In this document: one piece after another, positions 1 to 56,012 of the stretch
How the letters are laid out: the number at the start of each line of letters is the position of its first letter
How positions within the stretch are numbered: the first letter of the stretch is position 1
Virus record (IMG/VR): IMGVR_UViG_3300027704_002830
Location: 1 to 56,012 of that record
Source: a virus
Length of the DNA: 56,012 nt
Direction: 5' to 3' (one strand)
Notes under the pieces: generated by a model
Told to the model about the DNA's origin: nothing
The model's database searches: none
The model's input: only the letters and a program-made list of their open reading frames with translations
Program-made: the position numbers and the translations under genes

Positions 1-883
1 GTTCATGTCTATCCCATTTAGTTCCGTGACGTAAATATTCTTCTAACTCACCAGTTCCGTCAAAGCTAAAGTTAATTGTAACGTGTTTGAATTGACTAAT
101 AACTTTTTCAATACGTTTGTTCCAACTTGTAGCATTTGTAATTAAGTGTAAGAAGATATTTTTAGCATGTCCAGAGTCTACTACTTTTTGTAATACTTTA
201 TGTACACGTGGATCAATAAGTGTCTCACCACCTGACATCTTTAACCACTTAACATCTGTTAAGTCAATATTTGATACTGGGTCAAATTTAGGATCATCAT
301 AATCAATTTGCTCTGCCCATTTACGAACAGTTGCTGACTTAGTTACTGAATCCCAATATGTCCAGCCTTGTAAAACCTTGTTGTCTAACACTTCCTTTTC
401 AATCTCAGAAGACCAAGTACTATTGCATGAGCGACATTTTAAGTTACATAGTTTACTAGGACGTAAGTCAATATCAATCGGCTTGCCCCATTTGTTACCT
501 TTTACAACATCAAGACCTAGGTGTTCGTAGTTCTTGTGGCTTGTTTCTTCGTGGTCAGCGTACTTGCTGATGAAGTGCATTCTGTTTGATTCTTCCCAAA
601 CTTTCTCACGTTCATATCTACCACAGTACCAGTCACACGCCTTAGGCATTTTGCCATCTAAGAATTCTTGTCTAATGCCTTGCATGGTATCACCTACCCA
701 GAACTCGTCTAGTTGTTCTCCTAGATCCTGATCCATGTCGTGCCAGCGTCCTACGATTTTGCTCATACAACATAGCTTGTGTGCCCTGTTATTTGCATTC
801 ATGTAAGCGTGAAAGAACGGGGCCGGACAGAACTTCTCATTTGGAAGTTCTTTCATTAATTGTTTTGCTTCTTTATCGTCCAT
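1..883 (-). CDS. N-twitch radical SAM protein, 3' part cut by window edge
   Basis: An open frame starts at ATG 883 and runs off the left edge, so the C-terminus is missing and about 294 residues are visible. The radical SAM core motif CNLKCRSC has Cys146, Cys150 and Cys153, which should ligate the [4Fe-4S] cluster that cleaves SAM. A later GGET motif fits the SAM-binding strand. An N-terminal twitch-like cysteine set precedes it: Cys19, Cys38-Cys39, then Cys83 and Cys87. The last pair is spaced CDWYC (x3) where most paralogues here have CxxC. The start overlaps the stop of the PLP-dependent transferase gene by one base (TAATG), which implies translational coupling in the metK-initiated operon. 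The substrate is unknown. Confidence 0.9.
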   Translation of the reverse strand, partial: MDDKEAKQLMKELPNEKFCPAPFFHAYMNANNRAHKLCCMSKIVGRWHDMDQDLGEQLDEFWVGDTMQGIRQEFLDGKMPKACDWYCGRYEREKVWEESNRMHFISKYADHEETSHKNYEHLGLDVVKGNKWGKPIDIDLRPSKLCNLKCRSCNSTWSSEIEKEVLDNKVLQGWTYWDSVTKSATVRKWAEQIDYDDPKFDPVSNIDLTDVKWLKMSGGETLIDPRVHKVLQKVVDSGHAKNIFLHLITNATSWNKRIEKVISQFKHVTINFSFDGTGELEEYLRHGTKWDRHE

Positions 884-1848
884 TATAGTTTTAACTCTCC
901 TCGCCTAACGGCTTTAAGTGCCTCCCGTATGCCCACTTTAACATAGCTTTCATCTATTAAAAAATATTCAAAGTCTTTGTGGTATCTCGGTAGCATTGTA
1001 ACATGTAAGCAGTTTGTCTCTTGCATACTGTATTTAGCACATAATTGTTTGTACCAGTCCAAATACTTATTAGCCTGCCAATCGGGGCTAAAGTTATCCA
1101 TTTGATGTAATGCTAGTTGACAGTTACTTAGAACTAGGTGTCCGTAGCTGTTTTGTTGTGCTATTGGCATCATATCGTTTTTTGGATAGTTGCTCCAGCG
1201 TACACCAGTTCGCATATTACCTAACCCTATCCCCTTGCTCAGGCTAAAACTAACTTCAGTAATCGCTGGGTGGTTAAGGTCAAATTCCATATCGAAGCAA
1301 GTTCCAAACCAAGCACAGTCTAGTATTACAGGTACATCTAGTGCTAAACATCTATCTAATAGCTCTTTCATTTTAGGGTGTTCACTGCCTGTGCCGCAGA
1401 ATGGATGTGATAATACTACCCAGTCTCCGGGCTCAATTGGATCAGCCCATTCACCGTTTGCTTGTTTACCGGTGTGTTCATCTAGCCATGCATGGTTCTT
1501 ATATACACGTCTGTGATAAGCATATTCGCCTCTAAACAAGCGTAAACGTCTACCAGCATACCTGAAGTAAGCCTCATCAAAACTTTGTGTAGTTCCAATA
1601 ATGATGTCCCTTCTTAAATATCGTTTGCTGTGAAACTTACAGCCGTCTGTTATCTTGTTTTGTTTAGATGAATATATCCAATCAATAAATCGTTCAATGT
1701 ATTGATCTTGTACTTCAAAGTACCCGGGCTCACTTAGCCATTGTTCCCATGGTGCTTCTTTTAAACTTTTTTGGAAAGCTGGATCGTATATAGCATTGTG
1801 TCTGTTCCTAAAAACTTTGCCTAGTAGTTCATCAAATTCTAATGTCAT
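883..1848 (-). CDS. PLP-dependent fold-type I aminotransferase-like protein
   Basis: This 321-residue protein has the order of motifs expected of a fold-type I PLP enzyme. There is an N-terminal GTTQSFDEAYFRY segment (about 85-97). Next comes Asp177 in the DCAWFG stretch, the likely partner of the pyridine nitrogen. The SLSKG motif follows, with Lys205 as the probable Schiff-base lysine, then an Arg-containing GNMRTG segment (210-215). It is shorter than the usual 380-430 residues, so some peripheral domain is missing. It sits between two radical SAM genes and overlaps both neighbours. It may transaminate or otherwise process a product or substrate of those enzymes. The fold call is by motif order, and the exact subfamily and reaction are not known. 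Confidence 0.65.
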   Translation of the reverse strand: MTLEFDELLGKVFRNRHNAIYDPAFQKSLKEAPWEQWLSEPGYFEVQDQYIERFIDWIYSSKQNKITDGCKFHSKRYLRRDIIIGTTQSFDEAYFRYAGRRLRLFRGEYAYHRRVYKNHAWLDEHTGKQANGEWADPIEPGDWVVLSHPFCGTGSEHPKMKELLDRCLALDVPVILDCAWFGTCFDMEFDLNHPAITEVSFSLSKGIGLGNMRTGVRWSNYPKNDMMPIAQQNSYGHLVLSNCQLALHQMDNFSPDWQANKYLDWYKQLCAKYSMQETNCLHVTMLPRYHKDFEYFLIDESYVKVGIREALKAVRRGELKL

Positions 1849-3427
1849 TGTCTTTTACCCATTGTTGTATAAATTCATTAATCTCAGGACAAGTTTCTGC
1901 AAAGTTCTGTCCTCTACTCTCATCTAGCTTTTTTGTGTGGTCTATAAAGTTAATTAGTGTATGACTAGTATCTTCAGAGTCCATAAATTCTAACATCTTG
2001 TTTAAGTGGTATTCTGTTTCTTCAAATAATACTTGAGGATCTTTATCCCATGATCTAACTATCTTATGTCCTATTGGCGAGTTTATATTTTCTAACGAAT
2101 AGTCTTTTGGTAAACCCATACACCAATCTTTAAACCAACCGTTGATCCAAGTTGTGTATCTTTCTCTTACATACGCTTTGGCCTTAGGCGGTAAACTAGT
2201 AACACAATAATGTTTTGGATTGTGTACAGGGTGTTGTGTAAACCACGGAGTCTTTGCTAAACGATTTAACTTGCTCCAGTTGTTTTCAATATCCCATTCA
2301 ATAATTCCCATAGGTTCTAGTACATTAAGTATTTGAAATGTAAATGTAAACCACGGGTTAACATTATCAGGTGACTCCTTGTCTAGCTTTATTATATTTT
2401 TTTCTATCATTGGCCATTTGCTAGGGTGCCTAATATATTCATCTAGCTCTCCAATACCATCAATACTGCCACCTATATCAACACGTTTAAAATGTTTCCA
2501 ATATGTAAACAACTGTTGTGGAACATTAGTCCAGTTAGTATTATAATCTAACGTAATGTTCTCTGCTAGTCCTTGATCTATTAAGTGTTCTAATAGTTCG
2601 TATTGCTTTTGATTAATCAACGGCTCACCGCCCGATATATGTATTAAACTAATACCTGGAGCATGAGTTTGAAAGTCTTTCCATAAGTTTGTATGGTCGT
2701 ACCAATCAAAAGGGTTCCAATCTTCTTCTTGTTTCTTAGTAACTTCGTAGTCATCTACAACACTAGTAACTACAAATCCACCTGCGGCCTTTACTCTGCC
2801 TTTAACTTCTTTAAGGTTAATTCGATAGTCACCGCTTTTAAATCTGTCTAGTACTAAACTTTTATGTTCTTTGTACCACTGAGTTGACTCTGTGGGATTA
2901 CACATACGACAAACAAGATTACATAAGTTACTAAAACGTATGTCTGCTTCAAACATAGGTGTAGCATCTACGTCTATTGTGCCGTCAGGTTGTGTTACTT
3001 TTAAACTATCCTCAAAATCAAAACGTTCATGTAAACGTCTAACATCTAGTCTACGTCTTGACTGTTGTCCCACTGAATCTTCTTTGTTACAACGCTGACA
3101 TACTTCGGACTGTTCGCCTTGAAGCATTTTACTTCTTACATCTTTTAGCATACTACAGTTTCTAGTTTCTGCTAATGAATGAGTATCAGCTCTCATAGCC
3201 ACACCGTTATCATCTCTTAATGTGCCTTTAGTTTTTCTATGAGTGTTTGCCTGTACACACATGCGATAGTCGCCGTTATTGTTTATGCTAAATGACGTCC
3301 AAGGTACAGGGCACCAACTAGGATTGTCCTTCTGGAGAGTTTGTAAATATTGTTCGCTTTTGGGCAGTCCCTCTCCAGAGACATATCCTGTACCGCCAAT
3401 GAATTTTGTTTTAGGTGTGTTATTCAT
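1832..3427 (-). CDS. N-twitch radical SAM protein (531 aa)
   Basis: At 531 residues this is the longest of the radical SAM paralogues seen. The core motif CNLVCRMC has Cys169, Cys173 and Cys176, followed by ISGGEP, the usual SAM-binding GGE motif. The N-terminal twitch-like region has Cys39, Cys57 and Cys110-x2-Cys113. Unlike its relatives it has a single Cys (RMCVQ) where most have a Cys-Cys pair, so its auxiliary cluster ligation may differ. The start lies inside the 3' end of the upstream radical SAM gene, and its stop overlaps the transferase gene. It is expected to be an oxygen-sensitive cytosolic enzyme using 5'-deoxyadenosyl radical chemistry. The substrate cannot be read from sequence. 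Confidence 0.92.
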   Translation of the reverse strand: MNNTPKTKFIGGTGYVSGEGLPKSEQYLQTLQKDNPSWCPVPWTSFSINNNGDYRMCVQANTHRKTKGTLRDDNGVAMRADTHSLAETRNCSMLKDVRSKMLQGEQSEVCQRCNKEDSVGQQSRRRLDVRRLHERFDFEDSLKVTQPDGTIDVDATPMFEADIRFSNLCNLVCRMCNPTESTQWYKEHKSLVLDRFKSGDYRINLKEVKGRVKAAGGFVVTSVVDDYEVTKKQEEDWNPFDWYDHTNLWKDFQTHAPGISLIHISGGEPLINQKQYELLEHLIDQGLAENITLDYNTNWTNVPQQLFTYWKHFKRVDIGGSIDGIGELDEYIRHPSKWPMIEKNIIKLDKESPDNVNPWFTFTFQILNVLEPMGIIEWDIENNWSKLNRLAKTPWFTQHPVHNPKHYCVTSLPPKAKAYVRERYTTWINGWFKDWCMGLPKDYSLENINSPIGHKIVRSWDKDPQVLFEETEYHLNKMLEFMDSEDTSHTLINFIDHTKKLDESRGQNFAETCPEINEFIQQWVKDNDIRI

Positions 3428-4751
3428 GTCGTGCTAATTCTGGAAATGTTGTTCGCCAATCTGTATTCCTTATTGAATCCATTTTGTCTAGGTATTCTAT
3501 AGTATGTTCCCATTGGTGGCTGTTATCTTCTTTCATCATATGGTTAGCTACTGCTCTCAATCTATTATGGTTGTTAACACTTTTGCCGCCGCTTGGCTGG
3601 TGGTGGGTATTAATCCATTTTGTAATGTTAGTATATCGTACTAGTATTTCTTCTTTAAGTTTTTTAGGTAATACTTGTACACTTAACAACGGGGGTTGCC
3701 ATAGTATGTGTATACCAATCATACCACCGAAGTTAGGATATACTGTAATCTTCTTAAAGTTTTGATTCATTTTCCATACAATGAAGTCTGGTAAATGCCA
3801 AGCATTAAGAGCCTGTGCTGTACAATCTATTTCTACCTTTACGTTATTACTTAACTGATCGTGCCAGTGTAAACTGTCTAACTGATCCTGCCACGTACCC
3901 GGGTATCGTATGTAAGTATAACGGTCGTGTGTTCCATCCATGCTTAAATGCAATGTAACACTTTTGAAGTGAGTATAAAGTTCCTTCAACTCTTCATCTA
4001 ATATCTGTCCGTTGGTATTGAATCTTAAATCAATATGTCCGGCATTATTAGTATCAACACAATCCCGTAGGAATTTTTTAAACTCTGGGTTAACTGTTGG
4101 CTCGCCACCTATGATGTAAACACTATATAATTTTTCTATATTTTCGTTTAAACTATCCCAATAGGTACGACTTTTCTTATACCAGTTATAAGCACCAGCT
4201 TCATTTTTATTCCAATATGTTTGACTGTCTACTTCAGAACTTATATCTAACTTCTTTAACTTGAGCCAATCGGGTATCCACAAGCTCGAGTCGCTCGGGT
4301 TACACATAACACACGCTAGGTTACAAGCATTGCCGAGTTTCATATCAATGTAATGTATGCCATAAGGCATACTTCCATCTGAATTCATTTTGTCTACAAT
4401 TTGATTGTAGTCTAACTGTTCGGACCATAAATCATTTTCCCACATACGTTTTGATCTATAACCTGACTCTTCTTCTTTATAACATTTACGACACACGTTC
4501 GGGCGTTCGCCATTTAACATTCCCTGACGCAACGTTTTCATATACTTTGTATTCCAAAAATCTTCAGGAGCATCTCGATGAAGTTCTACGAAGCTACCAT
4601 CATCTTTCCTGTTACATCCGATGTATTGTTCATCGTGAGTTGAATCAGAATTTGCTGTACAGCATATTTGCATTCTCCCATCAGTCCTTGTACTAAGGTG
4701 TATGAAAGGCAATATACAAAAGCCGTCTATATCTTTAATGAGTTTAGCCAT
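3420..4751 (-). CDS. N-twitch radical SAM protein (443 aa)
   Basis: The protein opens directly with the family signature: Cys12 in FCILPFIHLS, Cys30-Cys31, then Cys87-x2-Cys90. The radical SAM core CNLACVMC follows (Cys143, Cys147, Cys150). IIGGEP is the SAM-contacting motif, and SMDGTHDRYTYIRYPG matches the conserved SxDGxxxxxxYIRxP stretch shared by all nine paralogues. It is closest in layout to the proteins at 8086-9585 and 1832-3427, which share long inserts after the twitch region. Both ends overlap neighbouring radical SAM genes. No substrate-specific domain is visible beyond the core. Confidence 0.93.
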   Translation of the reverse strand: MAKLIKDIDGFCILPFIHLSTRTDGRMQICCTANSDSTHDEQYIGCNRKDDGSFVELHRDAPEDFWNTKYMKTLRQGMLNGERPNVCRKCYKEEESGYRSKRMWENDLWSEQLDYNQIVDKMNSDGSMPYGIHYIDMKLGNACNLACVMCNPSDSSLWIPDWLKLKKLDISSEVDSQTYWNKNEAGAYNWYKKSRTYWDSLNENIEKLYSVYIIGGEPTVNPEFKKFLRDCVDTNNAGHIDLRFNTNGQILDEELKELYTHFKSVTLHLSMDGTHDRYTYIRYPGTWQDQLDSLHWHDQLSNNVKVEIDCTAQALNAWHLPDFIVWKMNQNFKKITVYPNFGGMIGIHILWQPPLLSVQVLPKKLKEEILVRYTNITKWINTHHQPSGGKSVNNHNRLRAVANHMMKEDNSHQWEHTIEYLDKMDSIRNTDWRTTFPELARHE

Positions 4752-5920
4752 TTTACTAATACCGGGTCTAATGTTTTGTATGATGTGTTTCTAACAGTAT
4801 CATAGTTGATTGTTGTTTCGTAAAGTAAATCATTTTTTCTTTCTAATTGATTGTTTGATAATCTATTTGCTTTGTGGTAAGCAACAAAGTTTTCCATGTC
4901 CTCTACTTGTCTGTGTCCTGTTGCTCTAAATCTTTCTAATCCTAAATCTAATATATGATCTGGTAAAAATTCGGGAGATAATTCACATCCTGGCGGTGAG
5001 AGTTTGAAATCAAAGTTTACATAATAGTCGCTGTAGTTAACAAGTTGATCTAAGTTAAGCCAGTTGTATGCTTGTATCACACAACTTAATTCTACATCGA
5101 CCCAACTGTATTGTTTAATTTTTAGTAATCGCTTATCTAGTTGTTCCCACGAAAACGGATGACGAATATATTCATATACTTCTCCAGTTCCGTCAATGCT
5201 AATAGTTAATTTTACATGTTTAAACTGTTTCATTTTTTCTAGTATAGTTTTAGAAAACTTTGTACCGTTGGTAGTGACATTTAATTCTAAACCTTTGGCT
5301 AAATCTTTCTCAATAGCAAAGTCTAAAATCTCTAAAAAGTCTTTTGACAAGAAAGGTTCTCCGCCTGTTACTTTGAGAATATCTATACCGTCAGTTAACA
5401 CATCTTTAGCATATTGTTTTTTTTCTATTGAATAGTAATTTTTATGACGTGTGTGTCTTTTTAATGTTGTCGGCAATGGTAATTCTTTTTCTCTAAACTT
5501 ATCAACAGTTTTCCATATCTGATCAGAATTATGTTGACTACACATTACACATTGTAAATTACATCGATTATCAAATTCTATATCTAAATATTTTAATGTA
5601 GGTTTATCGATGTGAAAATAGTTTTTAAACTGCTTGTTATATCCTTGCCTTTCGCTGAACACTCCAGCATCTTCCTTAACCCAGCACACATCACAAATCG
5701 CTGGCTTCTCCCCGTCATTTAATTGATTTCGTAACTGACTTGCTTTAGTTCCTGCGAATGCATCTTTGATGGATGTATCGTTAGCAGTTGTGTTGTCATA
5801 TGGTATGCCAGAATTACAACATGGGTTATATGTATTAGGTAAACTTAAATTAATTTGTACCCATGGCATTATACAAAATGTTTTTGAATCAGTGTTCATG
5901 CCTTTAGTGTCTGTAGCCAT
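4727..5920 (-). CDS. N-twitch radical SAM protein, tandem duplicate A
   Basis: This 397-residue radical SAM protein has Cys16, Cys34-Cys35, Cys76-x2-Cys79 in the twitch-like region, and Cys120, Cys124, Cys127 in the core (CNLQCVMC). It is clearly a tandem duplicate of the next gene upstream (5896-7131). The two share a long identical C-terminal segment around GLERFRATGHRQ and the ending LDPVLVKWL, plus exact DNA blocks of 78 and 38 bp. Its ATG at 5920 lies within the end of the duplicate. A second ATG at 5899 is possible, and neither has a strong Shine-Dalgarno. Duplicate enzymes may act on related substrates or form a pair. Confidence 0.92.
   Translation of the reverse strand: MATDTKGMNTDSKTFCIMPWVQINLSLPNTYNPCCNSGIPYDNTTANDTSIKDAFAGTKASQLRNQLNDGEKPAICDVCWVKEDAGVFSERQGYNKQFKNYFHIDKPTLKYLDIEFDNRCNLQCVMCSQHNSDQIWKTVDKFREKELPLPTTLKRHTRHKNYYSIEKKQYAKDVLTDGIDILKVTGGEPFLSKDFLEILDFAIEKDLAKGLELNVTTNGTKFSKTILEKMKQFKHVKLTISIDGTGEVYEYIRHPFSWEQLDKRLLKIKQYSWVDVELSCVIQAYNWLNLDQLVNYSDYYVNFDFKLSPPGCELSPEFLPDHILDLGLERFRATGHRQVEDMENFVAYHKANRLSNNQLERKNDLLYETTINYDTVRNTSYKTLDPVLVKWLNSLKI
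4862..4939. repeat. 78-bp exact direct repeat, copy 1
   Basis: This block is identical over 78 bases to 6025-6102, in the same orientation. It encodes the RATGHRQVEDMENF region of both tandem radical SAM paralogues. Flanking DNA diverges quickly, so identity is patchy across the pair. Confidence 0.9.
5322..5359. repeat. 38-bp exact direct repeat, copy 1
   Basis: These 38 bases are identical to 6542-6579 and encode the EPFLSKDFLEILD part of the GGEP region in both tandem radical SAM paralogues. Together with the 78-bp block this suggests a recent duplication or gene conversion. Confidence 0.88.
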
Positions 5921-7131
5921 TTTACTAATACCGGGTCTAATGTTTCGTATGATTGTTCTCTAACTTTATCAAAATTAACAGTCGCTACATATAATTGACG
6001 ATTCTTAAATTCCATTTCGTCTTGTCTATTTGCTTTGTGGTAAGCAACAAAGTTTTCCATGTCCTCTACTTGTCTGTGTCCTGTTGCTCTAAATCTTTCT
6101 AAGCCTAAGTCTAGTATGTGGTCTGGCAAGTACCTAGGGTGTAGTTCGCTATCACGCGGATTAAGATCTAAATCAAAATCTAAACGTTCTAGTAGACGCC
6201 ACTCTGGCATGCCTAATCCTTTCATGTAGAAGAACAAGTCTGCTAAGTTCAACCAGTTGTATGCTTGTACTACACACGCTGTCTTTAATACTAACTTGTT
6301 ATCGTCTTTCATTCCTGTTTCGTGACCAAACCTTACAGCCTCGTCCATACGCTTTGCCCATTGTTTAAAACTATATGGGTAGCGTATATAGTCATACACT
6401 TCACCGTAACCGTCTACGCTAACTGTAAACTCTACACGTTTAAAGTGTTTAAATTTAAGTAATATCTTTTTAACAAACTTACTAGCATTTGTAGTAATCA
6501 TTAATGTAATGTTCTTTGCTAAATCTTTTTCAATAGCTAAATCTAAAATCTCTAAAAAGTCTTTTGACAAGAAAGGTTCACCACCAGTTACTTTGAAGAT
6601 GTCGATAGTTTCTAAAACTTCTTTAACATAATCTTTTTTAACAGTTTGTTTAAAGTCAAACTTTCTGTCTTCTTCTGTATACTTGCCTATGTGATTAGGA
6701 AGTGTTAAACCTTTTTCATTTAGCAAGTCTATTGACTTCCATATTTGATCTGAACTATCTGGGTCGCACATTCTACATTGGAAGTTACAAACATTGTCAA
6801 ACTTCATATCAATGTATTTTAATACTGGAACATTGTCTATGGGAATCAAGTCAGCAAACTTTTCGTTGTATGCTTGTCTATAACTCCATACACCAGCATC
6901 TTCTTTAACCCAGCAAGTATCACATATCTCAGGACGTAAGCCCATTGTTAATTGAGTTCTTAATGTTGTAGCTTCTTTGCCTTTAAATGCTTCTTGTAGT
7001 GTGGCATTTTTAACCGTTACATCTTTGTATCTACTGTGACTATTACAGCAAGGTTTATACCAGCCATTAACACTTAGGTTTTGATGTATCCAGGGTAGAA
7101 CACAATACGTTGGAGATTTAGTTGGTGTCAT
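5896..7131 (-). CDS. N-twitch radical SAM protein, tandem duplicate B
   Basis: This 411-residue protein has Cys10 and Cys28-Cys29 and the pair Cys70-x2-Cys73 in the twitch-like N-terminus, then the core CNFQCRMC with Cys115, Cys119 and Cys122. VTGGEPFLSKDFLEIL and SVDGYGEVYDYIRYP follow. It is the tandem partner of 4727-5920 and keeps the same C-terminal block. It differs by an insert of about 15 residues in the region before that block. The start at 7131 lies just inside the end of the upstream sulfotransferase-like gene. The function is probably radical-mediated modification of an unknown substrate. Confidence 0.92.
   Translation of the reverse strand: MTPTKSPTYCVLPWIHQNLSVNGWYKPCCNSHSRYKDVTVKNATLQEAFKGKEATTLRTQLTMGLRPEICDTCWVKEDAGVWSYRQAYNEKFADLIPIDNVPVLKYIDMKFDNVCNFQCRMCDPDSSDQIWKSIDLLNEKGLTLPNHIGKYTEEDRKFDFKQTVKKDYVKEVLETIDIFKVTGGEPFLSKDFLEILDLAIEKDLAKNITLMITTNASKFVKKILLKFKHFKRVEFTVSVDGYGEVYDYIRYPYSFKQWAKRMDEAVRFGHETGMKDDNKLVLKTACVVQAYNWLNLADLFFYMKGLGMPEWRLLERLDFDLDLNPRDSELHPRYLPDHILDLGLERFRATGHRQVEDMENFVAYHKANRQDEMEFKNRQLYVATVNFDKVREQSYETLDPVLVKWLQTLKA
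6025..6102. repeat. 78-bp exact direct repeat, copy 2
   Basis: Second copy of the block at 4862-4939, inside the 3' part of the upstream tandem radical SAM paralogue. Confidence 0.9.
6542..6579. repeat. 38-bp exact direct repeat, copy 2
   Basis: Second copy of the block at 5322-5359, covering the conserved GGEP-region codons of the tandem partner. Confidence 0.88.
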
Positions 7132-8086
7132 TATATAACTCTTGGTTAGGTAGGCTTAATAACAATGGCGGAGTATTTAAACTTTTAATAAACTTTGTGT
7201 TATTCTTATCCCATAATATCATAGCATTATTAAAATCAGTAGAGTTAATTCCGAATTCCTTATTAACCCAATCGCCAGTGAAACATTCTTCAAATGTGAT
7301 GAATAGGATATTATAATTTCGATATCTAATATAATCTAAAAAACTACGATTCCACTCTAACAACCAAGAATCATCAGGTTGATCGAGTTGGCCGTAAATG
7401 TCTTCTTGCCAACCTGAATAAACTATCGAATTGATAACAGTTTGTGTTAATTCTTCTTTAGGTACTGATGCCATAATTGTTTTATTTAATGTGTGGCTTG
7501 CAGTTAGGTCTTCATGATGTTTTAACATACCTAATACTCTTATGTACTCTTGATATTTGCGACTATGTTGAAATATTATTTTAGAATATTTAAATAGATG
7601 ATGGTATCTGACACAGGTATGTGATCTAAATAACATTGGCAAGTCTTGCTGATCAAACTCATTAAGATCTTTTTTTGTTGGGGGCCGATGCTCTTCATCG
7701 CTTCCAACATTATCATATGTAAGTATGAACTCAGCAAGTTGTTTAAATGTTATGCTGTTTCTTTCTCTTCTGACACTCAAAAACTCATTTGGCATTTCGT
7801 TCATTTCAAGGAATAGCAACGGGGATTGAATAGATCTTGCAAGAGCAGAACCGTTATTATACTCACTTCTATTGATACCGTCTTCAACTGTATTGATATC
7901 GTCATCATCTAACGTTTTGTAAAATAAATTTGGTTGCTGTGACAAATAATTACAAATATGCTCGCCACCGCCACCTCCGTGATAAACTAGGAAAACAAAC
8001 TTATGTTGATTTTTTTCGATCCAAGTTGCTAGTTGATCTATAGTTAGATACGTATCTCCACCTGGTTGTTGGTCTATCTGAACCAT
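7118..8086 (-). CDS. Sulfotransferase-like P-loop protein, paralogue 1
   Basis: This 322-residue protein is a paralogue of the one at 11953-12837. Both begin with a hydrophobic strand followed by a glycine-rich loop (FVFLVYHGGGGGEHI here), which resembles the 5'-phosphosulfate-binding loop of PAPS-dependent sulfotransferases. Both have a KIIF strand in the middle. Both end with a similar C-terminal block (WVNKEFGI...FNNAMILWDKNNT here). This arrangement fits a sulfotransferase-like P-loop fold, but no catalytic residue can be confirmed and another nucleotide-binding role is possible. It lies between two radical SAM genes with overlaps of 14 bases and 1 base, which suggests that it acts on the same molecule. 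Confidence 0.45.
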   Translation of the reverse strand: MVQIDQQPGGDTYLTIDQLATWIEKNQHKFVFLVYHGGGGGEHICNYLSQQPNLFYKTLDDDDINTVEDGINRSEYNNGSALARSIQSPLLFLEMNEMPNEFLSVRRERNSITFKQLAEFILTYDNVGSDEEHRPPTKKDLNEFDQQDLPMLFRSHTCVRYHHLFKYSKIIFQHSRKYQEYIRVLGMLKHHEDLTASHTLNKTIMASVPKEELTQTVINSIVYSGWQEDIYGQLDQPDDSWLLEWNRSFLDYIRYRNYNILFITFEECFTGDWVNKEFGINSTDFNNAMILWDKNNTKFIKSLNTPPLLLSLPNQELYNDTN

Positions 8087-9585
8087 TATTCTTCGTCCAG
8101 TAGTCTAGCCATATCAGGAAAGGTAGTCCTGAAGTCTGTTCCTCGTTGGGCATCCATTAAGTTAATGTATTCTCTAAACTCTGGCATACGTTGTGACCAG
8201 TCTTCTGATTCCATAAATGTTAACATACCTTCTAGTCGTTCTATACCGTAACTAGCAGTACGCCAAGTTTCGTAATCAACTTTTCCTTTATGCCACTCGG
8301 GAATTCCCTTTTCCCAGTTAGCTTCCCACCATGGATAAAATTCTTCGTACTTCTTACGACATGCTTCTTTAAACCATTTAGGTAATACTTTAACATTTAA
8401 GTGTGGCGGATGATAAACAAAGTGATAGTTAATACCACCAGCACCAAATGGCCACATGTTAATTTTACTAAAGCCTTGCTCTAGTTTCCATTTAATAAAG
8501 TCAGGCAAGTAATAAATGTTAAGAGCCTGTACAGCACACGCTACGGTAATTTCTGTATTGTCGCCTGTTTCTTGATCCCATATTTTAAATACTTCTTCGT
8601 TTCGTTCCCATTCGCTTGGGAAACGTATGTAATCATTCCATTCTTTAATCGAGTCAACACTATAATGAAAACGTACTAATTTGAAGTGTTTCCATAACTC
8701 TAAGAGGTCCGGACGCCACTCAACACCGTTGCTGTTATAACGTATTTCCATCTTACTAGCATAGCCTTGGCGTATAACTTCTTCGAGTATTTCGTAGTGT
8801 TCTTCGATGATTAAACTCTCACCGCCAGCAAAGTAAATCTGTTTCATGTTTGGAACTTGCTGATAAAACTGTTCCCAAAACTTAGGATTCTTTTTATGCC
8901 AGTTGTAACTAGCACCAAAGTTTTTACCCTTGTTATCCCACACCATTGTTTGCTTTAGGTTTTCATTTTTTACTTTAGGATAAACTTCTGTCCAATCTTT
9001 AACCCAGTCACTTGAATCATGTGGGCTACACATTACACATCTTAAATTACACTTAGTACCAAAGCGTAAATCTATGTATGCTAACTGTGGAGGCACTTCT
9101 CCGTCCTCTGAGGTTTCTTCAATTAGCTGATCTAGATCTACACGCTGTCTCCAGTAATGTGTTTCCCATTCTCGTTTTGATTTATGACCTGCGGCTTCTT
9201 CTTTATAACACTTTACACAGCTAGGTGGTTTCTCACCAGCTAACATTTGTGTTCTAACATTCTTCATGTATGAACCGTTCCAGCTAGAAAGGAAATCACT
9301 TACATTTAAGTTATTGGGTTTACCGTCTTCGTCTTTCAGTATACCTACTTGACCCCCATGCTTACCTCGGTCGTTAGTAGCACCAACACTTGAAGCATTT
9401 GCTGTACAGCAAACTCTCATAGCACCGTCAGGTCTAGTACTTAAATGGACCCAAGGAAGAATACAAAATGTATCACTTGGTAGTTTGTCTTTATTCTCAT
9501 CTACGTTTATTGCTTTAGACTGCTGTGACGGGATTATGTCTAATGTGATCTCTGGTTGTATTCTTAATTCTTGTTCTTCGCTCAT
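8086..9585 (-). CDS. N-twitch radical SAM protein (499 aa)
   Basis: An extension of about 38 residues precedes the signature FCILPWVHLSTRPDG. Cys41, Cys59-Cys60 and Cys123-x2-Cys126 form the twitch-like set, and the core CNLRCVMC carries Cys179, Cys183 and Cys186. AGGESL replaces the usual GGEP, a tolerated variant of the SAM-binding motif. The protein ends in RGTDFRTTFPDMARL, a tail shared with the paralogue at 3420-4751 (NTDWRTTFPELARHE), so these two form a subgroup. It starts at ATG 9585, immediately after the NifU-type gene (TAATG overlap), so cluster carrier and client enzyme are translationally coupled. Confidence 0.93.
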   Translation of the reverse strand: MSEEQELRIQPEITLDIIPSQQSKAINVDENKDKLPSDTFCILPWVHLSTRPDGAMRVCCTANASSVGATNDRGKHGGQVGILKDEDGKPNNLNVSDFLSSWNGSYMKNVRTQMLAGEKPPSCVKCYKEEAAGHKSKREWETHYWRQRVDLDQLIEETSEDGEVPPQLAYIDLRFGTKCNLRCVMCSPHDSSDWVKDWTEVYPKVKNENLKQTMVWDNKGKNFGASYNWHKKNPKFWEQFYQQVPNMKQIYFAGGESLIIEEHYEILEEVIRQGYASKMEIRYNSNGVEWRPDLLELWKHFKLVRFHYSVDSIKEWNDYIRFPSEWERNEEVFKIWDQETGDNTEITVACAVQALNIYYLPDFIKWKLEQGFSKINMWPFGAGGINYHFVYHPPHLNVKVLPKWFKEACRKKYEEFYPWWEANWEKGIPEWHKGKVDYETWRTASYGIERLEGMLTFMESEDWSQRMPEFREYINLMDAQRGTDFRTTFPDMARLLDEE

Positions 9586-9899
9586 TACATTCTATCCATC
9601 GGGTCATAATCGTCCATTGGCATTGTATGATAAGGATCATTAAAGTTTGGATCGTCTTCTCCTACAACTTCGGTTACTTCGGGTATATAATGTTTTAGCA
9701 TGTTTTCAATACCCATTTTTAACGTTATCATACTGCTTGAACATCCAGAACAAGACCCACTTAATAACGTTTTAAGAATGCCAGTTTCCATATCAAAGTC
9801 TAATACTTTGACCTCGCCGCCGTGTTGGGCAACGTTTGGCTGTATCTTCTCGTCCATTATTTTGTTTATTTCTGTTAGTATTTCTTCTTTTGTTTTCAT
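9585..9899 (-). CDS. NifU C-terminal domain (Nfu-type) Fe-S scaffold/carrier
   Basis: The protein is a single Nfu domain of 104 residues. It carries the diagnostic SGSCSGCSSS motif (Cys50 and Cys53 with this start), then TLKMGIENML, as in NifU C-terminal domains. Nfu proteins bind a [4Fe-4S] cluster at the subunit interface through the CxxC and pass it to apo-enzymes. The frame extends upstream to a GTG at 9911. The ATG at 9899 is preferred because it makes an ATGA overlap with the stop of the upstream radical SAM gene. The acidic tail after the domain is ordinary for phage versions. Its place amid many [4Fe-4S] enzymes, each likely carrying two clusters, suggests that it supplies or repairs their clusters. 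Confidence 0.9.
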   Translation of the reverse strand: MKTKEEILTEINKIMDEKIQPNVAQHGGEVKVLDFDMETGILKTLLSGSCSGCSSSMITLKMGIENMLKHYIPEVTEVVGEDDPNFNDPYHTMPMDDYDPMDRM

Positions 9900-10906
9900 T
9901 TGTATATCCACGGTAAAGTTAATTTTGAATCTGTGCCCCTATGTTTATCGAGTGCTGTGAGCCAGTCTATTAAGTTGTCTTGTGGCTGCCCTACAGCGAG
10001 AATTGATGGTTCAGTAAGTGTATTAACATCTACGTCAGTTAATCCTTTTTCTGTACACCAATCTAATATTGTGTCAATATGTTCTTCATTTAGTTGCGAT
10101 TTTGTTACATTTACAGCAGTATGTATGTGCTTTTGCTGTAGTAATGTATTTAGATTATTCTCGAATGTCTCCCAATCTAACGGAAACCTAATATACTCGC
10201 CAACTTCGTTAATACCATCCACACTAATAGTTATCACTATTTTTTTGAAGTGTTCTAGCAACTGGAGTATAGTATTATCTAGCATTGTTAAGTTAGTAGT
10301 AATTTGTAAATCGATATGTTTACTATGCCCATTGTTAATTAATCCCTGTAATAAATGTTTTACAGATGGCATATAAAATGGTTCGCCACCTGCTAATTGC
10401 AATCGTTTGATTGATTTAGAATGATATAATATTTCATCAATTTGTTTAGTACTGAACTTAACAGTCTTCTCATACGGCTCTATGGCTAAATGGATATCTT
10501 CGATCCATTTACTACTAACACGTGGGTTACACATGACGCATTTTAAGTTACACACGTTACCAGGGCGTAAGTCATAGTACTGGGGCAAGGATGACATGTA
10601 CCCGTCACCACGTACTACGTAATCCCATTTGTCGAATTGTTTGTTTACTTTTATACGTTTACTATCGCGACCACAATCTTCATCAGCCCAGCACGTACTA
10701 CACGCATTTGGTCTTTGACTATATAACATTTGCCTTCTTATTTTTTTTAAGTAATACGAATTGAAACTTGTAACATCTTTATACTCTGGCCCTAACTCTG
10801 TTCGGTCTCCAATGCAACAGGGCAGTAGTTTATTATCAGTATCAACAAATTGTTGAATGAATGGCAGTATGCAAAAACTATTGGAACTGTGCTTTGAATG
10901 GATCAT
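9896..10906 (-). CDS. N-twitch radical SAM protein (336 aa)
   Basis: The shortest complete N-twitch member. Cys12, Cys30-Cys31 and Cys69-x2-Cys72 make the twitch-like set, and Cys119, Cys123, Cys126 form the core (CNLKCVMC). LAGGEP and SVDGINEVGEYIRFP follow. The frame reaches back to a GTG at 10930, but ATG 10906 is chosen because a strong GGGGAGGA Shine-Dalgarno lies just before it and the protein then begins like its relatives. The ribosome binding site lies inside the 3' end of the upstream SPASM radical SAM gene. The C-terminus (RGTDSKLTLPWIYK) resembles the tail motif of the longer paralogues. Confidence 0.92.
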   Translation of the reverse strand: MIHSKHSSNSFCILPFIQQFVDTDNKLLPCCIGDRTELGPEYKDVTSFNSYYLKKIRRQMLYSQRPNACSTCWADEDCGRDSKRIKVNKQFDKWDYVVRGDGYMSSLPQYYDLRPGNVCNLKCVMCNPRVSSKWIEDIHLAIEPYEKTVKFSTKQIDEILYHSKSIKRLQLAGGEPFYMPSVKHLLQGLINNGHSKHIDLQITTNLTMLDNTILQLLEHFKKIVITISVDGINEVGEYIRFPLDWETFENNLNTLLQQKHIHTAVNVTKSQLNEEHIDTILDWCTEKGLTDVDVNTLTEPSILAVGQPQDNLIDWLTALDKHRGTDSKLTLPWIYK

Positions 10907-11960
10907 ATTCCTCCCCGCATTTCTCAGCACAAACTTTTAGTCTACCTTGTTTAACACTAGGAGCAGACCAACTTTGTTCTATGCTTTGTAATAGACCGCC
11001 TCCGAACACTTTTCGAAGCCCGTGTTCCTTAGTATCAATTCCTTCTTTGCCGCCTGCGGCATTGATGTGATTCCAAACAGGTTCTACTGTAGGATCCTTG
11101 TGCCACCACTTGTACATTCTACTTGCTGTCCAGCAACACGGCATTAGTAATCCTTCAGCACTAATATAAATGTTTCCTTCTTTGGCAACCTTACATTTAA
11201 TATTACAAGTATCTAAATAGTTTTCCATGCTACCGTGCTTAGTAACAATTTTGTCAATTTGTTTTGTTGCTGTGTTTTGTAATTCTATATTCTTTGGCTT
11301 TTTTAAATTAGTTGTATCTTTTTCTTTACGGTTCTTTGCTTGGTGTTCATCTTTTTTATCTAACCAAGTAGTTACAAACCTTGCTGTTTTCTTTGCTTGA
11401 AATCGCTCAAAGCCGGCTTCTTCACTAACACGTTTAGCTTCTTCTACTTGATGTTCGTTATGTTCAAATATTAAAAAGTCCCAACGAGCTCTGCCACCTG
11501 CTCCTATGAATGCTTTGTATGAACGCTCAACTTTATCCCAACGTACATTTTGTCTGTACATATGATTAGTATCTTCTAGTCCGTCTAGACTAAAAATAAC
11601 AGTACCCATTCTACCAAATATTTCTGCTAGTTCTTGCCACCAGCTTTCCTCTTGGGCTCCAGCGTTTGTATTCATACTTAACCACAGGTTGGGATTAATA
11701 CTACGAAGCCACCTAAATGTTTCTAAGGTATCATTGGCCATAACAGGATCACCTAAGTTGCCGCACATATAAAAAGTTGTTAGTTGCTTAATAAACTCAA
11801 CGTCAAATATACGTTTAGCATCTGCTAATGTTAGTTCAGCATTTGTAATATGTGGACTGTCTTTACCACCGTTGACATTTCTATCGCACATAGGACAAGC
11901 CGCTTGACACCGCTGAGTTATCTCATAGTGTACCATCTTAATGTCTTGATATCTATACAT
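10878..11960 (-). CDS. Radical SAM protein with C-terminal SPASM-like domain
   Basis: This 360-residue protein has a different layout from the N-twitch set. The radical SAM motif is at the very N-terminus (CQAACPMC, Cys18, Cys22, Cys25). The extra cysteines are C-terminal: Cys252, Cys256, Cys275-Cys276, Cys344 and Cys348, typical of a SPASM-like domain holding auxiliary clusters. MCGNLGDP replaces GGEP. It is a clear paralogue of the plus-strand gene at 55301, sharing ISLDG-type and GGRARW...FEHN segments. SPASM enzymes often modify peptides or sugars, and which applies here is unknown. The overlap with 11953 is 8 bases. Confidence 0.9.
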   Translation of the reverse strand: MYRYQDIKMVHYEITQRCQAACPMCDRNVNGGKDSPHITNAELTLADAKRIFDVEFIKQLTTFYMCGNLGDPVMANDTLETFRWLRSINPNLWLSMNTNAGAQEESWWQELAEIFGRMGTVIFSLDGLEDTNHMYRQNVRWDKVERSYKAFIGAGGRARWDFLIFEHNEHQVEEAKRVSEEAGFERFQAKKTARFVTTWLDKKDEHQAKNRKEKDTTNLKKPKNIELQNTATKQIDKIVTKHGSMENYLDTCNIKCKVAKEGNIYISAEGLLMPCCWTASRMYKWWHKDPTVEPVWNHINAAGGKEGIDTKEHGLRKVFGGGLLQSIEQSWSAPSVKQGRLKVCAEKCGEEYDPFKAQFQ

Positions 11961-12837
11961 TATATAGGTACCTGTTTGGTTGTTTTCCGATAAATTTGGG
12001 AACGATCCCAGAGCAATAGGTTCGTAGAAATGTTGTATTATCTTTATCCCATTCGATCATTGCTTTATTAAATTCGTTTGAATCGATTCCGAACTCGTCG
12101 TTGATCCAGGTTCCGTTAAACGAATCACAAAAGTCAACAAATCTTATATTGTAATTTTTTAATCTTTTGTTTGCGTCTAAAAAATGCCTATTACCTCTAA
12201 CCAGCCAGTCTTCTTGGACAACAACTTCTTCAGAGTATACGTTTTTAACCTCTCTTTGCCACCCGTCGTAAATTATTGCGTTGATTAGATCTTGCCTCAA
12301 GTTTGATGAGGGAGGATTATATTTTTTAAACTTAGCCCATGGCCCATCACCGTCGTCTAAGCATTTTAAAGTTCCTAATATTCCTATATAATTATCATAC
12401 TCACCGCCACTATAAAATATTATTTTAGATTTTCTAAATAAAGTCATCCAATGTGATGTTTCGTGTGCTAATAACATTATTCGCCCAGGGAGTTTTTCAA
12501 AAGCAGTAATATCAGCAATAGTTATAGGGTGAGCAGTAATCTTAATGAGATCTTCAGCTATGCTTTCAAACGTATGGGTGTCTATGTCTGATTGAATTCT
12601 AAGGTACTCTTGAATACCTTTAGATATATTGGGTATGAACATTGTTGTTCGATTAGTGGGATAGTGTATAGGTGCATTAGATTTCTCATAGTGTCGATAA
12701 AACAGTACATCGGGTTGTTTGCCTAAATAAGAATGAATAAACTCACCACCGGCGCCTGTATTATAGATAAAGAATATAAATCTGTGTTGATTACTTTCTA
12801 ACCAAGTTGCGATCATTTTTACAGTTGCGTTAGTCAT
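11953..12837 (-). CDS. Sulfotransferase-like P-loop protein, paralogue 2
   Basis: This 294-residue paralogue of 7118-8086 shares the N-terminal strand and glycine-rich loop (FIFFIYNTGAGGEFI), the central RKSKIIF strand and the C-terminal block WINDEFGIDSNEFNKAM. The loop resembles the phosphosulfate-binding loop of sulfotransferases, but the similarity is weak and the call tentative. Both paralogues sit next to radical SAM genes in the metK operon. Two copies in one operon suggest that each is matched to a particular acceptor. Confidence 0.42.
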   Translation of the reverse strand: MTNATVKMIATWLESNQHRFIFFIYNTGAGGEFIHSYLGKQPDVLFYRHYEKSNAPIHYPTNRTTMFIPNISKGIQEYLRIQSDIDTHTFESIAEDLIKITAHPITIADITAFEKLPGRIMLLAHETSHWMTLFRKSKIIFYSGGEYDNYIGILGTLKCLDDGDGPWAKFKKYNPPSSNLRQDLINAIIYDGWQREVKNVYSEEVVVQEDWLVRGNRHFLDANKRLKNYNIRFVDFCDSFNGTWINDEFGIDSNEFNKAMIEWDKDNTTFLRTYCSGIVPKFIGKQPNRYLYNV

Positions 12838-13057
12838 CTAAAATTAATTTAACCTCTACTCCGGGTCCGACCTTACTAGGTAAGTCGCCGTACTGATCAA
12901 CATACCAATTAATAACAGCAAGATACCAATTCTTACTATTGTGGTGTGCTTGTTTGTTAAACTGATAGATGTTATTGCTTGTTGCTTCCATACAGCTAAG
13001 TGCTCTGGCGGTCTCTTTTTGTAATTCTCTAGTTGTTAGATCCCAGTCTTTCATCAT
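12830..13057 (-). CDS. Small protein of unknown function (75 aa)
   Basis: The product is a 75-residue soluble protein with no signal peptide or membrane segment and no recognisable motif. The start at ATG 13057 directly follows the stop of the methyltransferase gene (AAATGATG arrangement), and its own 3' end overlaps the next gene by 8 bases. This tight packing supports a real gene. An aromatic stretch (NWYLAVINWYVDQYGD) is the most conserved-looking part. No function is proposed. Confidence 0.6.
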   Translation of the reverse strand: MMKDWDLTTRELQKETARALSCMEATSNNIYQFNKQAHHNSKNWYLAVINWYVDQYGDLPSKVGPGVEVKLILDD

Positions 13058-14409
13058 TTATATCCTATTACCATATGTCTATCATACTTTGTTAAGTTAA
13101 TACTATCAGCATACAGCACAGAAGTTAATTGACATTGCTCGAGTAATTCGTCTACAGTTGCGTGGCAATTAATATGCTCGTCTAATTCAGTGTAGTTGTT
13201 GCTTTGAAATATACATAATTGTCCTGGTTGAATTTTTCTAATGAACTCGTCAAAGTTTTCTAAGTGTTCTACGCTACTACAAATAATAGTATCGGGCTTA
13301 CACCAAAGTTTTTCTTGTGTTCCGTTTGCTCGTTTAGTTGTAAAGTCGTGCCCGGCAAAATTAATATTGTATATATCCTCAGTAGTTGCCTTAAACTTCC
13401 AGTTGTCTAACGTATAGTTTTTATTGATACGTTCTGCGATAGTCCAGCAACTGTCGTCTATGTCAAAGCTGAAAACTTGTTCTGCTTTACATCTCTGTAG
13501 TAAGAAGTATGCAGGCACACCGTACCAGCCGGCTAGTAAGAATACTTTACCTAAGTCAACCCCTGTGGCTTGTATTTTATCGATCATCCATAATTTGCTT
13601 TTTACTTGACCGATGCTTAACGCATCTTCGATATTATCTGCTTCGTCAACTGCCTTAACCATGTTAGTAATAAACGGATCTGCCCTGTTAATAACTGCTG
13701 AAAGCCGTGTAACTGATTTCCATTGTTGGTTCCTTACACTTTTAAGTAAGTCGCTTATTAGGGCACTTTCGATATCGATGCCCCACAAGTCACACATGGC
13801 AGGTATAATGTGCCAATATTGTTCTTTATCATTTGACAATACTACTTTTCTAAAGTTCTCATACTTAATCCAACTATCGCCATCTGTTCCTAATAGTCGT
13901 CCAAGTGTTTTAATAATTGAAGCAGGCTCCTGGGAGGTAACACTAATCTTAAGGTCCTCTAGTGGTATAATATCAACCTTATTGAGTTGTGGAGTATTAA
14001 GGGTTGATAAGAGTCTTAAAATGGCTGTTAGGTCGCCACCCAGGACTGCTGATCTCACATCTGTAATGTCGTAGTCGACCAACAGGTGAGAACTCGTTGT
14101 GATTAGCCCTGCTGGATCTTGTCCTAGCACAGCTGATCGAAAATTGTTTGCTCGTTCGGCATGTTCATCATTTACTGATAATAGTTCGGTCATTACTCTA
14201 ATAATACTGCTAGGGTCTTGACTTTTAATACACCGTTCAAAGTCTTCAAATAACTCGTTGTGTTCTACTCTGCCTAATAGTGCTGTCATATTAATTACAG
14301 CACTTGCATCTTTTGACAATGTAGCTCTACGAAATGTAGAGTTAAGTTCTTGATCTGGATATAAACGTTCTATCCTATCTAGAAATTGTATGGTGTTAAA
14401 GTCACTCAT
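13054..14409 (-). CDS. SAM-dependent methyltransferase with N-terminal helical repeats
   Basis: The 451-residue protein has two halves. Residues 1-210 contain about five degenerate repeats of 35-40 residues with a core like DPASIIxxxxxLL, probably helical. Residues about 270-451 look like a class I methyltransferase: LLAGWYGVPAYFL near 290 as the SAM-binding loop, FSFDIDDS near 314 with the ribose-binding acid, then a CSSVEHLENF segment. Methyltransferases with this opening occur in marine phages. The repeat half may bring the acceptor or a partner protein. It is a further SAM consumer in the metK operon. The acceptor is unknown. Confidence 0.68.
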   Translation of the reverse strand: MSDFNTIQFLDRIERLYPDQELNSTFRRATLSKDASAVINMTALLGRVEHNELFEDFERCIKSQDPSSIIRVMTELLSVNDEHAERANNFRSAVLGQDPAGLITTSSHLLVDYDITDVRSAVLGGDLTAILRLLSTLNTPQLNKVDIIPLEDLKISVTSQEPASIIKTLGRLLGTDGDSWIKYENFRKVVLSNDKEQYWHIIPAMCDLWGIDIESALISDLLKSVRNQQWKSVTRLSAVINRADPFITNMVKAVDEADNIEDALSIGQVKSKLWMIDKIQATGVDLGKVFLLAGWYGVPAYFLLQRCKAEQVFSFDIDDSCWTIAERINKNYTLDNWKFKATTEDIYNINFAGHDFTTKRANGTQEKLWCKPDTIICSSVEHLENFDEFIRKIQPGQLCIFQSNNYTELDEHINCHATVDELLEQCQLTSVLYADSINLTKYDRHMVIGYK

Positions 14410-14806
14410 ACCATTTATACCAATCTGGTTTTTGTGCTATTCGCTCTCTTATTCGTTCACGAATAAGTACTAAATCTTTATCTGTAGGTTGCCAATCATT
14501 ATACAATTCATCTGGCCACTGTTCTCTTTTAAACTTGCGGTCTATGTTAGGTTTCATTCCTCTACGTCTCATTTCTTTAACAAGTTCTATATATCTTTTG
14601 TGTAAATACTCGCCTTTGTTATAAAAGAATTTAACGTGTCCAGTATTAAGTGTAAAGTTGTCAGGTAATGTTTGTTTTGTTTTATTCCAGTTAGGAGATC
14701 TGAGTGAACGCTGTAATGACGAACCAACCATAAAGATTTCTCTGTATTCTGCTACCAAATGTTGATTGGATAATTCGTCTGGTTGTACTAAATTAATTCT
14801 AGTCAT
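14402..14806 (-). CDS. denV: Endonuclease V, pyrimidine dimer DNA glycosylase/AP lyase
   Basis: The protein has 134 residues, close to the 138 of T4 endonuclease V, and aligns with it end to end. The N-terminus MTRINL is identical, with Thr2 as the catalytic nucleophile after Met removal and Glu23 in AEYRE as the catalytic acid. The GHVKFFYNKGEYLHKR segment matches the T4 GHVTFFYDK region, and the C-terminal IAQKPDWYKWYE matches the T4 aromatic tail. The enzyme removes UV-induced cyclobutane dimers and nicks the DNA. It is a useful repair function for a virus in sunlit surface water. It overlaps the methyltransferase gene by 8 bases. Confidence 0.95.
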   Translation of the reverse strand: MTRINLVQPDELSNQHLVAEYREIFMVGSSLQRSLRSPNWNKTKQTLPDNFTLNTGHVKFFYNKGEYLHKRYIELVKEMRRRGMKPNIDRKFKREQWPDELYNDWQPTDKDLVLIRERIRERIAQKPDWYKWYE

Positions 14807-14814
14807 TTTGTTTC

Positions 14815-15480
14815 TTATACATTATAGTATACCTCCTGTAACCAATCGAAGTCGTTGATTTTAGTAACGTCGCCACCGTCTAGTACATATTTCTTTCCAT
14901 CATTGGCACCGTCAACACTTGATTGCCCGTGTGGGCCACGTCCTACAGTACACCAAGCCTCTAATCGTTCCTCTGTTTCCTTTTGATTTTGTCTGTCAAT
15001 AAGTCCGCTTTGTAGTTTAACACATTCTCTAAACGCTGACTTCCAAGTGTTATAAGCATCAGTATCTGCTGACACAGTACTTGCTACAACTTGTACAGCT
15101 TTAAATTTATCACTAACACTAGTTGTAAAGTCTGTAACTTTTTTACCTGCTAATGCTAATACTTTCTCAGTAGGGAATAATTTAATACCATTGTTACCGT
15201 ATGTTAATCCGTTAACAGGATTCTCTGCCCGCCATACATGAACTACATCTCTGTTCCATTTGTCAGGCCTATATGTAAAATTAAAGTCGCCATTGACAAT
15301 AGTATCTGCTTCAACGTGCCAGTACATACTTGTTCTAGAAACTTTAGCACATTCTATATGAGCATTGACTAAACCTTTAACTCCGTGTACACGTTGAGAC
15401 CAAGGAAAACGGTCAACTAACTTTTGCCAGTTCTCATCAGCGTTGGACTCTTGATAACTCATGTAGATAATATCAAACAT
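14815..15480 (-). CDS. Glycosyltransferase-like protein
   Basis: This 221-residue protein is a paralogue of 30860-31780. Both start with a strand of the form DxxYxSYxExNAxxNW, followed by a (R)VHGVKG motif. A DxD-like metal site comes next (HVEADTIV here, Glu57-x-Asp59; TIDGDNRV in the other). Both then carry NGLxYGNxGxKL(W/F)P. The layout suggests a GT-A type glycosyltransferase or related nucleotide-sugar protein. The donor and acceptor cannot be inferred. It lies between the metK-linked small gene and denV, apart from the other glycosyltransferases downstream of the 35165 promoter. Confidence 0.55.
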   Translation of the reverse strand: MFDIIYMSYQESNADENWQKLVDRFPWSQRVHGVKGLVNAHIECAKVSRTSMYWHVEADTIVNGDFNFTYRPDKWNRDVVHVWRAENPVNGLTYGNNGIKLFPTEKVLALAGKKVTDFTTSVSDKFKAVQVVASTVSADTDAYNTWKSAFRECVKLQSGLIDRQNQKETEERLEAWCTVGRGPHGQSSVDGANDGKKYVLDGGDVTKINDFDWLQEVYYNV

Positions 15481-15481
15481 T

Positions 15482-15745
15482 TTAGCCTTCTTCTTCCATC
15501 ATCTTTTCCCAAGCGATAGTCATACTGTTAAACATTAAATCATAATGAAACTTTGCTCTATCTTCTTCATTTAAGTCACCATCATAGTCGGCTTGTAGTT
15601 CATCAGCAAGAACTTCTGCAAAGTGTTCTATGTCTGCTTCATCTTCTATTGTTTCTATATGATGTCCATAATAGTTTTCTACTGTTTCGTAGTCTGACTC
15701 TAGTGCAATTGCAAAATGTTTTATTAGTGTATCTTCTTCTACCAT
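15482..15745 (-). CDS. Small acidic protein of unknown function (87 aa)
   Basis: An acidic 87-residue protein rich in Glu and Asp, with no recognised motif. The frame is open further upstream, but ATG 15745 is chosen because a GGGAGA Shine-Dalgarno lies 8-9 bases before it. The start also overlaps the TAG stop of metK in an ATGGTAG junction typical of translational coupling. The small acidic character recalls phage inhibitors or DNA mimics, but nothing specific supports that. Its tight link to metK suggests co-expression with SAM synthesis. Confidence 0.55.
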   Translation of the reverse strand: MVEEDTLIKHFAIALESDYETVENYYGHHIETIEDEADIEHFAEVLADELQADYDGDLNEEDRAKFHYDLMFNSMTIAWEKMMEEEG

Positions 15746-16830
15746 CCAATCTTCTCCCATGGTACATCTTTGTCGCCAAAGTGTCCGTATACACAATTCT
15801 CACTATATCCATAAAAGTTAAATAAATCAAACCTATCAATAATACCTTTTGGTGTAAGGTCAATATTTTCTCTAATATACTTTTGAATACTTTTATTATG
15901 TCCGTTGCTGTCAATGTAAATGCTTGTTGGTTCTTTTACACCGATAGCATATGATAGTTGTATTTGGCACCAGTCAGCCATATCGTCTGCTACAACATTC
16001 TTTGCTAACCAACGTGCCATATATGTAGCACTACGATCTACTTTCGTAGGGTCCTTTCCAGAAAAAGCACCACCACCATGAGGAGCGAAACCACCATAGG
16101 TGTCCACGATAATTTTTCGTCCTGTAACTCCGGTGTCTCCATCAGGTCCGCCAATAACAAAATTGCCAGTAGGATTAATATGCCATGTAGTGTTTTCATC
16201 AATTAAATCTCCCAGTACTTCACGTGCCGCATCCTTGATGGGCATTCTTATACTATCACCGAACCCTTTTTTGTGCTGATGAGATACTACAATTTGGTCA
16301 ACACGCTTTGGTACTCCGCCGCTGTATTCTATGCTTACTTGACTTTTAGCATCTGGTAGCATATAGTCGTAACCTGACTTACGCTTCTCATTGAGATTTT
16401 TTAATATCTCGTGACTGTAATAAATCGGAGCAGGTAAGAAAGACCCGTTATCGAGACAGGCATAACCAAACATAAGACCTTGATCGCCGGCACCAAACTC
16501 ATCTGTGCCTAATCCAATGTCGCCACTTTGGCTATGTATAAGATTATTAATTTTTAGATTTTCGTAATGGAACCCGTCTTGTTTGTATCCAATCTCTTTA
16601 ACTTTGTCACGAATAAGTTGTTCTATTTCGTCGGGTGTTACATTAAAGTTTTTTACTTCGCCTGCAATTGTAACATGATTAGTAGTTACAAGTGTTTCAA
16701 CCGCAACACGAGTAGTTTCGTCTCCTGCTTTTAGACCAGCATCTACTAACGTATCACTGATTTGATCTGCTACTTTATCTGGATGACCAGCACTTACTGA
16801 CTCACTTGTAAAAGTGTAATTATTTTCCAT
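15739..16830 (-). CDS. metK: S-adenosylmethionine synthetase
   Basis: The enzyme makes SAM from ATP and methionine. Family signatures are all present: SAGHPDK at 13-19, GAGDQG at 113-118, the GGPDGDTGVTGRKI stretch from about 228, and GGGAFSGKD at 252-260 followed by TKVDRS. At 363 residues it is slightly short of the usual 380-400, but no core motif is missing. It is the first gene of the leftward operon and has a strong AAGGAG ribosome binding site 8 bases before the ATG. Ten or more downstream genes encode SAM-using enzymes, so its job is probably to raise SAM supply for them. A virus copy may also escape host feedback on the cellular enzyme. Confidence 0.97.
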   Translation of the reverse strand: MENNYTFTSESVSAGHPDKVADQISDTLVDAGLKAGDETTRVAVETLVTTNHVTIAGEVKNFNVTPDEIEQLIRDKVKEIGYKQDGFHYENLKINNLIHSQSGDIGLGTDEFGAGDQGLMFGYACLDNGSFLPAPIYYSHEILKNLNEKRKSGYDYMLPDAKSQVSIEYSGGVPKRVDQIVVSHQHKKGFGDSIRMPIKDAAREVLGDLIDENTTWHINPTGNFVIGGPDGDTGVTGRKIIVDTYGGFAPHGGGAFSGKDPTKVDRSATYMARWLAKNVVADDMADWCQIQLSYAIGVKEPTSIYIDSNGHNKSIQKYIRENIDLTPKGIIDRFDLFNFYGYSENCVYGHFGDKDVPWEKIGW

Positions 16831-16922
16831 ATGTTATACTCCTTTGTGTACTGTTGTATTTTTACAACATCTTTAAGACCGCCGCAACCACATTGGCTCT
16901 TTATTGCTTTACCACTTAATTA
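16831..16922 (-). promoter_or_regulatory. Structured 5' leader of metK with tiny ORF
   Basis: About 92 bases separate the probable transcription start from the metK ATG, unusual in a window where most genes overlap. The leader holds a perfect 7-bp hairpin with a 4-base loop at 16852-16869, just upstream of the AAGGAG site. It also holds a possible 6-codon ORF (MWLRRS, 16873-16893). Leaders of metK genes are often SAM riboswitches. I compared this one from memory with SAM-II and SAM-V and did not see a convincing match, so regulation by the leader is open. Confidence 0.5.
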
Positions 16923-16928
16923 GTTTAT

Positions 16929-16957
16929 ATTATAACAAATATTAGAGAGTTTGTCAA
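16929..16957 (-). promoter_or_regulatory. Consensus sigma70-type promoter for the metK/radical SAM operon
   Basis: The minus strand reads TTGACA (16952-16957), exactly 17 bases, then TATAAT (16929-16934), a perfect match to the bacterial housekeeping promoter. The -35 box overlaps the end of the carbamoyltransferase gene and an 8-bp inverted repeat (16946-16953 with 16961-16968). It should use host RNA polymerase and drive metK and everything to its left. Confidence 0.85.
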
Positions 16958-16968
16958 GAGCAAACTCT
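16946..16968 (-). repeat. Inverted repeat over the carbamoyltransferase stop and metK -35 box
   Basis: Arms AGAGTTTG and CAAACTCT with a 7-base loop span the TGA stop of the carbamoyltransferase gene. No good U-tract follows, so it is a weak terminator at best. It may act as a protective 3' hairpin or an operator. Confidence 0.55.
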
Positions 16969-18468
16969 AACTTTATATTCTGTTTCAAACCTATCAGCAT
17001 CTTCGCGGGTGTCAACCATTGGCTCGCCCCTGATATTGAGGCTTGTATTAAGTAGCATAGGACAACCGGTTAGTGTAAACCACTTTTCTAATAGTTGTCT
17101 CACACCACTTTCGCTGTTTTCTGGAACAGTTTGTACCCTACTAGTACCGTCTACGTGTACAATAGCAGGAAATTCTTCTGGCTTTTTACAGTTAGCAACG
17201 ACTTGCATGTATGGTGATGTTGGTAAGTTTTTTGGCATTTCAAAATATTGATCTACAAATTCTTCCATAATTATTGGAGCAAATGGTCTAAATTTTTGCC
17301 TACGTTTAATATCATTTACTTGATCTTTAATGTCTTCACCCCGAGGGTCTGCTAATAAACTTCTATTACCTAATGCTCTAGGTCCAAACTCTGCTCTGCC
17401 ACTTGCTACACCTACTATTTTATTTGTGCTCAATTCGTTTAGTAAGTCGTCGACTGGATAGTCACCTTCAATGTTTGTACCTAAGTAAGGATGAGACCAG
17501 CGTACATGTTTGCCGTATACTTTTGCCGCGGCACCTAAACTACTACCACAGTCTCCTGGGTTGGGCATTATCCAAACATTATCCCACCACTTGCCTAAGT
17601 TTCTATTATATAAACAGTTAAGGGCAACACCACCCTGATATACCAGGTTATTACTTTTGCCTAACTTTTTAGCACGAGCCATTACTTCGTCAATTAATTT
17701 TTCAACAACTGCTTGGGTACTTGCGGCAATATCCATTTCGTCTATATCTTTTAAGAATTCTTCGTCAACACCGGTGTGTAAGTTCTGTGTAAATTTTACA
17801 TCACCTATATCTTTAATAAGACTATTTTTAATAGTGTGTTCAACATCTGTGGCATTTTTGCCATGGCCTGCCATTCCCATCAAAATATATTCTTCGTCTT
17901 GTGGGCGTAGCCCGAGTCGTCCTGTCATTGCTGAATAATATAATCCTATAGAGTGAGGGTACTTTTGACTCCATAATTTTTTATAATCTACTTCACCATA
18001 CCTTCCCATCATAGGAAATTTATTATATGTTGCTGACCAAATAGAAATAGTATCCCATTCTCCGATAGCATCTATTACTACAACTGTAGCATCCTGGAAG
18101 GGAGATGTTTGAAACCCAGAAGCAACATGTGACATATGATGATTGAGTGTGTGAACCTTTTTAGGTAACATATCATAATATGATCCAAAGTGCTTTTTTA
18201 AAGTTTGTTTAATTGTCCATGTTGACCCTTTTTTATATCCCTGTCCGGCATATATTTCTCTTGTCTTTTTCTTCCATGGTGTTTCGTAATATGCTACACA
18301 ATCAAATGGACCATGCTTAAATGCTTCTTCGATTATTTCTGGACATAAATTTTTATCGTGTTTCTTTTTACTAAAGCGTTCACTGTGTCCAGCAAATAAA
18401 ATTTTATCGTTGTGTAATACAGTTAGGCCAGCATCGTGAAATCCTGCACTCACACCTAGTATCTTCAT
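16954..18468 (-). CDS. Carbamoyltransferase, NodU/TobZ family
   Basis: This 504-residue protein has the two-domain NodU/TobZ layout. The N-terminal ASKHA-type domain begins MKILGVSAGFHDAG and holds the metal and carbamoyl-adenylate residues His110, His111 and His114 in NHHMSHVASGF. The C-terminal YrdC-like domain has the strongly conserved GRAEFGPRALGNRS. Members transfer a carbamoyl group from carbamoyl phosphate, by way of an adenylate, to a sugar or similar hydroxyl group (Nod factor, tobramycin). In this operon of sugar-modifying enzymes it probably carbamoylates a glycan or sugar nucleotide. Its stop codon overlaps the metK promoter region. It overlaps the upstream radical SAM gene by 4 bases. 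Confidence 0.92.
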   Translation of the reverse strand: MKILGVSAGFHDAGLTVLHNDKILFAGHSERFSKKKHDKNLCPEIIEEAFKHGPFDCVAYYETPWKKKTREIYAGQGYKKGSTWTIKQTLKKHFGSYYDMLPKKVHTLNHHMSHVASGFQTSPFQDATVVVIDAIGEWDTISIWSATYNKFPMMGRYGEVDYKKLWSQKYPHSIGLYYSAMTGRLGLRPQDEEYILMGMAGHGKNATDVEHTIKNSLIKDIGDVKFTQNLHTGVDEEFLKDIDEMDIAASTQAVVEKLIDEVMARAKKLGKSNNLVYQGGVALNCLYNRNLGKWWDNVWIMPNPGDCGSSLGAAAKVYGKHVRWSHPYLGTNIEGDYPVDDLLNELSTNKIVGVASGRAEFGPRALGNRSLLADPRGEDIKDQVNDIKRRQKFRPFAPIIMEEFVDQYFEMPKNLPTSPYMQVVANCKKPEEFPAIVHVDGTSRVQTVPENSESGVRQLLEKWFTLTGCPMLLNTSLNIRGEPMVDTREDADRFETEYKVRVCS

Positions 18469-19655
18469 AGGTATTCTCCAAATCTCTTGTCTAAATCTAG
18501 TAGGTTAGTAGACCGTTGTTTATCCATAGCTTTAGTAAGTAATGTTAATGATTGGCCTTTTGCGGCAATTGGTGCCTGACGTGTGAGTATACAATTAGTA
18601 CATTGTTGAATAAATTTTATTGTGTGGTTGTTGCGAGCTGTTTGTTCAATTGTATTTAGTTCTTCGACTAACTGAGTTCGATGTTCGTCAGTTAAGTTCC
18701 CGATATCAAATCCCGTAGGCCATTCTAACGGTATAGCAAAGCTAGGTTGATTCCAATTTTCATATGTATCATACATTGTATCTAACCATTTAGCATACTC
18801 TCCTATGCCAAACACATTATACATCTGAAGTACGAAATTTGCCCCCATGCCAGCGGCGTGTGGTGCTAGTCTACCTATGTTCTTAGTTAACTTATTCCAA
18901 TTACCGTATGTTCGTATATACTCGTAATTAGATCCATAACCGTCAATACTAAATCGTAAGTTTGTATTAAAGTGAGCAATCCTTTCTAGGAAACTTTTTC
19001 TAGCGTTAGTGCCATTTGTTGTTATACTAATATGTACTTCTGGTCCTTTATCCAACTCGATCATTCTATCCATTAACGCTAAACAGTTTTCATCTAGAGT
19101 TGGCTCACCTCCTAACATGCGAATATTAGTAATGCCTATTAAGTATTCTTTTGGCGGCACAGCAAACGTGGGAGGTTCTAATCCATCTGCTATATCTCGT
19201 TCACCGTATAGTTCAACTAGTGTTTGACTCTCTCCAGCGTGTTCTGCAATTAAACTCGAGTCAACCGGTGTACACATTCTACACATGAGGTTACATTTAT
19301 TATTTGGTCTTACATCTAGTTGTAGTACAGGAGGTTTGTCACCAAATTGTTCTAGTACTTGTTCTTCGCTTTCTAATTTAAAAGTTTGTACAGCAACTTG
19401 CCTATGGCTTTGTTTTTGATTGCTCTCATCTCTTTCGCATTTGCGGCAAGCAGTAGGCCATTCATCATCTCTAAAGTTTTGCTTTAGGTTTTCCCAATAA
19501 GGTTCTGTAAATCTTCCATCCATGGCTTCTTGTAAACTATTAGCTGTTATAGATTCTACAGCATCACAGCATACTTTTATTCTATGACCCTTAGGATGAT
19601 TCCTACCTCTATAGTATAAGTTCATATAAGGATATGGACAAAATAATTTACTCAT
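18465..19655 (-). CDS. N-twitch radical SAM protein (396 aa)
   Basis: Cys6, Cys29-Cys30 and Cys70-x2-Cys73 form the twitch-like set, and the core CNLMCRMC has Cys121, Cys125 and Cys128. LGGEPTLDENC and SIDGYGSNYEYIR follow. The frame opens upstream at a TTG (19688), but ATG 19655 is preceded by a good AAGGAG site and gives the family N-terminus. It lies in the operon upstream of the metK promoter, directly before the carbamoyltransferase and after another radical SAM gene. These three genes may act in sequence on one sugar-like substrate. Confidence 0.92.
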   Translation of the reverse strand: MSKLFCPYPYMNLYYRGRNHPKGHRIKVCCDAVESITANSLQEAMDGRFTEPYWENLKQNFRDDEWPTACRKCERDESNQKQSHRQVAVQTFKLESEEQVLEQFGDKPPVLQLDVRPNNKCNLMCRMCTPVDSSLIAEHAGESQTLVELYGERDIADGLEPPTFAVPPKEYLIGITNIRMLGGEPTLDENCLALMDRMIELDKGPEVHISITTNGTNARKSFLERIAHFNTNLRFSIDGYGSNYEYIRTYGNWNKLTKNIGRLAPHAAGMGANFVLQMYNVFGIGEYAKWLDTMYDTYENWNQPSFAIPLEWPTGFDIGNLTDEHRTQLVEELNTIEQTARNNHTIKFIQQCTNCILTRQAPIAAKGQSLTLLTKAMDKQRSTNLLDLDKRFGEYL

Positions 19656-20970
19656 AGTACTCCTTGAACTCTGGGAAGGTTTTAACAAAGTCTGTTCCTC
19701 TCCGTTTGTCTAGTTCGTGTACATATGATTTTAAATCTTCTCGTTGTTTAGTAAAATCGTTCTGTTGCTGATGCTTCCAGTACTTGTATATACGTTCCAT
19801 CTTAGCAGTCTCATCTTCGTCGAACCATTTAGATTTAGCCATGTACTTCCAGCTTTTCTCTATAAGGTCACCCTCTTTCATAATTTTACAGTCTAAAAAT
19901 TCAGGATGTCTAACATAAGGAATATCTACGTAGACTGATTCTTTACCGTACCGCTCTCTTATAAGTTCAATGTCTTTCATGAACATTGTAAAACTGCTAA
20001 TACTTAATGCATTATAGGCACACATGAAAGTGATCGGAACTTCTGGTAAAGTTTCGATACATTGTGCTACACGTCTAATAAATTCATCGTAGTTCATACC
20101 AAATCTAATGTAATCGTTTTTATCGTCCCATGCTTCTGCTGATGTGTATATTTCTAACTTGCGAAGTTTATTACTATCTAATATTTCTCGGGATTGTTTT
20201 AAAAACTTATTAAATAGTTTATCAGGTACGCCAAAATTAGCATTAATACCTAACAGTAAATTAGTATTTGGTTCTTCTGCTTCTTGAATATAATCTAATA
20301 CTTTAAAAGTATTCTTGTTCATTAACGGCTCACCACCTGTTATTCTAAACGTGTGTAAGCTCTGATACAGTCTAGGCCACCATTTCCAAAATGCTTCTTG
20401 GTAAGGATTGTGTTCACGTTCTGGTATAGGCATTTGGCCTGCATGTTCTAGCCATTCTAAGTTGTTATACTTGTTGCTTGTTGGATACGGTCCATGCTGT
20501 TTAATTTCTTCCATCCATTTAGAACTAATATGTGGAGCACAATAGATACACTTAAAGTTACAAGCATTACCAAAACTTACTTCAACGTATGTAGGATCAA
20601 AGTCTTCGTCGCCTTCCATTGCTGCAATTTTATTAAAGTGCGGTTCACTCCAACTAAAGCTACTTTTATAATGCCTATCGCTTAACATCTCAGGAGCCGC
20701 ATCTTCTACTCTCCAACAGTAATCGCATTCTTTAGGACGCACACCGTTAAGCATTTCCTTGCGGCGTTCTTTTTTAAACTTTGTATTATGTAAAGCACTA
20801 GGGTTTACTTCTAGTTCCTCTAGAGGAATTTTATGTGTACTCGGATGATGACAACTCTGTGTATGACCGTTTTGTAAATGTAAAGTTACTTGGGTCCATT
20901 TGGCAAGGCACAGGCTTGGACTTTTCTCGTCTAACCTCTTTTGCATTTCGCGCCAGTTTTTATTCGCCAC
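19648..20970 (-). CDS. N-twitch radical SAM protein with variant twitch ligands
   Basis: The core CNFKCIYC has Cys137, Cys141 and Cys144, and ITGGEPLMNKN is present. In the twitch-like region Cys21 and Cys82-x2-Cys85 are kept, but the usual Cys-Cys pair is Cys40-His41-His42, so one auxiliary cluster ligand may be histidine or absent. The start is GTG 20970, supported by AAGGA about 9 bases upstream. The protein has 440 residues, and its tail (RGTDFVKTFPEFKEYYE) matches the RGTDFxxTFPE tail of other long members. It overlaps the HAD phosphomannomutase-like gene by 11 bases. Confidence 0.9.
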   Translation of the reverse strand: MANKNWREMQKRLDEKSPSLCLAKWTQVTLHLQNGHTQSCHHPSTHKIPLEELEVNPSALHNTKFKKERRKEMLNGVRPKECDYCWRVEDAAPEMLSDRHYKSSFSWSEPHFNKIAAMEGDEDFDPTYVEVSFGNACNFKCIYCAPHISSKWMEEIKQHGPYPTSNKYNNLEWLEHAGQMPIPEREHNPYQEAFWKWWPRLYQSLHTFRITGGEPLMNKNTFKVLDYIQEAEEPNTNLLLGINANFGVPDKLFNKFLKQSREILDSNKLRKLEIYTSAEAWDDKNDYIRFGMNYDEFIRRVAQCIETLPEVPITFMCAYNALSISSFTMFMKDIELIRERYGKESVYVDIPYVRHPEFLDCKIMKEGDLIEKSWKYMAKSKWFDEDETAKMERIYKYWKHQQQNDFTKQREDLKSYVHELDKRRGTDFVKTFPEFKEYYE

Positions 20971-21664
20971 TATATAGATCCTTTAATAATTGGAATGTTT
21001 CGTCGGGACCAGTTACATGATAAAACTTATCGTATAACCTTAACATTTCTACTAACGGATAGTCATTGCCTGTAGTCTCACATCGATCACCAAAAAATAC
21101 TAAAGGCGTTCCTATAGTATTATAAACTTGTGATTTATTTCTACCCTTCATGAATATATCTAAACTAGTGTTTCCGCCAATTGATGCCTCAAAGCCTGGA
21201 AACTTTTTATTAAACCTTTGTGATATGTCTAATCGTTCACCGTGTTCGTTATCCCACTCAAAGTAAACATCTCTGGCTTCTTCGGGCATATCTCGTCCAG
21301 CTATACAAAAGTTAATTACGCCTACACGTTTTTCAATATGATTACCATATCTATGTGGGTAAGCACTTTTTTCTAATTCGTTTTCTAACCATCCTATCAT
21401 ATCTTCTGGTGGTGTAAAGTTTGTTTGTGCTATAGGAATACCATATCGCCATACATCATTGCCAGCACACTGGAAAGCCATGCTACAATTATCTACAATC
21501 TCTGGTCCTATTTGTTCTATTGTTTTTGGTCTGTCACTGCCTGTTACGAGGTAAACAGTTTTATCTTTCATCCAATCAATAAACCAAGACTTAAAGTCGG
21601 GGTCCATTAGTTGTCTAGCATGAGTTAATGTTCCGTCTACGTCGAAAACAAAATTCTTTTCCAT
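20960..21664 (-). CDS. HAD-family protein resembling eukaryotic-type phosphomannomutase
   Basis: This 234-residue protein has the HAD motif FDVDGTLT with Asp8 (nucleophile) and Asp10, then TGSDRPKTIEQIG. An ...RVGVINFCIAGR segment (113-124) corresponds to the RNGMLN..PIGR substrate region of eukaryotic-type phosphomannomutase. SLDIFMKG (167-174) corresponds to SxDVFPxG, and FFGDRCETTGNDYPLVE (190-206) to the FGDKT..GGNDYEI motif. The full order matches the PMM family (about 245 residues), which interconverts mannose 6- and 1-phosphate, the step before GDP-mannose. It could instead be a sugar phosphatase of the same subfamily. It sits between radical SAM and APT genes. Confidence 0.75.
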   Translation of the reverse strand: MEKNFVFDVDGTLTHARQLMDPDFKSWFIDWMKDKTVYLVTGSDRPKTIEQIGPEIVDNCSMAFQCAGNDVWRYGIPIAQTNFTPPEDMIGWLENELEKSAYPHRYGNHIEKRVGVINFCIAGRDMPEEARDVYFEWDNEHGERLDISQRFNKKFPGFEASIGGNTSLDIFMKGRNKSQVYNTIGTPLVFFGDRCETTGNDYPLVEMLRLYDKFYHVTGPDETFQLLKDLYSGE

Positions 21665-21665
21665 A

Positions 21666-22220
21666 TTATGATCCTAAATATTCTACTGCCTTGATGACAG
21701 GGACACCTGCTTGTAGTACCCTGGCCTCTCCGCCTACCTCAGGCAAGTTAACCACACAACCAAATGCTAATACATTAGCTCGCCATTCACGTTGTATGAT
21801 ATTAATAACAGCTAACGCAGTACCGCCTGTTGCTAGTAAGTCGTCTATTATAATAACATTCTCTCCGTCGTGGATAGAATCAGATTGTATTTCCAATGTT
21901 GCTGAACCGTATTCTAATTTAAATTCTTGTCCGTGTACAGCACCTGGAAGTTTGCCCTTTTTTCTAGCTAGTACTAATGGCACATTAAATCTATGTGCTA
22001 ACACACCGCCGAATATAAATCCCCTAGCATCAACGGCCACAATACGATCAACCTTATGTTTGTATTTTAGCATACGATCATACATAAAGTTTTGTGCTAA
22101 TCTCAAACCAGGCCCATTACATAAACTAGAAGTATCTTTAAAGTCTACTCCCTTGACTGGCCAATCAGGATATGTTTTAATATAATCCTTAATTAGTTTT
22201 CTGTTTTTGCCATCAGCCAT
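21666..22220 (-). CDS. apt: Adenine phosphoribosyltransferase
   Basis: The enzyme joins adenine and PRPP to give AMP and pyrophosphate. At 184 residues it has normal length and all main motifs: ARGFIFG near 65-71, the RKKGKLPG hood-like loop near 86-93, EYGSATLEIQ near 103-112 and the PRPP loop VIIIDDLLATGGTA (122-135). Its start overlaps the stop of the RuBisCO-like gene (AATGGCTGA), with an AGGAAAG ribosome binding site. APT is the standard route to recover adenine released when 5'-deoxyadenosine or methylthioadenosine is hydrolysed. Both are by-products of SAM metabolism, which gives it a plausible reason to be here. Confidence 0.95.
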   Translation of the reverse strand: MADGKNRKLIKDYIKTYPDWPVKGVDFKDTSSLCNGPGLRLAQNFMYDRMLKYKHKVDRIVAVDARGFIFGGVLAHRFNVPLVLARKKGKLPGAVHGQEFKLEYGSATLEIQSDSIHDGENVIIIDDLLATGGTALAVINIIQREWRANVLAFGCVVNLPEVGGEARVLQAGVPVIKAVEYLGS

Positions 22221-23340
22221 TGTCGATAGCTTTCCTTAGTTCCTCTACACCTGCCCTAATACCTTTAGGGTGTGTGTGGATTGCGCCGCCTACATTTGCC
22301 ATCCAGTCGTTGCCGAATTTTTCTCTAATAACAGGAATTAAATCCTTTGTCATGCCGCAACTAAATGCCGGAGTAAGATTTTGTTCTAAACAAACATTTT
22401 GAATATTTTTAAGTTCTTCATACCCCATGTCCATATAGCCGCCGTACATACCAGCGTGAATTGTATCACATCCTATGAGGCCTGCTAACTTACACATAAC
22501 TGCCCATTCAATTCTGTAGGCATTGTACTTGCTTGTAAGAACTTTATCGCCACTCTTTTGAAAGTGTATGAATGTTCCATTGTCTTCGTCTCTAATAGCC
22601 TTGTAAGCACCCATGCCACTCCAGAAGTTAATATGTACTCCCATACCTCCCCATCCACTAACAGTTCTTGCTTTGTCCATTAATGTGTGCGGATCTGAAT
22701 TAATACAATAACAATAAACAGTTTTAGATCCATCAATGATAGGCTGTACTATGCCGATCCTTTCTTCAAGGGTTAAACAAGCAGGGTTGCTCATAATCTC
22801 ATCTTCTTTAATAAAATCAGTGCCGCCATCTACCATTTGTTGTACAATATCTTTTAATGTAGCAGGAGAAAGTCCTGTTTTTGGTTTAACAATAGTACCT
22901 AATAACGGTTTATCATATTGTTGAACGTGATCTCTAAAGCCAGTGAGACCGTATGCTGGCGCTGATAAATCTGCTTTGACTCTATCAATATTAATATCAG
23001 TCCAATGACATTGCTGTATAATGTCAATGTCCATTTGCCCTCCCATCACAGTACACATTAGTTGAGCTATGCCATCTGCATACCAATCAATGTTTCTATA
23101 AGGCCAGGCAATTTCGACTACACCTGCTTGAACAACTGCTAAGTCATCTGGGTCAGCTATAATCTTAGCACTATGATTTTCCATCATTTCCGTTGTTTCA
23201 TATTTACTTCGCACAGACGGGTTACCGATACTTTGTCCTATTGCTAATCCTTCGGCCGCTTCTTTTAGTGTTGTTTTACTTTGTAAAAAGAAGTGACAGC
23301 TAAAGTGATCTTCGGGTTTATTTGCTCTATATATTTCCAT
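22213..23340 (-). CDS. RuBisCO-like protein (form IV-type, large-subunit family)
   Basis: This 375-residue protein of the RuBisCO large-subunit superfamily has the phosphate/metal barrel motifs. GTIVKPKTGLSP has Lys152 and Lys154 (RuBisCO Lys175, Lys177). FIKEDE has Lys178, Asp180 and Glu181 (the carbamylated Lys201, Asp203, Glu204). It also has TIHAG (His295 for His327), FSCGM (Ser327 for Ser379) and VGGAIHTHPKG. The loop-6 lysine (Lys334) is replaced, with GGYMDM there, and the His294-Arg295 pair reads Gln-Lys. It is therefore probably not a CO2-fixing RuBisCO but an enolase/isomerase-type RLP acting on a ribulose-phosphate analogue, as in methylthioadenosine salvage. It is coupled to apt. 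The specific substrate is unknown. Confidence 0.88.
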   Translation of the reverse strand: MEIYRANKPEDHFSCHFFLQSKTTLKEAAEGLAIGQSIGNPSVRSKYETTEMMENHSAKIIADPDDLAVVQAGVVEIAWPYRNIDWYADGIAQLMCTVMGGQMDIDIIQQCHWTDINIDRVKADLSAPAYGLTGFRDHVQQYDKPLLGTIVKPKTGLSPATLKDIVQQMVDGGTDFIKEDEIMSNPACLTLEERIGIVQPIIDGSKTVYCYCINSDPHTLMDKARTVSGWGGMGVHINFWSGMGAYKAIRDEDNGTFIHFQKSGDKVLTSKYNAYRIEWAVMCKLAGLIGCDTIHAGMYGGYMDMGYEELKNIQNVCLEQNLTPAFSCGMTKDLIPVIREKFGNDWMANVGGAIHTHPKGIRAGVEELRKAIDNG

Positions 23341-23358
23341 AATGTTATTATACCTTCT

Positions 23359-23688
23359 TTAGTTCTGAATGTCAAATGAATATTTGTCATCTGTGTTACA
23401 AATATCCTTTACTACTATTACTTTAATGTCTGTTAAAAATTCTACAATGCTTACTTCATAAGGTTCAATAACAAAAATATCATTTGCTTTCAAGTGTTTG
23501 CCGTTACAAATCATTTCGCCTTCTATAATAAATGTTACTTCTCGTTGTTCCTTATGAAAATGATCTTGGTGGAACTCACCTTTAGTGTGTGTATGATATG
23601 CTACTTCAAAGTTGGCGGGCATTGCCGTTGTTGGAAAGTCCCCAACAAACCAACCTTTGAACATATCTTTAAAGTCAAATGTTTTCAT
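23359..23688 (-). CDS. Cupin-domain protein
   Basis: A small single-domain cupin of 109 residues. The first cupin motif is seen as HTHTKGEFHQDHFHKEQRE with several histidines and a Glu that can bind a metal, then FIIEGEM, and the second motif region is EFLTDIKVIVVKD. ATG 23688 is chosen because AGGAAA precedes it and the upstream extension overlaps the nucleotidyltransferase gene. Small cupins next to sugar nucleotidyltransferases are often sugar epimerases or isomerases. The position in this operon suggests processing of a phosphosugar or nucleotide sugar, but that is inference. Confidence 0.75.
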   Translation of the reverse strand: MKTFDFKDMFKGWFVGDFPTTAMPANFEVAYHTHTKGEFHQDHFHKEQREVTFIIEGEMICNGKHLKANDIFVIEPYEVSIVEFLTDIKVIVVKDICNTDDKYSFDIQN

Positions 23689-23689
23689 G

Positions 23690-24421
23690 TTATTTCCTGT
23701 AATGCCTATGTGTATAATGTTGCCAATCGTGTTGTACACCTACAGGCCAAAATGTATTCGCATGTACTCGATCAACTCGGACATCATGTCCTTCTGTAAT
23801 TAGTTCGTTATAAACCGCCGCAACATAATATTCTCCATATTCTGGTGGCTTACTTAATAATGTGTTAACACTATCGTTAAATACTTCACCGTTATGGAAA
23901 TGATAAAATCCAGTGGTAGCATTGTTCGTAGGAAGTCCTGCTGTTGTTTTTTCCGTACATAGATGAACCTTATCAGTATCACCTTCGGTATGAGCAAAAC
24001 TATGTCGTTCGGTATCTGTGTGATTATAAATTGCTATGTAACTAGACTCGGGGTTATTAGTTATTTTCTTTTGTAGGCTAGTAGTATCCCATTCAAACAC
24101 TTGATCGCAATTAACACTAATAAAAGGGTTGCTACTAGTCATTACTTCGCTACATTTTTGTAATGTTTCAGCCGCTCCTTGTGTTGTTTCCTCTATTGCT
24201 GTAATACTACCCATACTTTCTAACAATGGTTTCATAAAAGGATGATCTTTAAGATGTTGCATTTTTACAACAAAATGCCAATCAGCGTCAGGCCACTCTA
24301 AACTGTAATACACATTTTGTATCATAGTCGTGTTGCCAGTTCTAATTAAAGGCTTTGGGTAAAGATGTCCTTGTTCCTGGAAACGTGATCCAAGCCCTGC
24401 CATTGCTACTACTATATTCAT
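23690..24421 (-). CDS. Sugar-phosphate nucleotidyltransferase-like protein
   Basis: The N-terminus MNIVVAMAGLGSRF, followed by PKPLI at 22-26, is the nucleotide-binding signature of sugar nucleotidyltransferases. Asp in NCDQVFEWD fits the metal site. At 243 residues it is the size of a bare catalytic domain without the left-handed helix extension. Such enzymes activate sugar 1-phosphates as NDP-sugars. With the phosphomannomutase-like protein and the glycosyltransferases upstream, it could supply an activated sugar donor. The nucleotide and sugar cannot be told from sequence alone. Confidence 0.8.
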   Translation of the reverse strand: MNIVVAMAGLGSRFQEQGHLYPKPLIRTGNTTMIQNVYYSLEWPDADWHFVVKMQHLKDHPFMKPLLESMGSITAIEETTQGAAETLQKCSEVMTSSNPFISVNCDQVFEWDTTSLQKKITNNPESSYIAIYNHTDTERHSFAHTEGDTDKVHLCTEKTTAGLPTNNATTGFYHFHNGEVFNDSVNTLLSKPPEYGEYYVAAVYNELITEGHDVRVDRVHANTFWPVGVQHDWQHYTHRHYRK

Positions 24422-24552
24422 TTGTATATAAACGGATCCCGTTTTTTAATGTCTTTGAGTTTCTTTCTATATGCTCTTTCCATTTTAATTCTATCTACTA
24501 TATCAGTAAAGAATTTCTTAATACGTTTAAGTATTCGTTTAAGTATGTTCAT
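24418..24552 (-). CDS. Small basic protein (44 aa)
   Basis: A 44-residue frame from ATG 24552 to a TGA that overlaps the ATG of the nucleotidyltransferase gene (ATGA). A GGAGAG Shine-Dalgarno lies 7 bases before its start, inside the 3' end of the SGNH-like gene. It fills what would otherwise be the largest unexplained gap in the operon. The product is very rich in Lys and Arg, with an amphipathic helix-like N-terminus (ILKRILKRIKKFF) and a DPFIYK ending. It may bind membrane or nucleic acid. No function is claimed. Confidence 0.6.
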   Translation of the reverse strand: MNILKRILKRIKKFFTDIVDRIKMERAYRKKLKDIKKRDPFIYK

Positions 24553-25315
24553 TAGACTCTCCTATTTGTTTTATTACAAAGTTTGCTATATGTTTATATC
24601 CCATTTTATTAGGATGTCGACACTTTAAGACTAAGTCTGGTGTGACAATTGGATTAATTTGTTCTATAAAGGATGGCACATAGTATTTAATATTTTTTGT
24701 GAGTTGGGGGTTGTAGTTATGACTGCTAGTATTAAACTCAGGTATGTCTAATGCTAGGAACTGGTGTAGTTCAATATTATTTGCTTTACATATCTCTTGT
24801 AATCCCCACATAAAATTTCTGGTTATTGGTACATCTACATCTGGATGTTTTAACATTGTTATTGTCTTATGAAGTTTTTTTGGTTCTTTTACATTACGAA
24901 GTATGTCTGATCTGTCTACGTCACTAGCGTCCATATTGGCACTATGTGACCATGCCCAATATTGCCTGTCAGTCCAATTGAATTCACTAACACCATTTTC
25001 AGACCATACCTCTGTTGGAATAGGAATCTCTGTGCGTTCAGCACTTGACCAAGCAACTATAATAACAACTTTAGATAAGTCACCATTGTAGTCTTGTATA
25101 AATTCTATAGTTCTTCTGTACATTCTAGCGTTACTGCCGCCGCCTCTACCGTCATTAATTAGTTGAGGTATATTGTAATGTTCTTTAACATGCCAAGGCC
25201 ATGTGTTATAAAATTTATAACTCTGTTCATCGCTAGGATGATCTGCGTGTTCCAGTCCTTCGCCGTAAGTCCAGCTATCACCTGTTGTATATAAAAGTGT
25301 TTTATCTTGCATCAT
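24539..25315 (-). CDS. SGNH-hydrolase-like protein 1
   Basis: This 258-residue protein starts with the block I motif GDSWTYG (12-18), whose Ser would be the nucleophile, and contains GGGSNARMYRRT, a block II/III-like glycine and asparagine segment. It ends with CRHPNKMGYKHIA, matching block V (His of the catalytic pair). SGNH enzymes remove or transfer acyl groups, for example O-acetyl on sugars. It is one of three such genes within about 2.7 kb and overlaps the next by 14 bases. The substrate is unknown, and a glycan ester is the best guess from context. Confidence 0.68.
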   Translation of the reverse strand: MMQDKTLLYTTGDSWTYGEGLEHADHPSDEQSYKFYNTWPWHVKEHYNIPQLINDGRGGGSNARMYRRTIEFIQDYNGDLSKVVIIVAWSSAERTEIPIPTEVWSENGVSEFNWTDRQYWAWSHSANMDASDVDRSDILRNVKEPKKLHKTITMLKHPDVDVPITRNFMWGLQEICKANNIELHQFLALDIPEFNTSSHNYNPQLTKNIKYYVPSFIEQINPIVTPDLVLKCRHPNKMGYKHIANFVIKQIGESNEHT

Positions 25316-26039
25316 ACCATTTCATAATATTGTTAAAAACTACTCTATGCCCTGTGTGATTAAAATGACCACTACCTAGTGAGTCTGGGTAATCTTCACT
25401 TAATGCTCCAAAGGTTGCTTGAATTGAATTATCTTTAAATGTGTTTTCTAGTTCAGCCCATTCAGTAAGCAACAACCAGTTGTTAGTTTTTTCTTTAAGT
25501 CTGTGTAATTGTGTAGCAAGTAAACTAAAATCTACATGTCGTTTTACTTTACTATCGTGTACTAATTTAATGTACTGATCAAGTGCTGTTATCCTAGACT
25601 TTGGTTCTCTAGATAACGACTGACTAGCCCCTAATTTGTCTTGGGCATGTAATAATAAATTACTACAGGTTTCTGATTGGATTGTATTGTTAGGAGAGAA
25701 CGGTAACTTAGTTAAAAGAAATTGATCATAATCCTCATAATTGAGTTCTTCAATACTTATGTTGTGCTTGTTGTTGTATACAATGCCGGGTCGTAGCCAA
25801 TGTAATCTATCTTCGTTAGTAGTACTTATAATATAAAATGCATCTTTGTCAAAATTATCAACTATCCATTTAACCATTAAACTAATAGAAAAATTACAGC
25901 AACCAGGTCTGGCTAAACTTGTTAATGTAGCGTTGAGATGTTCTGCTACTCTAACAGGATACGATACTTCAAATCTATCTTTTCCCAATCCCATGCCGCA
26001 TGGGAAACTATCCCCGCAACTAATTATATTTTTTACCAT
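25302..26039 (-). CDS. SGNH-hydrolase-like protein 2
   Basis: This 245-residue protein has CGDSFPCGMG near its N-terminus (block I, with Ser), PGCCNFSIS as a block II/III-like turn, and SGHFNHTGHRVV near the C-terminus as block V with His. It is less similar to the other two SGNH-like proteins than they are to each other. No signal peptide is visible, so it probably acts in the cytoplasm on a precursor. It is placed between two relatives and a small membrane-anchored protein. Confidence 0.58.
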   Translation of the reverse strand: MVKNIISCGDSFPCGMGLGKDRFEVSYPVRVAEHLNATLTSLARPGCCNFSISLMVKWIVDNFDKDAFYIISTTNEDRLHWLRPGIVYNNKHNISIEELNYEDYDQFLLTKLPFSPNNTIQSETCSNLLLHAQDKLGASQSLSREPKSRITALDQYIKLVHDSKVKRHVDFSLLATQLHRLKEKTNNWLLLTEWAELENTFKDNSIQATFGALSEDYPDSLGSGHFNHTGHRVVFNNIMKWYDAR

Positions 26040-26363
26040 TTAAAGTACTCCGTCTGTGTGTGGTGTTGAAGCATTGTTTAATTTGTTTTCTAATTCTTGT
26101 TTAGACGATCCAACAGCCTGTAAGGCCTCTTCGCATGTTGCTGGAAGGCGTTTACCGTTGTACGTATCGTCGTATGCTTTCCAGAATGCTGATTGAATAT
26201 TTTCCTCTACGTCATTTTCTTTCATAACTATTGTCATCTTATCTTTAAACTTTTCTAATTTTGGTAAGTCTTCTTCGCATACTTGTACAATACCACCCGC
26301 GGCTGCGCCAACGAACATTGCGGCAATCACATTTGGTATAGCATTAAGAAACAGTTCTACCAT
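26040..26363 (-). CDS. Small protein with N-terminal membrane segment (107 aa)
   Basis: Residues 1-27 (FLNAIPNVIAAMFVGAAAGG region) form a hydrophobic stretch rich in Ala and Gly that could be a transmembrane helix. The rest is soluble and charged. No known domain is recognised. It lies between two SGNH-like genes with an overlap of 7 bases on one side and abutment on the other. It could anchor a neighbouring enzyme to the membrane, but that rests only on the position and the hydrophobic segment. Confidence 0.5.
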   Translation of the reverse strand: MVELFLNAIPNVIAAMFVGAAAGGIVQVCEEDLPKLEKFKDKMTIVMKENDVEENIQSAFWKAYDDTYNGKRLPATCEEALQAVGSSKQELENKLNNASTPHTDGVL

Positions 26364-27217
26364 TTTAGTTCCTTTTTAATATATTTTTCAAGTTTGTCGG
26401 CCCATAGTGTATGACCTAATTCGTTAGGATGTTGCCCAATAATTGTTGAATCTAATCCTCTATCTTTTAAGAAACCAAAAAAACTATCTGATAGAAATGT
26501 TTTTTGATCTAAACATTCCCACATAGTCTTATTCATCTCGTTGCCGTAATGATGATGGCGCCCAGGGTGGTTCTCTCCTAATTCTGCTTTTTTAAATTGG
26601 TCATTTATATAACCAGAGTTTTTATAATCTACAAAAGTATCAATATCCTCATCTGCTCCGTGTATACCTACTCCTCTATCGTAGAATGCTTGGAACATTA
26701 ATAATTTAATATTATGTACTTTACATAAGTTTTCCATTGCTGTTAATTGATGAACATATCTGTTTAATGCTTCACGCTCGTCCCATAGATACGTTACATA
26801 TTGTTTAAAGAATTCGTTCATACCTGGCTGATGATAATCATGACCTGCTTGTTGCGGCCATATAGTTGTCCAGTTGCTAGTTCCTTTTTTGTATGGATCT
26901 GTATAGAAAAAGTCTTTGCGCTCTGGACTAGTCCATCCAACAATGATAGCAAGGTCGCAACAGTCTTTATTTTGACCAATGTAGTTTTCATACAACCAAC
27001 TTTCGGTGTGTCTTACTATACGATCGTTACTAGCCGCCGGGTAAGATATATTAGTTAATCCTATGCCTAACCTTTTAGCAAGTATTGTTGGCCAAATTTT
27101 AGGAATACGATAACTGTTATTTTTTACGTCCCAGTCAGCAACTGCTGTAGGCAATTTTGGATCTTTAATCTCAGATCCAAATGACCAGCTGTCGCCCGCT
27201 ACTAATAACTCACTCAT
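26357..27217 (-). CDS. SGNH-hydrolase-like protein 3
   Basis: This 286-residue protein has AGDSWSFG at the N-terminus (block I), SYPAASNDRI as the oxyanion-type Asn segment (block III) and GQHPNELGHTLWA (block V with the catalytic His). All three blocks are present in order, making it the clearest of the three SGNH-like proteins. ATG 27217 is preferred over the ATG two codons upstream because AGGAT stands at good spacing before it. A role in deacylating or acyl-transferring a surface glycan is plausible but unproven. Confidence 0.68.
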   Translation of the reverse strand: MSELLVAGDSWSFGSEIKDPKLPTAVADWDVKNNSYRIPKIWPTILAKRLGIGLTNISYPAASNDRIVRHTESWLYENYIGQNKDCCDLAIIVGWTSPERKDFFYTDPYKKGTSNWTTIWPQQAGHDYHQPGMNEFFKQYVTYLWDEREALNRYVHQLTAMENLCKVHNIKLLMFQAFYDRGVGIHGADEDIDTFVDYKNSGYINDQFKKAELGENHPGRHHHYGNEMNKTMWECLDQKTFLSDSFFGFLKDRGLDSTIIGQHPNELGHTLWADKLEKYIKKELKW

Positions 27218-27650
27218 ATTCATATCCTAGTTTAGTATTATATTCTTTAAACATTTTTAATATATTGGGTTTTAATTCTTTCATAACATCATTTTCTTTA
27301 TAACGAGATTTTTCTTTGTGCTCTGGGTAAAATTTTTCGCCAGTTAGTTGTTGTATGTAATTAGCTGTTGTTTCCATGCTGTTGTAGTGAAAGCGTTTAC
27401 AGTTACTAGGAATATCAGGAATATCAGGAACAACAACTTTATCTAAAAATTTCTTTTGTATTAGACCGCTATCATGCCATTGATCAAAGAATATTCTAAA
27501 GCAATCTTTGTATACAATAAAACTATGTAATGCTGTATTAGTATCTGATTCTATTGTAGCGTGTTTGTGATTTTTAAATCCGTACAGCATTTCTTCGTCT
27601 GCGCCTGAGATATTATAATAACAAAATAAGCCAACGGTGCTAATAATCAT
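27210..27650 (-). CDS. Protein of unknown function (146 aa)
   Basis: No recognised domain. The first 16 residues are hydrophobic (MIISTVGLFCYYNISG), which may be a buried strand rather than a signal. The middle contains FFDQWHDSGLIQKK, and the C-terminal third is charged and helical. The frame extends upstream by nine codons, but ATG 27650 forms a TAATG junction with the stop of the upstream gene and is preferred. The context is the glycosyltransferase/SGNH stretch. Confidence 0.5.
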   Translation of the reverse strand: MIISTVGLFCYYNISGADEEMLYGFKNHKHATIESDTNTALHSFIVYKDCFRIFFDQWHDSGLIQKKFLDKVVVPDIPDIPSNCKRFHYNSMETTANYIQQLTGEKFYPEHKEKSRYKENDVMKELKPNILKMFKEYNTKLGYEYE

Positions 27651-28372
27651 TAATACGCATCTCTTATTGTTTGCCAATCTAATACAGGATCTAAGTCAAC
27701 TACTGATGTACGCCAGAGTGTTTCGCCTAATTGGGGATTAAGTTGTATCATTCTTAAATTGTATTTTTGTCCTAATTGATACATTATTGTTCCTGGTGAA
27801 TACATAGTATCTTCTGGGTCTATGTTACCACCAGTTATACATGTTTGTTGTTTTTGCATTAATGTCCAATTATAATACCTGTAACTATCACTAACAATGT
27901 CCATAGCATGACTATTACCCCAGTATATTATATCACTAAAGCCATGTGTAGCAAAGTCGGTTAATACTAATCCATTGTTGCCTATGCTATAGTATATGCT
28001 TCGATCAATTACATCTGTATATGTCCAACGCTTGTGTACTGGTATTAGTAAATCAAATCTACATTTAATTACAATGTCGTATCTAAAGTTATTTTTAATT
28101 TCGTGTTGCCTTTTAAGCCAATTGGATTGCTGTATACTGTATAACATATTGCCACAAAAGCCTTTGTGTTTCCATGGTGTTTCTACAAATGACTCAACGG
28201 GATCTAAAAGTTCGTTAAGTTGTGCCCAGTCTTCTTCGGGCTGGTCATCGTCCCAAGCATGATAAAAATGATCTGCTTTTATGTTTTCAAAAAACTTTAA
28301 CAAGTAAGGAACAGCTCGTAGTCCAGTTCTTAATTGCCCGCTCCAACATATAGCAATTTTAGGTGATCTCAT
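27650..28372 (-). CDS. Glycosyltransferase-like protein with SGQLR motif, copy 1
   Basis: This 240-residue protein opens IAICWSGQLRTGLR, a motif shared with its upstream neighbour (IAVCVSGQLRGR). Both have an early (Y)HAWDDD or VHTWTNS segment and an internal strand with CRFDLL or MRFDNY. Phage and bacterial proteins with this opening are usually treated as putative glycosyltransferases, and the D-containing segment after the RFD strand could bind metal. Its similarity to the neighbour suggests an old tandem duplication. Donor and acceptor are unknown. Confidence 0.5.
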   Translation of the reverse strand: MRSPKIAICWSGQLRTGLRAVPYLLKFFENIKADHFYHAWDDDQPEEDWAQLNELLDPVESFVETPWKHKGFCGNMLYSIQQSNWLKRQHEIKNNFRYDIVIKCRFDLLIPVHKRWTYTDVIDRSIYYSIGNNGLVLTDFATHGFSDIIYWGNSHAMDIVSDSYRYYNWTLMQKQQTCITGGNIDPEDTMYSPGTIMYQLGQKYNLRMIQLNPQLGETLWRTSVVDLDPVLDWQTIRDAY

Positions 28373-29192
28373 GGGAACCTCCGCTGTAATGGTTTTCTTC
28401 TCGTTTTAATTTTATAGGCATGTATGTTTGCTTAGGTTTAATATGGTTTGCTTTTATATGAAATGATAAAACGTGTTCAGGCCCGTATGCTTCTTGCCTG
28501 CCCAAATCAAACCATTCTCGTTTATACTTTGGAATACAACTATAAAAATCACAAATACGATCATAATCAAAACTAGGAGCTGACCAGTAAACATCACTAC
28601 ATCTGTATCTATGAAAATCGTCAAACGTTTGATGTATTACATTAACGTTGCCTAATGCTATTGGTGACAACCTATATTCTTCTTCAACAATCTTGCCTAA
28701 TGCTATTGGCTGAAAGCGTTCTCCTTCAGCCGTGATGTCTAATGCTGGCGGTGACATCTTATATTCTTCTTCAACATAGTTGTCAAATCTCATTCTAACA
28801 CACAAATCATATTCCATAGCAAACTCGCGTTCGTACTGTTGCTTTAAATGGCAAGCCATCATTACACCATAAAACTGGCTATGATAATTAGGGTCAAATA
28901 CTGCCCATTCGTGTTGATCCTTACCTCTGTTAACAAAGTCAATGGGATCTTCAACTAATATTTTTTTAGGTTTTAATAATCTCTTAACTATATTAAGTTC
29001 TGTATTACTGTGAACTTTTTCTTCGTTATCGTTATTAGCGTGTGCTACTTTATTTGGCGCTGTAGAGTTAGTCCACGTATGTACAAAATAGTCTACTTCG
29101 TCGGTGAGTGGGTCAAACATTTTCTCCCAACTAGGAATACATTCTTCGTATCTTCCTCTTAACTGGCCACTGACACAAACTGCTATTTTCAT
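28359..29192 (-). CDS. Glycosyltransferase-like protein with SGQLR motif, copy 2
   Basis: This 277-residue paralogue of 27650-28372 starts with IAVCVSGQLRGRYE and carries the matching YDLCVRMRFDNY strand. It contains an unusual internal repeat: VEEEYKMSPPALD and, about 30 residues later, VEEEYRLSPIALG, with PIALG present twice. The repeat is also plain in the DNA around 28650-28790. It inserts about 40 residues relative to the neighbour. It overlaps the GDPD-like gene by 4 bases. The function is probably transfer of a sugar to a glycan or lipid, inferred from the family only. Confidence 0.5.
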   Translation of the reverse strand: MKIAVCVSGQLRGRYEECIPSWEKMFDPLTDEVDYFVHTWTNSTAPNKVAHANNDNEEKVHSNTELNIVKRLLKPKKILVEDPIDFVNRGKDQHEWAVFDPNYHSQFYGVMMACHLKQQYEREFAMEYDLCVRMRFDNYVEEEYKMSPPALDITAEGERFQPIALGKIVEEEYRLSPIALGNVNVIHQTFDDFHRYRCSDVYWSAPSFDYDRICDFYSCIPKYKREWFDLGRQEAYGPEHVLSFHIKANHIKPKQTYMPIKLKREENHYSGGSHEIT

Positions 29193-29629
29193 TCTATAAC
29201 TCCGATGTAATCACTACAAATACCGTAGCAATCTTTATATATTTTTAATTCTTCTGCTGTAGGTCTTTCCATATGACAAACAACTGACTTAGGACCATAC
29301 TTGTTATAATCTGAATGTGTCCAAATATAACCATGGTTTGTTAATGTAACATCGTCTCCTTGGTGCCAAAAACAATTAATGCCTTCGTTGGTCATATACT
29401 CTAGTGCTTGTATGTCTTTAGCGTGGCACCATAACCCCTTCATTTTTAGCATATTCTTGTTAACTGATGCTATAGGGCTATCGTGTCCTAGTTGAACCAT
29501 ACCGTTGCTATACCACACATCTATTTCAACATCATATCCTTCTGCTAGTGCTTCAAAAATATAATGTGGGCTGTTTTCCCTTTTAGGATTTGGCCCAAAT
29601 AAATTACCTCTATGACTTATCTTTCTCAT
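29189..29629 (-). CDS. Glycerophosphodiester phosphodiesterase-like protein, short
   Basis: The N-terminal half matches the GDPD fold: ISHRGN (His6, Arg7) followed by ENSP, the metal-binding pair in EGYDVEIDVW (Glu35, Asp37) and QLGHDSP with His49. At 146 residues it is well under the usual 240-300, and the later barrel strands are reduced. It may be a minimal phage version or may act on a small phosphodiester such as glycerophosphoryl groups on a glycan. It overlaps both neighbours by 4 bases in ATGA-type junctions. Confidence 0.7.
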   Translation of the reverse strand: MRKISHRGNLFGPNPKRENSPHYIFEALAEGYDVEIDVWYSNGMVQLGHDSPIASVNKNMLKMKGLWCHAKDIQALEYMTNEGINCFWHQGDDVTLTNHGYIWTHSDYNKYGPKSVVCHMERPTAEELKIYKDCYGICSDYIGVIE

Positions 29630-30390
29630 CCTACAAACGCCTTTTCTAAAACAAACGTTCCTTGTTCTTTAACACTACCTTCTTTCCAGCCGCGTCCTTC
29701 TAAATATTCTTTCATCTCCATATTAAATGCCATGCTACCACATAGCATAACTTTATCTGTTTCTGGAGTTGCTTCGCTAAACAACGTTCCGTCTTTAATT
29801 AAATTTGTTATTCTTCCTTTATGTTTGTGTGTAAGTCCCTCGTAATTTAAAGGTTCTTCACGTGTAAGTGTTGGAATATATGTACACTTGCCCATATTTA
29901 ATATACTAGCATAAGACTCTTGGGCGTTGTGTGTGCCTGTTGTCCAAGTAACATATACATTATCATAATATTCAAACGTCTCAGGGTCTCTTAATATACT
30001 CATGAACGGAGCAATACCTGTACCGGTTGCCATTAGCCATAAGTTACCACCAAGTGCTATATTGGAAGTTGTTAATGTTCCTGTAGGCTTCTCACCTACA
30101 ATTAATTCATCACCCACTTTAATATGCTGTAGTTTACTTGTTAATGGACCGTCGGGTACTTTGATACTATAGAATTCTAAAAACTCGTCATATGGCCCAC
30201 TACAAATACTGTATGCCCTCATTATAGGTTTGTTCTTTTGTAGTTTTTCTGACCAGTTGTCCAACCCAATCATTACAAACTCACCTGCTCTAAATCTAAA
30301 AGTATTAGGTCTCTCTGTTCTAATTTTAAACAATGTGTCCGTAAAGTGTTCGACTCTAGTTACTTTTACTATCAAAATAAATGTCTCCAT
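29626..30390 (-). CDS. fpr: Ferredoxin/flavodoxin-NADP+ reductase
   Basis: This 254-residue bacterial-type FNR has RAYSICS (58-64) as the FAD-binding motif, GTGIAPFM (123-130) as the NADP-binding glycine loop and VMLCGS (214-219) for the nicotinamide side. Its C-terminus, ending EKAFVG, is typical of bacterial Fpr enzymes. It moves electrons between NADPH and ferredoxin or flavodoxin. Radical SAM enzymes need a reduced flavodoxin or ferredoxin to start each turnover, so this is a natural electron source for the many radical SAM proteins nearby. No ferredoxin or flavodoxin gene is seen in this window, so the carrier would come from the host or lie outside. Confidence 0.93.
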   Translation of the reverse strand: METFILIVKVTRVEHFTDTLFKIRTERPNTFRFRAGEFVMIGLDNWSEKLQKNKPIMRAYSICSGPYDEFLEFYSIKVPDGPLTSKLQHIKVGDELIVGEKPTGTLTTSNIALGGNLWLMATGTGIAPFMSILRDPETFEYYDNVYVTWTTGTHNAQESYASILNMGKCTYIPTLTREEPLNYEGLTHKHKGRITNLIKDGTLFSEATPETDKVMLCGSMAFNMEMKEYLEGRGWKEGSVKEQGTFVLEKAFVG

Positions 30391-30863
30391 TGTATATTAG
30401 GATGTTGGTGTTCAATAGCTTTCATTTTTTCTTTCCATGTATCCATTAATGCTCGATCCCATTTAGTTTGTTGTGTTTTGTCCATATCCCACGGCGTAGG
30501 TTTAGTCCAAGACCAGGTTTCGTCTTTCTCTATACGATTTTTTAAACAGTCAAAGCCTACTGTATGAATAATTGTGCCACCTAGTTCAACAGCATATTTC
30601 ATTTGTAAAGTTCCTGTAATATCAAAATCGTCCGCTTCTTTAGGCACAATAAAGTTTTCTTTATCATTCCATTTAGTAATAATTTTGCCTTTGTATTCGT
30701 CGCTTAATAGTAATGCTGGTTCTTTGTCTGCTACCGCAATAAAATCTAAATCATTAAATCGTTTGTATTGGCGTTTTGTTCCTAGTTTAAAATCATATGG
30801 ATAGTTACAAATATGTAAATTATCTTTTAAACTAACACCATTGCCTATACATAAGATTTTCAT
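30372..30863 (-). CDS. Conserved-looking protein of unknown function (163 aa)
   Basis: The protein opens with a strand and glycine turn (MKILCIGNGVSLKD) like the start of a nucleotide- or sugar-phosphate-binding Rossmann fold. It contains GGTIIHTVGFDCLKNRI in the second half. It recalls MptE-like/DUF115 phosphosugar or pterin proteins in the opening strand, but the match is weak and not relied on. It overlaps the FNR gene by 19 bases and the upstream glycosyltransferase by 4, so it is part of the same operon. Confidence 0.5.
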   Translation of the reverse strand: MKILCIGNGVSLKDNLHICNYPYDFKLGTKRQYKRFNDLDFIAVADKEPALLLSDEYKGKIITKWNDKENFIVPKEADDFDITGTLQMKYAVELGGTIIHTVGFDCLKNRIEKDETWSWTKPTPWDMDKTQQTKWDRALMDTWKEKMKAIEHQHPNIQWRHLF

Positions 30864-31780
30864 TTTATGTCACGCTCGGTTAACATAACACCGTACCTAG
30901 TAGGATTAGTGTAAACCATTTTAAACCATTTACTAGCATCAGCATCTAAGTCAGCAATTCTAAATTGTAAATCGTCTCTTAATTTAACACCATATTCAAG
31001 TATCGCTTCTTTGCGTTTTGTTTCGTCATCATATTTAACTAATACTTCTTGTACCATTTTCTGCATGTAGTCGTAGTCAGCAATTAATGTATGGTCTTTT
31101 CTTTCTACATTAGTTTCGTATGTTCCCATTCTTGCTCCTAGTACTGCCCAGTCGCCGTATTCTATATCAACGCCAACGCTACACCATATTGCTAATCTGT
31201 GTAAATTCTTATAGTGGTTCTTTTCTAAGTAATCCCATTTGTCGGGGAGCATGCCTTGATCTAAACTTAACTTAATGCCTTCTCGATATCCGCCCCTAAA
31301 CGCTTGTTCAGGACTTCCGTTAACACAGACATCACTCATAGTATCTGCCATTTGGAAGTATGTAACCATCCAACAAAAGTCTACAGCGTCTTGTTCATTA
31401 GTTGATTTCTCGTGACTCTCCATATTAGTAATGATGTGTTTAGGCCAAAGTTTAACGCCTCCGTTTCCGTATGCTAAACCGTTGATAATATTATGTCCAC
31501 ACCAACTGAATACAAAGTCCTTTTGTGCTTCGTCATCTATTTCTAATACTTCATTAAAAAACTCTTCTCTTACTCTGTTGTCGCCGTCAATAGTAAATAC
31601 CCTGTCAGTATCACTAATTTGTCCTGCTTCATTGTGCGCGGCATCAAACCCCTTAACTCCGTGTACTCGTTTTGCCCATGGGCATTTACTTTTTAAATCA
31701 GCCCAGTTCTTTTCGGCATTGGGTTCGTCGTATGAGATATACACGACATCGAAGTCACTTACTTTATATTGTTTAATCAT
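30860..31780 (-). CDS. Glycosyltransferase-like protein with DXD motif
   Basis: This 306-residue protein is the longer paralogue of 14815-15480. FDVVYISYDEPNAEKNW opens it, then RVHGVKG, then TIDGDNRV with Asp65-x-Asp67 as a possible Mn-nucleotide site, and NGLAYGNGGVKLWP. The shared order of motifs over about 130 residues supports common origin. The glycine-rich YGNGG segment may bind the sugar donor. A GT-A glycosyltransferase is likely, and its acceptor is unknown. Confidence 0.6.
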   Translation of the reverse strand: MIKQYKVSDFDVVYISYDEPNAEKNWADLKSKCPWAKRVHGVKGFDAAHNEAGQISDTDRVFTIDGDNRVREEFFNEVLEIDDEAQKDFVFSWCGHNIINGLAYGNGGVKLWPKHIITNMESHEKSTNEQDAVDFCWMVTYFQMADTMSDVCVNGSPEQAFRGGYREGIKLSLDQGMLPDKWDYLEKNHYKNLHRLAIWCSVGVDIEYGDWAVLGARMGTYETNVERKDHTLIADYDYMQKMVQEVLVKYDDETKRKEAILEYGVKLRDDLQFRIADLDADASKWFKMVYTNPTRYGVMLTERDIK

Positions 31781-32342
31781 TGATTGTCCTATAGCTTACT
31801 AGCATGTCTAAATTGTATCTAGATATTAATGAGATTTCTTGATGGTTGAGGTAATTGTCAATATCGTATTCGTATTCACCGGTAGATTGTAAGGGTATAC
31901 GTTTTAACATTATTGAATGTTGACCTTTAGGTGTAACCCAAAGTGTTTTCTGATCAGGTAAATTTCCCCTAGACTCTAATTTTAATTTCCTAGTAGTAGG
32001 GTTATATTCAAATCTGAAAAGGCGCTTTGGGTTGTATTCTGTTACTACATGAATACGTTTAGTTGCCGCCATTGCTTCGGCACTAATATTTATTAGTTGA
32101 GGGGGAGATTGCCCAGTATCTACCATCCAGTTTTTTAAATTAAATTCGGATAACTCTACATACCTATCCCTACTAATGCGAATATAATGATCGTCTTTAT
32201 AATCTCCATCTTCTTTTGGAGCAAGTGCTATAATTTGACCAAAGTCGTTATAATATATTCTATGCTGACTTGCTTTTGTTGTTTGCTTAACATCTACATT
32301 AAACAATTGGTCAACTAGTGCTTGAACGTCTTCTTGTTTCAT
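31773..32342 (-). CDS. Protein of unknown function (189 aa)
   Basis: No family recognised. The middle has many beta-type segments (RIYYNDFGQIIALAP, HYIRISRDRYVELSE, RLFRFEYNPTTRKLKLESRG), suggesting a small beta-rich fold or a virion accessory protein. There is no signal peptide and no cysteine motif. It overlaps the P-loop-like gene by 4 bases and its 3' neighbour by 8, so it is expressed with the glycosyltransferase cluster. Confidence 0.5.
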   Translation of the reverse strand: MKQEDVQALVDQLFNVDVKQTTKASQHRIYYNDFGQIIALAPKEDGDYKDDHYIRISRDRYVELSEFNLKNWMVDTGQSPPQLINISAEAMAATKRIHVVTEYNPKRLFRFEYNPTTRKLKLESRGNLPDQKTLWVTPKGQHSIMLKRIPLQSTGEYEYDIDNYLNHQEISLISRYNLDMLVSYRTIND

Positions 32343-33067
32343 AGCAATTCCTCGTTTAGTTTTGTATATGTTTTAATCATTTCGCATATATTGTCTAGTT
32401 TTATTTTATCCAACATGCTTCTACTAGATAACGTACTTGTTAAGAACCGTTTAATTTCATTTCTATCTATGTCAATAAACATTTTATTATAGCTAATCTT
32501 AACAATTGGCGGAGATTCTTTAAGACCAATCTGTTGATTTTTGTAAAATGTTGACGCTACCTCTTTATAATTTTCTAATAATACTTTAGCAACTCTCTTA
32601 GTGTGTGTTTTTAAAATTTGTAATTTTAATACTCTAGCATGTCCTTCTAGATCTAAGTCCATTGATAATAAATGCTTTACGTTTTTAAATTTATGTGTTA
32701 TACCGGCTGGATAATTGTGCGGATGTACTATTATTGTCGAGGCATTGCTTTTTTTAACCTTTGATATTTCTATAGCAAGTTTTGTATGAGTATTCTGTAT
32801 AATGTCACTTAATGGGTCAGCTATTGCCTTTACAACATGCCCCGGAGTATCATACATTAAGAAATGAACTTCGTCAATTGGTACACCCATACGGGCTTTG
32901 GCATTAAACGATTTCCAGTTGTTATTTTTAGGATAGTCTTCTTCTGTTAAAGCAGGAACGTTATCATAACAGTACTGTTGTAAGTATCCTAAGAAATCAC
33001 GACCAGAACCAGCTGGCATTGATACGATTGCTATTATAATATTTTTGTATATATCCTCGATACTCAT
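32339..33067 (-). CDS. P-loop-like protein of unknown function (242 aa)
   Basis: A hydrophobic strand followed by SMPAGSGRDFLGYLQ near residues 16-30 resembles the strand-loop-helix of a P-loop or sulfotransferase-type nucleotide-binding site. The same shape is seen in the two paralogues of the metK operon. The remainder is helical and charged with no other motif. It could be a distant member of that family or a small NTPase. It overlaps both neighbours by 4 bases. Confidence 0.4.
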   Translation of the reverse strand: MSIEDIYKNIIIAIVSMPAGSGRDFLGYLQQYCYDNVPALTEEDYPKNNNWKSFNAKARMGVPIDEVHFLMYDTPGHVVKAIADPLSDIIQNTHTKLAIEISKVKKSNASTIIVHPHNYPAGITHKFKNVKHLLSMDLDLEGHARVLKLQILKTHTKRVAKVLLENYKEVASTFYKNQQIGLKESPPIVKISYNKMFIDIDRNEIKRFLTSTLSSRSMLDKIKLDNICEMIKTYTKLNEELL

Positions 33068-33942
33068 TCTGCTAGTTCCTGGAGCCGTTTAATATGGTCA
33101 TCTGTTAACCATTGCTTAACATGATAATGTATAGGCTTTGTTTGTAAGTAATTGTTAATAAAGCATCTGCCGTTTTCGTCCCAACTATCTGACAAGTAAT
33201 CAGTCCAATCAACGTCTTGTACTTTATAATCTAATAGTCCTTGGCATTTTGATTTTAAATGTACAAAAGTAAAACTAGGAATAGGTTTAACTTTATCTTC
33301 CCATTCTAATAATCTAATAGCAAGTCCGTATACTTCGTCGGTTGCTGGCCAACGTTTTTTATTATGTCTAATATATTCCCAACTGTAGTCGTCCCAATTT
33401 TTAAATATATCTTCGCACATATTAAAAAACTTTCTTGCTTCTTTACTTTGTCTAAAATAAGTTAGGGCCGCATATCCTCTATACAAGTTGTTTCGTGTAA
33501 ACGCTTGACTATAATAACTTACGTCTGCTTTGTGTCCTTTAAATGTAACAGGGTTGTTACATATTTGTACAGGAAAACCTTTTCCTAATATGTTCCACCA
33601 GTCGCTATGGTCGTGTGTGAATAGCATATCAGCATCTAAGCAAATAGTTTCTTTGTAAGGTGTCATATGATATGCTTTCCACCAGTTGTGTAATTTCCAG
33701 TTATGCGGCAATGCTTCGTCGGTCCATGGGATTGTAACAACTTCATCAAATATTTCTTTGTAGTTTTCTGGTAAACGTTTTTGGTCTTCTTTTGTCATGC
33801 CAACTGCTAAAAACGGTGCCTCTACTTGACTTGATTTTAAACTCAATGCTAAAGCATAAGCCATTCTAGGATAGTCGCCAAACTTTTCACTATATTGTGC
33901 TATAGTAAAAAACCCTCGTTGTCTTTTATATTTTCTAGCCAT
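33064..33942 (-). CDS. Glycosyltransferase with DXD motif (GT-A-like)
   Basis: This 292-residue protein has TICLDADMLF (Asp103-x-Asp105), the DXD metal and nucleotide-sugar site of GT-A enzymes such as the GT8 group. It comes after an N-terminal region with YALALSLKSS and a later HxK-type SFTFVHLKSKCQG segment. It resembles the next gene upstream (TILIDSDYLI), so the two are probably a pair of related transferases. They would act in the cytoplasm on a glycan or protein acceptor. The overlap with that gene is 8 bases. Confidence 0.72.
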   Translation of the reverse strand: MARKYKRQRGFFTIAQYSEKFGDYPRMAYALALSLKSSQVEAPFLAVGMTKEDQKRLPENYKEIFDEVVTIPWTDEALPHNWKLHNWWKAYHMTPYKETICLDADMLFTHDHSDWWNILGKGFPVQICNNPVTFKGHKADVSYYSQAFTRNNLYRGYAALTYFRQSKEARKFFNMCEDIFKNWDDYSWEYIRHNKKRWPATDEVYGLAIRLLEWEDKVKPIPSFTFVHLKSKCQGLLDYKVQDVDWTDYLSDSWDENGRCFINNYLQTKPIHYHVKQWLTDDHIKRLQELAE

Positions 33943-34771
33943 AAAGTTCTATAAACCTATCATAATTTTTTTCTATTTCAAATTTGTTTAGTAAGTGTAT
34001 GTTTGTGTCTTTTAATCTTACAGGTCCTTCAGTTGTATTAATTGTTATACTTCCTTTGTTTATATCTATCACACTTTCGGGCGGGTAACTGTTAATCTGT
34101 CTTGTAGGTAATGGCTTTAACCATCCATCAGTATATCCGTTCATAATATGTGAGGCTATGGCAGCCGTTATATCGTTTCTATAAAATGTATACGGGCTAT
34201 TATATGTTGTACTATAAAAATCGTTATTTTCTTTGATTTCTTTTGCTAATGTAAACCATTGTTCTGTTTGTTCGCATTTTCTAAAATAACATACAGTAAA
34301 CCAATGTATACTAGGGTAGCCATCTGTGATAACTTTTTCGTAAATGTGTTCTTGTTGTTTTCCGGGAAGTCTACTATTAATATTCATTAGCATAGGTTCA
34401 ACATTTCCCCACACGTTATTTAAAACTGAATTTTGTATTAAGTAGTCACTATCGATTAGTATTGTTTCGTCATATGGTGATAAATCATATGCTAATAACC
34501 GATCTAAATTATACCAAGTAATTTGTTCACGTTTACCGTTAATTATTACACCTCTGCCATTGACTACTTCGACATTGTCTAAGTATATCACCTTATCCCA
34601 AACATCACTAGCATTGTACAATGTATTGTCGTTGTAATCAGCTTCTAGTGTAATTAAGGAAACAGGTATATCAAGAAAATGCTTAGCCATAGTCGCGGCT
34701 ACTTCGGCTTGTTTTATGTAATTAAATTGCTCGTTATTTTTAGCAAATATTATTAAGCCTTTAGTCGTCAT
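33935..34771 (-). CDS. Glycosyltransferase with DXD motif (GT-A-like)
   Basis: This 278-residue protein starts with a strand typical of GT-A folds (GLIIFAKNN) and has TILIDSDYLIQNS with Asp107-x-Asp109. WFTVCYFRKC and a distal FYRNDITAAIA helix follow. It is a relative of the downstream gene at 33064-33942. It lies near the beginning of the operon driven by the 35165 promoter and overlaps the first gene by 11 bases. Confidence 0.7.
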   Translation of the reverse strand: MTTKGLIIFAKNNEQFNYIKQAEVAATMAKHFLDIPVSLITLEADYNDNTLYNASDVWDKVIYLDNVEVVNGRGVIINGKREQITWYNLDRLLAYDLSPYDETILIDSDYLIQNSVLNNVWGNVEPMLMNINSRLPGKQQEHIYEKVITDGYPSIHWFTVCYFRKCEQTEQWFTLAKEIKENNDFYSTTYNSPYTFYRNDITAAIASHIMNGYTDGWLKPLPTRQINSYPPESVIDINKGSITINTTEGPVRLKDTNIHLLNKFEIEKNYDRFIELYG

Positions 34772-35111
34772 ATGTTAATATCTCTTCCACACTTCTTGCT
34801 GTTACTATTTTTTGTTGCTCTGCCTGAGCTCTATTTTGTTCTTGAACGTAAGTATCTAATATTAATTTCATAAAAGGTCTAACTTCTATTTCGATTAGAT
34901 TTTCATTTCTGTCATCAATGACAGCTTTTTTGTAGTTTTTACGTTCGAGCAAATCTAGTAAGTTTAGCAATGTAGGATTGATATTAAATAATCCGCCGTT
35001 ATAACCGATAGTGAGCCTTTCATTTTTAAGCTCTTTTAGTAGTTGTAATTGGTTATTTTGGACTTGTCGATAATTTGCGTTTTTGAATAATTCTGATGTT
35101 TCTTTGTTCAT
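34761..35111 (-). CDS. Small protein of unknown function, first gene of the operon (116 aa)
   Basis: A 116-residue mostly helical, charged protein (LQLLKELKNE, LLDLLERKN, QNRAQAEQQK). It carries no known motif. It is the first gene after the overlapping terminator/promoter at 35127-35193. Its ATG lies about 47 bases from the predicted start of transcription. No clear Shine-Dalgarno is seen close to the ATG, although AGGATATC is about 6-13 bases upstream and could serve. Confidence 0.55.
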   Translation of the reverse strand: MNKETSELFKNANYRQVQNNQLQLLKELKNERLTIGYNGGLFNINPTLLNLLDLLERKNYKKAVIDDRNENLIEIEVRPFMKLILDTYVQEQNRAQAEQQKIVTARSVEEILTYDD

Positions 35112-35126
35112 TGAGATATCCTAGAT

Positions 35127-35163
35127 AAAAAAATAGCGAGTAGTTTTTAACACATACTCGCTA
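35127..35163 (-). terminator. Intrinsic terminator of the structural operon
   Basis: On the minus strand, TAGCGAGTA (35155-35163) and TACTCGCTA (35134-35142) form a perfect 9-bp stem with a 12-base loop, followed directly by a run of seven T (35127-35133). It lies about 40 bases after the stop of the last structural gene. The upper arm begins right next to the -10 box of the next promoter. Confidence 0.88.
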
Positions 35164-35164
35164 T

Positions 35165-35193
35165 ATTATAACACGTTAGGACTAAGGTGTCAA
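35165..35193 (-). promoter_or_regulatory. Consensus sigma70-type promoter interlocked with a terminator
   Basis: The minus strand reads TTGACA (35188-35193), 17 bases, TATAAT (35165-35170): a perfect housekeeping promoter, the same as the one before metK. The expected start near 35158 lies inside the upstream arm of the terminator hairpin. New transcripts would therefore lack most of that arm and escape termination, while read-through from the structural operon would be stopped. Confidence 0.85.
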
Positions 35194-35200
35194 GTCTTTT

Positions 35201-36133
35201 TTAGAATGATTCTGTTGTTGCCCAACTTGGATATGCGGGTGTATAAACAGTAGACCTTCTTGATGTAAATACTGCGTTTGTACCTGATTCTACTGTATCA
35301 ACTGTGCTTGGAGATGTCGCGGCATGTTGATCGTCCCATGTAATTTGAATTGTAACAATTGTGCCATCAGTTTTTGCTTGAACTAATACATCGTTGGCAC
35401 TATAAGCGCCTGAGCCAATGTTTGTTCCTTCAAAAACAGTCGCGTAAGTTGAAGTTAAATCATGGAAGCCAACTGTTGTACTAGGTGTTCCAGCGTTACC
35501 AGTTCTTGTAGTACCAGTGTAACCTATTTTAATAGTACCTATGGAAGTATCAAAAATAGTGTTCCAGTTAGTAGATTGTGTGCTAGTTGCTGTTGGTTGA
35601 TCAAACGTCATGTGTAACTCACCACCCGAGTTGAAAAACGTTCTACAGTGATTAGCATTAGAAAATGTTGACGTAACTGTTGAGTTAATAGATGCTGTGC
35701 CAACTTCGCCGCCCCAAGCAGTACTTCTTGTTGAAGTGTGCTGTGTTGCTGGAGTTGTTTGTTGTCCTGCGTCTACGTTTTGAAAGTTATTGTCAATGTC
35801 TGTAACCGCTCCACTCAAATTGTATGAGTAAGAAGCACCGCCAATTGTCTGTGTTCCGTCAAATGCGTGTACTGTGCCACTTGTTGCTGGATAACCTGTA
35901 TCACTTCCTCCCGGAATAGTTACTGATGTTCCTTGGTGTGTTGCCGCATTTGTGACCGCCGTTAGTAGCGCCGTCCAGTGTGCCGCTGTAATGCTATCTG
36001 TTGCTGATACTGTTGTTAAGTTTGATTGGTTATAACCTTTAGTGCCCGAACCGACACCTATTACGCCATTTACCGTCGAAACAAAAGCATTGTAATCAGA
36101 AGCAGTTATTGTATTGCTTGTTGAATATGCCAT
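35201..36133 (-). CDS. Putative tail/virion structural protein (310 aa)
   Basis: This 310-residue protein is rich in Thr, Ser and Gly with many short beta-type repeats and few charged residues, as in phage tail-associated proteins. The N-terminus (SNTITASDYNAFVSTVNGVIG) followed by the ITAAHWTALLTAV segment recalls small structural proteins near the tail genes of marine T4-like phages. AAGGGAAA precedes the ATG. It is the last gene before the terminator. No host-binding or enzymatic motif is visible. Confidence 0.65.
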   Translation of the reverse strand: MAYSTSNTITASDYNAFVSTVNGVIGVGSGTKGYNQSNLTTVSATDSITAAHWTALLTAVTNAATHQGTSVTIPGGSDTGYPATSGTVHAFDGTQTIGGASYSYNLSGAVTDIDNNFQNVDAGQQTTPATQHTSTRSTAWGGEVGTASINSTVTSTFSNANHCRTFFNSGGELHMTFDQPTATSTQSTNWNTIFDTSIGTIKIGYTGTTRTGNAGTPSTTVGFHDLTSTYATVFEGTNIGSGAYSANDVLVQAKTDGTIVTIQITWDDQHAATSPSTVDTVESGTNAVFTSRRSTVYTPAYPSWATTESF

Positions 36134-36160
36134 TATATTTTTCCCTTATGTCCTGTTATA

Positions 36161-37633
36161 TTAATTAATTATCACAAATGCTTCAATTTCACCCACTTCA
36201 TGACTATTTTTGTCTTGGAGTGATCTACCTATGCAGTTGAAATAGTTTGCTTCGCCGGTTGATGCGGATCTTGCCATGCCATTTCCAGCACTAACTAGTC
36301 TATCACCTTTTTTAATTGTACCAATAACTTTGACTGGTACTCTTCCGCTTACTGCTATCGCTGGATGACTGGCGTTGTCTCCTGCTTTAGAATTCATTAA
36401 GTATGCTGGTCTTGTTGAAATAACACCAAATACTTTGTTACTTAATTCGTCACTTACTTTTGTAATTTCTTTTGCTCCACCTAAAGCAACAATAGTGCCA
36501 GGTTCTTGCGGGTTGTCAATAGCAAAACGCTCTGCCAAGTCAGCATATTGTGCCGAGGTACTTTCACCTTCGAACGTAGTAGCAAATACTTGATTAAACT
36601 TTTTAGCTGTGCTACCTAAATCTCTAGTGTTGTTAGCATCTGGGATCAAGTCACCAGTTATACTAGCACTACCGTCTCTTAATAGTGTTACACCACTTAC
36701 TGAAAGTTGATTATCAACATATTGTTTTGTAGCGGCACCTAAGTTAACTGTAGGATCACCTGCTAGTACTATTCTCGATGTGGCGCCATCTACTGTTAAT
36801 GCTGTAGTAGGTGAACCACCGTCGTTGACTGACATAATAATATCACCGTCTGATGTATTATTATGAAGTGTAATATTACTTCCTGCTACACTAACTCTGT
36901 AGTCGTCATCTGCGCCTACGTAAAAACCTGTATCGTTTTGAACTTTAAGTGTACCTGATGTAGTATCATTGCCACCTGATATTAAATAACCAGTCGCTGC
37001 CACACCGCCTAAAGCGTCTGAGTCAGTTGCTGTTCCATTCCATTTTGCCGAAGCTAGTGTTGAGTTAACTGTGTAGCCTTGCTTAATTGTAGCAAAACCC
37101 GATATAGCCGCGTTAGGTGTAAATACCGCATCTTTAGAAATTATTGATACAATAACATCATTAACATACATTTTAACAATAACGTGTGCTACTGAACCAG
37201 TATCTGTTATAGACTCTACTGTTGGTCCTGATTGCCCCGAACCCACAGTTGAAAGTGGACCAATTGTAGTCCATGTACTTCCGTTATAAACTTTTAATTG
37301 GTTGTTTGTTGTATGCCAAAATAAATCACCTACAACACCACTTGCTGGATCCGATGATGCTGTTGTAGAACTTGAAACTGTTTTAAAAGCAGAACCAGTG
37401 TATACTTTAAGTAAACTATTGGAACTGTCCCACCATATCTGGCCAGCCAAAGGCGCCGATGGGGCTGATGAGTTAGAGAAATTCTCTAATAATTTTACGA
37501 AGTTTTCGTTTAATAACTCGCCGTAGCCGGAATAGTTTTTACCAATGAATTTTAAATCAGTAGTACTATCTATTGTTCCGTCGCTTACGGTAGCTAAAAC
37601 ACCCCCGCTTGTTTTGTTAACTGTATATGCCAT
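36161..37633 (-). CDS. Tail fibre-like protein
   Basis: This 490-residue protein has repeated short fibre modules: LAGQIWWDSSNSLLKVYTG and GDLFWHTTNNQLKVYNGSTW near the N-terminus, common in tail fibres of marine phages. Repetitive SGTLKVQND-type beta segments fill the middle. The C-terminal 130 residues look like a chaperone-type self-cleaving fibre tip of the peptidase G2 kind (ADLAERFAIDN...PGTIVALGG...VPVKVIGTIKKGDRLV). That tip assignment is by general resemblance. A late-type promoter precedes it and GGAG stands before the ATG. Confidence 0.75.
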   Translation of the reverse strand: MAYTVNKTSGGVLATVSDGTIDSTTDLKFIGKNYSGYGELLNENFVKLLENFSNSSAPSAPLAGQIWWDSSNSLLKVYTGSAFKTVSSSTTASSDPASGVVGDLFWHTTNNQLKVYNGSTWTTIGPLSTVGSGQSGPTVESITDTGSVAHVIVKMYVNDVIVSIISKDAVFTPNAAISGFATIKQGYTVNSTLASAKWNGTATDSDALGGVAATGYLISGGNDTTSGTLKVQNDTGFYVGADDDYRVSVAGSNITLHNNTSDGDIIMSVNDGGSPTTALTVDGATSRIVLAGDPTVNLGAATKQYVDNQLSVSGVTLLRDGSASITGDLIPDANNTRDLGSTAKKFNQVFATTFEGESTSAQYADLAERFAIDNPQEPGTIVALGGAKEITKVSDELSNKVFGVISTRPAYLMNSKAGDNASHPAIAVSGRVPVKVIGTIKKGDRLVSAGNGMARSASTGEANYFNCIGRSLQDKNSHEVGEIEAFVIIN

Positions 37634-37651
37634 TTATTACTCCACTAACAT

Positions 37652-37659
37652 TATTTATA
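37652..37659 (-). promoter_or_regulatory. T4-type late promoter (TATAAATA)
   Basis: Minus-strand TATAAATA, the exact T4 late -10 element, lies 19 bases upstream of the tail fibre ATG, leaving room for a short leader with GGAG. No -35 is required for this class. It supports late expression of the fibre and following gene. Confidence 0.6.
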
Positions 37660-37669
37660 TATTTATCGT

Positions 37670-38341
37670 TTAATTAACACTTGACAGATTAGTTAAAGTT
37701 TGAATTCTTACTGTATATTCAATTTCAATTAACCGGTTTAAGGACTTCTGTACAGGGTGAAACACAACATGGGTTAATAATTTACCTGTATCAACAGTAC
37801 CTACCCAACTTTTTAATCCTAACTCATCAAATACATACGTACCATCAAAGTTATTCGTGTTGTCAAACGCCGCTTGTCCGCTTGGTTCACCATAATCTAA
37901 CAAACAACTTACAACGATATCAGTGTACACAGTACCCTCTACGTGTGATGTTGTTATTTTGTTACGTGCTGGGTCAGTATTTAACGCTGAATTGTTATCA
38001 ACTACTTTGTAATATGTTTGATTATATAAACTACTGTTAGTACCACTACTATTAGCAGGCTTATATGTAATTACCCCAGTAGGGTCAACACTAGTACCAC
38101 CGTTTCCTAAGGCTATTTCATGAACAAATCCTGTTGTTTTATTAGCAATAGACAGCGCCATTGCTTCACTCATATTTTCATAATGAATAGCATTACGCTT
38201 ATTGACGAATTCTTCACCTGATACTGGGTCAAATATTCTTATATGACCTTCGACGTTGACATTTCCAGTCTCATCAGGGTTATTATTTGATTTTTCTTTA
38301 ATTTCGTTTTCCATGTCGTTATCTTCTTCTGCCTTATTCAT
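37670..38341 (-). CDS. Putative baseplate/tail structural protein (223 aa)
   Basis: After an acidic, low-complexity first 35 residues, the protein has HIRIFDPVSGEEFVNKRNAI and MSEAMALSIANKTTG. It then has several beta segments (VVSCLLDYGEPSG, YVFDELGLKSWVG) ending in ...VEYTVRIQTLTNL-like strands. Its position directly after the giant baseplate protein and before the fibre genes implies a virion role. No firm T4 counterpart is identified. AAGAG precedes the ATG. Confidence 0.65.
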   Translation of the reverse strand: MNKAEEDNDMENEIKEKSNNNPDETGNVNVEGHIRIFDPVSGEEFVNKRNAIHYENMSEAMALSIANKTTGFVHEIALGNGGTSVDPTGVITYKPANSSGTNSSLYNQTYYKVVDNNSALNTDPARNKITTSHVEGTVYTDIVVSCLLDYGEPSGQAAFDNTNNFDGTYVFDELGLKSWVGTVDTGKLLTHVVFHPVQKSLNRLIEIEYTVRIQTLTNLSSVN

Positions 38342-38345
38342 ATAT

Positions 38346-41300
38346 TTAGCTCTTTATGTAAGTCGGTTCATCAAGTAAGAAATTAGCCTGAGTCGTGGTT
38401 GAATTTTGCAAGCCTAATCCGTTACTAGCATTACTACCTTGTGTAGTATACCAAGTTTTATCATGTGCTGATGGTATCTCTTGTCTAGTACTAACATCTA
38501 TAACATCACTATGTATTGGGTGACTTGCTGGAATATGTGTTCCACTAGTTCCGCGTCGTAGTCTTGATATTGTATTTGTTGCTATATCTAGATGTAAGTA
38601 TTCTATTCTCTCGCCGCCGATCCACACAATACCGGGCATGTTGCTAGTATCATCCGGTACCGCAAATTGCTGAGCATTGTTTACTACTATTTCAGTATGC
38701 GATGATAATAGCTCTGCGGCAGTAGTTGCTTTGTGTTTATTTGATATCCTGTAATAATGATTCTTATCAAATAAATCTTTAAAGATTTTAAATCCAATTG
38801 CCGGCTGTATAATTTCTTCTGTAAATTGTGTTATTATTGTTATGTCAGTTGCTTGTAGTGTACTAGCGAATGCTAATTTACTACCAAGCAGTTTGTAATC
38901 ATAGTTCGGTACCATCTTAACACCATTTTTAGTTACCCACAAGTAAGATACATTAGTAGGATTTCTAAATAAACTAAACTCTGCTATATTTACAACACTT
39001 GCAGTTACGGCATCAAACGGCACAGATTCAAATCCTCTAACATCAAATCCAATATCAGTAGTAATAGCACTAGTTGAGCCACCTTTAAATGTTTCTGTTG
39101 TAACTTTTAGTTTATTATGATTATTAAACGTTGTTACTACTAATGAGTCTGATCCACTCCACGTTCCGCCTGTGATTGTTAATGTTGTAGCATCAGTTAA
39201 AATATAATCAGCATTTGTAGTTACAGCAACATCAATTTTAGAACTAGCCGATGGTGCCTCGTCTAATTGAACTGCTTTTATTGTGCTATCTGATCCAGTA
39301 ACTATACTATAATTTGTAGTTTGTACACCGTTAATATAAACTCGTGTGTCGCTTTTTGTTAATGTTGCATGGTCAATATCTGCTTTTGTGGATAAATCGT
39401 ATGTTGCTGAACTGGAATCGTTTGTTAGGTACGTGAACACCGGTGGGCGTAATCTTGTTCCGTTAAGTTCGACAATAATTTTATCTGTTCTTGCTAAAAA
39501 TGTATCGGCTCCGTCTGTTAATGTAAATGTTCTAGTGCTATCAGTTACAGTCCAGTCGTCTATTGTTACCTTACTAAATGTTCTAGTAGCAGATGATGCC
39601 ACATCAAATAACATAACTCGCACTTGGTCTGTTGCAGATAACGCGGTAGCCGGTGTCCAGGTTGTTTCTGTGCCGCCAGCGGCTAATGTTCCAGTTGTAT
39701 TGTGTACGCCATTAACTGTAATAAAGTTTTGTTTAGTTGATATTAATGAATACGCTATTGGTAGATTAACAACAGTCTGACCAGCAATTGCTTGTTGTTC
39801 AAAATCAAGTAACACACTATTACCGGTATTACCGAAGCTAGTTAGATGTATGATTTCGTTGTTTACTGGAGCAGTAGTGAACGTAATTTTATTATCAACC
39901 CAGTCAACGGTGTAGAGCGTAGAAGAAACTTTACCTGATGATCTAGAATATACAAGAACTGCTTGATCTGTTCCTGTTTTATCATCACCAAATTTAAATA
40001 CTTTATTAGTTCCATCGCCTTTGTAATTTATACTATAAATTGGAAAGCCTAACGCATCATCATTGTCTGTATCTGTGCTAGGCGACGTGAACACGTTTAT
40101 GCTTAATGAGTCAAACACTCTACCGGGCACAAATTCTTCAGGAGCATGTGAACTATAAGCATCAACAAATTTACTACTTCCATCTACAATAATATCTTCA
40201 GGTCGTAATCCTAATTGTGTATCATCAAATTTACCCTGTAAAGTTAAGTCGATATCTTTTGAACTTAAAATAAATCGACCGTCACTGTCGATTTCAAAGT
40301 TATCAAACGGTTCAGTATCAAATGCACTGTGATCAAAGTTTGGTTCGTCTGAGAATAGTGGTCCTTGAACTTTTGTTCCTGGATATGTGATACCTTTAAA
40401 TATTGCTCCCAAGTCTACAGCATCTTGTCCTGCTTTAGGACTGTAATATGCCATAGTTCTATCCATTGCATTATTAAATGTAGCATCTGCCTTAATTGTT
40501 AAGTTATCACTATCAAATGTTGCTCCTGACGTAAAGCCCGTGTTAACTGTATATGCTTCTTTTAAGTGTTGGATGATATTGGTTGTAGTATAAGCAGTAT
40601 TTTTAGTCCATGTTTTAACATCGGAACTAAATTTAATTCTATCAAATTTTAACGTTTCTTTTATTTTTCTTATATTGTTATTTTTTATAACAGCATACAA
40701 GTTTGTTGCTATTGTTGGACTACCACCGGTAATTGTAATAGCAGGTGTTGTAAGATATCCACTGCCCTTAGTTGTTACTGTTACACTATTAACTCGTCCG
40801 CCACTTATAGTACACGTTGCTGTAGCAGTAACACCACCTGCAGGCGCGGCCGCAATTGTTATTACTGGTGCTGTAGTATATCCAGTTCCTTGCCAGTTTA
40901 TACGAATGTCGTCGACATAATAAGAATGATTATCTTTCCACATTTTGTAAGCAGTATTTGTTGTAAGTGTAGTGGCGTCGTGGCCCTTTTCTTTATTAGG
41001 TGACCTAAACGTTTTAGTAATACTGTCGTATGTAGCTGGTAAATCGAAGTCTGAAGTGTCACCTAAATATGTTTCTAGTTTAGTGTAACCTAATACGTAT
41101 TCTCTAATCTTAGAATGATACGGTTTTACTTCATTGATATAGCTTTTAACAAATTCTTGGTTATCTCTTTGGTATGTTGGAAATTGATCTAGTGCCCGTA
41201 AATTATGTTTAACTTGGATGAAACTAGTTTTGAACATCCAATCAACATGTGACTGTTCTTGTAATACAAATTTCAATAAAACAAACATTAACTTGTTGTG

Positions 41301-44300
41301 TTCATTTTTTAAATCGTGAACTAGAATTTGGTCTTTAATCGCATCAATAATATTCCTAGTTTCAATTTGAGGTTCTGTATCCATTAAATTAAAGTCGTAA
41401 CCGTCTGTGTCAAAACCGTAACTAGTTTTAACATAATCATACAAGTCATCACCGAATTTTAATGTTCCGTCTTTTTGACCTATTAGTGTGTGCTTGCCGG
41501 ATGTTTTAATATATAAATCCCAACTAGTACCTTTTGTTATTTTAATAATACTTTTATCTGCTATTGTAGTAGCATTTTCATACACTTTGTTAAAATCAGT
41601 ATAACGATAATCAATGTTAGTATCCGTACTATAACCAGTGTCGTACCAGTCTATAAATGCCCAGAACTTTTTAGTATCGTAACTTTGCGTTCTAGACCGT
41701 AACCAAGTATTATCGGATTGTAATGTATGGATGCTCCAGCGACCGTTAACTACAGAATCAGTTATTACCGCTACTTTGTATCCTGTTTCTTTAAGAGCTA
41801 CTCTGATATAACCCAATTCTGTTATTGAATTTACAGTCTCATTGTATTCCAATGAAGTCGTTAACGGTAACGGTTCTTCTTCGTTTAGCACAGAATAATC
41901 TAAACTGTCACTGATATTATACTTTTTAATAACAGCATTCACGTATGTGATATACTCTTTTAAAGCAAGATATCTATTCATAAACACGCCCTGTCTTGGC
42001 CGTATATCAATACCGTACTTGTCGCCAACACTTAGGTTAATATCTGGGACAATGTTGCCCTGTTTATCTGCACCTGCTAAACTATCTTTAATTTTCTTAA
42101 ATAGGTCTACAGGTATTTCAAGTTGTGTACTGCCTTCTGGGATTAATTCCCACTCTGTGTGTAGTATTTTATCGTTCGGTTTCTTATCATATTCAACTGC
42201 TAATACTGTATTGTTTGCTTCTATATACTTTGCTGTATTAACTAGTGCTACTTGATTTTTTCCTATAAATTGAGCATAAGCAGAACCGTTTGTTACAGGA
42301 TCTGTAATCAGTTTTTTAATTGTTTCTGTACTTAATGTTTTTCCTTCATGTACAGTTGTTTTGCTAGTTGCCCAGAAGTAGTATTTTGTTTCTAGTAAGT
42401 TTGTAATAGTGTTAATTTTTTGTATTTCAACATACGCACTATCACCATATTTTGCTGTGCCTCCGGTATACACGCTAGGTTTTACAGTTGACTCGGTCCA
42501 CTGGTAAATGCCAATAGTACTTCCTGGGAATAATCCACCCCAGAATAAAGATTTGTAATCAGCATTACCTTGTTCATAATTAATAAATTTAAGTTCGTTT
42601 ATGTCCCACCAAATTTTTCCAATAAATATATCCTGGTTCCAATAAGCATCACTCTTATTAACATCTTTTGTTCCGTCGCTATAATTGTAAACTGCAGGAT
42701 CCCATGTTGTCTTATAATCAATATTCTGTTCGGCGGCTCCTATAATTTTTCCCTTAATAGGATCAATGTAATCTAAATATGTTACAATCTTATTTGTTTC
42801 TTTGTTGTACAAAAATACTTTATTAATTCTATCAATATCAACTAATGGTTCTTCCTTTGCATCTACTGAAAATAAGTCACCTGTTTTTTTATACGTTAAG
42901 ACCTTGCCGGTATTTAATGTTATTCCGTCGTCATCGAGTGGAGCACTAACGTAAATAGTATCGTTAGTAATTGCTATACTAGATCCAAACTTGTCATTGC
43001 TAGATAAGTTATTTGTGTATAAATTATCAGCTTCGACCCAGCTATTGCCTAGTTTTTGGAACACATGCGTAGAGCCTGTAAAGAATCTATTTGCTGTAAA
43101 TCTAGTGCCGCTACTGTCAAATATAGTATTTTTAAGATCAACTGTTGTATAAACACGTGATGATCCACTTGGGCAACCAACAACAAGTAAGTTGTTGTTT
43201 CTGGAAACTTTAATGTTCTCGCCAAATTTGTGACCAGCGGTAATTTCTTGATTTAACGTAAGTGTTGTAGAATTAAACCAAGGAGCTAATCCGATGTCTT
43301 TAAAAATAGTGCCAGTTACCCCTGGAGTAACAATAATAGAATTCATCTTACCTACACTACTAGTAACAGTTAATACAGTACCTGCCGACGATGCTGTAAT
43401 ACCAGGTATATTTGCGTTATTGATATCAATTACAATACCTGATAATGTAGTAGTAGTAGACGTAACTTTATATCCATTAATGAAGAAACTTTCACCGGAG
43501 TTGTAAGATGTAAACCCTTCCGGCGATGATGTTACAACACATTTGTCATTAACTATGTTTTGATTCCTTTCAAATATCGAAACAGTTCCTGAATTTTCTA
43601 CAACGCCGTCACGTTCCGGAACACCAACATACACCGTTTGAGCCGATTCGTCTATCGCAATAGACGATGATCCAAATTGCCCGTCCACTTGTTTAGCAAT
43701 GTCACTTGGTGATATCATTTGTAACTGTCGCCACCTGTCGGTCCATAACGCTATTTCGTCACCTGTTATAGGTGCTGTTACAAATGTAATAGTATTGCCT
43801 GATGATGACCATACCGTAGGCTGTTTTGTAATATTTGTACCGTTAACTGCTACAGTAATGTAACTCGCACTTGATCCTTCGGCTGTAAATGTTTTTGTAG
43901 TCCCGTCACCTACAAAACATTGCCAATGCCTGGTCTTAACTTCTACAGCACCCATTCTGCTTGTAGAATCGTCACCTACGGTGCTTCTATTAGGTGAACC
44001 AATAGTAATGTGTCGACCTTGACTATCTATGCTAATAGTTTTACCATAGTCGGTATCTGTTCCGGTAAATGTCTCAACAAGTCTCCAGCCACCTAAAGAA
44101 GTTACACTGATGTCACTGCTGGCAACCGGTGCCGTTGTGAACGTAATTACTTTAGTTATTGGGTTATATGTATAATCTCTTCCAGCTACGTAATCAGTAC
44201 CACCTATACGAATATATAATTCTTCTGCTGAACCAGGACTCCCAAGTGAAGTTAATGTAAACGTAGTATCAGATCCATCTCCGATAAATGTTTGTGTTAG

Positions 44301-47300
44301 AATGGCATCCGGTTTAGCGTAGACTCTGTTATACACAAATACCTTTTTGTCGCCTGGCGCCGATACTACACACCATAACTCGTTAGCACTCATTTTTACA
44401 TCAGTACCAAATTTAGCACTTGTTGTTAACCCTAACGGTTGAGATATTGTCCCTGGTAAAAATGTTCCACTTTTAGCGTCGTAATAATAAAATAGTACAG
44501 CACCCTTACCACTATTTGAGTTAGGTGCTCCAGCAACGATCCAACGTTTTCCGTTATCCCATTCTTCGTATTTTCCTCTATGGTCTATATAGTTTTCATT
44601 ATTTTTAAAAGGTCGCTCTGTAGGTGAGCCAGTACTAATACTTGCTCCTAATTCGTCAATGTTAGGAATGGTAGTTTCTATAACAGCACTATGGGTCATA
44701 TTTACTGGTTTAGGTGTGTATATCTGCAGTTTGTTTTTAGACTTTTGTCCTACTACTAACCACTGATTATTAATATCTGAACATATAGCATCACCAAATT
44801 CTTCATCTGCTACTCCTAGTAACGGAGTAATAGCTTGGCTTTCAGTATATTTTGTGTTCTTTTTTGCGACAAGCCAGCTTCCTGAATCATCTTTGTCGAT
44901 ATAAAACTTATCATTTGTTGACCAGCCTAATTTCGGTGCTGTAATCTTTTCTCCGTCTTTGAATCTAATACTTTTAAATTTTAATATAACTGTTGATCCG
45001 GCTTCTGCGTTCTTGCCGGATACCCCTGGACCGGATGTTGTAAATGATTGTAATGTAGGAATAGTTCTAATATCATAAACACCATTGCGGGTTACTGTTG
45101 TACCATCTGTATGATAGTTTTTAATAGCAATAATATCTCCGACTGCTAGGCTGTGGTTGTCAGTTGTTGTCCATGTGTATGTTTCACCGTCAGCACCACC
45201 GTCGCAATTAACAACTTCTGTTGCTGTTGTGTCGAGGTATCTCATATCCCAATCGCCTGTAGAATCTTCTGCGATCCAAAGAGTAAATCCTATTTTAATT
45301 TTGTATAATATGTCTTTTAATGTGTCGGCATCTTTGTTGTAAAACAATGTTCCGTCAGCATCTGTTAATTTAGGATAACCAACATTAGGATATAATTCAT
45401 CATAAAATATATTGTTTTTATGTCCAGACACAAACGGTTTTCTAACAGGAACCCAGTCGTATGTTATATCCGAAGGTGCTTTATATAGTTGACTTGTTGT
45501 ATATTCTACTTTGCTGTTAACATCTGATTTGTTTTGTGTTGTTTTGTGTAATGTAATGGGCTGTGGGTTGTCAGTAAATCCTTCTTCATCTAATAAAATT
45601 TCAACCCTAGAATTTAAATCAGTAGCGCCGTAGGCTGCATTTCTAATGGCCCATTCTTCGTAGTAACTAATATCACTGCTAATTTGGTCAAATTTACTTC
45701 TAATTAATTTATCAACTGCGTTTTTTGTGCCTTTTTCCTGTAACATACCTTGATAAAATTTAACCTGACTCACATCATCAAGACCAATTTGGTCAAAGTA
45801 GCTTCTATTTTGATATGAGATAGCACCTTTACCGTATTTGTCAGTTTCGCTTTCTAGGTTAACTGTATTAACATCGTAAAAACTTTCAAAGTTCTTACCC
45901 AATGTATCAAAGTTAGGTAGTAAGCCAATTTTAAATGAATCAGTTTGTGTCCAGTTTTCATATATAAACAAAGCTGTGCTTGTATGATTAGTCTTTGATG
46001 TATACATCAGATCTCTAAATGTAACAATATCGCCTCTAACATAATTTGTATTTGCTACCCAACTCGGAACATCGCCGTCGTTGTAAATGAATCCTTCTGC
46101 TGTTAAACTACCGTCCCAGCCACCCGTCTTGTAACCAACTAGTCTTAACCTGTGCTGTCTATTACCTAAGCCAGGCTGGTATATAACATCATTAAATTTT
46201 GTTATATTATTAAACACTAATACGTGTTCATACTGTACAAGTTTTGTATTAACAAAGTAAATTCCACCCTTGTCTAAGTTAGGGTATAATTCAAACTCAC
46301 CGTCGCTTCTACTCATCTTGTAAGTATTAGGCCTTAGCGGTTCATATTTTTGATTTAATACATTTGTTTGTGCTTGACTGTTTGATAATGCGTCAGCGAT
46401 GCCAATTGGTGTTATACATCTAATTCTACTAGAGCTAGGACTTAGTGTGATGACAGATCCCGGTAGCCAACCCTGTCCGGACCAGTGTACAAATTCCTTA
46501 ACACTCATCGCCCAGTTTGCCACTATTTTCTGTGAACCAAAATCTTCCATCCTATTATCAAAGTCATATCCGCTTGTAGTTAGGTACTTTTGATAAGAGA
46601 ACATAAAGTCTGCTACATCTTGTTTTGTATTAAATGTTGTACCATATGCTACTGCTGACTCTTCTACATAATAATCTTCCCATTCTGTTATTTTTTCTTC
46701 GTTAACGTCGTGTATTCTAAAGTTGCCATTTTCAATTGGCTTATGAATCGTAAATCTCGGGTTGGTTAAATCATAACCGTATACAGTATATCCACTAGCA
46801 TTGCCTTGGACTATTACTCCACTGTATGGGATAGATTTAATTGGTCCTGTTTTATGTAGATGAACTGAATAATCTTCGTCTGGTATATAAACTGAGTTGC
46901 TTGTGCTACTTGGTGACACTTGTTCAGCTAACACTTTAATAAGTTTTTTATCTGTGTAACCTTCTAGTTTGTGAACTAATTTAATATCCAATGTAGTAAT
47001 AATATTTGTTAAATTTGTTTTAACATCAACATTGAGCCAACGTAAGTAATCAGCAACGTAGTTTCCACATCCTTCGTATCGTGTTGTGGAAGTATCTACT
47101 TTTAAATCTGTTGGAGTCTGGCGCTGGTTTGTTAGTGTCATTACTAACTGGTCAGTTAATGTGTTTCTTACTATTTGGCTTTTATTGAATACTTGGCTTA
47201 AATATTCTGCTGGTCGGATTAATGACATTAAGTGTTGTACACTAAATGGGTAACTGCTAGAGTTCCTCCAAGCATGTTCCGAAGCCGCGCCATCACCAAA

Positions 47301-50300
47301 TTTCCAAGCATGACTAGGTGATAAATCTCCCGAGTTAGGAGAAAGACAATCGATTGGTGATTTTAATTGCCCGTTTTCTGTTACAGGAATTAACGAATAG
47401 ATGTCTGCCCGTTTGTACAATAAATCAACTGTGTACCCATCTACTTTAGCACTAGTATAGCGGTGTCCGTTCTTTACGTCATTCCATAGTACTTTGTTAC
47501 CTGATGTGTACGGAGCAGGACCGTATCTAGTTTCCCACCAACTTGGCTTTTGGCTCCAGCCAAACATTTCCCAAGAATTAGTATGAGGCTTGTACGTATC
47601 AAAGTAATATCTAAATAGACCCTTCCAGTGCCCTTGCTGTAATACTGTTTTATCGACACTATCTGTAAAGTTTTTATAATTCCATGTAGTTGATACATTA
47701 GCATCAAATGTTGTGTTTTCTGTGTAAGGTATTCTGTGTTTCGTCACCCAACGTAGAAACTCATCTTCTAATATATCGTTAACTTGAGCTTCGGTGATGT
47801 CAGTAGCCCTAAAGCGACCAGGCGTATATTTTTTAATATTAAAAACGGTTTCTTGATATTCTGTTTTAATATTATTATACATTCGTTTTTCAAGTTCAAG
47901 TATAACGTTGTCCCTGTTATCGCCATATGCTATTGTTCTACTTCCGTCGTGACCGACTATAACATTTTGAGTTACAGCATACGTATCGTCGCTGACTATT
48001 TCTGGTTTAAATTTTGGATATAATCCTAATTTTGTTGGCGTTGGCGCAACATAGTTTCCTAATGTATTTGTATAATCAACTATTTTTAACACATCGCCAA
48101 TTGTTATTGTTTTAATTATTTTAACATTAGAACTCTCAGTTTCAAACGTATAGTCTAATCCATGATACAGTTGGGCGTTATTTAAGTATACTAATATAGC
48201 CCGATTTCCCGGAACAGTATTATCAAATACACTAGATACTTCGTATGTCTTATCTCGGTCGTCTGTGATAGTATATGTTATTACGTCAGCATCAGCACCG
48301 TAAGGTATCATATCTGATGTGTAAAATGGGAATGTTGAACTTTTATTAGCATTAACACTTTCCATAACAGTATCAACAGTAGCACTAACATTTGTAAGGT
48401 CTAAGTTGTCTAATGTTTCGAGTGTAGTTAAGAACTTTGATTTAAATTTTTCGTATTCGGAATTAGCAAACTTTAATGAATCAACGTAGTTTAATTCACT
48501 TTGCTGACTTAAAAGCATCGGGAGAATCATCGACGAACTATGTTGAGTAATTAGCCCCTCTGTTGCTTTATAATTTTCTAAGTCTCTTAAATTGTTACTG
48601 CCTTGTAATGATCCAGTAAAAAATTTATTAGTATCAACTAATGCTGACACGTGGTTTTGTAATTGCCCCAATGTAATATTAGTAAATTTCTCGTTTTGTC
48701 CATTGCTTTCTAAGTTTTTAGGAACAACATAATACGCACTTTTAGAAGTAGTTTTACTAAAAAATTGAATAGTAATCGAATCACCTAACACTTGAGTATT
48801 AGTTAATTTACAACTATACAATCCATTTTGCAATGCTATTGTGAATGCTGTTGTACGCTTATTGTTAATATAAACAAATACATTAGGCAATGCTGTTACA
48901 GAGGTATCTGGATTAGCGCCTAAGTCATATGATTTAATTGCTATATCATCAACTGTGTATTCTATTTGCTGAAACTGTCTACTGTGCTGTATACCTTTTT
49001 CCCAGCCGTTTGTATACGAAACTGTGTTGCTGTACGGGTGTGTTTTCTTTGCTAACGTAGTGGCAGTACTTACTGTTGCAACACCAGTTGTTTTTTTGTA
49101 ATTAAATGTATCGTTAACGTATGTGTTATCGAATAAAATGTCGCCGACGTTGTTAAATGTTCTATACTTTAGCGGTATTCCTATAATAGTATCATTTTTA
49201 CCAGTTCCTAAGGTGTACTTAAATAAACTGTTTCCTAAAAAGTCACTTGCTGGATATGTTGTTGTATCATTGATATTAATACCTGTACTGTCGTACAATT
49301 TAAATATAGGATATTGATTTACTTTAGTTTTAGTTTGCGACGCAATCCAGTTAGCACCATCCCAATGGTATGTTTTTCCTTTGCCTACGGTTCCTTTGCT
49401 AAAGTAAATACTGCTTCCTGTAGTAACAGTTTCTTTGTCATAGTCAGTTAGTGTCATAGTTTCAGCAGTGGAATCACCGTCTATATCTCGCCAACCAATT
49501 GCCCAGGGATTTTTTCTAGTTTGTAAGTCATTATCTTTTGCAAAGATAATGTTATCTAGTCCGGATAAACTTACACCATCAACATAATAACCTGAACTGC
49601 CATGTACACTCGACAACGCATCAGTGGTAGTTGTATCGATTAATTCCATTCCACTAACACCAATAGTGCCGTGATTAAATAAGTGTAGGCCAGCATCATA
49701 TTGTATAATTGGCCTTACGGCTCTTAAACTATCATCAATGATTGTTACTTCACTGTTATATGTTGCTGTTGTTGTAATAATATCTTTATGGAACCACTTG
49801 TTGCCTCTGCTCCAAGCATTTTTATCTGTTGCTCCGCGAGTCATTACAATGTAATCTTTATTGTCTAGATCGGTTTCAGGGGCAACTAGCGTAGTGTCAA
49901 CAAGGTGGATTTTGTCGCCAACACCTTCGATATAATATGATTTATTTTGGTATTTTGTTTCTGAAATTGTTGTGTCAAATGTTATTTTTAATCCATTAGT
50001 AAACACAATACCATTAGGTGCAGTATATGTTTTCTTTCCTAAAAAGTCTGTCGATTCTATTGAGGTAGTAACAGCATTGGCAATTTTAATTGTGCCATAC
50101 GTAGTTTTATTAGTACCGTGTTGATAATAAAGTGTATCTAACTTTGCTGTTAGTACAGGTACAACTGTAAGATGATTAGTAGAGGTTTCTTTATAAAAAT
50201 GTCTTCCGGCATATGTAGTTCCCTCTGTTATGTATATCTTGTCTGTAAATGTTACATTAGCAATTTTTGATAATACAATTCTAGAATTAACAATGTTAAT

Positions 50301-51335
50301 ACGAAATACACCTTGTCTATCTACTGTGGATACTTGCCCTGTTGTTACTGAAAAGCCTGTATCAATATACGGTGCTGTTGTGTAATCTACACCAGTAGTT
50401 GTCCAGTTATTATTATCTGTTAATGAGTCTGAATTTTGTAAAAATGTAACTGTTTTGCCTTCTAACACCCGTTGATTGTCTATACCGTTCGCAGATGAAA
50501 TTAGATCCTCTGCATTGCGGCCTTGTACTTTATTCCATGCTAGATCACTTACTAAATTAACATCTTGTAAAAGCGTTAAATTAGTATCAAACCATGATTG
50601 AGCATCCACTTGGGGTACTGTAAATGTTAAACTAGTTTTGCTACCGTTGTTTTCGACGCCATAAATTTCTCTAGTGCTTTTTGTAGGTGACGTTGTTTCT
50701 ACCCCTGTGATTGAGCCTTCTTCTGTTTGTATATAAAAATCTGCTGTTTGGTCCGCAGTAAACGTGTATGTGCCACCACGTACTAGGTATATTGTAGGAT
50801 TATTTCCAGCTATCTCAGTAACAGTAAATCTGTTGTTTACTGAATCATATGTAGTAGTCCACGATCCGGTCGTTTTAATTTTACTACCTGTTACATTAAC
50901 AGCATTTGGTCCATCTTTAAGCCAATAGTAACTACCGTAGTTTATAAGTGAATCAAAATTAATAAATCCTGCCCAGTTGTAAAACTCCTCATCAAAAAGT
51001 TTATTGTGATTAGTTGTGTTGACACTATTGTTTTTTAATTTATAAAGTAAATCGTCATATGTTATAATAGATCCTACAGAGTTATCGCTAGTAATAGAAG
51101 AGTCTTTTTTAACTACGATAGCAGGTTCTAGTTGATAGTCCCTTCGGAGACCAGTTGAATTTATGTAGTTGTCAGTGCTTTTATAACCCGGTGAATATTT
51201 ACGACCTACGTATCCGTCAAGCCTTTGAAGGTTAGCACTATTCATCAACTGGTCTAGTGTAGCACTTAAGAACTTTTTGTTCTTATCTGATTGATATGCT
51301 TGAGGTAAAAATGAACTTGTCTTTCTCTTAGCCAT
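38346..51335 (-). CDS. Giant baseplate/tail structural protein (4329 aa) with FG-GAP-like propeller
   Basis: A single unbroken frame of 4329 residues follows the gp6-like gene (TAATG overlap), the place of gp7/gp8 in T4, and is likely a fused or expanded wedge/tail protein. Residues about 2170-2830 hold a series of FG-GAP-like repeats (FGTDVKMS...VVSAPGDK, YGKTISID...ITIGSPN, FGSSSIAIDE...VYVGVPERDG, FGENIKVS...VVGCPSG, FGSSIAIT...VSAPLDDDG), which suggest a seven-bladed beta-propeller as in integrin alpha chains. Short fibre-type beta modules of the kind YxxxxxKxITFxTAPVxxxxI recur on both sides. The C-terminus has WIGGERIEYLHL...SRLRRGTSGTHI. It is a probable receptor-binding or adhesion structure. 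Confidence 0.8.
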   Translation of the reverse strand: MAKRKTSSFLPQAYQSDKNKKFLSATLDQLMNSANLQRLDGYVGRKYSPGYKSTDNYINSTGLRRDYQLEPAIVVKKDSSITSDNSVGSIITYDDLLYKLKNNSVNTTNHNKLFDEEFYNWAGFINFDSLINYGSYYWLKDGPNAVNVTGSKIKTTGSWTTTYDSVNNRFTVTEIAGNNPTIYLVRGGTYTFTADQTADFYIQTEEGSITGVETTSPTKSTREIYGVENNGSKTSLTFTVPQVDAQSWFDTNLTLLQDVNLVSDLAWNKVQGRNAEDLISSANGIDNQRVLEGKTVTFLQNSDSLTDNNNWTTTGVDYTTAPYIDTGFSVTTGQVSTVDRQGVFRINIVNSRIVLSKIANVTFTDKIYITEGTTYAGRHFYKETSTNHLTVVPVLTAKLDTLYYQHGTNKTTYGTIKIANAVTTSIESTDFLGKKTYTAPNGIVFTNGLKITFDTTISETKYQNKSYYIEGVGDKIHLVDTTLVAPETDLDNKDYIVMTRGATDKNAWSRGNKWFHKDIITTTATYNSEVTIIDDSLRAVRPIIQYDAGLHLFNHGTIGVSGMELIDTTTTDALSSVHGSSGYYVDGVSLSGLDNIIFAKDNDLQTRKNPWAIGWRDIDGDSTAETMTLTDYDKETVTTGSSIYFSKGTVGKGKTYHWDGANWIASQTKTKVNQYPIFKLYDSTGININDTTTYPASDFLGNSLFKYTLGTGKNDTIIGIPLKYRTFNNVGDILFDNTYVNDTFNYKKTTGVATVSTATTLAKKTHPYSNTVSYTNGWEKGIQHSRQFQQIEYTVDDIAIKSYDLGANPDTSVTALPNVFVYINNKRTTAFTIALQNGLYSCKLTNTQVLGDSITIQFFSKTTSKSAYYVVPKNLESNGQNEKFTNITLGQLQNHVSALVDTNKFFTGSLQGSNNLRDLENYKATEGLITQHSSSMILPMLLSQQSELNYVDSLKFANSEYEKFKSKFLTTLETLDNLDLTNVSATVDTVMESVNANKSSTFPFYTSDMIPYGADADVITYTITDDRDKTYEVSSVFDNTVPGNRAILVYLNNAQLYHGLDYTFETESSNVKIIKTITIGDVLKIVDYTNTLGNYVAPTPTKLGLYPKFKPEIVSDDTYAVTQNVIVGHDGSRTIAYGDNRDNVILELEKRMYNNIKTEYQETVFNIKKYTPGRFRATDITEAQVNDILEDEFLRWVTKHRIPYTENTTFDANVSTTWNYKNFTDSVDKTVLQQGHWKGLFRYYFDTYKPHTNSWEMFGWSQKPSWWETRYGPAPYTSGNKVLWNDVKNGHRYTSAKVDGYTVDLLYKRADIYSLIPVTENGQLKSPIDCLSPNSGDLSPSHAWKFGDGAASEHAWRNSSSYPFSVQHLMSLIRPAEYLSQVFNKSQIVRNTLTDQLVMTLTNQRQTPTDLKVDTSTTRYEGCGNYVADYLRWLNVDVKTNLTNIITTLDIKLVHKLEGYTDKKLIKVLAEQVSPSSTSNSVYIPDEDYSVHLHKTGPIKSIPYSGVIVQGNASGYTVYGYDLTNPRFTIHKPIENGNFRIHDVNEEKITEWEDYYVEESAVAYGTTFNTKQDVADFMFSYQKYLTTSGYDFDNRMEDFGSQKIVANWAMSVKEFVHWSGQGWLPGSVITLSPSSSRIRCITPIGIADALSNSQAQTNVLNQKYEPLRPNTYKMSRSDGEFELYPNLDKGGIYFVNTKLVQYEHVLVFNNITKFNDVIYQPGLGNRQHRLRLVGYKTGGWDGSLTAEGFIYNDGDVPSWVANTNYVRGDIVTFRDLMYTSKTNHTSTALFIYENWTQTDSFKIGLLPNFDTLGKNFESFYDVNTVNLESETDKYGKGAISYQNRSYFDQIGLDDVSQVKFYQGMLQEKGTKNAVDKLIRSKFDQISSDISYYEEWAIRNAAYGATDLNSRVEILLDEEGFTDNPQPITLHKTTQNKSDVNSKVEYTTSQLYKAPSDITYDWVPVRKPFVSGHKNNIFYDELYPNVGYPKLTDADGTLFYNKDADTLKDILYKIKIGFTLWIAEDSTGDWDMRYLDTTATEVVNCDGGADGETYTWTTTDNHSLAVGDIIAIKNYHTDGTTVTRNGVYDIRTIPTLQSFTTSGPGVSGKNAEAGSTVILKFKSIRFKDGEKITAPKLGWSTNDKFYIDKDDSGSWLVAKKNTKYTESQAITPLLGVADEEFGDAICSDINNQWLVVGQKSKNKLQIYTPKPVNMTHSAVIETTIPNIDELGASISTGSPTERPFKNNENYIDHRGKYEEWDNGKRWIVAGAPNSNSGKGAVLFYYYDAKSGTFLPGTISQPLGLTTSAKFGTDVKMSANELWCVVSAPGDKKVFVYNRVYAKPDAILTQTFIGDGSDTTFTLTSLGSPGSAEELYIRIGGTDYVAGRDYTYNPITKVITFTTAPVASSDISVTSLGGWRLVETFTGTDTDYGKTISIDSQGRHITIGSPNRSTVGDDSTSRMGAVEVKTRHWQCFVGDGTTKTFTAEGSSASYITVAVNGTNITKQPTVWSSSGNTITFVTAPITGDEIALWTDRWRQLQMISPSDIAKQVDGQFGSSSIAIDESAQTVYVGVPERDGVVENSGTVSIFERNQNIVNDKCVVTSSPEGFTSYNSGESFFINGYKVTSTTTTLSGIVIDINNANIPGITASSAGTVLTVTSSVGKMNSIIVTPGVTGTIFKDIGLAPWFNSTTLTLNQEITAGHKFGENIKVSRNNNLLVVGCPSGSSRVYTTVDLKNTIFDSSGTRFTANRFFTGSTHVFQKLGNSWVEADNLYTNNLSSNDKFGSSIAITNDTIYVSAPLDDDGITLNTGKVLTYKKTGDLFSVDAKEEPLVDIDRINKVFLYNKETNKIVTYLDYIDPIKGKIIGAAEQNIDYKTTWDPAVYNYSDGTKDVNKSDAYWNQDIFIGKIWWDINELKFINYEQGNADYKSLFWGGLFPGSTIGIYQWTESTVKPSVYTGGTAKYGDSAYVEIQKINTITNLLETKYYFWATSKTTVHEGKTLSTETIKKLITDPVTNGSAYAQFIGKNQVALVNTAKYIEANNTVLAVEYDKKPNDKILHTEWELIPEGSTQLEIPVDLFKKIKDSLAGADKQGNIVPDINLSVGDKYGIDIRPRQGVFMNRYLALKEYITYVNAVIKKYNISDSLDYSVLNEEEPLPLTTSLEYNETVNSITELGYIRVALKETGYKVAVITDSVVNGRWSIHTLQSDNTWLRSRTQSYDTKKFWAFIDWYDTGYSTDTNIDYRYTDFNKVYENATTIADKSIIKITKGTSWDLYIKTSGKHTLIGQKDGTLKFGDDLYDYVKTSYGFDTDGYDFNLMDTEPQIETRNIIDAIKDQILVHDLKNEHNKLMFVLLKFVLQEQSHVDWMFKTSFIQVKHNLRALDQFPTYQRDNQEFVKSYINEVKPYHSKIREYVLGYTKLETYLGDTSDFDLPATYDSITKTFRSPNKEKGHDATTLTTNTAYKMWKDNHSYYVDDIRINWQGTGYTTAPVITIAAAPAGGVTATATCTISGGRVNSVTVTTKGSGYLTTPAITITGGSPTIATNLYAVIKNNNIRKIKETLKFDRIKFSSDVKTWTKNTAYTTTNIIQHLKEAYTVNTGFTSGATFDSDNLTIKADATFNNAMDRTMAYYSPKAGQDAVDLGAIFKGITYPGTKVQGPLFSDEPNFDHSAFDTEPFDNFEIDSDGRFILSSKDIDLTLQGKFDDTQLGLRPEDIIVDGSSKFVDAYSSHAPEEFVPGRVFDSLSINVFTSPSTDTDNDDALGFPIYSINYKGDGTNKVFKFGDDKTGTDQAVLVYSRSSGKVSSTLYTVDWVDNKITFTTAPVNNEIIHLTSFGNTGNSVLLDFEQQAIAGQTVVNLPIAYSLISTKQNFITVNGVHNTTGTLAAGGTETTWTPATALSATDQVRVMLFDVASSATRTFSKVTIDDWTVTDSTRTFTLTDGADTFLARTDKIIVELNGTRLRPPVFTYLTNDSSSATYDLSTKADIDHATLTKSDTRVYINGVQTTNYSIVTGSDSTIKAVQLDEAPSASSKIDVAVTTNADYILTDATTLTITGGTWSGSDSLVVTTFNNHNKLKVTTETFKGGSTSAITTDIGFDVRGFESVPFDAVTASVVNIAEFSLFRNPTNVSYLWVTKNGVKMVPNYDYKLLGSKLAFASTLQATDITIITQFTEEIIQPAIGFKIFKDLFDKNHYYRISNKHKATTAAELLSSHTEIVVNNAQQFAVPDDTSNMPGIVWIGGERIEYLHLDIATNTISRLRRGTSGTHIPASHPIHSDVIDVSTRQEIPSAHDKTWYTTQGSNASNGLGLQNSTTTQANFLLDEPTYIKS

Positions 51336-54300
51336 TAGTAAGAAGAACTCCCGCTAGTTGTTACAGCACTTGCTGTAGTGTTTGTTGTAGTCTGCAGACT
51401 CGCAATGGAGCCACCTGCTTGAATTTTTGTAGCTGTTATACTGTCAATTATTTCCACATCATCAACAGTAGCACCGTTAATTAATACCTCATCGTGATTG
51501 CTACGTATTTGGAATAGACTTCCAAATACTTGAGATGTGCTTTTAGGAACAATAACAACAGAACTTATCTTAGTTGCTAATGAGTTGTGTAAGTACGCCC
51601 CTAATTCAGAGAAGTAAAAAGTGTCACCAAAGTCCCAATTTGATACATGAAAATAAGTGTTAATTGCTTCGATAACAGAAGCTTTAATTTCTGAATCACT
51701 TATACCTATGTTTGGGTTTTTTACGACCTTAAATGATGCTTGTAAACTAGTATCTGCGTTTGGTCCAAATAACGGTTTAAATTTAGCTGAGTGATATATT
51801 ATTGTATCTGATATGCTTTTTGAATCTTCAATTGAATTAAATGAAGTTCGCAATTCTTCCGCTGTTGGCTCATTTGGCTTTGTAACACTTGTGGTAGAAT
51901 CTATTATCCACTCTCGATATAAGTCCGCGTATGATTGTGTTAAAATGTACATATCTATTAAGTTGCTCGGGCTTGGATCAATACGCCTGTTGTTAGGAGC
52001 ATTGTGCTTGTATTGGAATTTTAAATTGTTACGACCTATGTAAACTTTATAAGCTGAAGCAGTAGCACTTGTTCCGGCTGTAAATTGTGAACCAGGCGAA
52101 GCGTTAACACTCATTTGTAATGTATTATTATTATTTAAAAATGATGCCGCAAATTTATCATCTGTTGTGGCGTAAAATATTTTTCCTGTAGGGAATAATG
52201 CCATATTATTTTCTGCTTCTCTCATAGTCTTATAATCATGGCAAACAGCACTACTGTCTAATGCTTGATATCTTTCAATGTTATCATAGTCATAAAACTG
52301 TTTAAAGAAAACTAGCTTTCTATCTTTTGCTAGGCCAGTTGTATCATCTGTACCTACAATATTTTTAAACATATCTGGATTGTCTGTTACGCTATCGCTG
52401 TCAGCATCTCCGAGTGTTACTTTAACTTTTGTATTGTCTTTGAATCCGTCACTCTCAGTTACCATATTAATAATATCTAAAGCATAATCTTCTTCAAGTG
52501 GATTATTATTACTTGGGTTGTTGTTAACTTTTAATACGGTACACCGGTCTGTTATTGTACTTCCGGTAACACTATCATAAATTTTAACACCCTTATCAAA
52601 GTAAAATCTAGTTTCGTCTTTACTAGCGAAATAATAATCAAGTTGTCGACTTTTCATAGTATATTGAACACCGTCGGTTATAAATTGTACTAACCAACTA
52701 GCATCATTTTTTGTTGATAATGTACTACCAGCATTGCTATCGCTATATGTTTTATCAACAGCTAGGTTATCGCTAGTAATAATAGACCACGTACTAGTAG
52801 TGTGATTAAATCTAATACCAAAGTCTTTGTATTCTTTAATGTTTGTTTTAATTGTAGTTTCTAATGCAGACGGTAAGTCGCTAACCCATTTTGGGAATAC
52901 CTGCTCAACTGTTGCGCCTGTTGGCACTAATTCGTTAAGTGTGACAGCACCAACACCAGCGGATTTCAATCCGTTGCCTAGTGATCCTAAACCGTTTGAG
53001 TCTACTAATTTAATAGACGACCATGTTTGCTTTGTTGCACCTAAATGGTCAGTTGTTGTACCAGCCATGTGTGTTCCGTTGGCCATAAAGTGCTTGCCGG
53101 CCTCTGGAATAAATTTAATCATACTATTTAATGTTAGGTACTGATTTAAATCTGACACACTTGCACCTATTTGTAGAACGTTGCCGGCGGAATCTTTAAA
53201 ATAGCCTGTCGTAGTATTAGTTGTGCTTGACACTTTAACCCATGTAATTGTATTTGTAAAAACTTGTGGCGTAAATTTATCTAAGTAAAAGTGATACATT
53301 TCGTTACCACCTAAGTTCTTTTCTAACGTGTTTTTAATTACATTAATAATTTCATTATCATTTGTAAAACTGAATAGGTTTTTCTTAGTTGTATATTCTT
53401 TATAAAATATACCATCGTCACTGAATATGTTTGTACTACTAAATTTGCCTGTAGTGTCTTTAACATCTAAAAATCTACTAATACCACTTGCCGCTCTATT
53501 AACAGCTTTTGATTTAATAATACTTGTAAATTGTGTTAACGGAAAGATGTTATAATCTTCACCGTTAATCATTCTGTTTTGTGTATAATATGCCTGCGGT
53601 GCTAGTTGCTTAATGCTACTTAATGATTCTTTTCTACTTGCTGTATTAATATTTTGTTGCAGATCTAATGACAGAGTTAATGTTTCTTGTTGGTTCGTTC
53701 TACTTATATAATTAAAACTTACTCCAACATTTAAAATATCTGTACTCTTTATAGCATATGATGTGCCAGCACTCTGTCTGTAATAACATTTAAATCTTCC
53801 TTTAGGGATATCTGCGAATACACCGTCAGCGAATATAAGTTTAATTTTATCATCTGCTTGAGATTCAACAGCAAATAATTTTCTGTTTGATGAACTTAAA
53901 CTGTTATAGATAACGTTTGAACCTGCAACTGCTGGAACATTAGTCCATTGCTCGCCTACATTGCCTTTGTCATCAACTTCGTATAACCACACATCAGTGT
54001 TATTAATATTACTTTTATCAATGTTAAATGTAATGTTAGGTAGCCCACTAGTAAGATTAAAGTCCGCCTGGCCTAGTGTGCCCTGTTTAAACATTGTAAA
54101 GAAACCCGTGTTTGCTGACGAGTTGCCTTTGCCATCAGTTCTATATAAGAAATTATATGTTGATCCAGGAATAGGTGATTTTTCATATACATAATCTTGC
54201 CCAGATATCGTACCGTTAACTAATTCAAATTTAGTGTCAGCTCCGTTAACTGATGATGTAAATGGCAAATACGGTTGTGTTCCAGCTAATAGGTTTAGTT

Positions 54301-54862
54301 CGTATTCTTGTGTCTTTATAGCACCTGTTGTTTTTTCTAATGCTGGTTTACCGATACGTTGTGCTGAACTCAGCGCCGCATTTATAATTGTATTAAATTG
54401 TTCCTCGTAATCAGTATTAACAGAGTCGTCCCAGTATATAGTTCGTCCACTTAAATTGTTATTAGTAGAATCGTATACTTGCTCTGTTGTGCTAATGCCT
54501 GTAATTTTTAGCAAACCTACTGCTGTTGTATTTCTTTTAGGTTTGTATGACAACAACGTAGCAAGGCGTAATACTGAATCTTGTCGTTGTGCTGTTTCTA
54601 AAAAGTTTTCCCTGGCGTTTAAATCTTGCCTATATGCTAAACTCTGGCCAAAGAATGCAATTAAATCAATAAGGGCAATGTATTCCGAGCTTTCAACAAA
54701 ATCATTGAAATCCTCAGGATATTGTTTCCTAAGGTACGATATCATCGTAGTTCTTAATGTTTCAAAATCATAACTCTGGAAGTCAGCACTTTTAAAAGTT
54801 TGATAAACTTTTTTCCAATCCTCACTTACAAATAAATTTGTTTGTCTTGTACTAGTAGCCAT
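51335..54862 (-). CDS. Baseplate wedge protein, gp6-like
   Basis: This 1175-residue protein has the strongly conserved N-terminus of T4-like gp6 in marine myophages (LFVSEDWKKVYQTF, YLRKQYPEDFNDF, ESSEYIALIDLIAFFGQ, LAYRQDLNARENFLETA). It is nearly twice as long as T4 gp6 (660 residues), with inserted beta-rich middle sections, and a baseplate J-like C-terminal part (GISDSEIKASVIEAINTYF, FYFSELGAYLHNSL). gp6 forms the wedge ring around the baseplate hub. The start overlaps the gp25-like gene by 11 bases. Confidence 0.92.
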   Translation of the reverse strand: MATSTRQTNLFVSEDWKKVYQTFKSADFQSYDFETLRTTMISYLRKQYPEDFNDFVESSEYIALIDLIAFFGQSLAYRQDLNARENFLETAQRQDSVLRLATLLSYKPKRNTTAVGLLKITGISTTEQVYDSTNNNLSGRTIYWDDSVNTDYEEQFNTIINAALSSAQRIGKPALEKTTGAIKTQEYELNLLAGTQPYLPFTSSVNGADTKFELVNGTISGQDYVYEKSPIPGSTYNFLYRTDGKGNSSANTGFFTMFKQGTLGQADFNLTSGLPNITFNIDKSNINNTDVWLYEVDDKGNVGEQWTNVPAVAGSNVIYNSLSSSNRKLFAVESQADDKIKLIFADGVFADIPKGRFKCYYRQSAGTSYAIKSTDILNVGVSFNYISRTNQQETLTLSLDLQQNINTASRKESLSSIKQLAPQAYYTQNRMINGEDYNIFPLTQFTSIIKSKAVNRAASGISRFLDVKDTTGKFSSTNIFSDDGIFYKEYTTKKNLFSFTNDNEIINVIKNTLEKNLGGNEMYHFYLDKFTPQVFTNTITWVKVSSTTNTTTGYFKDSAGNVLQIGASVSDLNQYLTLNSMIKFIPEAGKHFMANGTHMAGTTTDHLGATKQTWSSIKLVDSNGLGSLGNGLKSAGVGAVTLNELVPTGATVEQVFPKWVSDLPSALETTIKTNIKEYKDFGIRFNHTTSTWSIITSDNLAVDKTYSDSNAGSTLSTKNDASWLVQFITDGVQYTMKSRQLDYYFASKDETRFYFDKGVKIYDSVTGSTITDRCTVLKVNNNPSNNNPLEEDYALDIINMVTESDGFKDNTKVKVTLGDADSDSVTDNPDMFKNIVGTDDTTGLAKDRKLVFFKQFYDYDNIERYQALDSSAVCHDYKTMREAENNMALFPTGKIFYATTDDKFAASFLNNNNTLQMSVNASPGSQFTAGTSATASAYKVYIGRNNLKFQYKHNAPNNRRIDPSPSNLIDMYILTQSYADLYREWIIDSTTSVTKPNEPTAEELRTSFNSIEDSKSISDTIIYHSAKFKPLFGPNADTSLQASFKVVKNPNIGISDSEIKASVIEAINTYFHVSNWDFGDTFYFSELGAYLHNSLATKISSVVIVPKSTSQVFGSLFQIRSNHDEVLINGATVDDVEIIDSITATKIQAGGSIASLQTTTNTTASAVTTSGSSSY

Positions 54863-55259
54863 TTGCTGTTCCTGTGTTTGAAGATCCTAACGAAACACTA
54901 GATGCTTCTTTGTTAAATGTAAATAACATTTTTTCAACTTGGTTAGTTGGAATATATTTAAGCGTCATTGAAATCTTTATTCCGTGTTCGTGTGTTGTAG
55001 GCGTAATATTTAGCAATGATAACCTAGGATCATTATTTCCTATCGCTGTAATGTTTTCAATTAAGGCATCATACATTTCGTCCGTAAATGGATCGTATAA
55101 CATGTCCCATACTATACAACCAAAGTCAGGTCGCATAATTCTTTCACCTCGACGAACATTTAAATTATTTTGTAAGTCGATTTTAGCCGCTAAATAGTCA
55201 GTTACGGTCGGTGTAGCAAAATCGCTACCAGTTGTTGAAAAGCCTCTGTATATACTCAT
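54852..55259 (-). CDS. Baseplate wedge protein, gp25-like
   Basis: This 135-residue protein of the gp25/GPW family begins IYRGFST. Its core has NVRRGERIMRPDFGCIVWD with the conserved arginine and RPDFG, then LYDPFTDEMYDAL, IENITAIGNNDPR and a C-terminal beta strand pair. These are the usual features of T4-like gp25 and marine relatives, and the length is near T4 gp25 (132). It begins the late structural block. No Shine-Dalgarno is seen. A GATAAATA late -10-like element lies only six bases before the ATG, so a leaderless late mRNA is possible. Confidence 0.93.
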   Translation of the reverse strand: MSIYRGFSTTGSDFATPTVTDYLAAKIDLQNNLNVRRGERIMRPDFGCIVWDMLYDPFTDEMYDALIENITAIGNNDPRLSLLNITPTTHEHGIKISMTLKYIPTNQVEKMLFTFNKEASSVSLGSSNTGTANGY

Positions 55260-55272
55260 ATAAATATTTATC
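55259..55272. promoter_or_regulatory. Overlapping divergent late-type promoters
   Basis: The 41-base gap between gp25 (minus) and the radical SAM gene (plus) holds TATAAATA on the plus strand (55259-55266) and GATAAATA on the minus strand (55265-55272), sharing two bases. The first is the exact T4 late -10 sequence. The plus-strand start would leave a leader of about 28 bases. The minus-strand start would fall at or near the gp25 ATG. Confidence 0.5.
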
Positions 55273-55300
55273 GTAATAGTAAAGTGAGCACTTAATTTTT

Positions 55301-56012
55301 ATGTTCGATTTTAATAAAATAGATTCTTTTCAGGTAGAAACGTCAACATATTGTAATGTAGCGTGTCCATTGTGCCCTCGGCACTTCATGGGTACTAGTA
55401 TTGTTCGCCCTACTTTACGCCAAAGACACATACTTGCTCCTCAATGGAACAAGTTTTTAGCAGATATGGACCATATTGCTACTACAACGCACCCTGTTAA
55501 TATGGTTTTCTGTGGATGTCACGGTGATCCACCTATGACTCCTGACTGGGAAGAAATTATTATTAACACAGCAAATAGAAATTATATCATTGATGTTGAA
55601 ACAAATGGTAGTATGCGAACACCAGACAGCTGGGCAAGAGTAGGGAAAGCAATGGGCGAAGCTGAACAGCGCCTAGGACAAGAAAAAATAGTATCATTTA
55701 GCATAGATGGACTACAAGATACAAACAAATTATATCGTATAGGCATTAAACACGAAAGAACAATAGCAAATGCAAAGGCATTTATAGATGCGGGCGGTAA
55801 AGCAAGGTGGAAGTTTATTGTATTTGAACACAATAAACACCAAGTAGAAGAAGCACAGCAAATAGCAAAGGATATGGGTTTTTGGGAATTTGATAAACAT
55901 GTTTCAACAAGAAACTTTGAATACAACCACACAGAAGTTGAAAATAAAAACACCGAGGCAAGAAGAAGTAATGCTGTGGAATTAAATGTACCTCAATCGA
56001 TAGAAGTAGAAA
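55301..56012 (+). CDS. Radical SAM protein, SPASM-like paralogue, 3' end cut by window edge
   Basis: It begins at ATG 55301 and continues past the window, with 237 codons visible. The radical SAM motif CNVACPLC has Cys18, Cys22 and Cys25, and FCGCHGDPPMTPDW takes the place of GGEP. It is a clear paralogue of 10878-11960: SIDGLQDTNKLYR matches SLDGLEDTNHMYR there, and GGKARWKFIVFEHNKHQVEEA matches GGRARW...FEHNEHQVEEA. The C-terminal SPASM-like cysteines would lie beyond the edge. It is the only long plus-strand gene of the window. Confidence 0.9.
   Translation, partial: MFDFNKIDSFQVETSTYCNVACPLCPRHFMGTSIVRPTLRQRHILAPQWNKFLADMDHIATTTHPVNMVFCGCHGDPPMTPDWEEIIINTANRNYIIDVETNGSMRTPDSWARVGKAMGEAEQRLGQEKIVSFSIDGLQDTNKLYRIGIKHERTIANAKAFIDAGGKARWKFIVFEHNKHQVEEAQQIAKDMGFWEFDKHVSTRNFEYNHTEVENKNTEARRSNAVELNVPQSIEVE

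Follow-up and report, generated by a model that had tools for sequence, protein, structure and literature searches.

A RuBisCO-like protein clade of phages and cells with a probable role in nucleotide-sugar biosynthesis

Genes in the window

The window, which here means the whole 56,012-nucleotide stretch of viral DNA analysed (IMG/VR record IMGVR_UViG_3300027704_002830), carried genes for a RuBisCO-like protein (RLP) and an adenine phosphoribosyltransferase (APT), and both ORFs were present where the original prediction had placed them. These two genes and the others discussed below were as follows.

29189-29629, minus strand: mini-GDPD-like protein, 146 aa, 5.8 kb upstream of the RLP gene
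23690-24421, minus strand: sugar-phosphate nucleotidyltransferase (NTase), 243 aa; match to Arch_glmU (E = 3.3e-13) below the cut-off
23359-23739, minus strand: small cupin; GTG start at 23739, relatives beginning at the equivalent of Met18, about 23688
22213-23340, minus strand: RLP, 375 aa, ATG start; RuBisCO-fold protein
21666-22220, minus strand: APT, 184 aa, ATG start; overlaps the RLP gene by 8 nt
20960-21664, minus strand: phosphomannomutase (PMM)-like HAD-IIB protein, 234 aa; PF03332, E = 9.2e-23

On the minus strand the order was NTase (24421-23690), cupin (23739-23359), RLP (23340-22213), APT (22220-21666) and HAD (21664-20960), followed downstream by two twitch-type radical SAM ORFs and then a carbamoyltransferase. 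The 8-nt overlap of RLP and APT was ATGGCTGA, with the APT start just ahead of the RLP stop. The pair had been described as fused by overlap and translationally coupled; the reading frames do overlap, no fused protein was found, and coupling itself is only plausible. The APT scored above the cut-offs of NF002634 (172.8 of 170 bits) and NF002636 (166.7 of 125 bits) and below that of TIGR01090 (152.6 of 185.85 bits), and by curated profile the gene is assigned as an adenine phosphoribosyltransferase.

The window contained matches to baseplate wedge and virion structural proteins. The 122-kb contig L001, from what is practically the same virus (99.97% identical to the window over 21,125 bases), carried Gp23 (E = 1.7e-99) and a terminase, neither of which is in the window itself. 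These matches agreed with the earlier assignment of the virus as T4-like. The segment 38346-51335 of the window encoded a 4,329-aa virion structural protein (phrog_10938) adjoining a 1,175-aa baseplate wedge protein, and a pyrimidine dimer DNA glycosylase (PF03013) was located at 14402-14806. Nine radical SAM ORFs (1832-11960 and 18465-20970), a heavy load for a phage, were present together with a NifU-like gene (9585-9911); two of the nine were twitch-type and three were under the Pfam cut-off. An S-adenosylmethionine synthetase with all three domains was encoded at 15739-16830 of this phage contig.

Fold and family of the RLP

In the Pfam profile search, PF00016 matched the RLP with 109.9 bits (E = 1.9e-31; cut-off 30.1). 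Six RuBisCO, MtnW and OiaX models of NCBIfam also matched, every one far under its own cut-off; the two curated MtnW scores were 100.9 of 513.6 bits and 122.1 of 409 bits. At E 0.001, PHROGs had no family for the RLP. The AlphaFold model, built with a 26-sequence alignment (pLDDT 92.3, pTM 0.90), aligned with RuBisCO along its whole length, and the closest solved structures were those of Pyrococcus horikoshii RuBisCO (TMq 0.89 for 2d69; Z 41.7 over 367 residues for 2cwx). The RLP is a member of the RuBisCO superfamily by fold and profile. Judged by its residues, it is form IV in the broad sense, a RuBisCO homologue without carboxylase residues.

Active site

The RLP residues were mapped onto 2cwx, and positions are given in spinach RuBisCO numbering. 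In the window RLP, K175 (K152), K177 (K154), K201 (K178), D203 (D180), E204 (E181), S379 (S327) and G381/G403/G404 were kept, and H294 (Q261), R295 (K262) and the loop-6 K334 (Y302) were altered. This mapping confirmed the original description of a RuBisCO-family protein that keeps Lys175, Lys177, Lys201, Asp203 and Glu204 and has lost the loop-6 lysine and the His294-Arg295 pair. Residues K152, K154, K178, D180, E181, Q261 and Y302 were identical in all 81 sequences compared (the window and 80 viral relatives, see below).

The residue table was made from an alignment of 69 proteins, with 48 clade members (26 viral and 22 cellular); L204 and L205 are absent from it. All 48 members kept the equivalents of the base K175, of the metal-site residues K201, D203 and E204, and of K177, S379, G381 and G403, and 46 kept G404. 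The substitutions T65 to N, W66 to P, H294 to Q, K334 to Y and G380 to C were likewise found in 48 of 48, and R295 was changed in 47 (K in 43, S in 4, R retained in 1). None of the 19 references matched this signature. Ten RLP references (2oek, four alphaproteobacterial Ykr-like, two IV-Photo and three 3nwr-like sequences, under group names that are in part our own assignment) were opposite to the clade at two sites, K177 being lost and H294 kept in all ten.

Conservation of this kind argues that the enzyme is functional, although some search words of the IMG/VR and GTDB searches fell on active-site motifs, which favours sequences having them. The clade site fits one in which Mg2+ binding and enolisation would still be possible and the residues predicted to hold the CO2 adduct are gone, and this would suit an isomerase, epimerase or enolase. 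The RLP should not carboxylate, because its loop-6 lysine is a tyrosine and its His294 a glutamine.

Distribution and phylogeny

A scan of IMG/VR with the 26-sequence profile showed that 353 stretches encode RLP relatives, in which one virus may count repeatedly. The scan with the single RLP gave 167 stretches, and the best 80 of these (44-100% identity), among them L001, were combined with the window into a set of 81 loci; a degenerate DNA pattern scan of IMG/VR (at least 120 stretches) was set aside. The RLP found nothing by tblastn in 50,697 phage records (E 1e-5), and the best 50 rows of the viral fold library had TMq of at most 0.42 with no RuBisCO fold among them. A RuBisCO-family gene in a T4-like phage had been called unusual; this held for the latter two collections and did not hold against the 353 IMG/VR stretches and the viral rbcL annotations in print. 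Whole-record searches covered 22 RLP-carrying viral records, namely the window and 21 of the 80 contigs, most of these being long. T4-type Gp23 was found in 12 of the 22 and Terminase_6N in 10, with at least one of the two in 13 and neither in nine.

In the GTDB collection, 262 pattern matches yielded 23 loci with cellular relatives. They included SAR11, three Legionella species, Azospirillum, Elusimicrobia, Verrucomicrobiia, Patescibacteria and DPANN archaea. The SAR11 contigs were up to 232 kb long and contained housekeeping genes; some of the cellular loci, e.g., L098, may come from phage contigs that were binned into a cellular genome. Of 115 genomes sampled from the class of Azospirillum, 14 had a match at E 1e-10, and a clade-type RLP was present only in the Azospirillum genome; the best loci of the other 13 (L193-L205) fell outside the clade in the tree.

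The phylogenetic tree (LG+C20, 69 rows) included 26 viral and 22 cellular clade sequences, without the truncated L104 and without L185-L189, L191, L192 and L206-L208, which repeat genes already included. The 48 clade members grouped together (100/100, branch 1.07), separate from the references included for forms I-III and RLPs; the form I/II labels of some references are our own, given by similarity. The neighbours of the clade were 2oek and four alphaproteobacterial references, and the clade stood beside them, not inside. This side of the tree was split (97/97) from forms I, II, III, IV-Photo and the 3nwr group, with placement being unsure for the long branches L098, L099 and 2oek. Viral and cellular members interleaved, and 7 label changes were needed, 4 of them forced by well-supported branches, which argues that RLP genes moved between phages and cells. 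The RLP clade is real, widespread and well conserved.

The original prediction of a form IV-type protein was borne out by the tree, which places the RLP outside the carboxylating forms, and by T65, W66, H294, R295 and K334, which the RLP has not retained. A nucleotide-pentose route of the form III type, in which APT working backwards or PRPP chemistry would yield RuBP for carboxylation by the RLP, is extremely improbable. It would account for the best structural matches being P. horikoshii form III and for the kept K175, K177, K201, D203 and E204, and a soil virus rbcL1 co-expressed with rbcS is reported as active (PMC12615777). It was rejected on the clade-wide residue changes described above, on the position of the clade outside forms I-III, and on PF01008, a family that includes R15P isomerase and was found in 0 of the 22 RLP-carrying records.

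Conserved gene neighbourhood

Gene families were defined by BLAST clustering that took no account of the RLP, and were then counted by profile on six-frame ORFs. By profiles that, for NTase, cupin, GDPD and HAD, were made from the same loci they count, the 81 loci contained NTase in 79, mini-GDPD in 69, cupin in 63, HAD in 10 and APT in 4. The two loci without an NTase match were L069 and the 12-kb L007. The cupin was within 150 nt of the RLP gene in 52 of the 81 loci, and in 70 an NTase lay no more than 1.5 kb away on the same strand. The partners stood amid glycan genes, and other neighbours of the RLP included NAD-dependent epimerases, UDP-GlcNAc 2-epimerase and FkbM-type methyltransferases.

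Gene order was compared with shuffled order in 26 representatives (greedy cut at 72% identity), counting genes at most two genes from the RLP. NTase was near the RLP in 20 of the 26 representatives holding it (expected 5.4, p 4e-10), cupin in 18 of 20 holders (expected 3.3, p 9e-13) and GDPD in 16 of 23 (expected 4.6, p 1e-7); for HAD the count was 2 of 3 (p 0.06). Two comparison families gave no signal (C5, 1 of 13, expected 2.95; C7, 2 of 4, expected 1.1) and one was marginal (C3, 6 of 15, expected 2.9, p 0.05). The C6 methyltransferase was near the RLP as tightly as the core partners (9 of 9 holders, expected 1.9, p 3e-7), which speaks against a sugar-activation reading. The reverse search from the cupin gave 79 new loci (the best 80 of at least 566, one being already in the set), with RLP in 62 and NTase in 78.

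The NTase and cupin pairing, far above shuffled order, bears on a further alternative, in which the RLP would be a catabolic decarboxylase or isomerase whose substrate is a beta-keto acid sugar phosphate, comparable to OiaX in the breakdown of D-apionate, and the glycan genes would be chance company. The NCBIfam OiaX model matched the RLP at E = 2.4e-30, and the family profile had the RLP structure 3nwr among its best solved matches; however, the OiaX score was 105.7 bits against a cut-off of 700, and the 3nwr group, which retains H294 and K334, is placed across the tree from the clade. Together with the pairing, this makes the alternative very unlikely.

In the 23 cellular loci, NTase was found in 21, mini-GDPD in 13 strongly and 2 weakly, and cupin in 7. 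NTase and mini-GDPD occurred in viral and cellular loci, and the cupin mostly in viruses. The loci missing NTase were contigs of 3.1 and 3.7 kb, and the NTase of L099 was a partial match adjoining masked sequence. All four genes were present in five cellular loci (L082, L083, L087, L097 and L102), with the NTase of L082 on the opposite strand. In three Legionella species the RLP adjoined NTase, and cupin and mini-GDPD were both absent. Six SAR11 loci (L089, L090 and L092-L095) had the RLP between two NTases, the upstream one lacking, by eye, the GxGxRF start motif; cupin was found in none of the six. The low cupin count in cells, the gaps in the Legionella and SAR11 loci and the strand of the L082 NTase weigh against a sugar-activation reading. 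The Elusimicrobia (L097) and Azospirillum (L102) loci had another order, GDPD-RLP-cupin-NTase, and this speaks against one phage cluster having simply been copied.

Partner proteins

The NTase reached no curated cut-off. The best match of its family profile was 4evw, named nucleoside-diphosphate-sugar pyrophosphorylase (E = 4.7e-36), followed by mannose-1-phosphate guanylyltransferases and 6-deoxy-mannoheptose pathway proteins. Five NTases of other loci (L015 8547-9650, L067 5982-7037, L072 13896-14924, L114 480-1580 and L116 6317-7438) had an extra C-terminal domain beginning IFCDLDGTI or similar, by eye a HAD phosphatase.

The window cupin had no Pfam match of its own, and its nearest solved relatives were small cupin_2 proteins, one of them labelled mannose-6-phosphate isomerase (E = 8.5e-5). 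By eye, the cupin alignment had two conserved His and one Glu, and its second motif was without a conserved His. The cupin profile gave 20 PDB matches up to E 10, and their example chains did not include 3jzv, the R. rubrum cupin structure.

In the mini-GDPD, HRG, EN, ExD and GH were invariant in 20 of 20 rows; its sequence match to GDPD was weak (E 2.5e-4), and Foldseek gave no match below E 0.001. The model of the L085 homologue (8730-9155, 142 aa, pLDDT 96.5) resembled a half-size GDPD, and VIA-align 2 placed a GDPD first (Z 10.2), GDPDs making up most top rows. The relatives of the L085 protein in the window and in L049 had no Pfam match. Taken together, NTase, cupin and mini-GDPD suggest that a phosphorylated sugar or polyol would be reshaped before being activated.

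The salvage proposal

The original prediction had treated RLP and APT as a pair recycling MTA or 5'-deoxyadenosine. This pairing did not hold across the loci, as APT was present in 4 of 81 (searched with the window APT only, and two of the four being the same virus) and the constant partners were sugar-activation genes; on this count, RLP-APT as a functional unit was rejected. The salvage families PF01008 (MtnA-type isomerase), PF01048 (nucleosidase/phosphorylase) and PF00596 (class II aldolase) had no match in the window or its 122-kb twin; a host could supply such steps. Among the 22 RLP-carrying viral records, which are fragments, the three families were found in 0, 2 and 1, respectively, and most records lacked those for steps preceding the RLP (PF01008 and PF01048). 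The RLP, HAD and cupin were also considered in analogy to methionine salvage, as counterparts of MtnW, MtnX and MtnD; the analogy was rejected, the HAD being of PMM type, the second cupin motif being without a conserved His, and an NTase being present.

MTA or 5'-deoxyadenosine salvage is an alternative with a precedent. The RLP would isomerise 5-deoxyribulose-1P or MTRu-1P to a xylulose-5P, APT would rescue adenine, and the cupin would take the part it has in R. rubrum, in which a cupin sulfurylase acts after the Deep-Ykr RLP (PMC4958253). In the best case the RLP would give 1-deoxyxylulose-5P directly, by extension of the R. rubrum route; published 5-deoxyribose salvage consists of kinase, isomerase and aldolase (PMC6079011). 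The nine radical SAM ORFs and the SAM synthetase of the window could make 5'-deoxyadenosine, the 97/97 split of the tree leaves the viral clade with MtnW, and APT overlaps the RLP gene. The rarity of APT and of the three salvage families weighs against this explanation, as does the most constant partner, a nucleotidyltransferase, which has no place in the route, and we regard it as unlikely. As a general function of the RLP, salvage is unlikely; as a route of the window lineage it is possible. In the window the mini-GDPD is non-adjacent, APT and HAD are adjacent and there are nine radical SAM ORFs, so this lineage could have changed function.

Proposed function

We favour a role of the non-carboxylating RLP clade in nucleotide-sugar biosynthesis, where it would probably act as a Mg/carbamyl-lysine enolising isomerase supplying an activated-sugar precursor. 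An enolising mechanism class is fairly likely, and the nucleotide-sugar assignment is suggested by gene neighbourhood, i.e., guilt by association. Mg2+ would be held by carbamylated K178 with D180 and E181, assisted by K152 and K154. The RLP would take a proton beside the keto group of a phosphorylated keto-sugar, and the resulting enediolate would be re-protonated elsewhere, as in an isomerase, epimerase or enolase. The product would pass, perhaps via the cupin, to the nucleotidyltransferase, and glycosyltransferases would then attach the sugar to a surface glycan of the phage or its host. The APT and radical SAM genes would be local additions in the lineage of the window.

A more specific version, which we consider quite unlikely, is that the RLP would be a mutase without phosphate transfer (ketose 1-phosphate to and from ketose 5- or 6-phosphate), walking the keto group along the sugar phosphate and replacing the PMM-like HAD, to give an unusual nucleotide-activated ketose for the surface glycans of phage and host. 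If the RLP moves a keto group in the R. rubrum manner, presumably by stepwise enolisation, it could stand in for such a HAD. In the 79 cupin loci, by a HAD profile partly made from these loci, RLP was present in 62 (HAD in none of these), HAD in 12 (RLP in none) and neither in 5. Of the 17 cupin loci without RLP, 12 had the HAD, directly behind the cupin in 11; three had another order and two ended at the cupin. Against this version, RLP and HAD occurred together in 10 of the 81 RLP loci, the window included.

The known roles of RLPs, to our knowledge, lie in sulfur salvage and sugar-acid breakdown. If the nucleotide-sugar assignment is true, the much-studied RuBisCO fold would have a further, new role in sugar activation, across phages, bacteria and archaea, and the short partner list makes the function testable in vitro. 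Among the papers listed in the open-access literature searched, no description was found of a link between an RLP and a nucleotidyltransferase, phage nucleotide sugars, polysaccharide or phage auxiliary metabolism, and the available parts of PMC9875498, PMC11421388 and PMC5575542 held nothing on viral RLPs.

Comparison with known systems

The MtnW/YkrW RLP (DK-MTP-1P enolase; 2oek, 2zvi) shares with the phage protein the RuBisCO fold and the metal-site triad, and 2oek is among the nearest tree references. However, it has 26% identity to the window RLP and other gene partners, and 2oek has lost K177 and kept H294, the reverse of the phage clade. The archaeal form III RuBisCO (2cwx, 8dht) gave the best structural match (2cwx/2d69) at 26-27% identity and differs in T65, W66, H294, R295 and K334, all changed in the clade.

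The R. rubrum Deep-Ykr RLP, a MTRu-1P isomerase, is likewise an RLP with a cupin, in that case a cupin sulfurylase, and converts MTRu-1P to MTXu-5P (PMC4958253). It was compared by description, and differs in that the constant partners of the phage clade are a nucleotidyltransferase and the mini-GDPD.

Ocean RuBisCO homologues outside the known forms, with the group label 'IV-GOS', were also compared by description only. The 2007 GOS paper describes 65 of them clustering with no known RuBisCO form (PMC1821046).

RuBisCO-family rbcL or RbcL-like genes on viral contigs have been reported as carbon-fixation genes (PMC12607003, PMC12615777, PMC8506154 and PMC13390420), and in one of these sources landfill viral RbcL clusters with 'RbcL-like' proteins. 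They resemble the present RLP in being RuBisCO family members on viral contigs; the comparison was by description only, and the descriptions available give no NTase or cupin link. Pipelines that label such genes 'rbcL' may count this clade, which bears on claims of viral carbon fixation, and the changes H294 to Q and K334 to Y provide a signature by which the clade can be distinguished.
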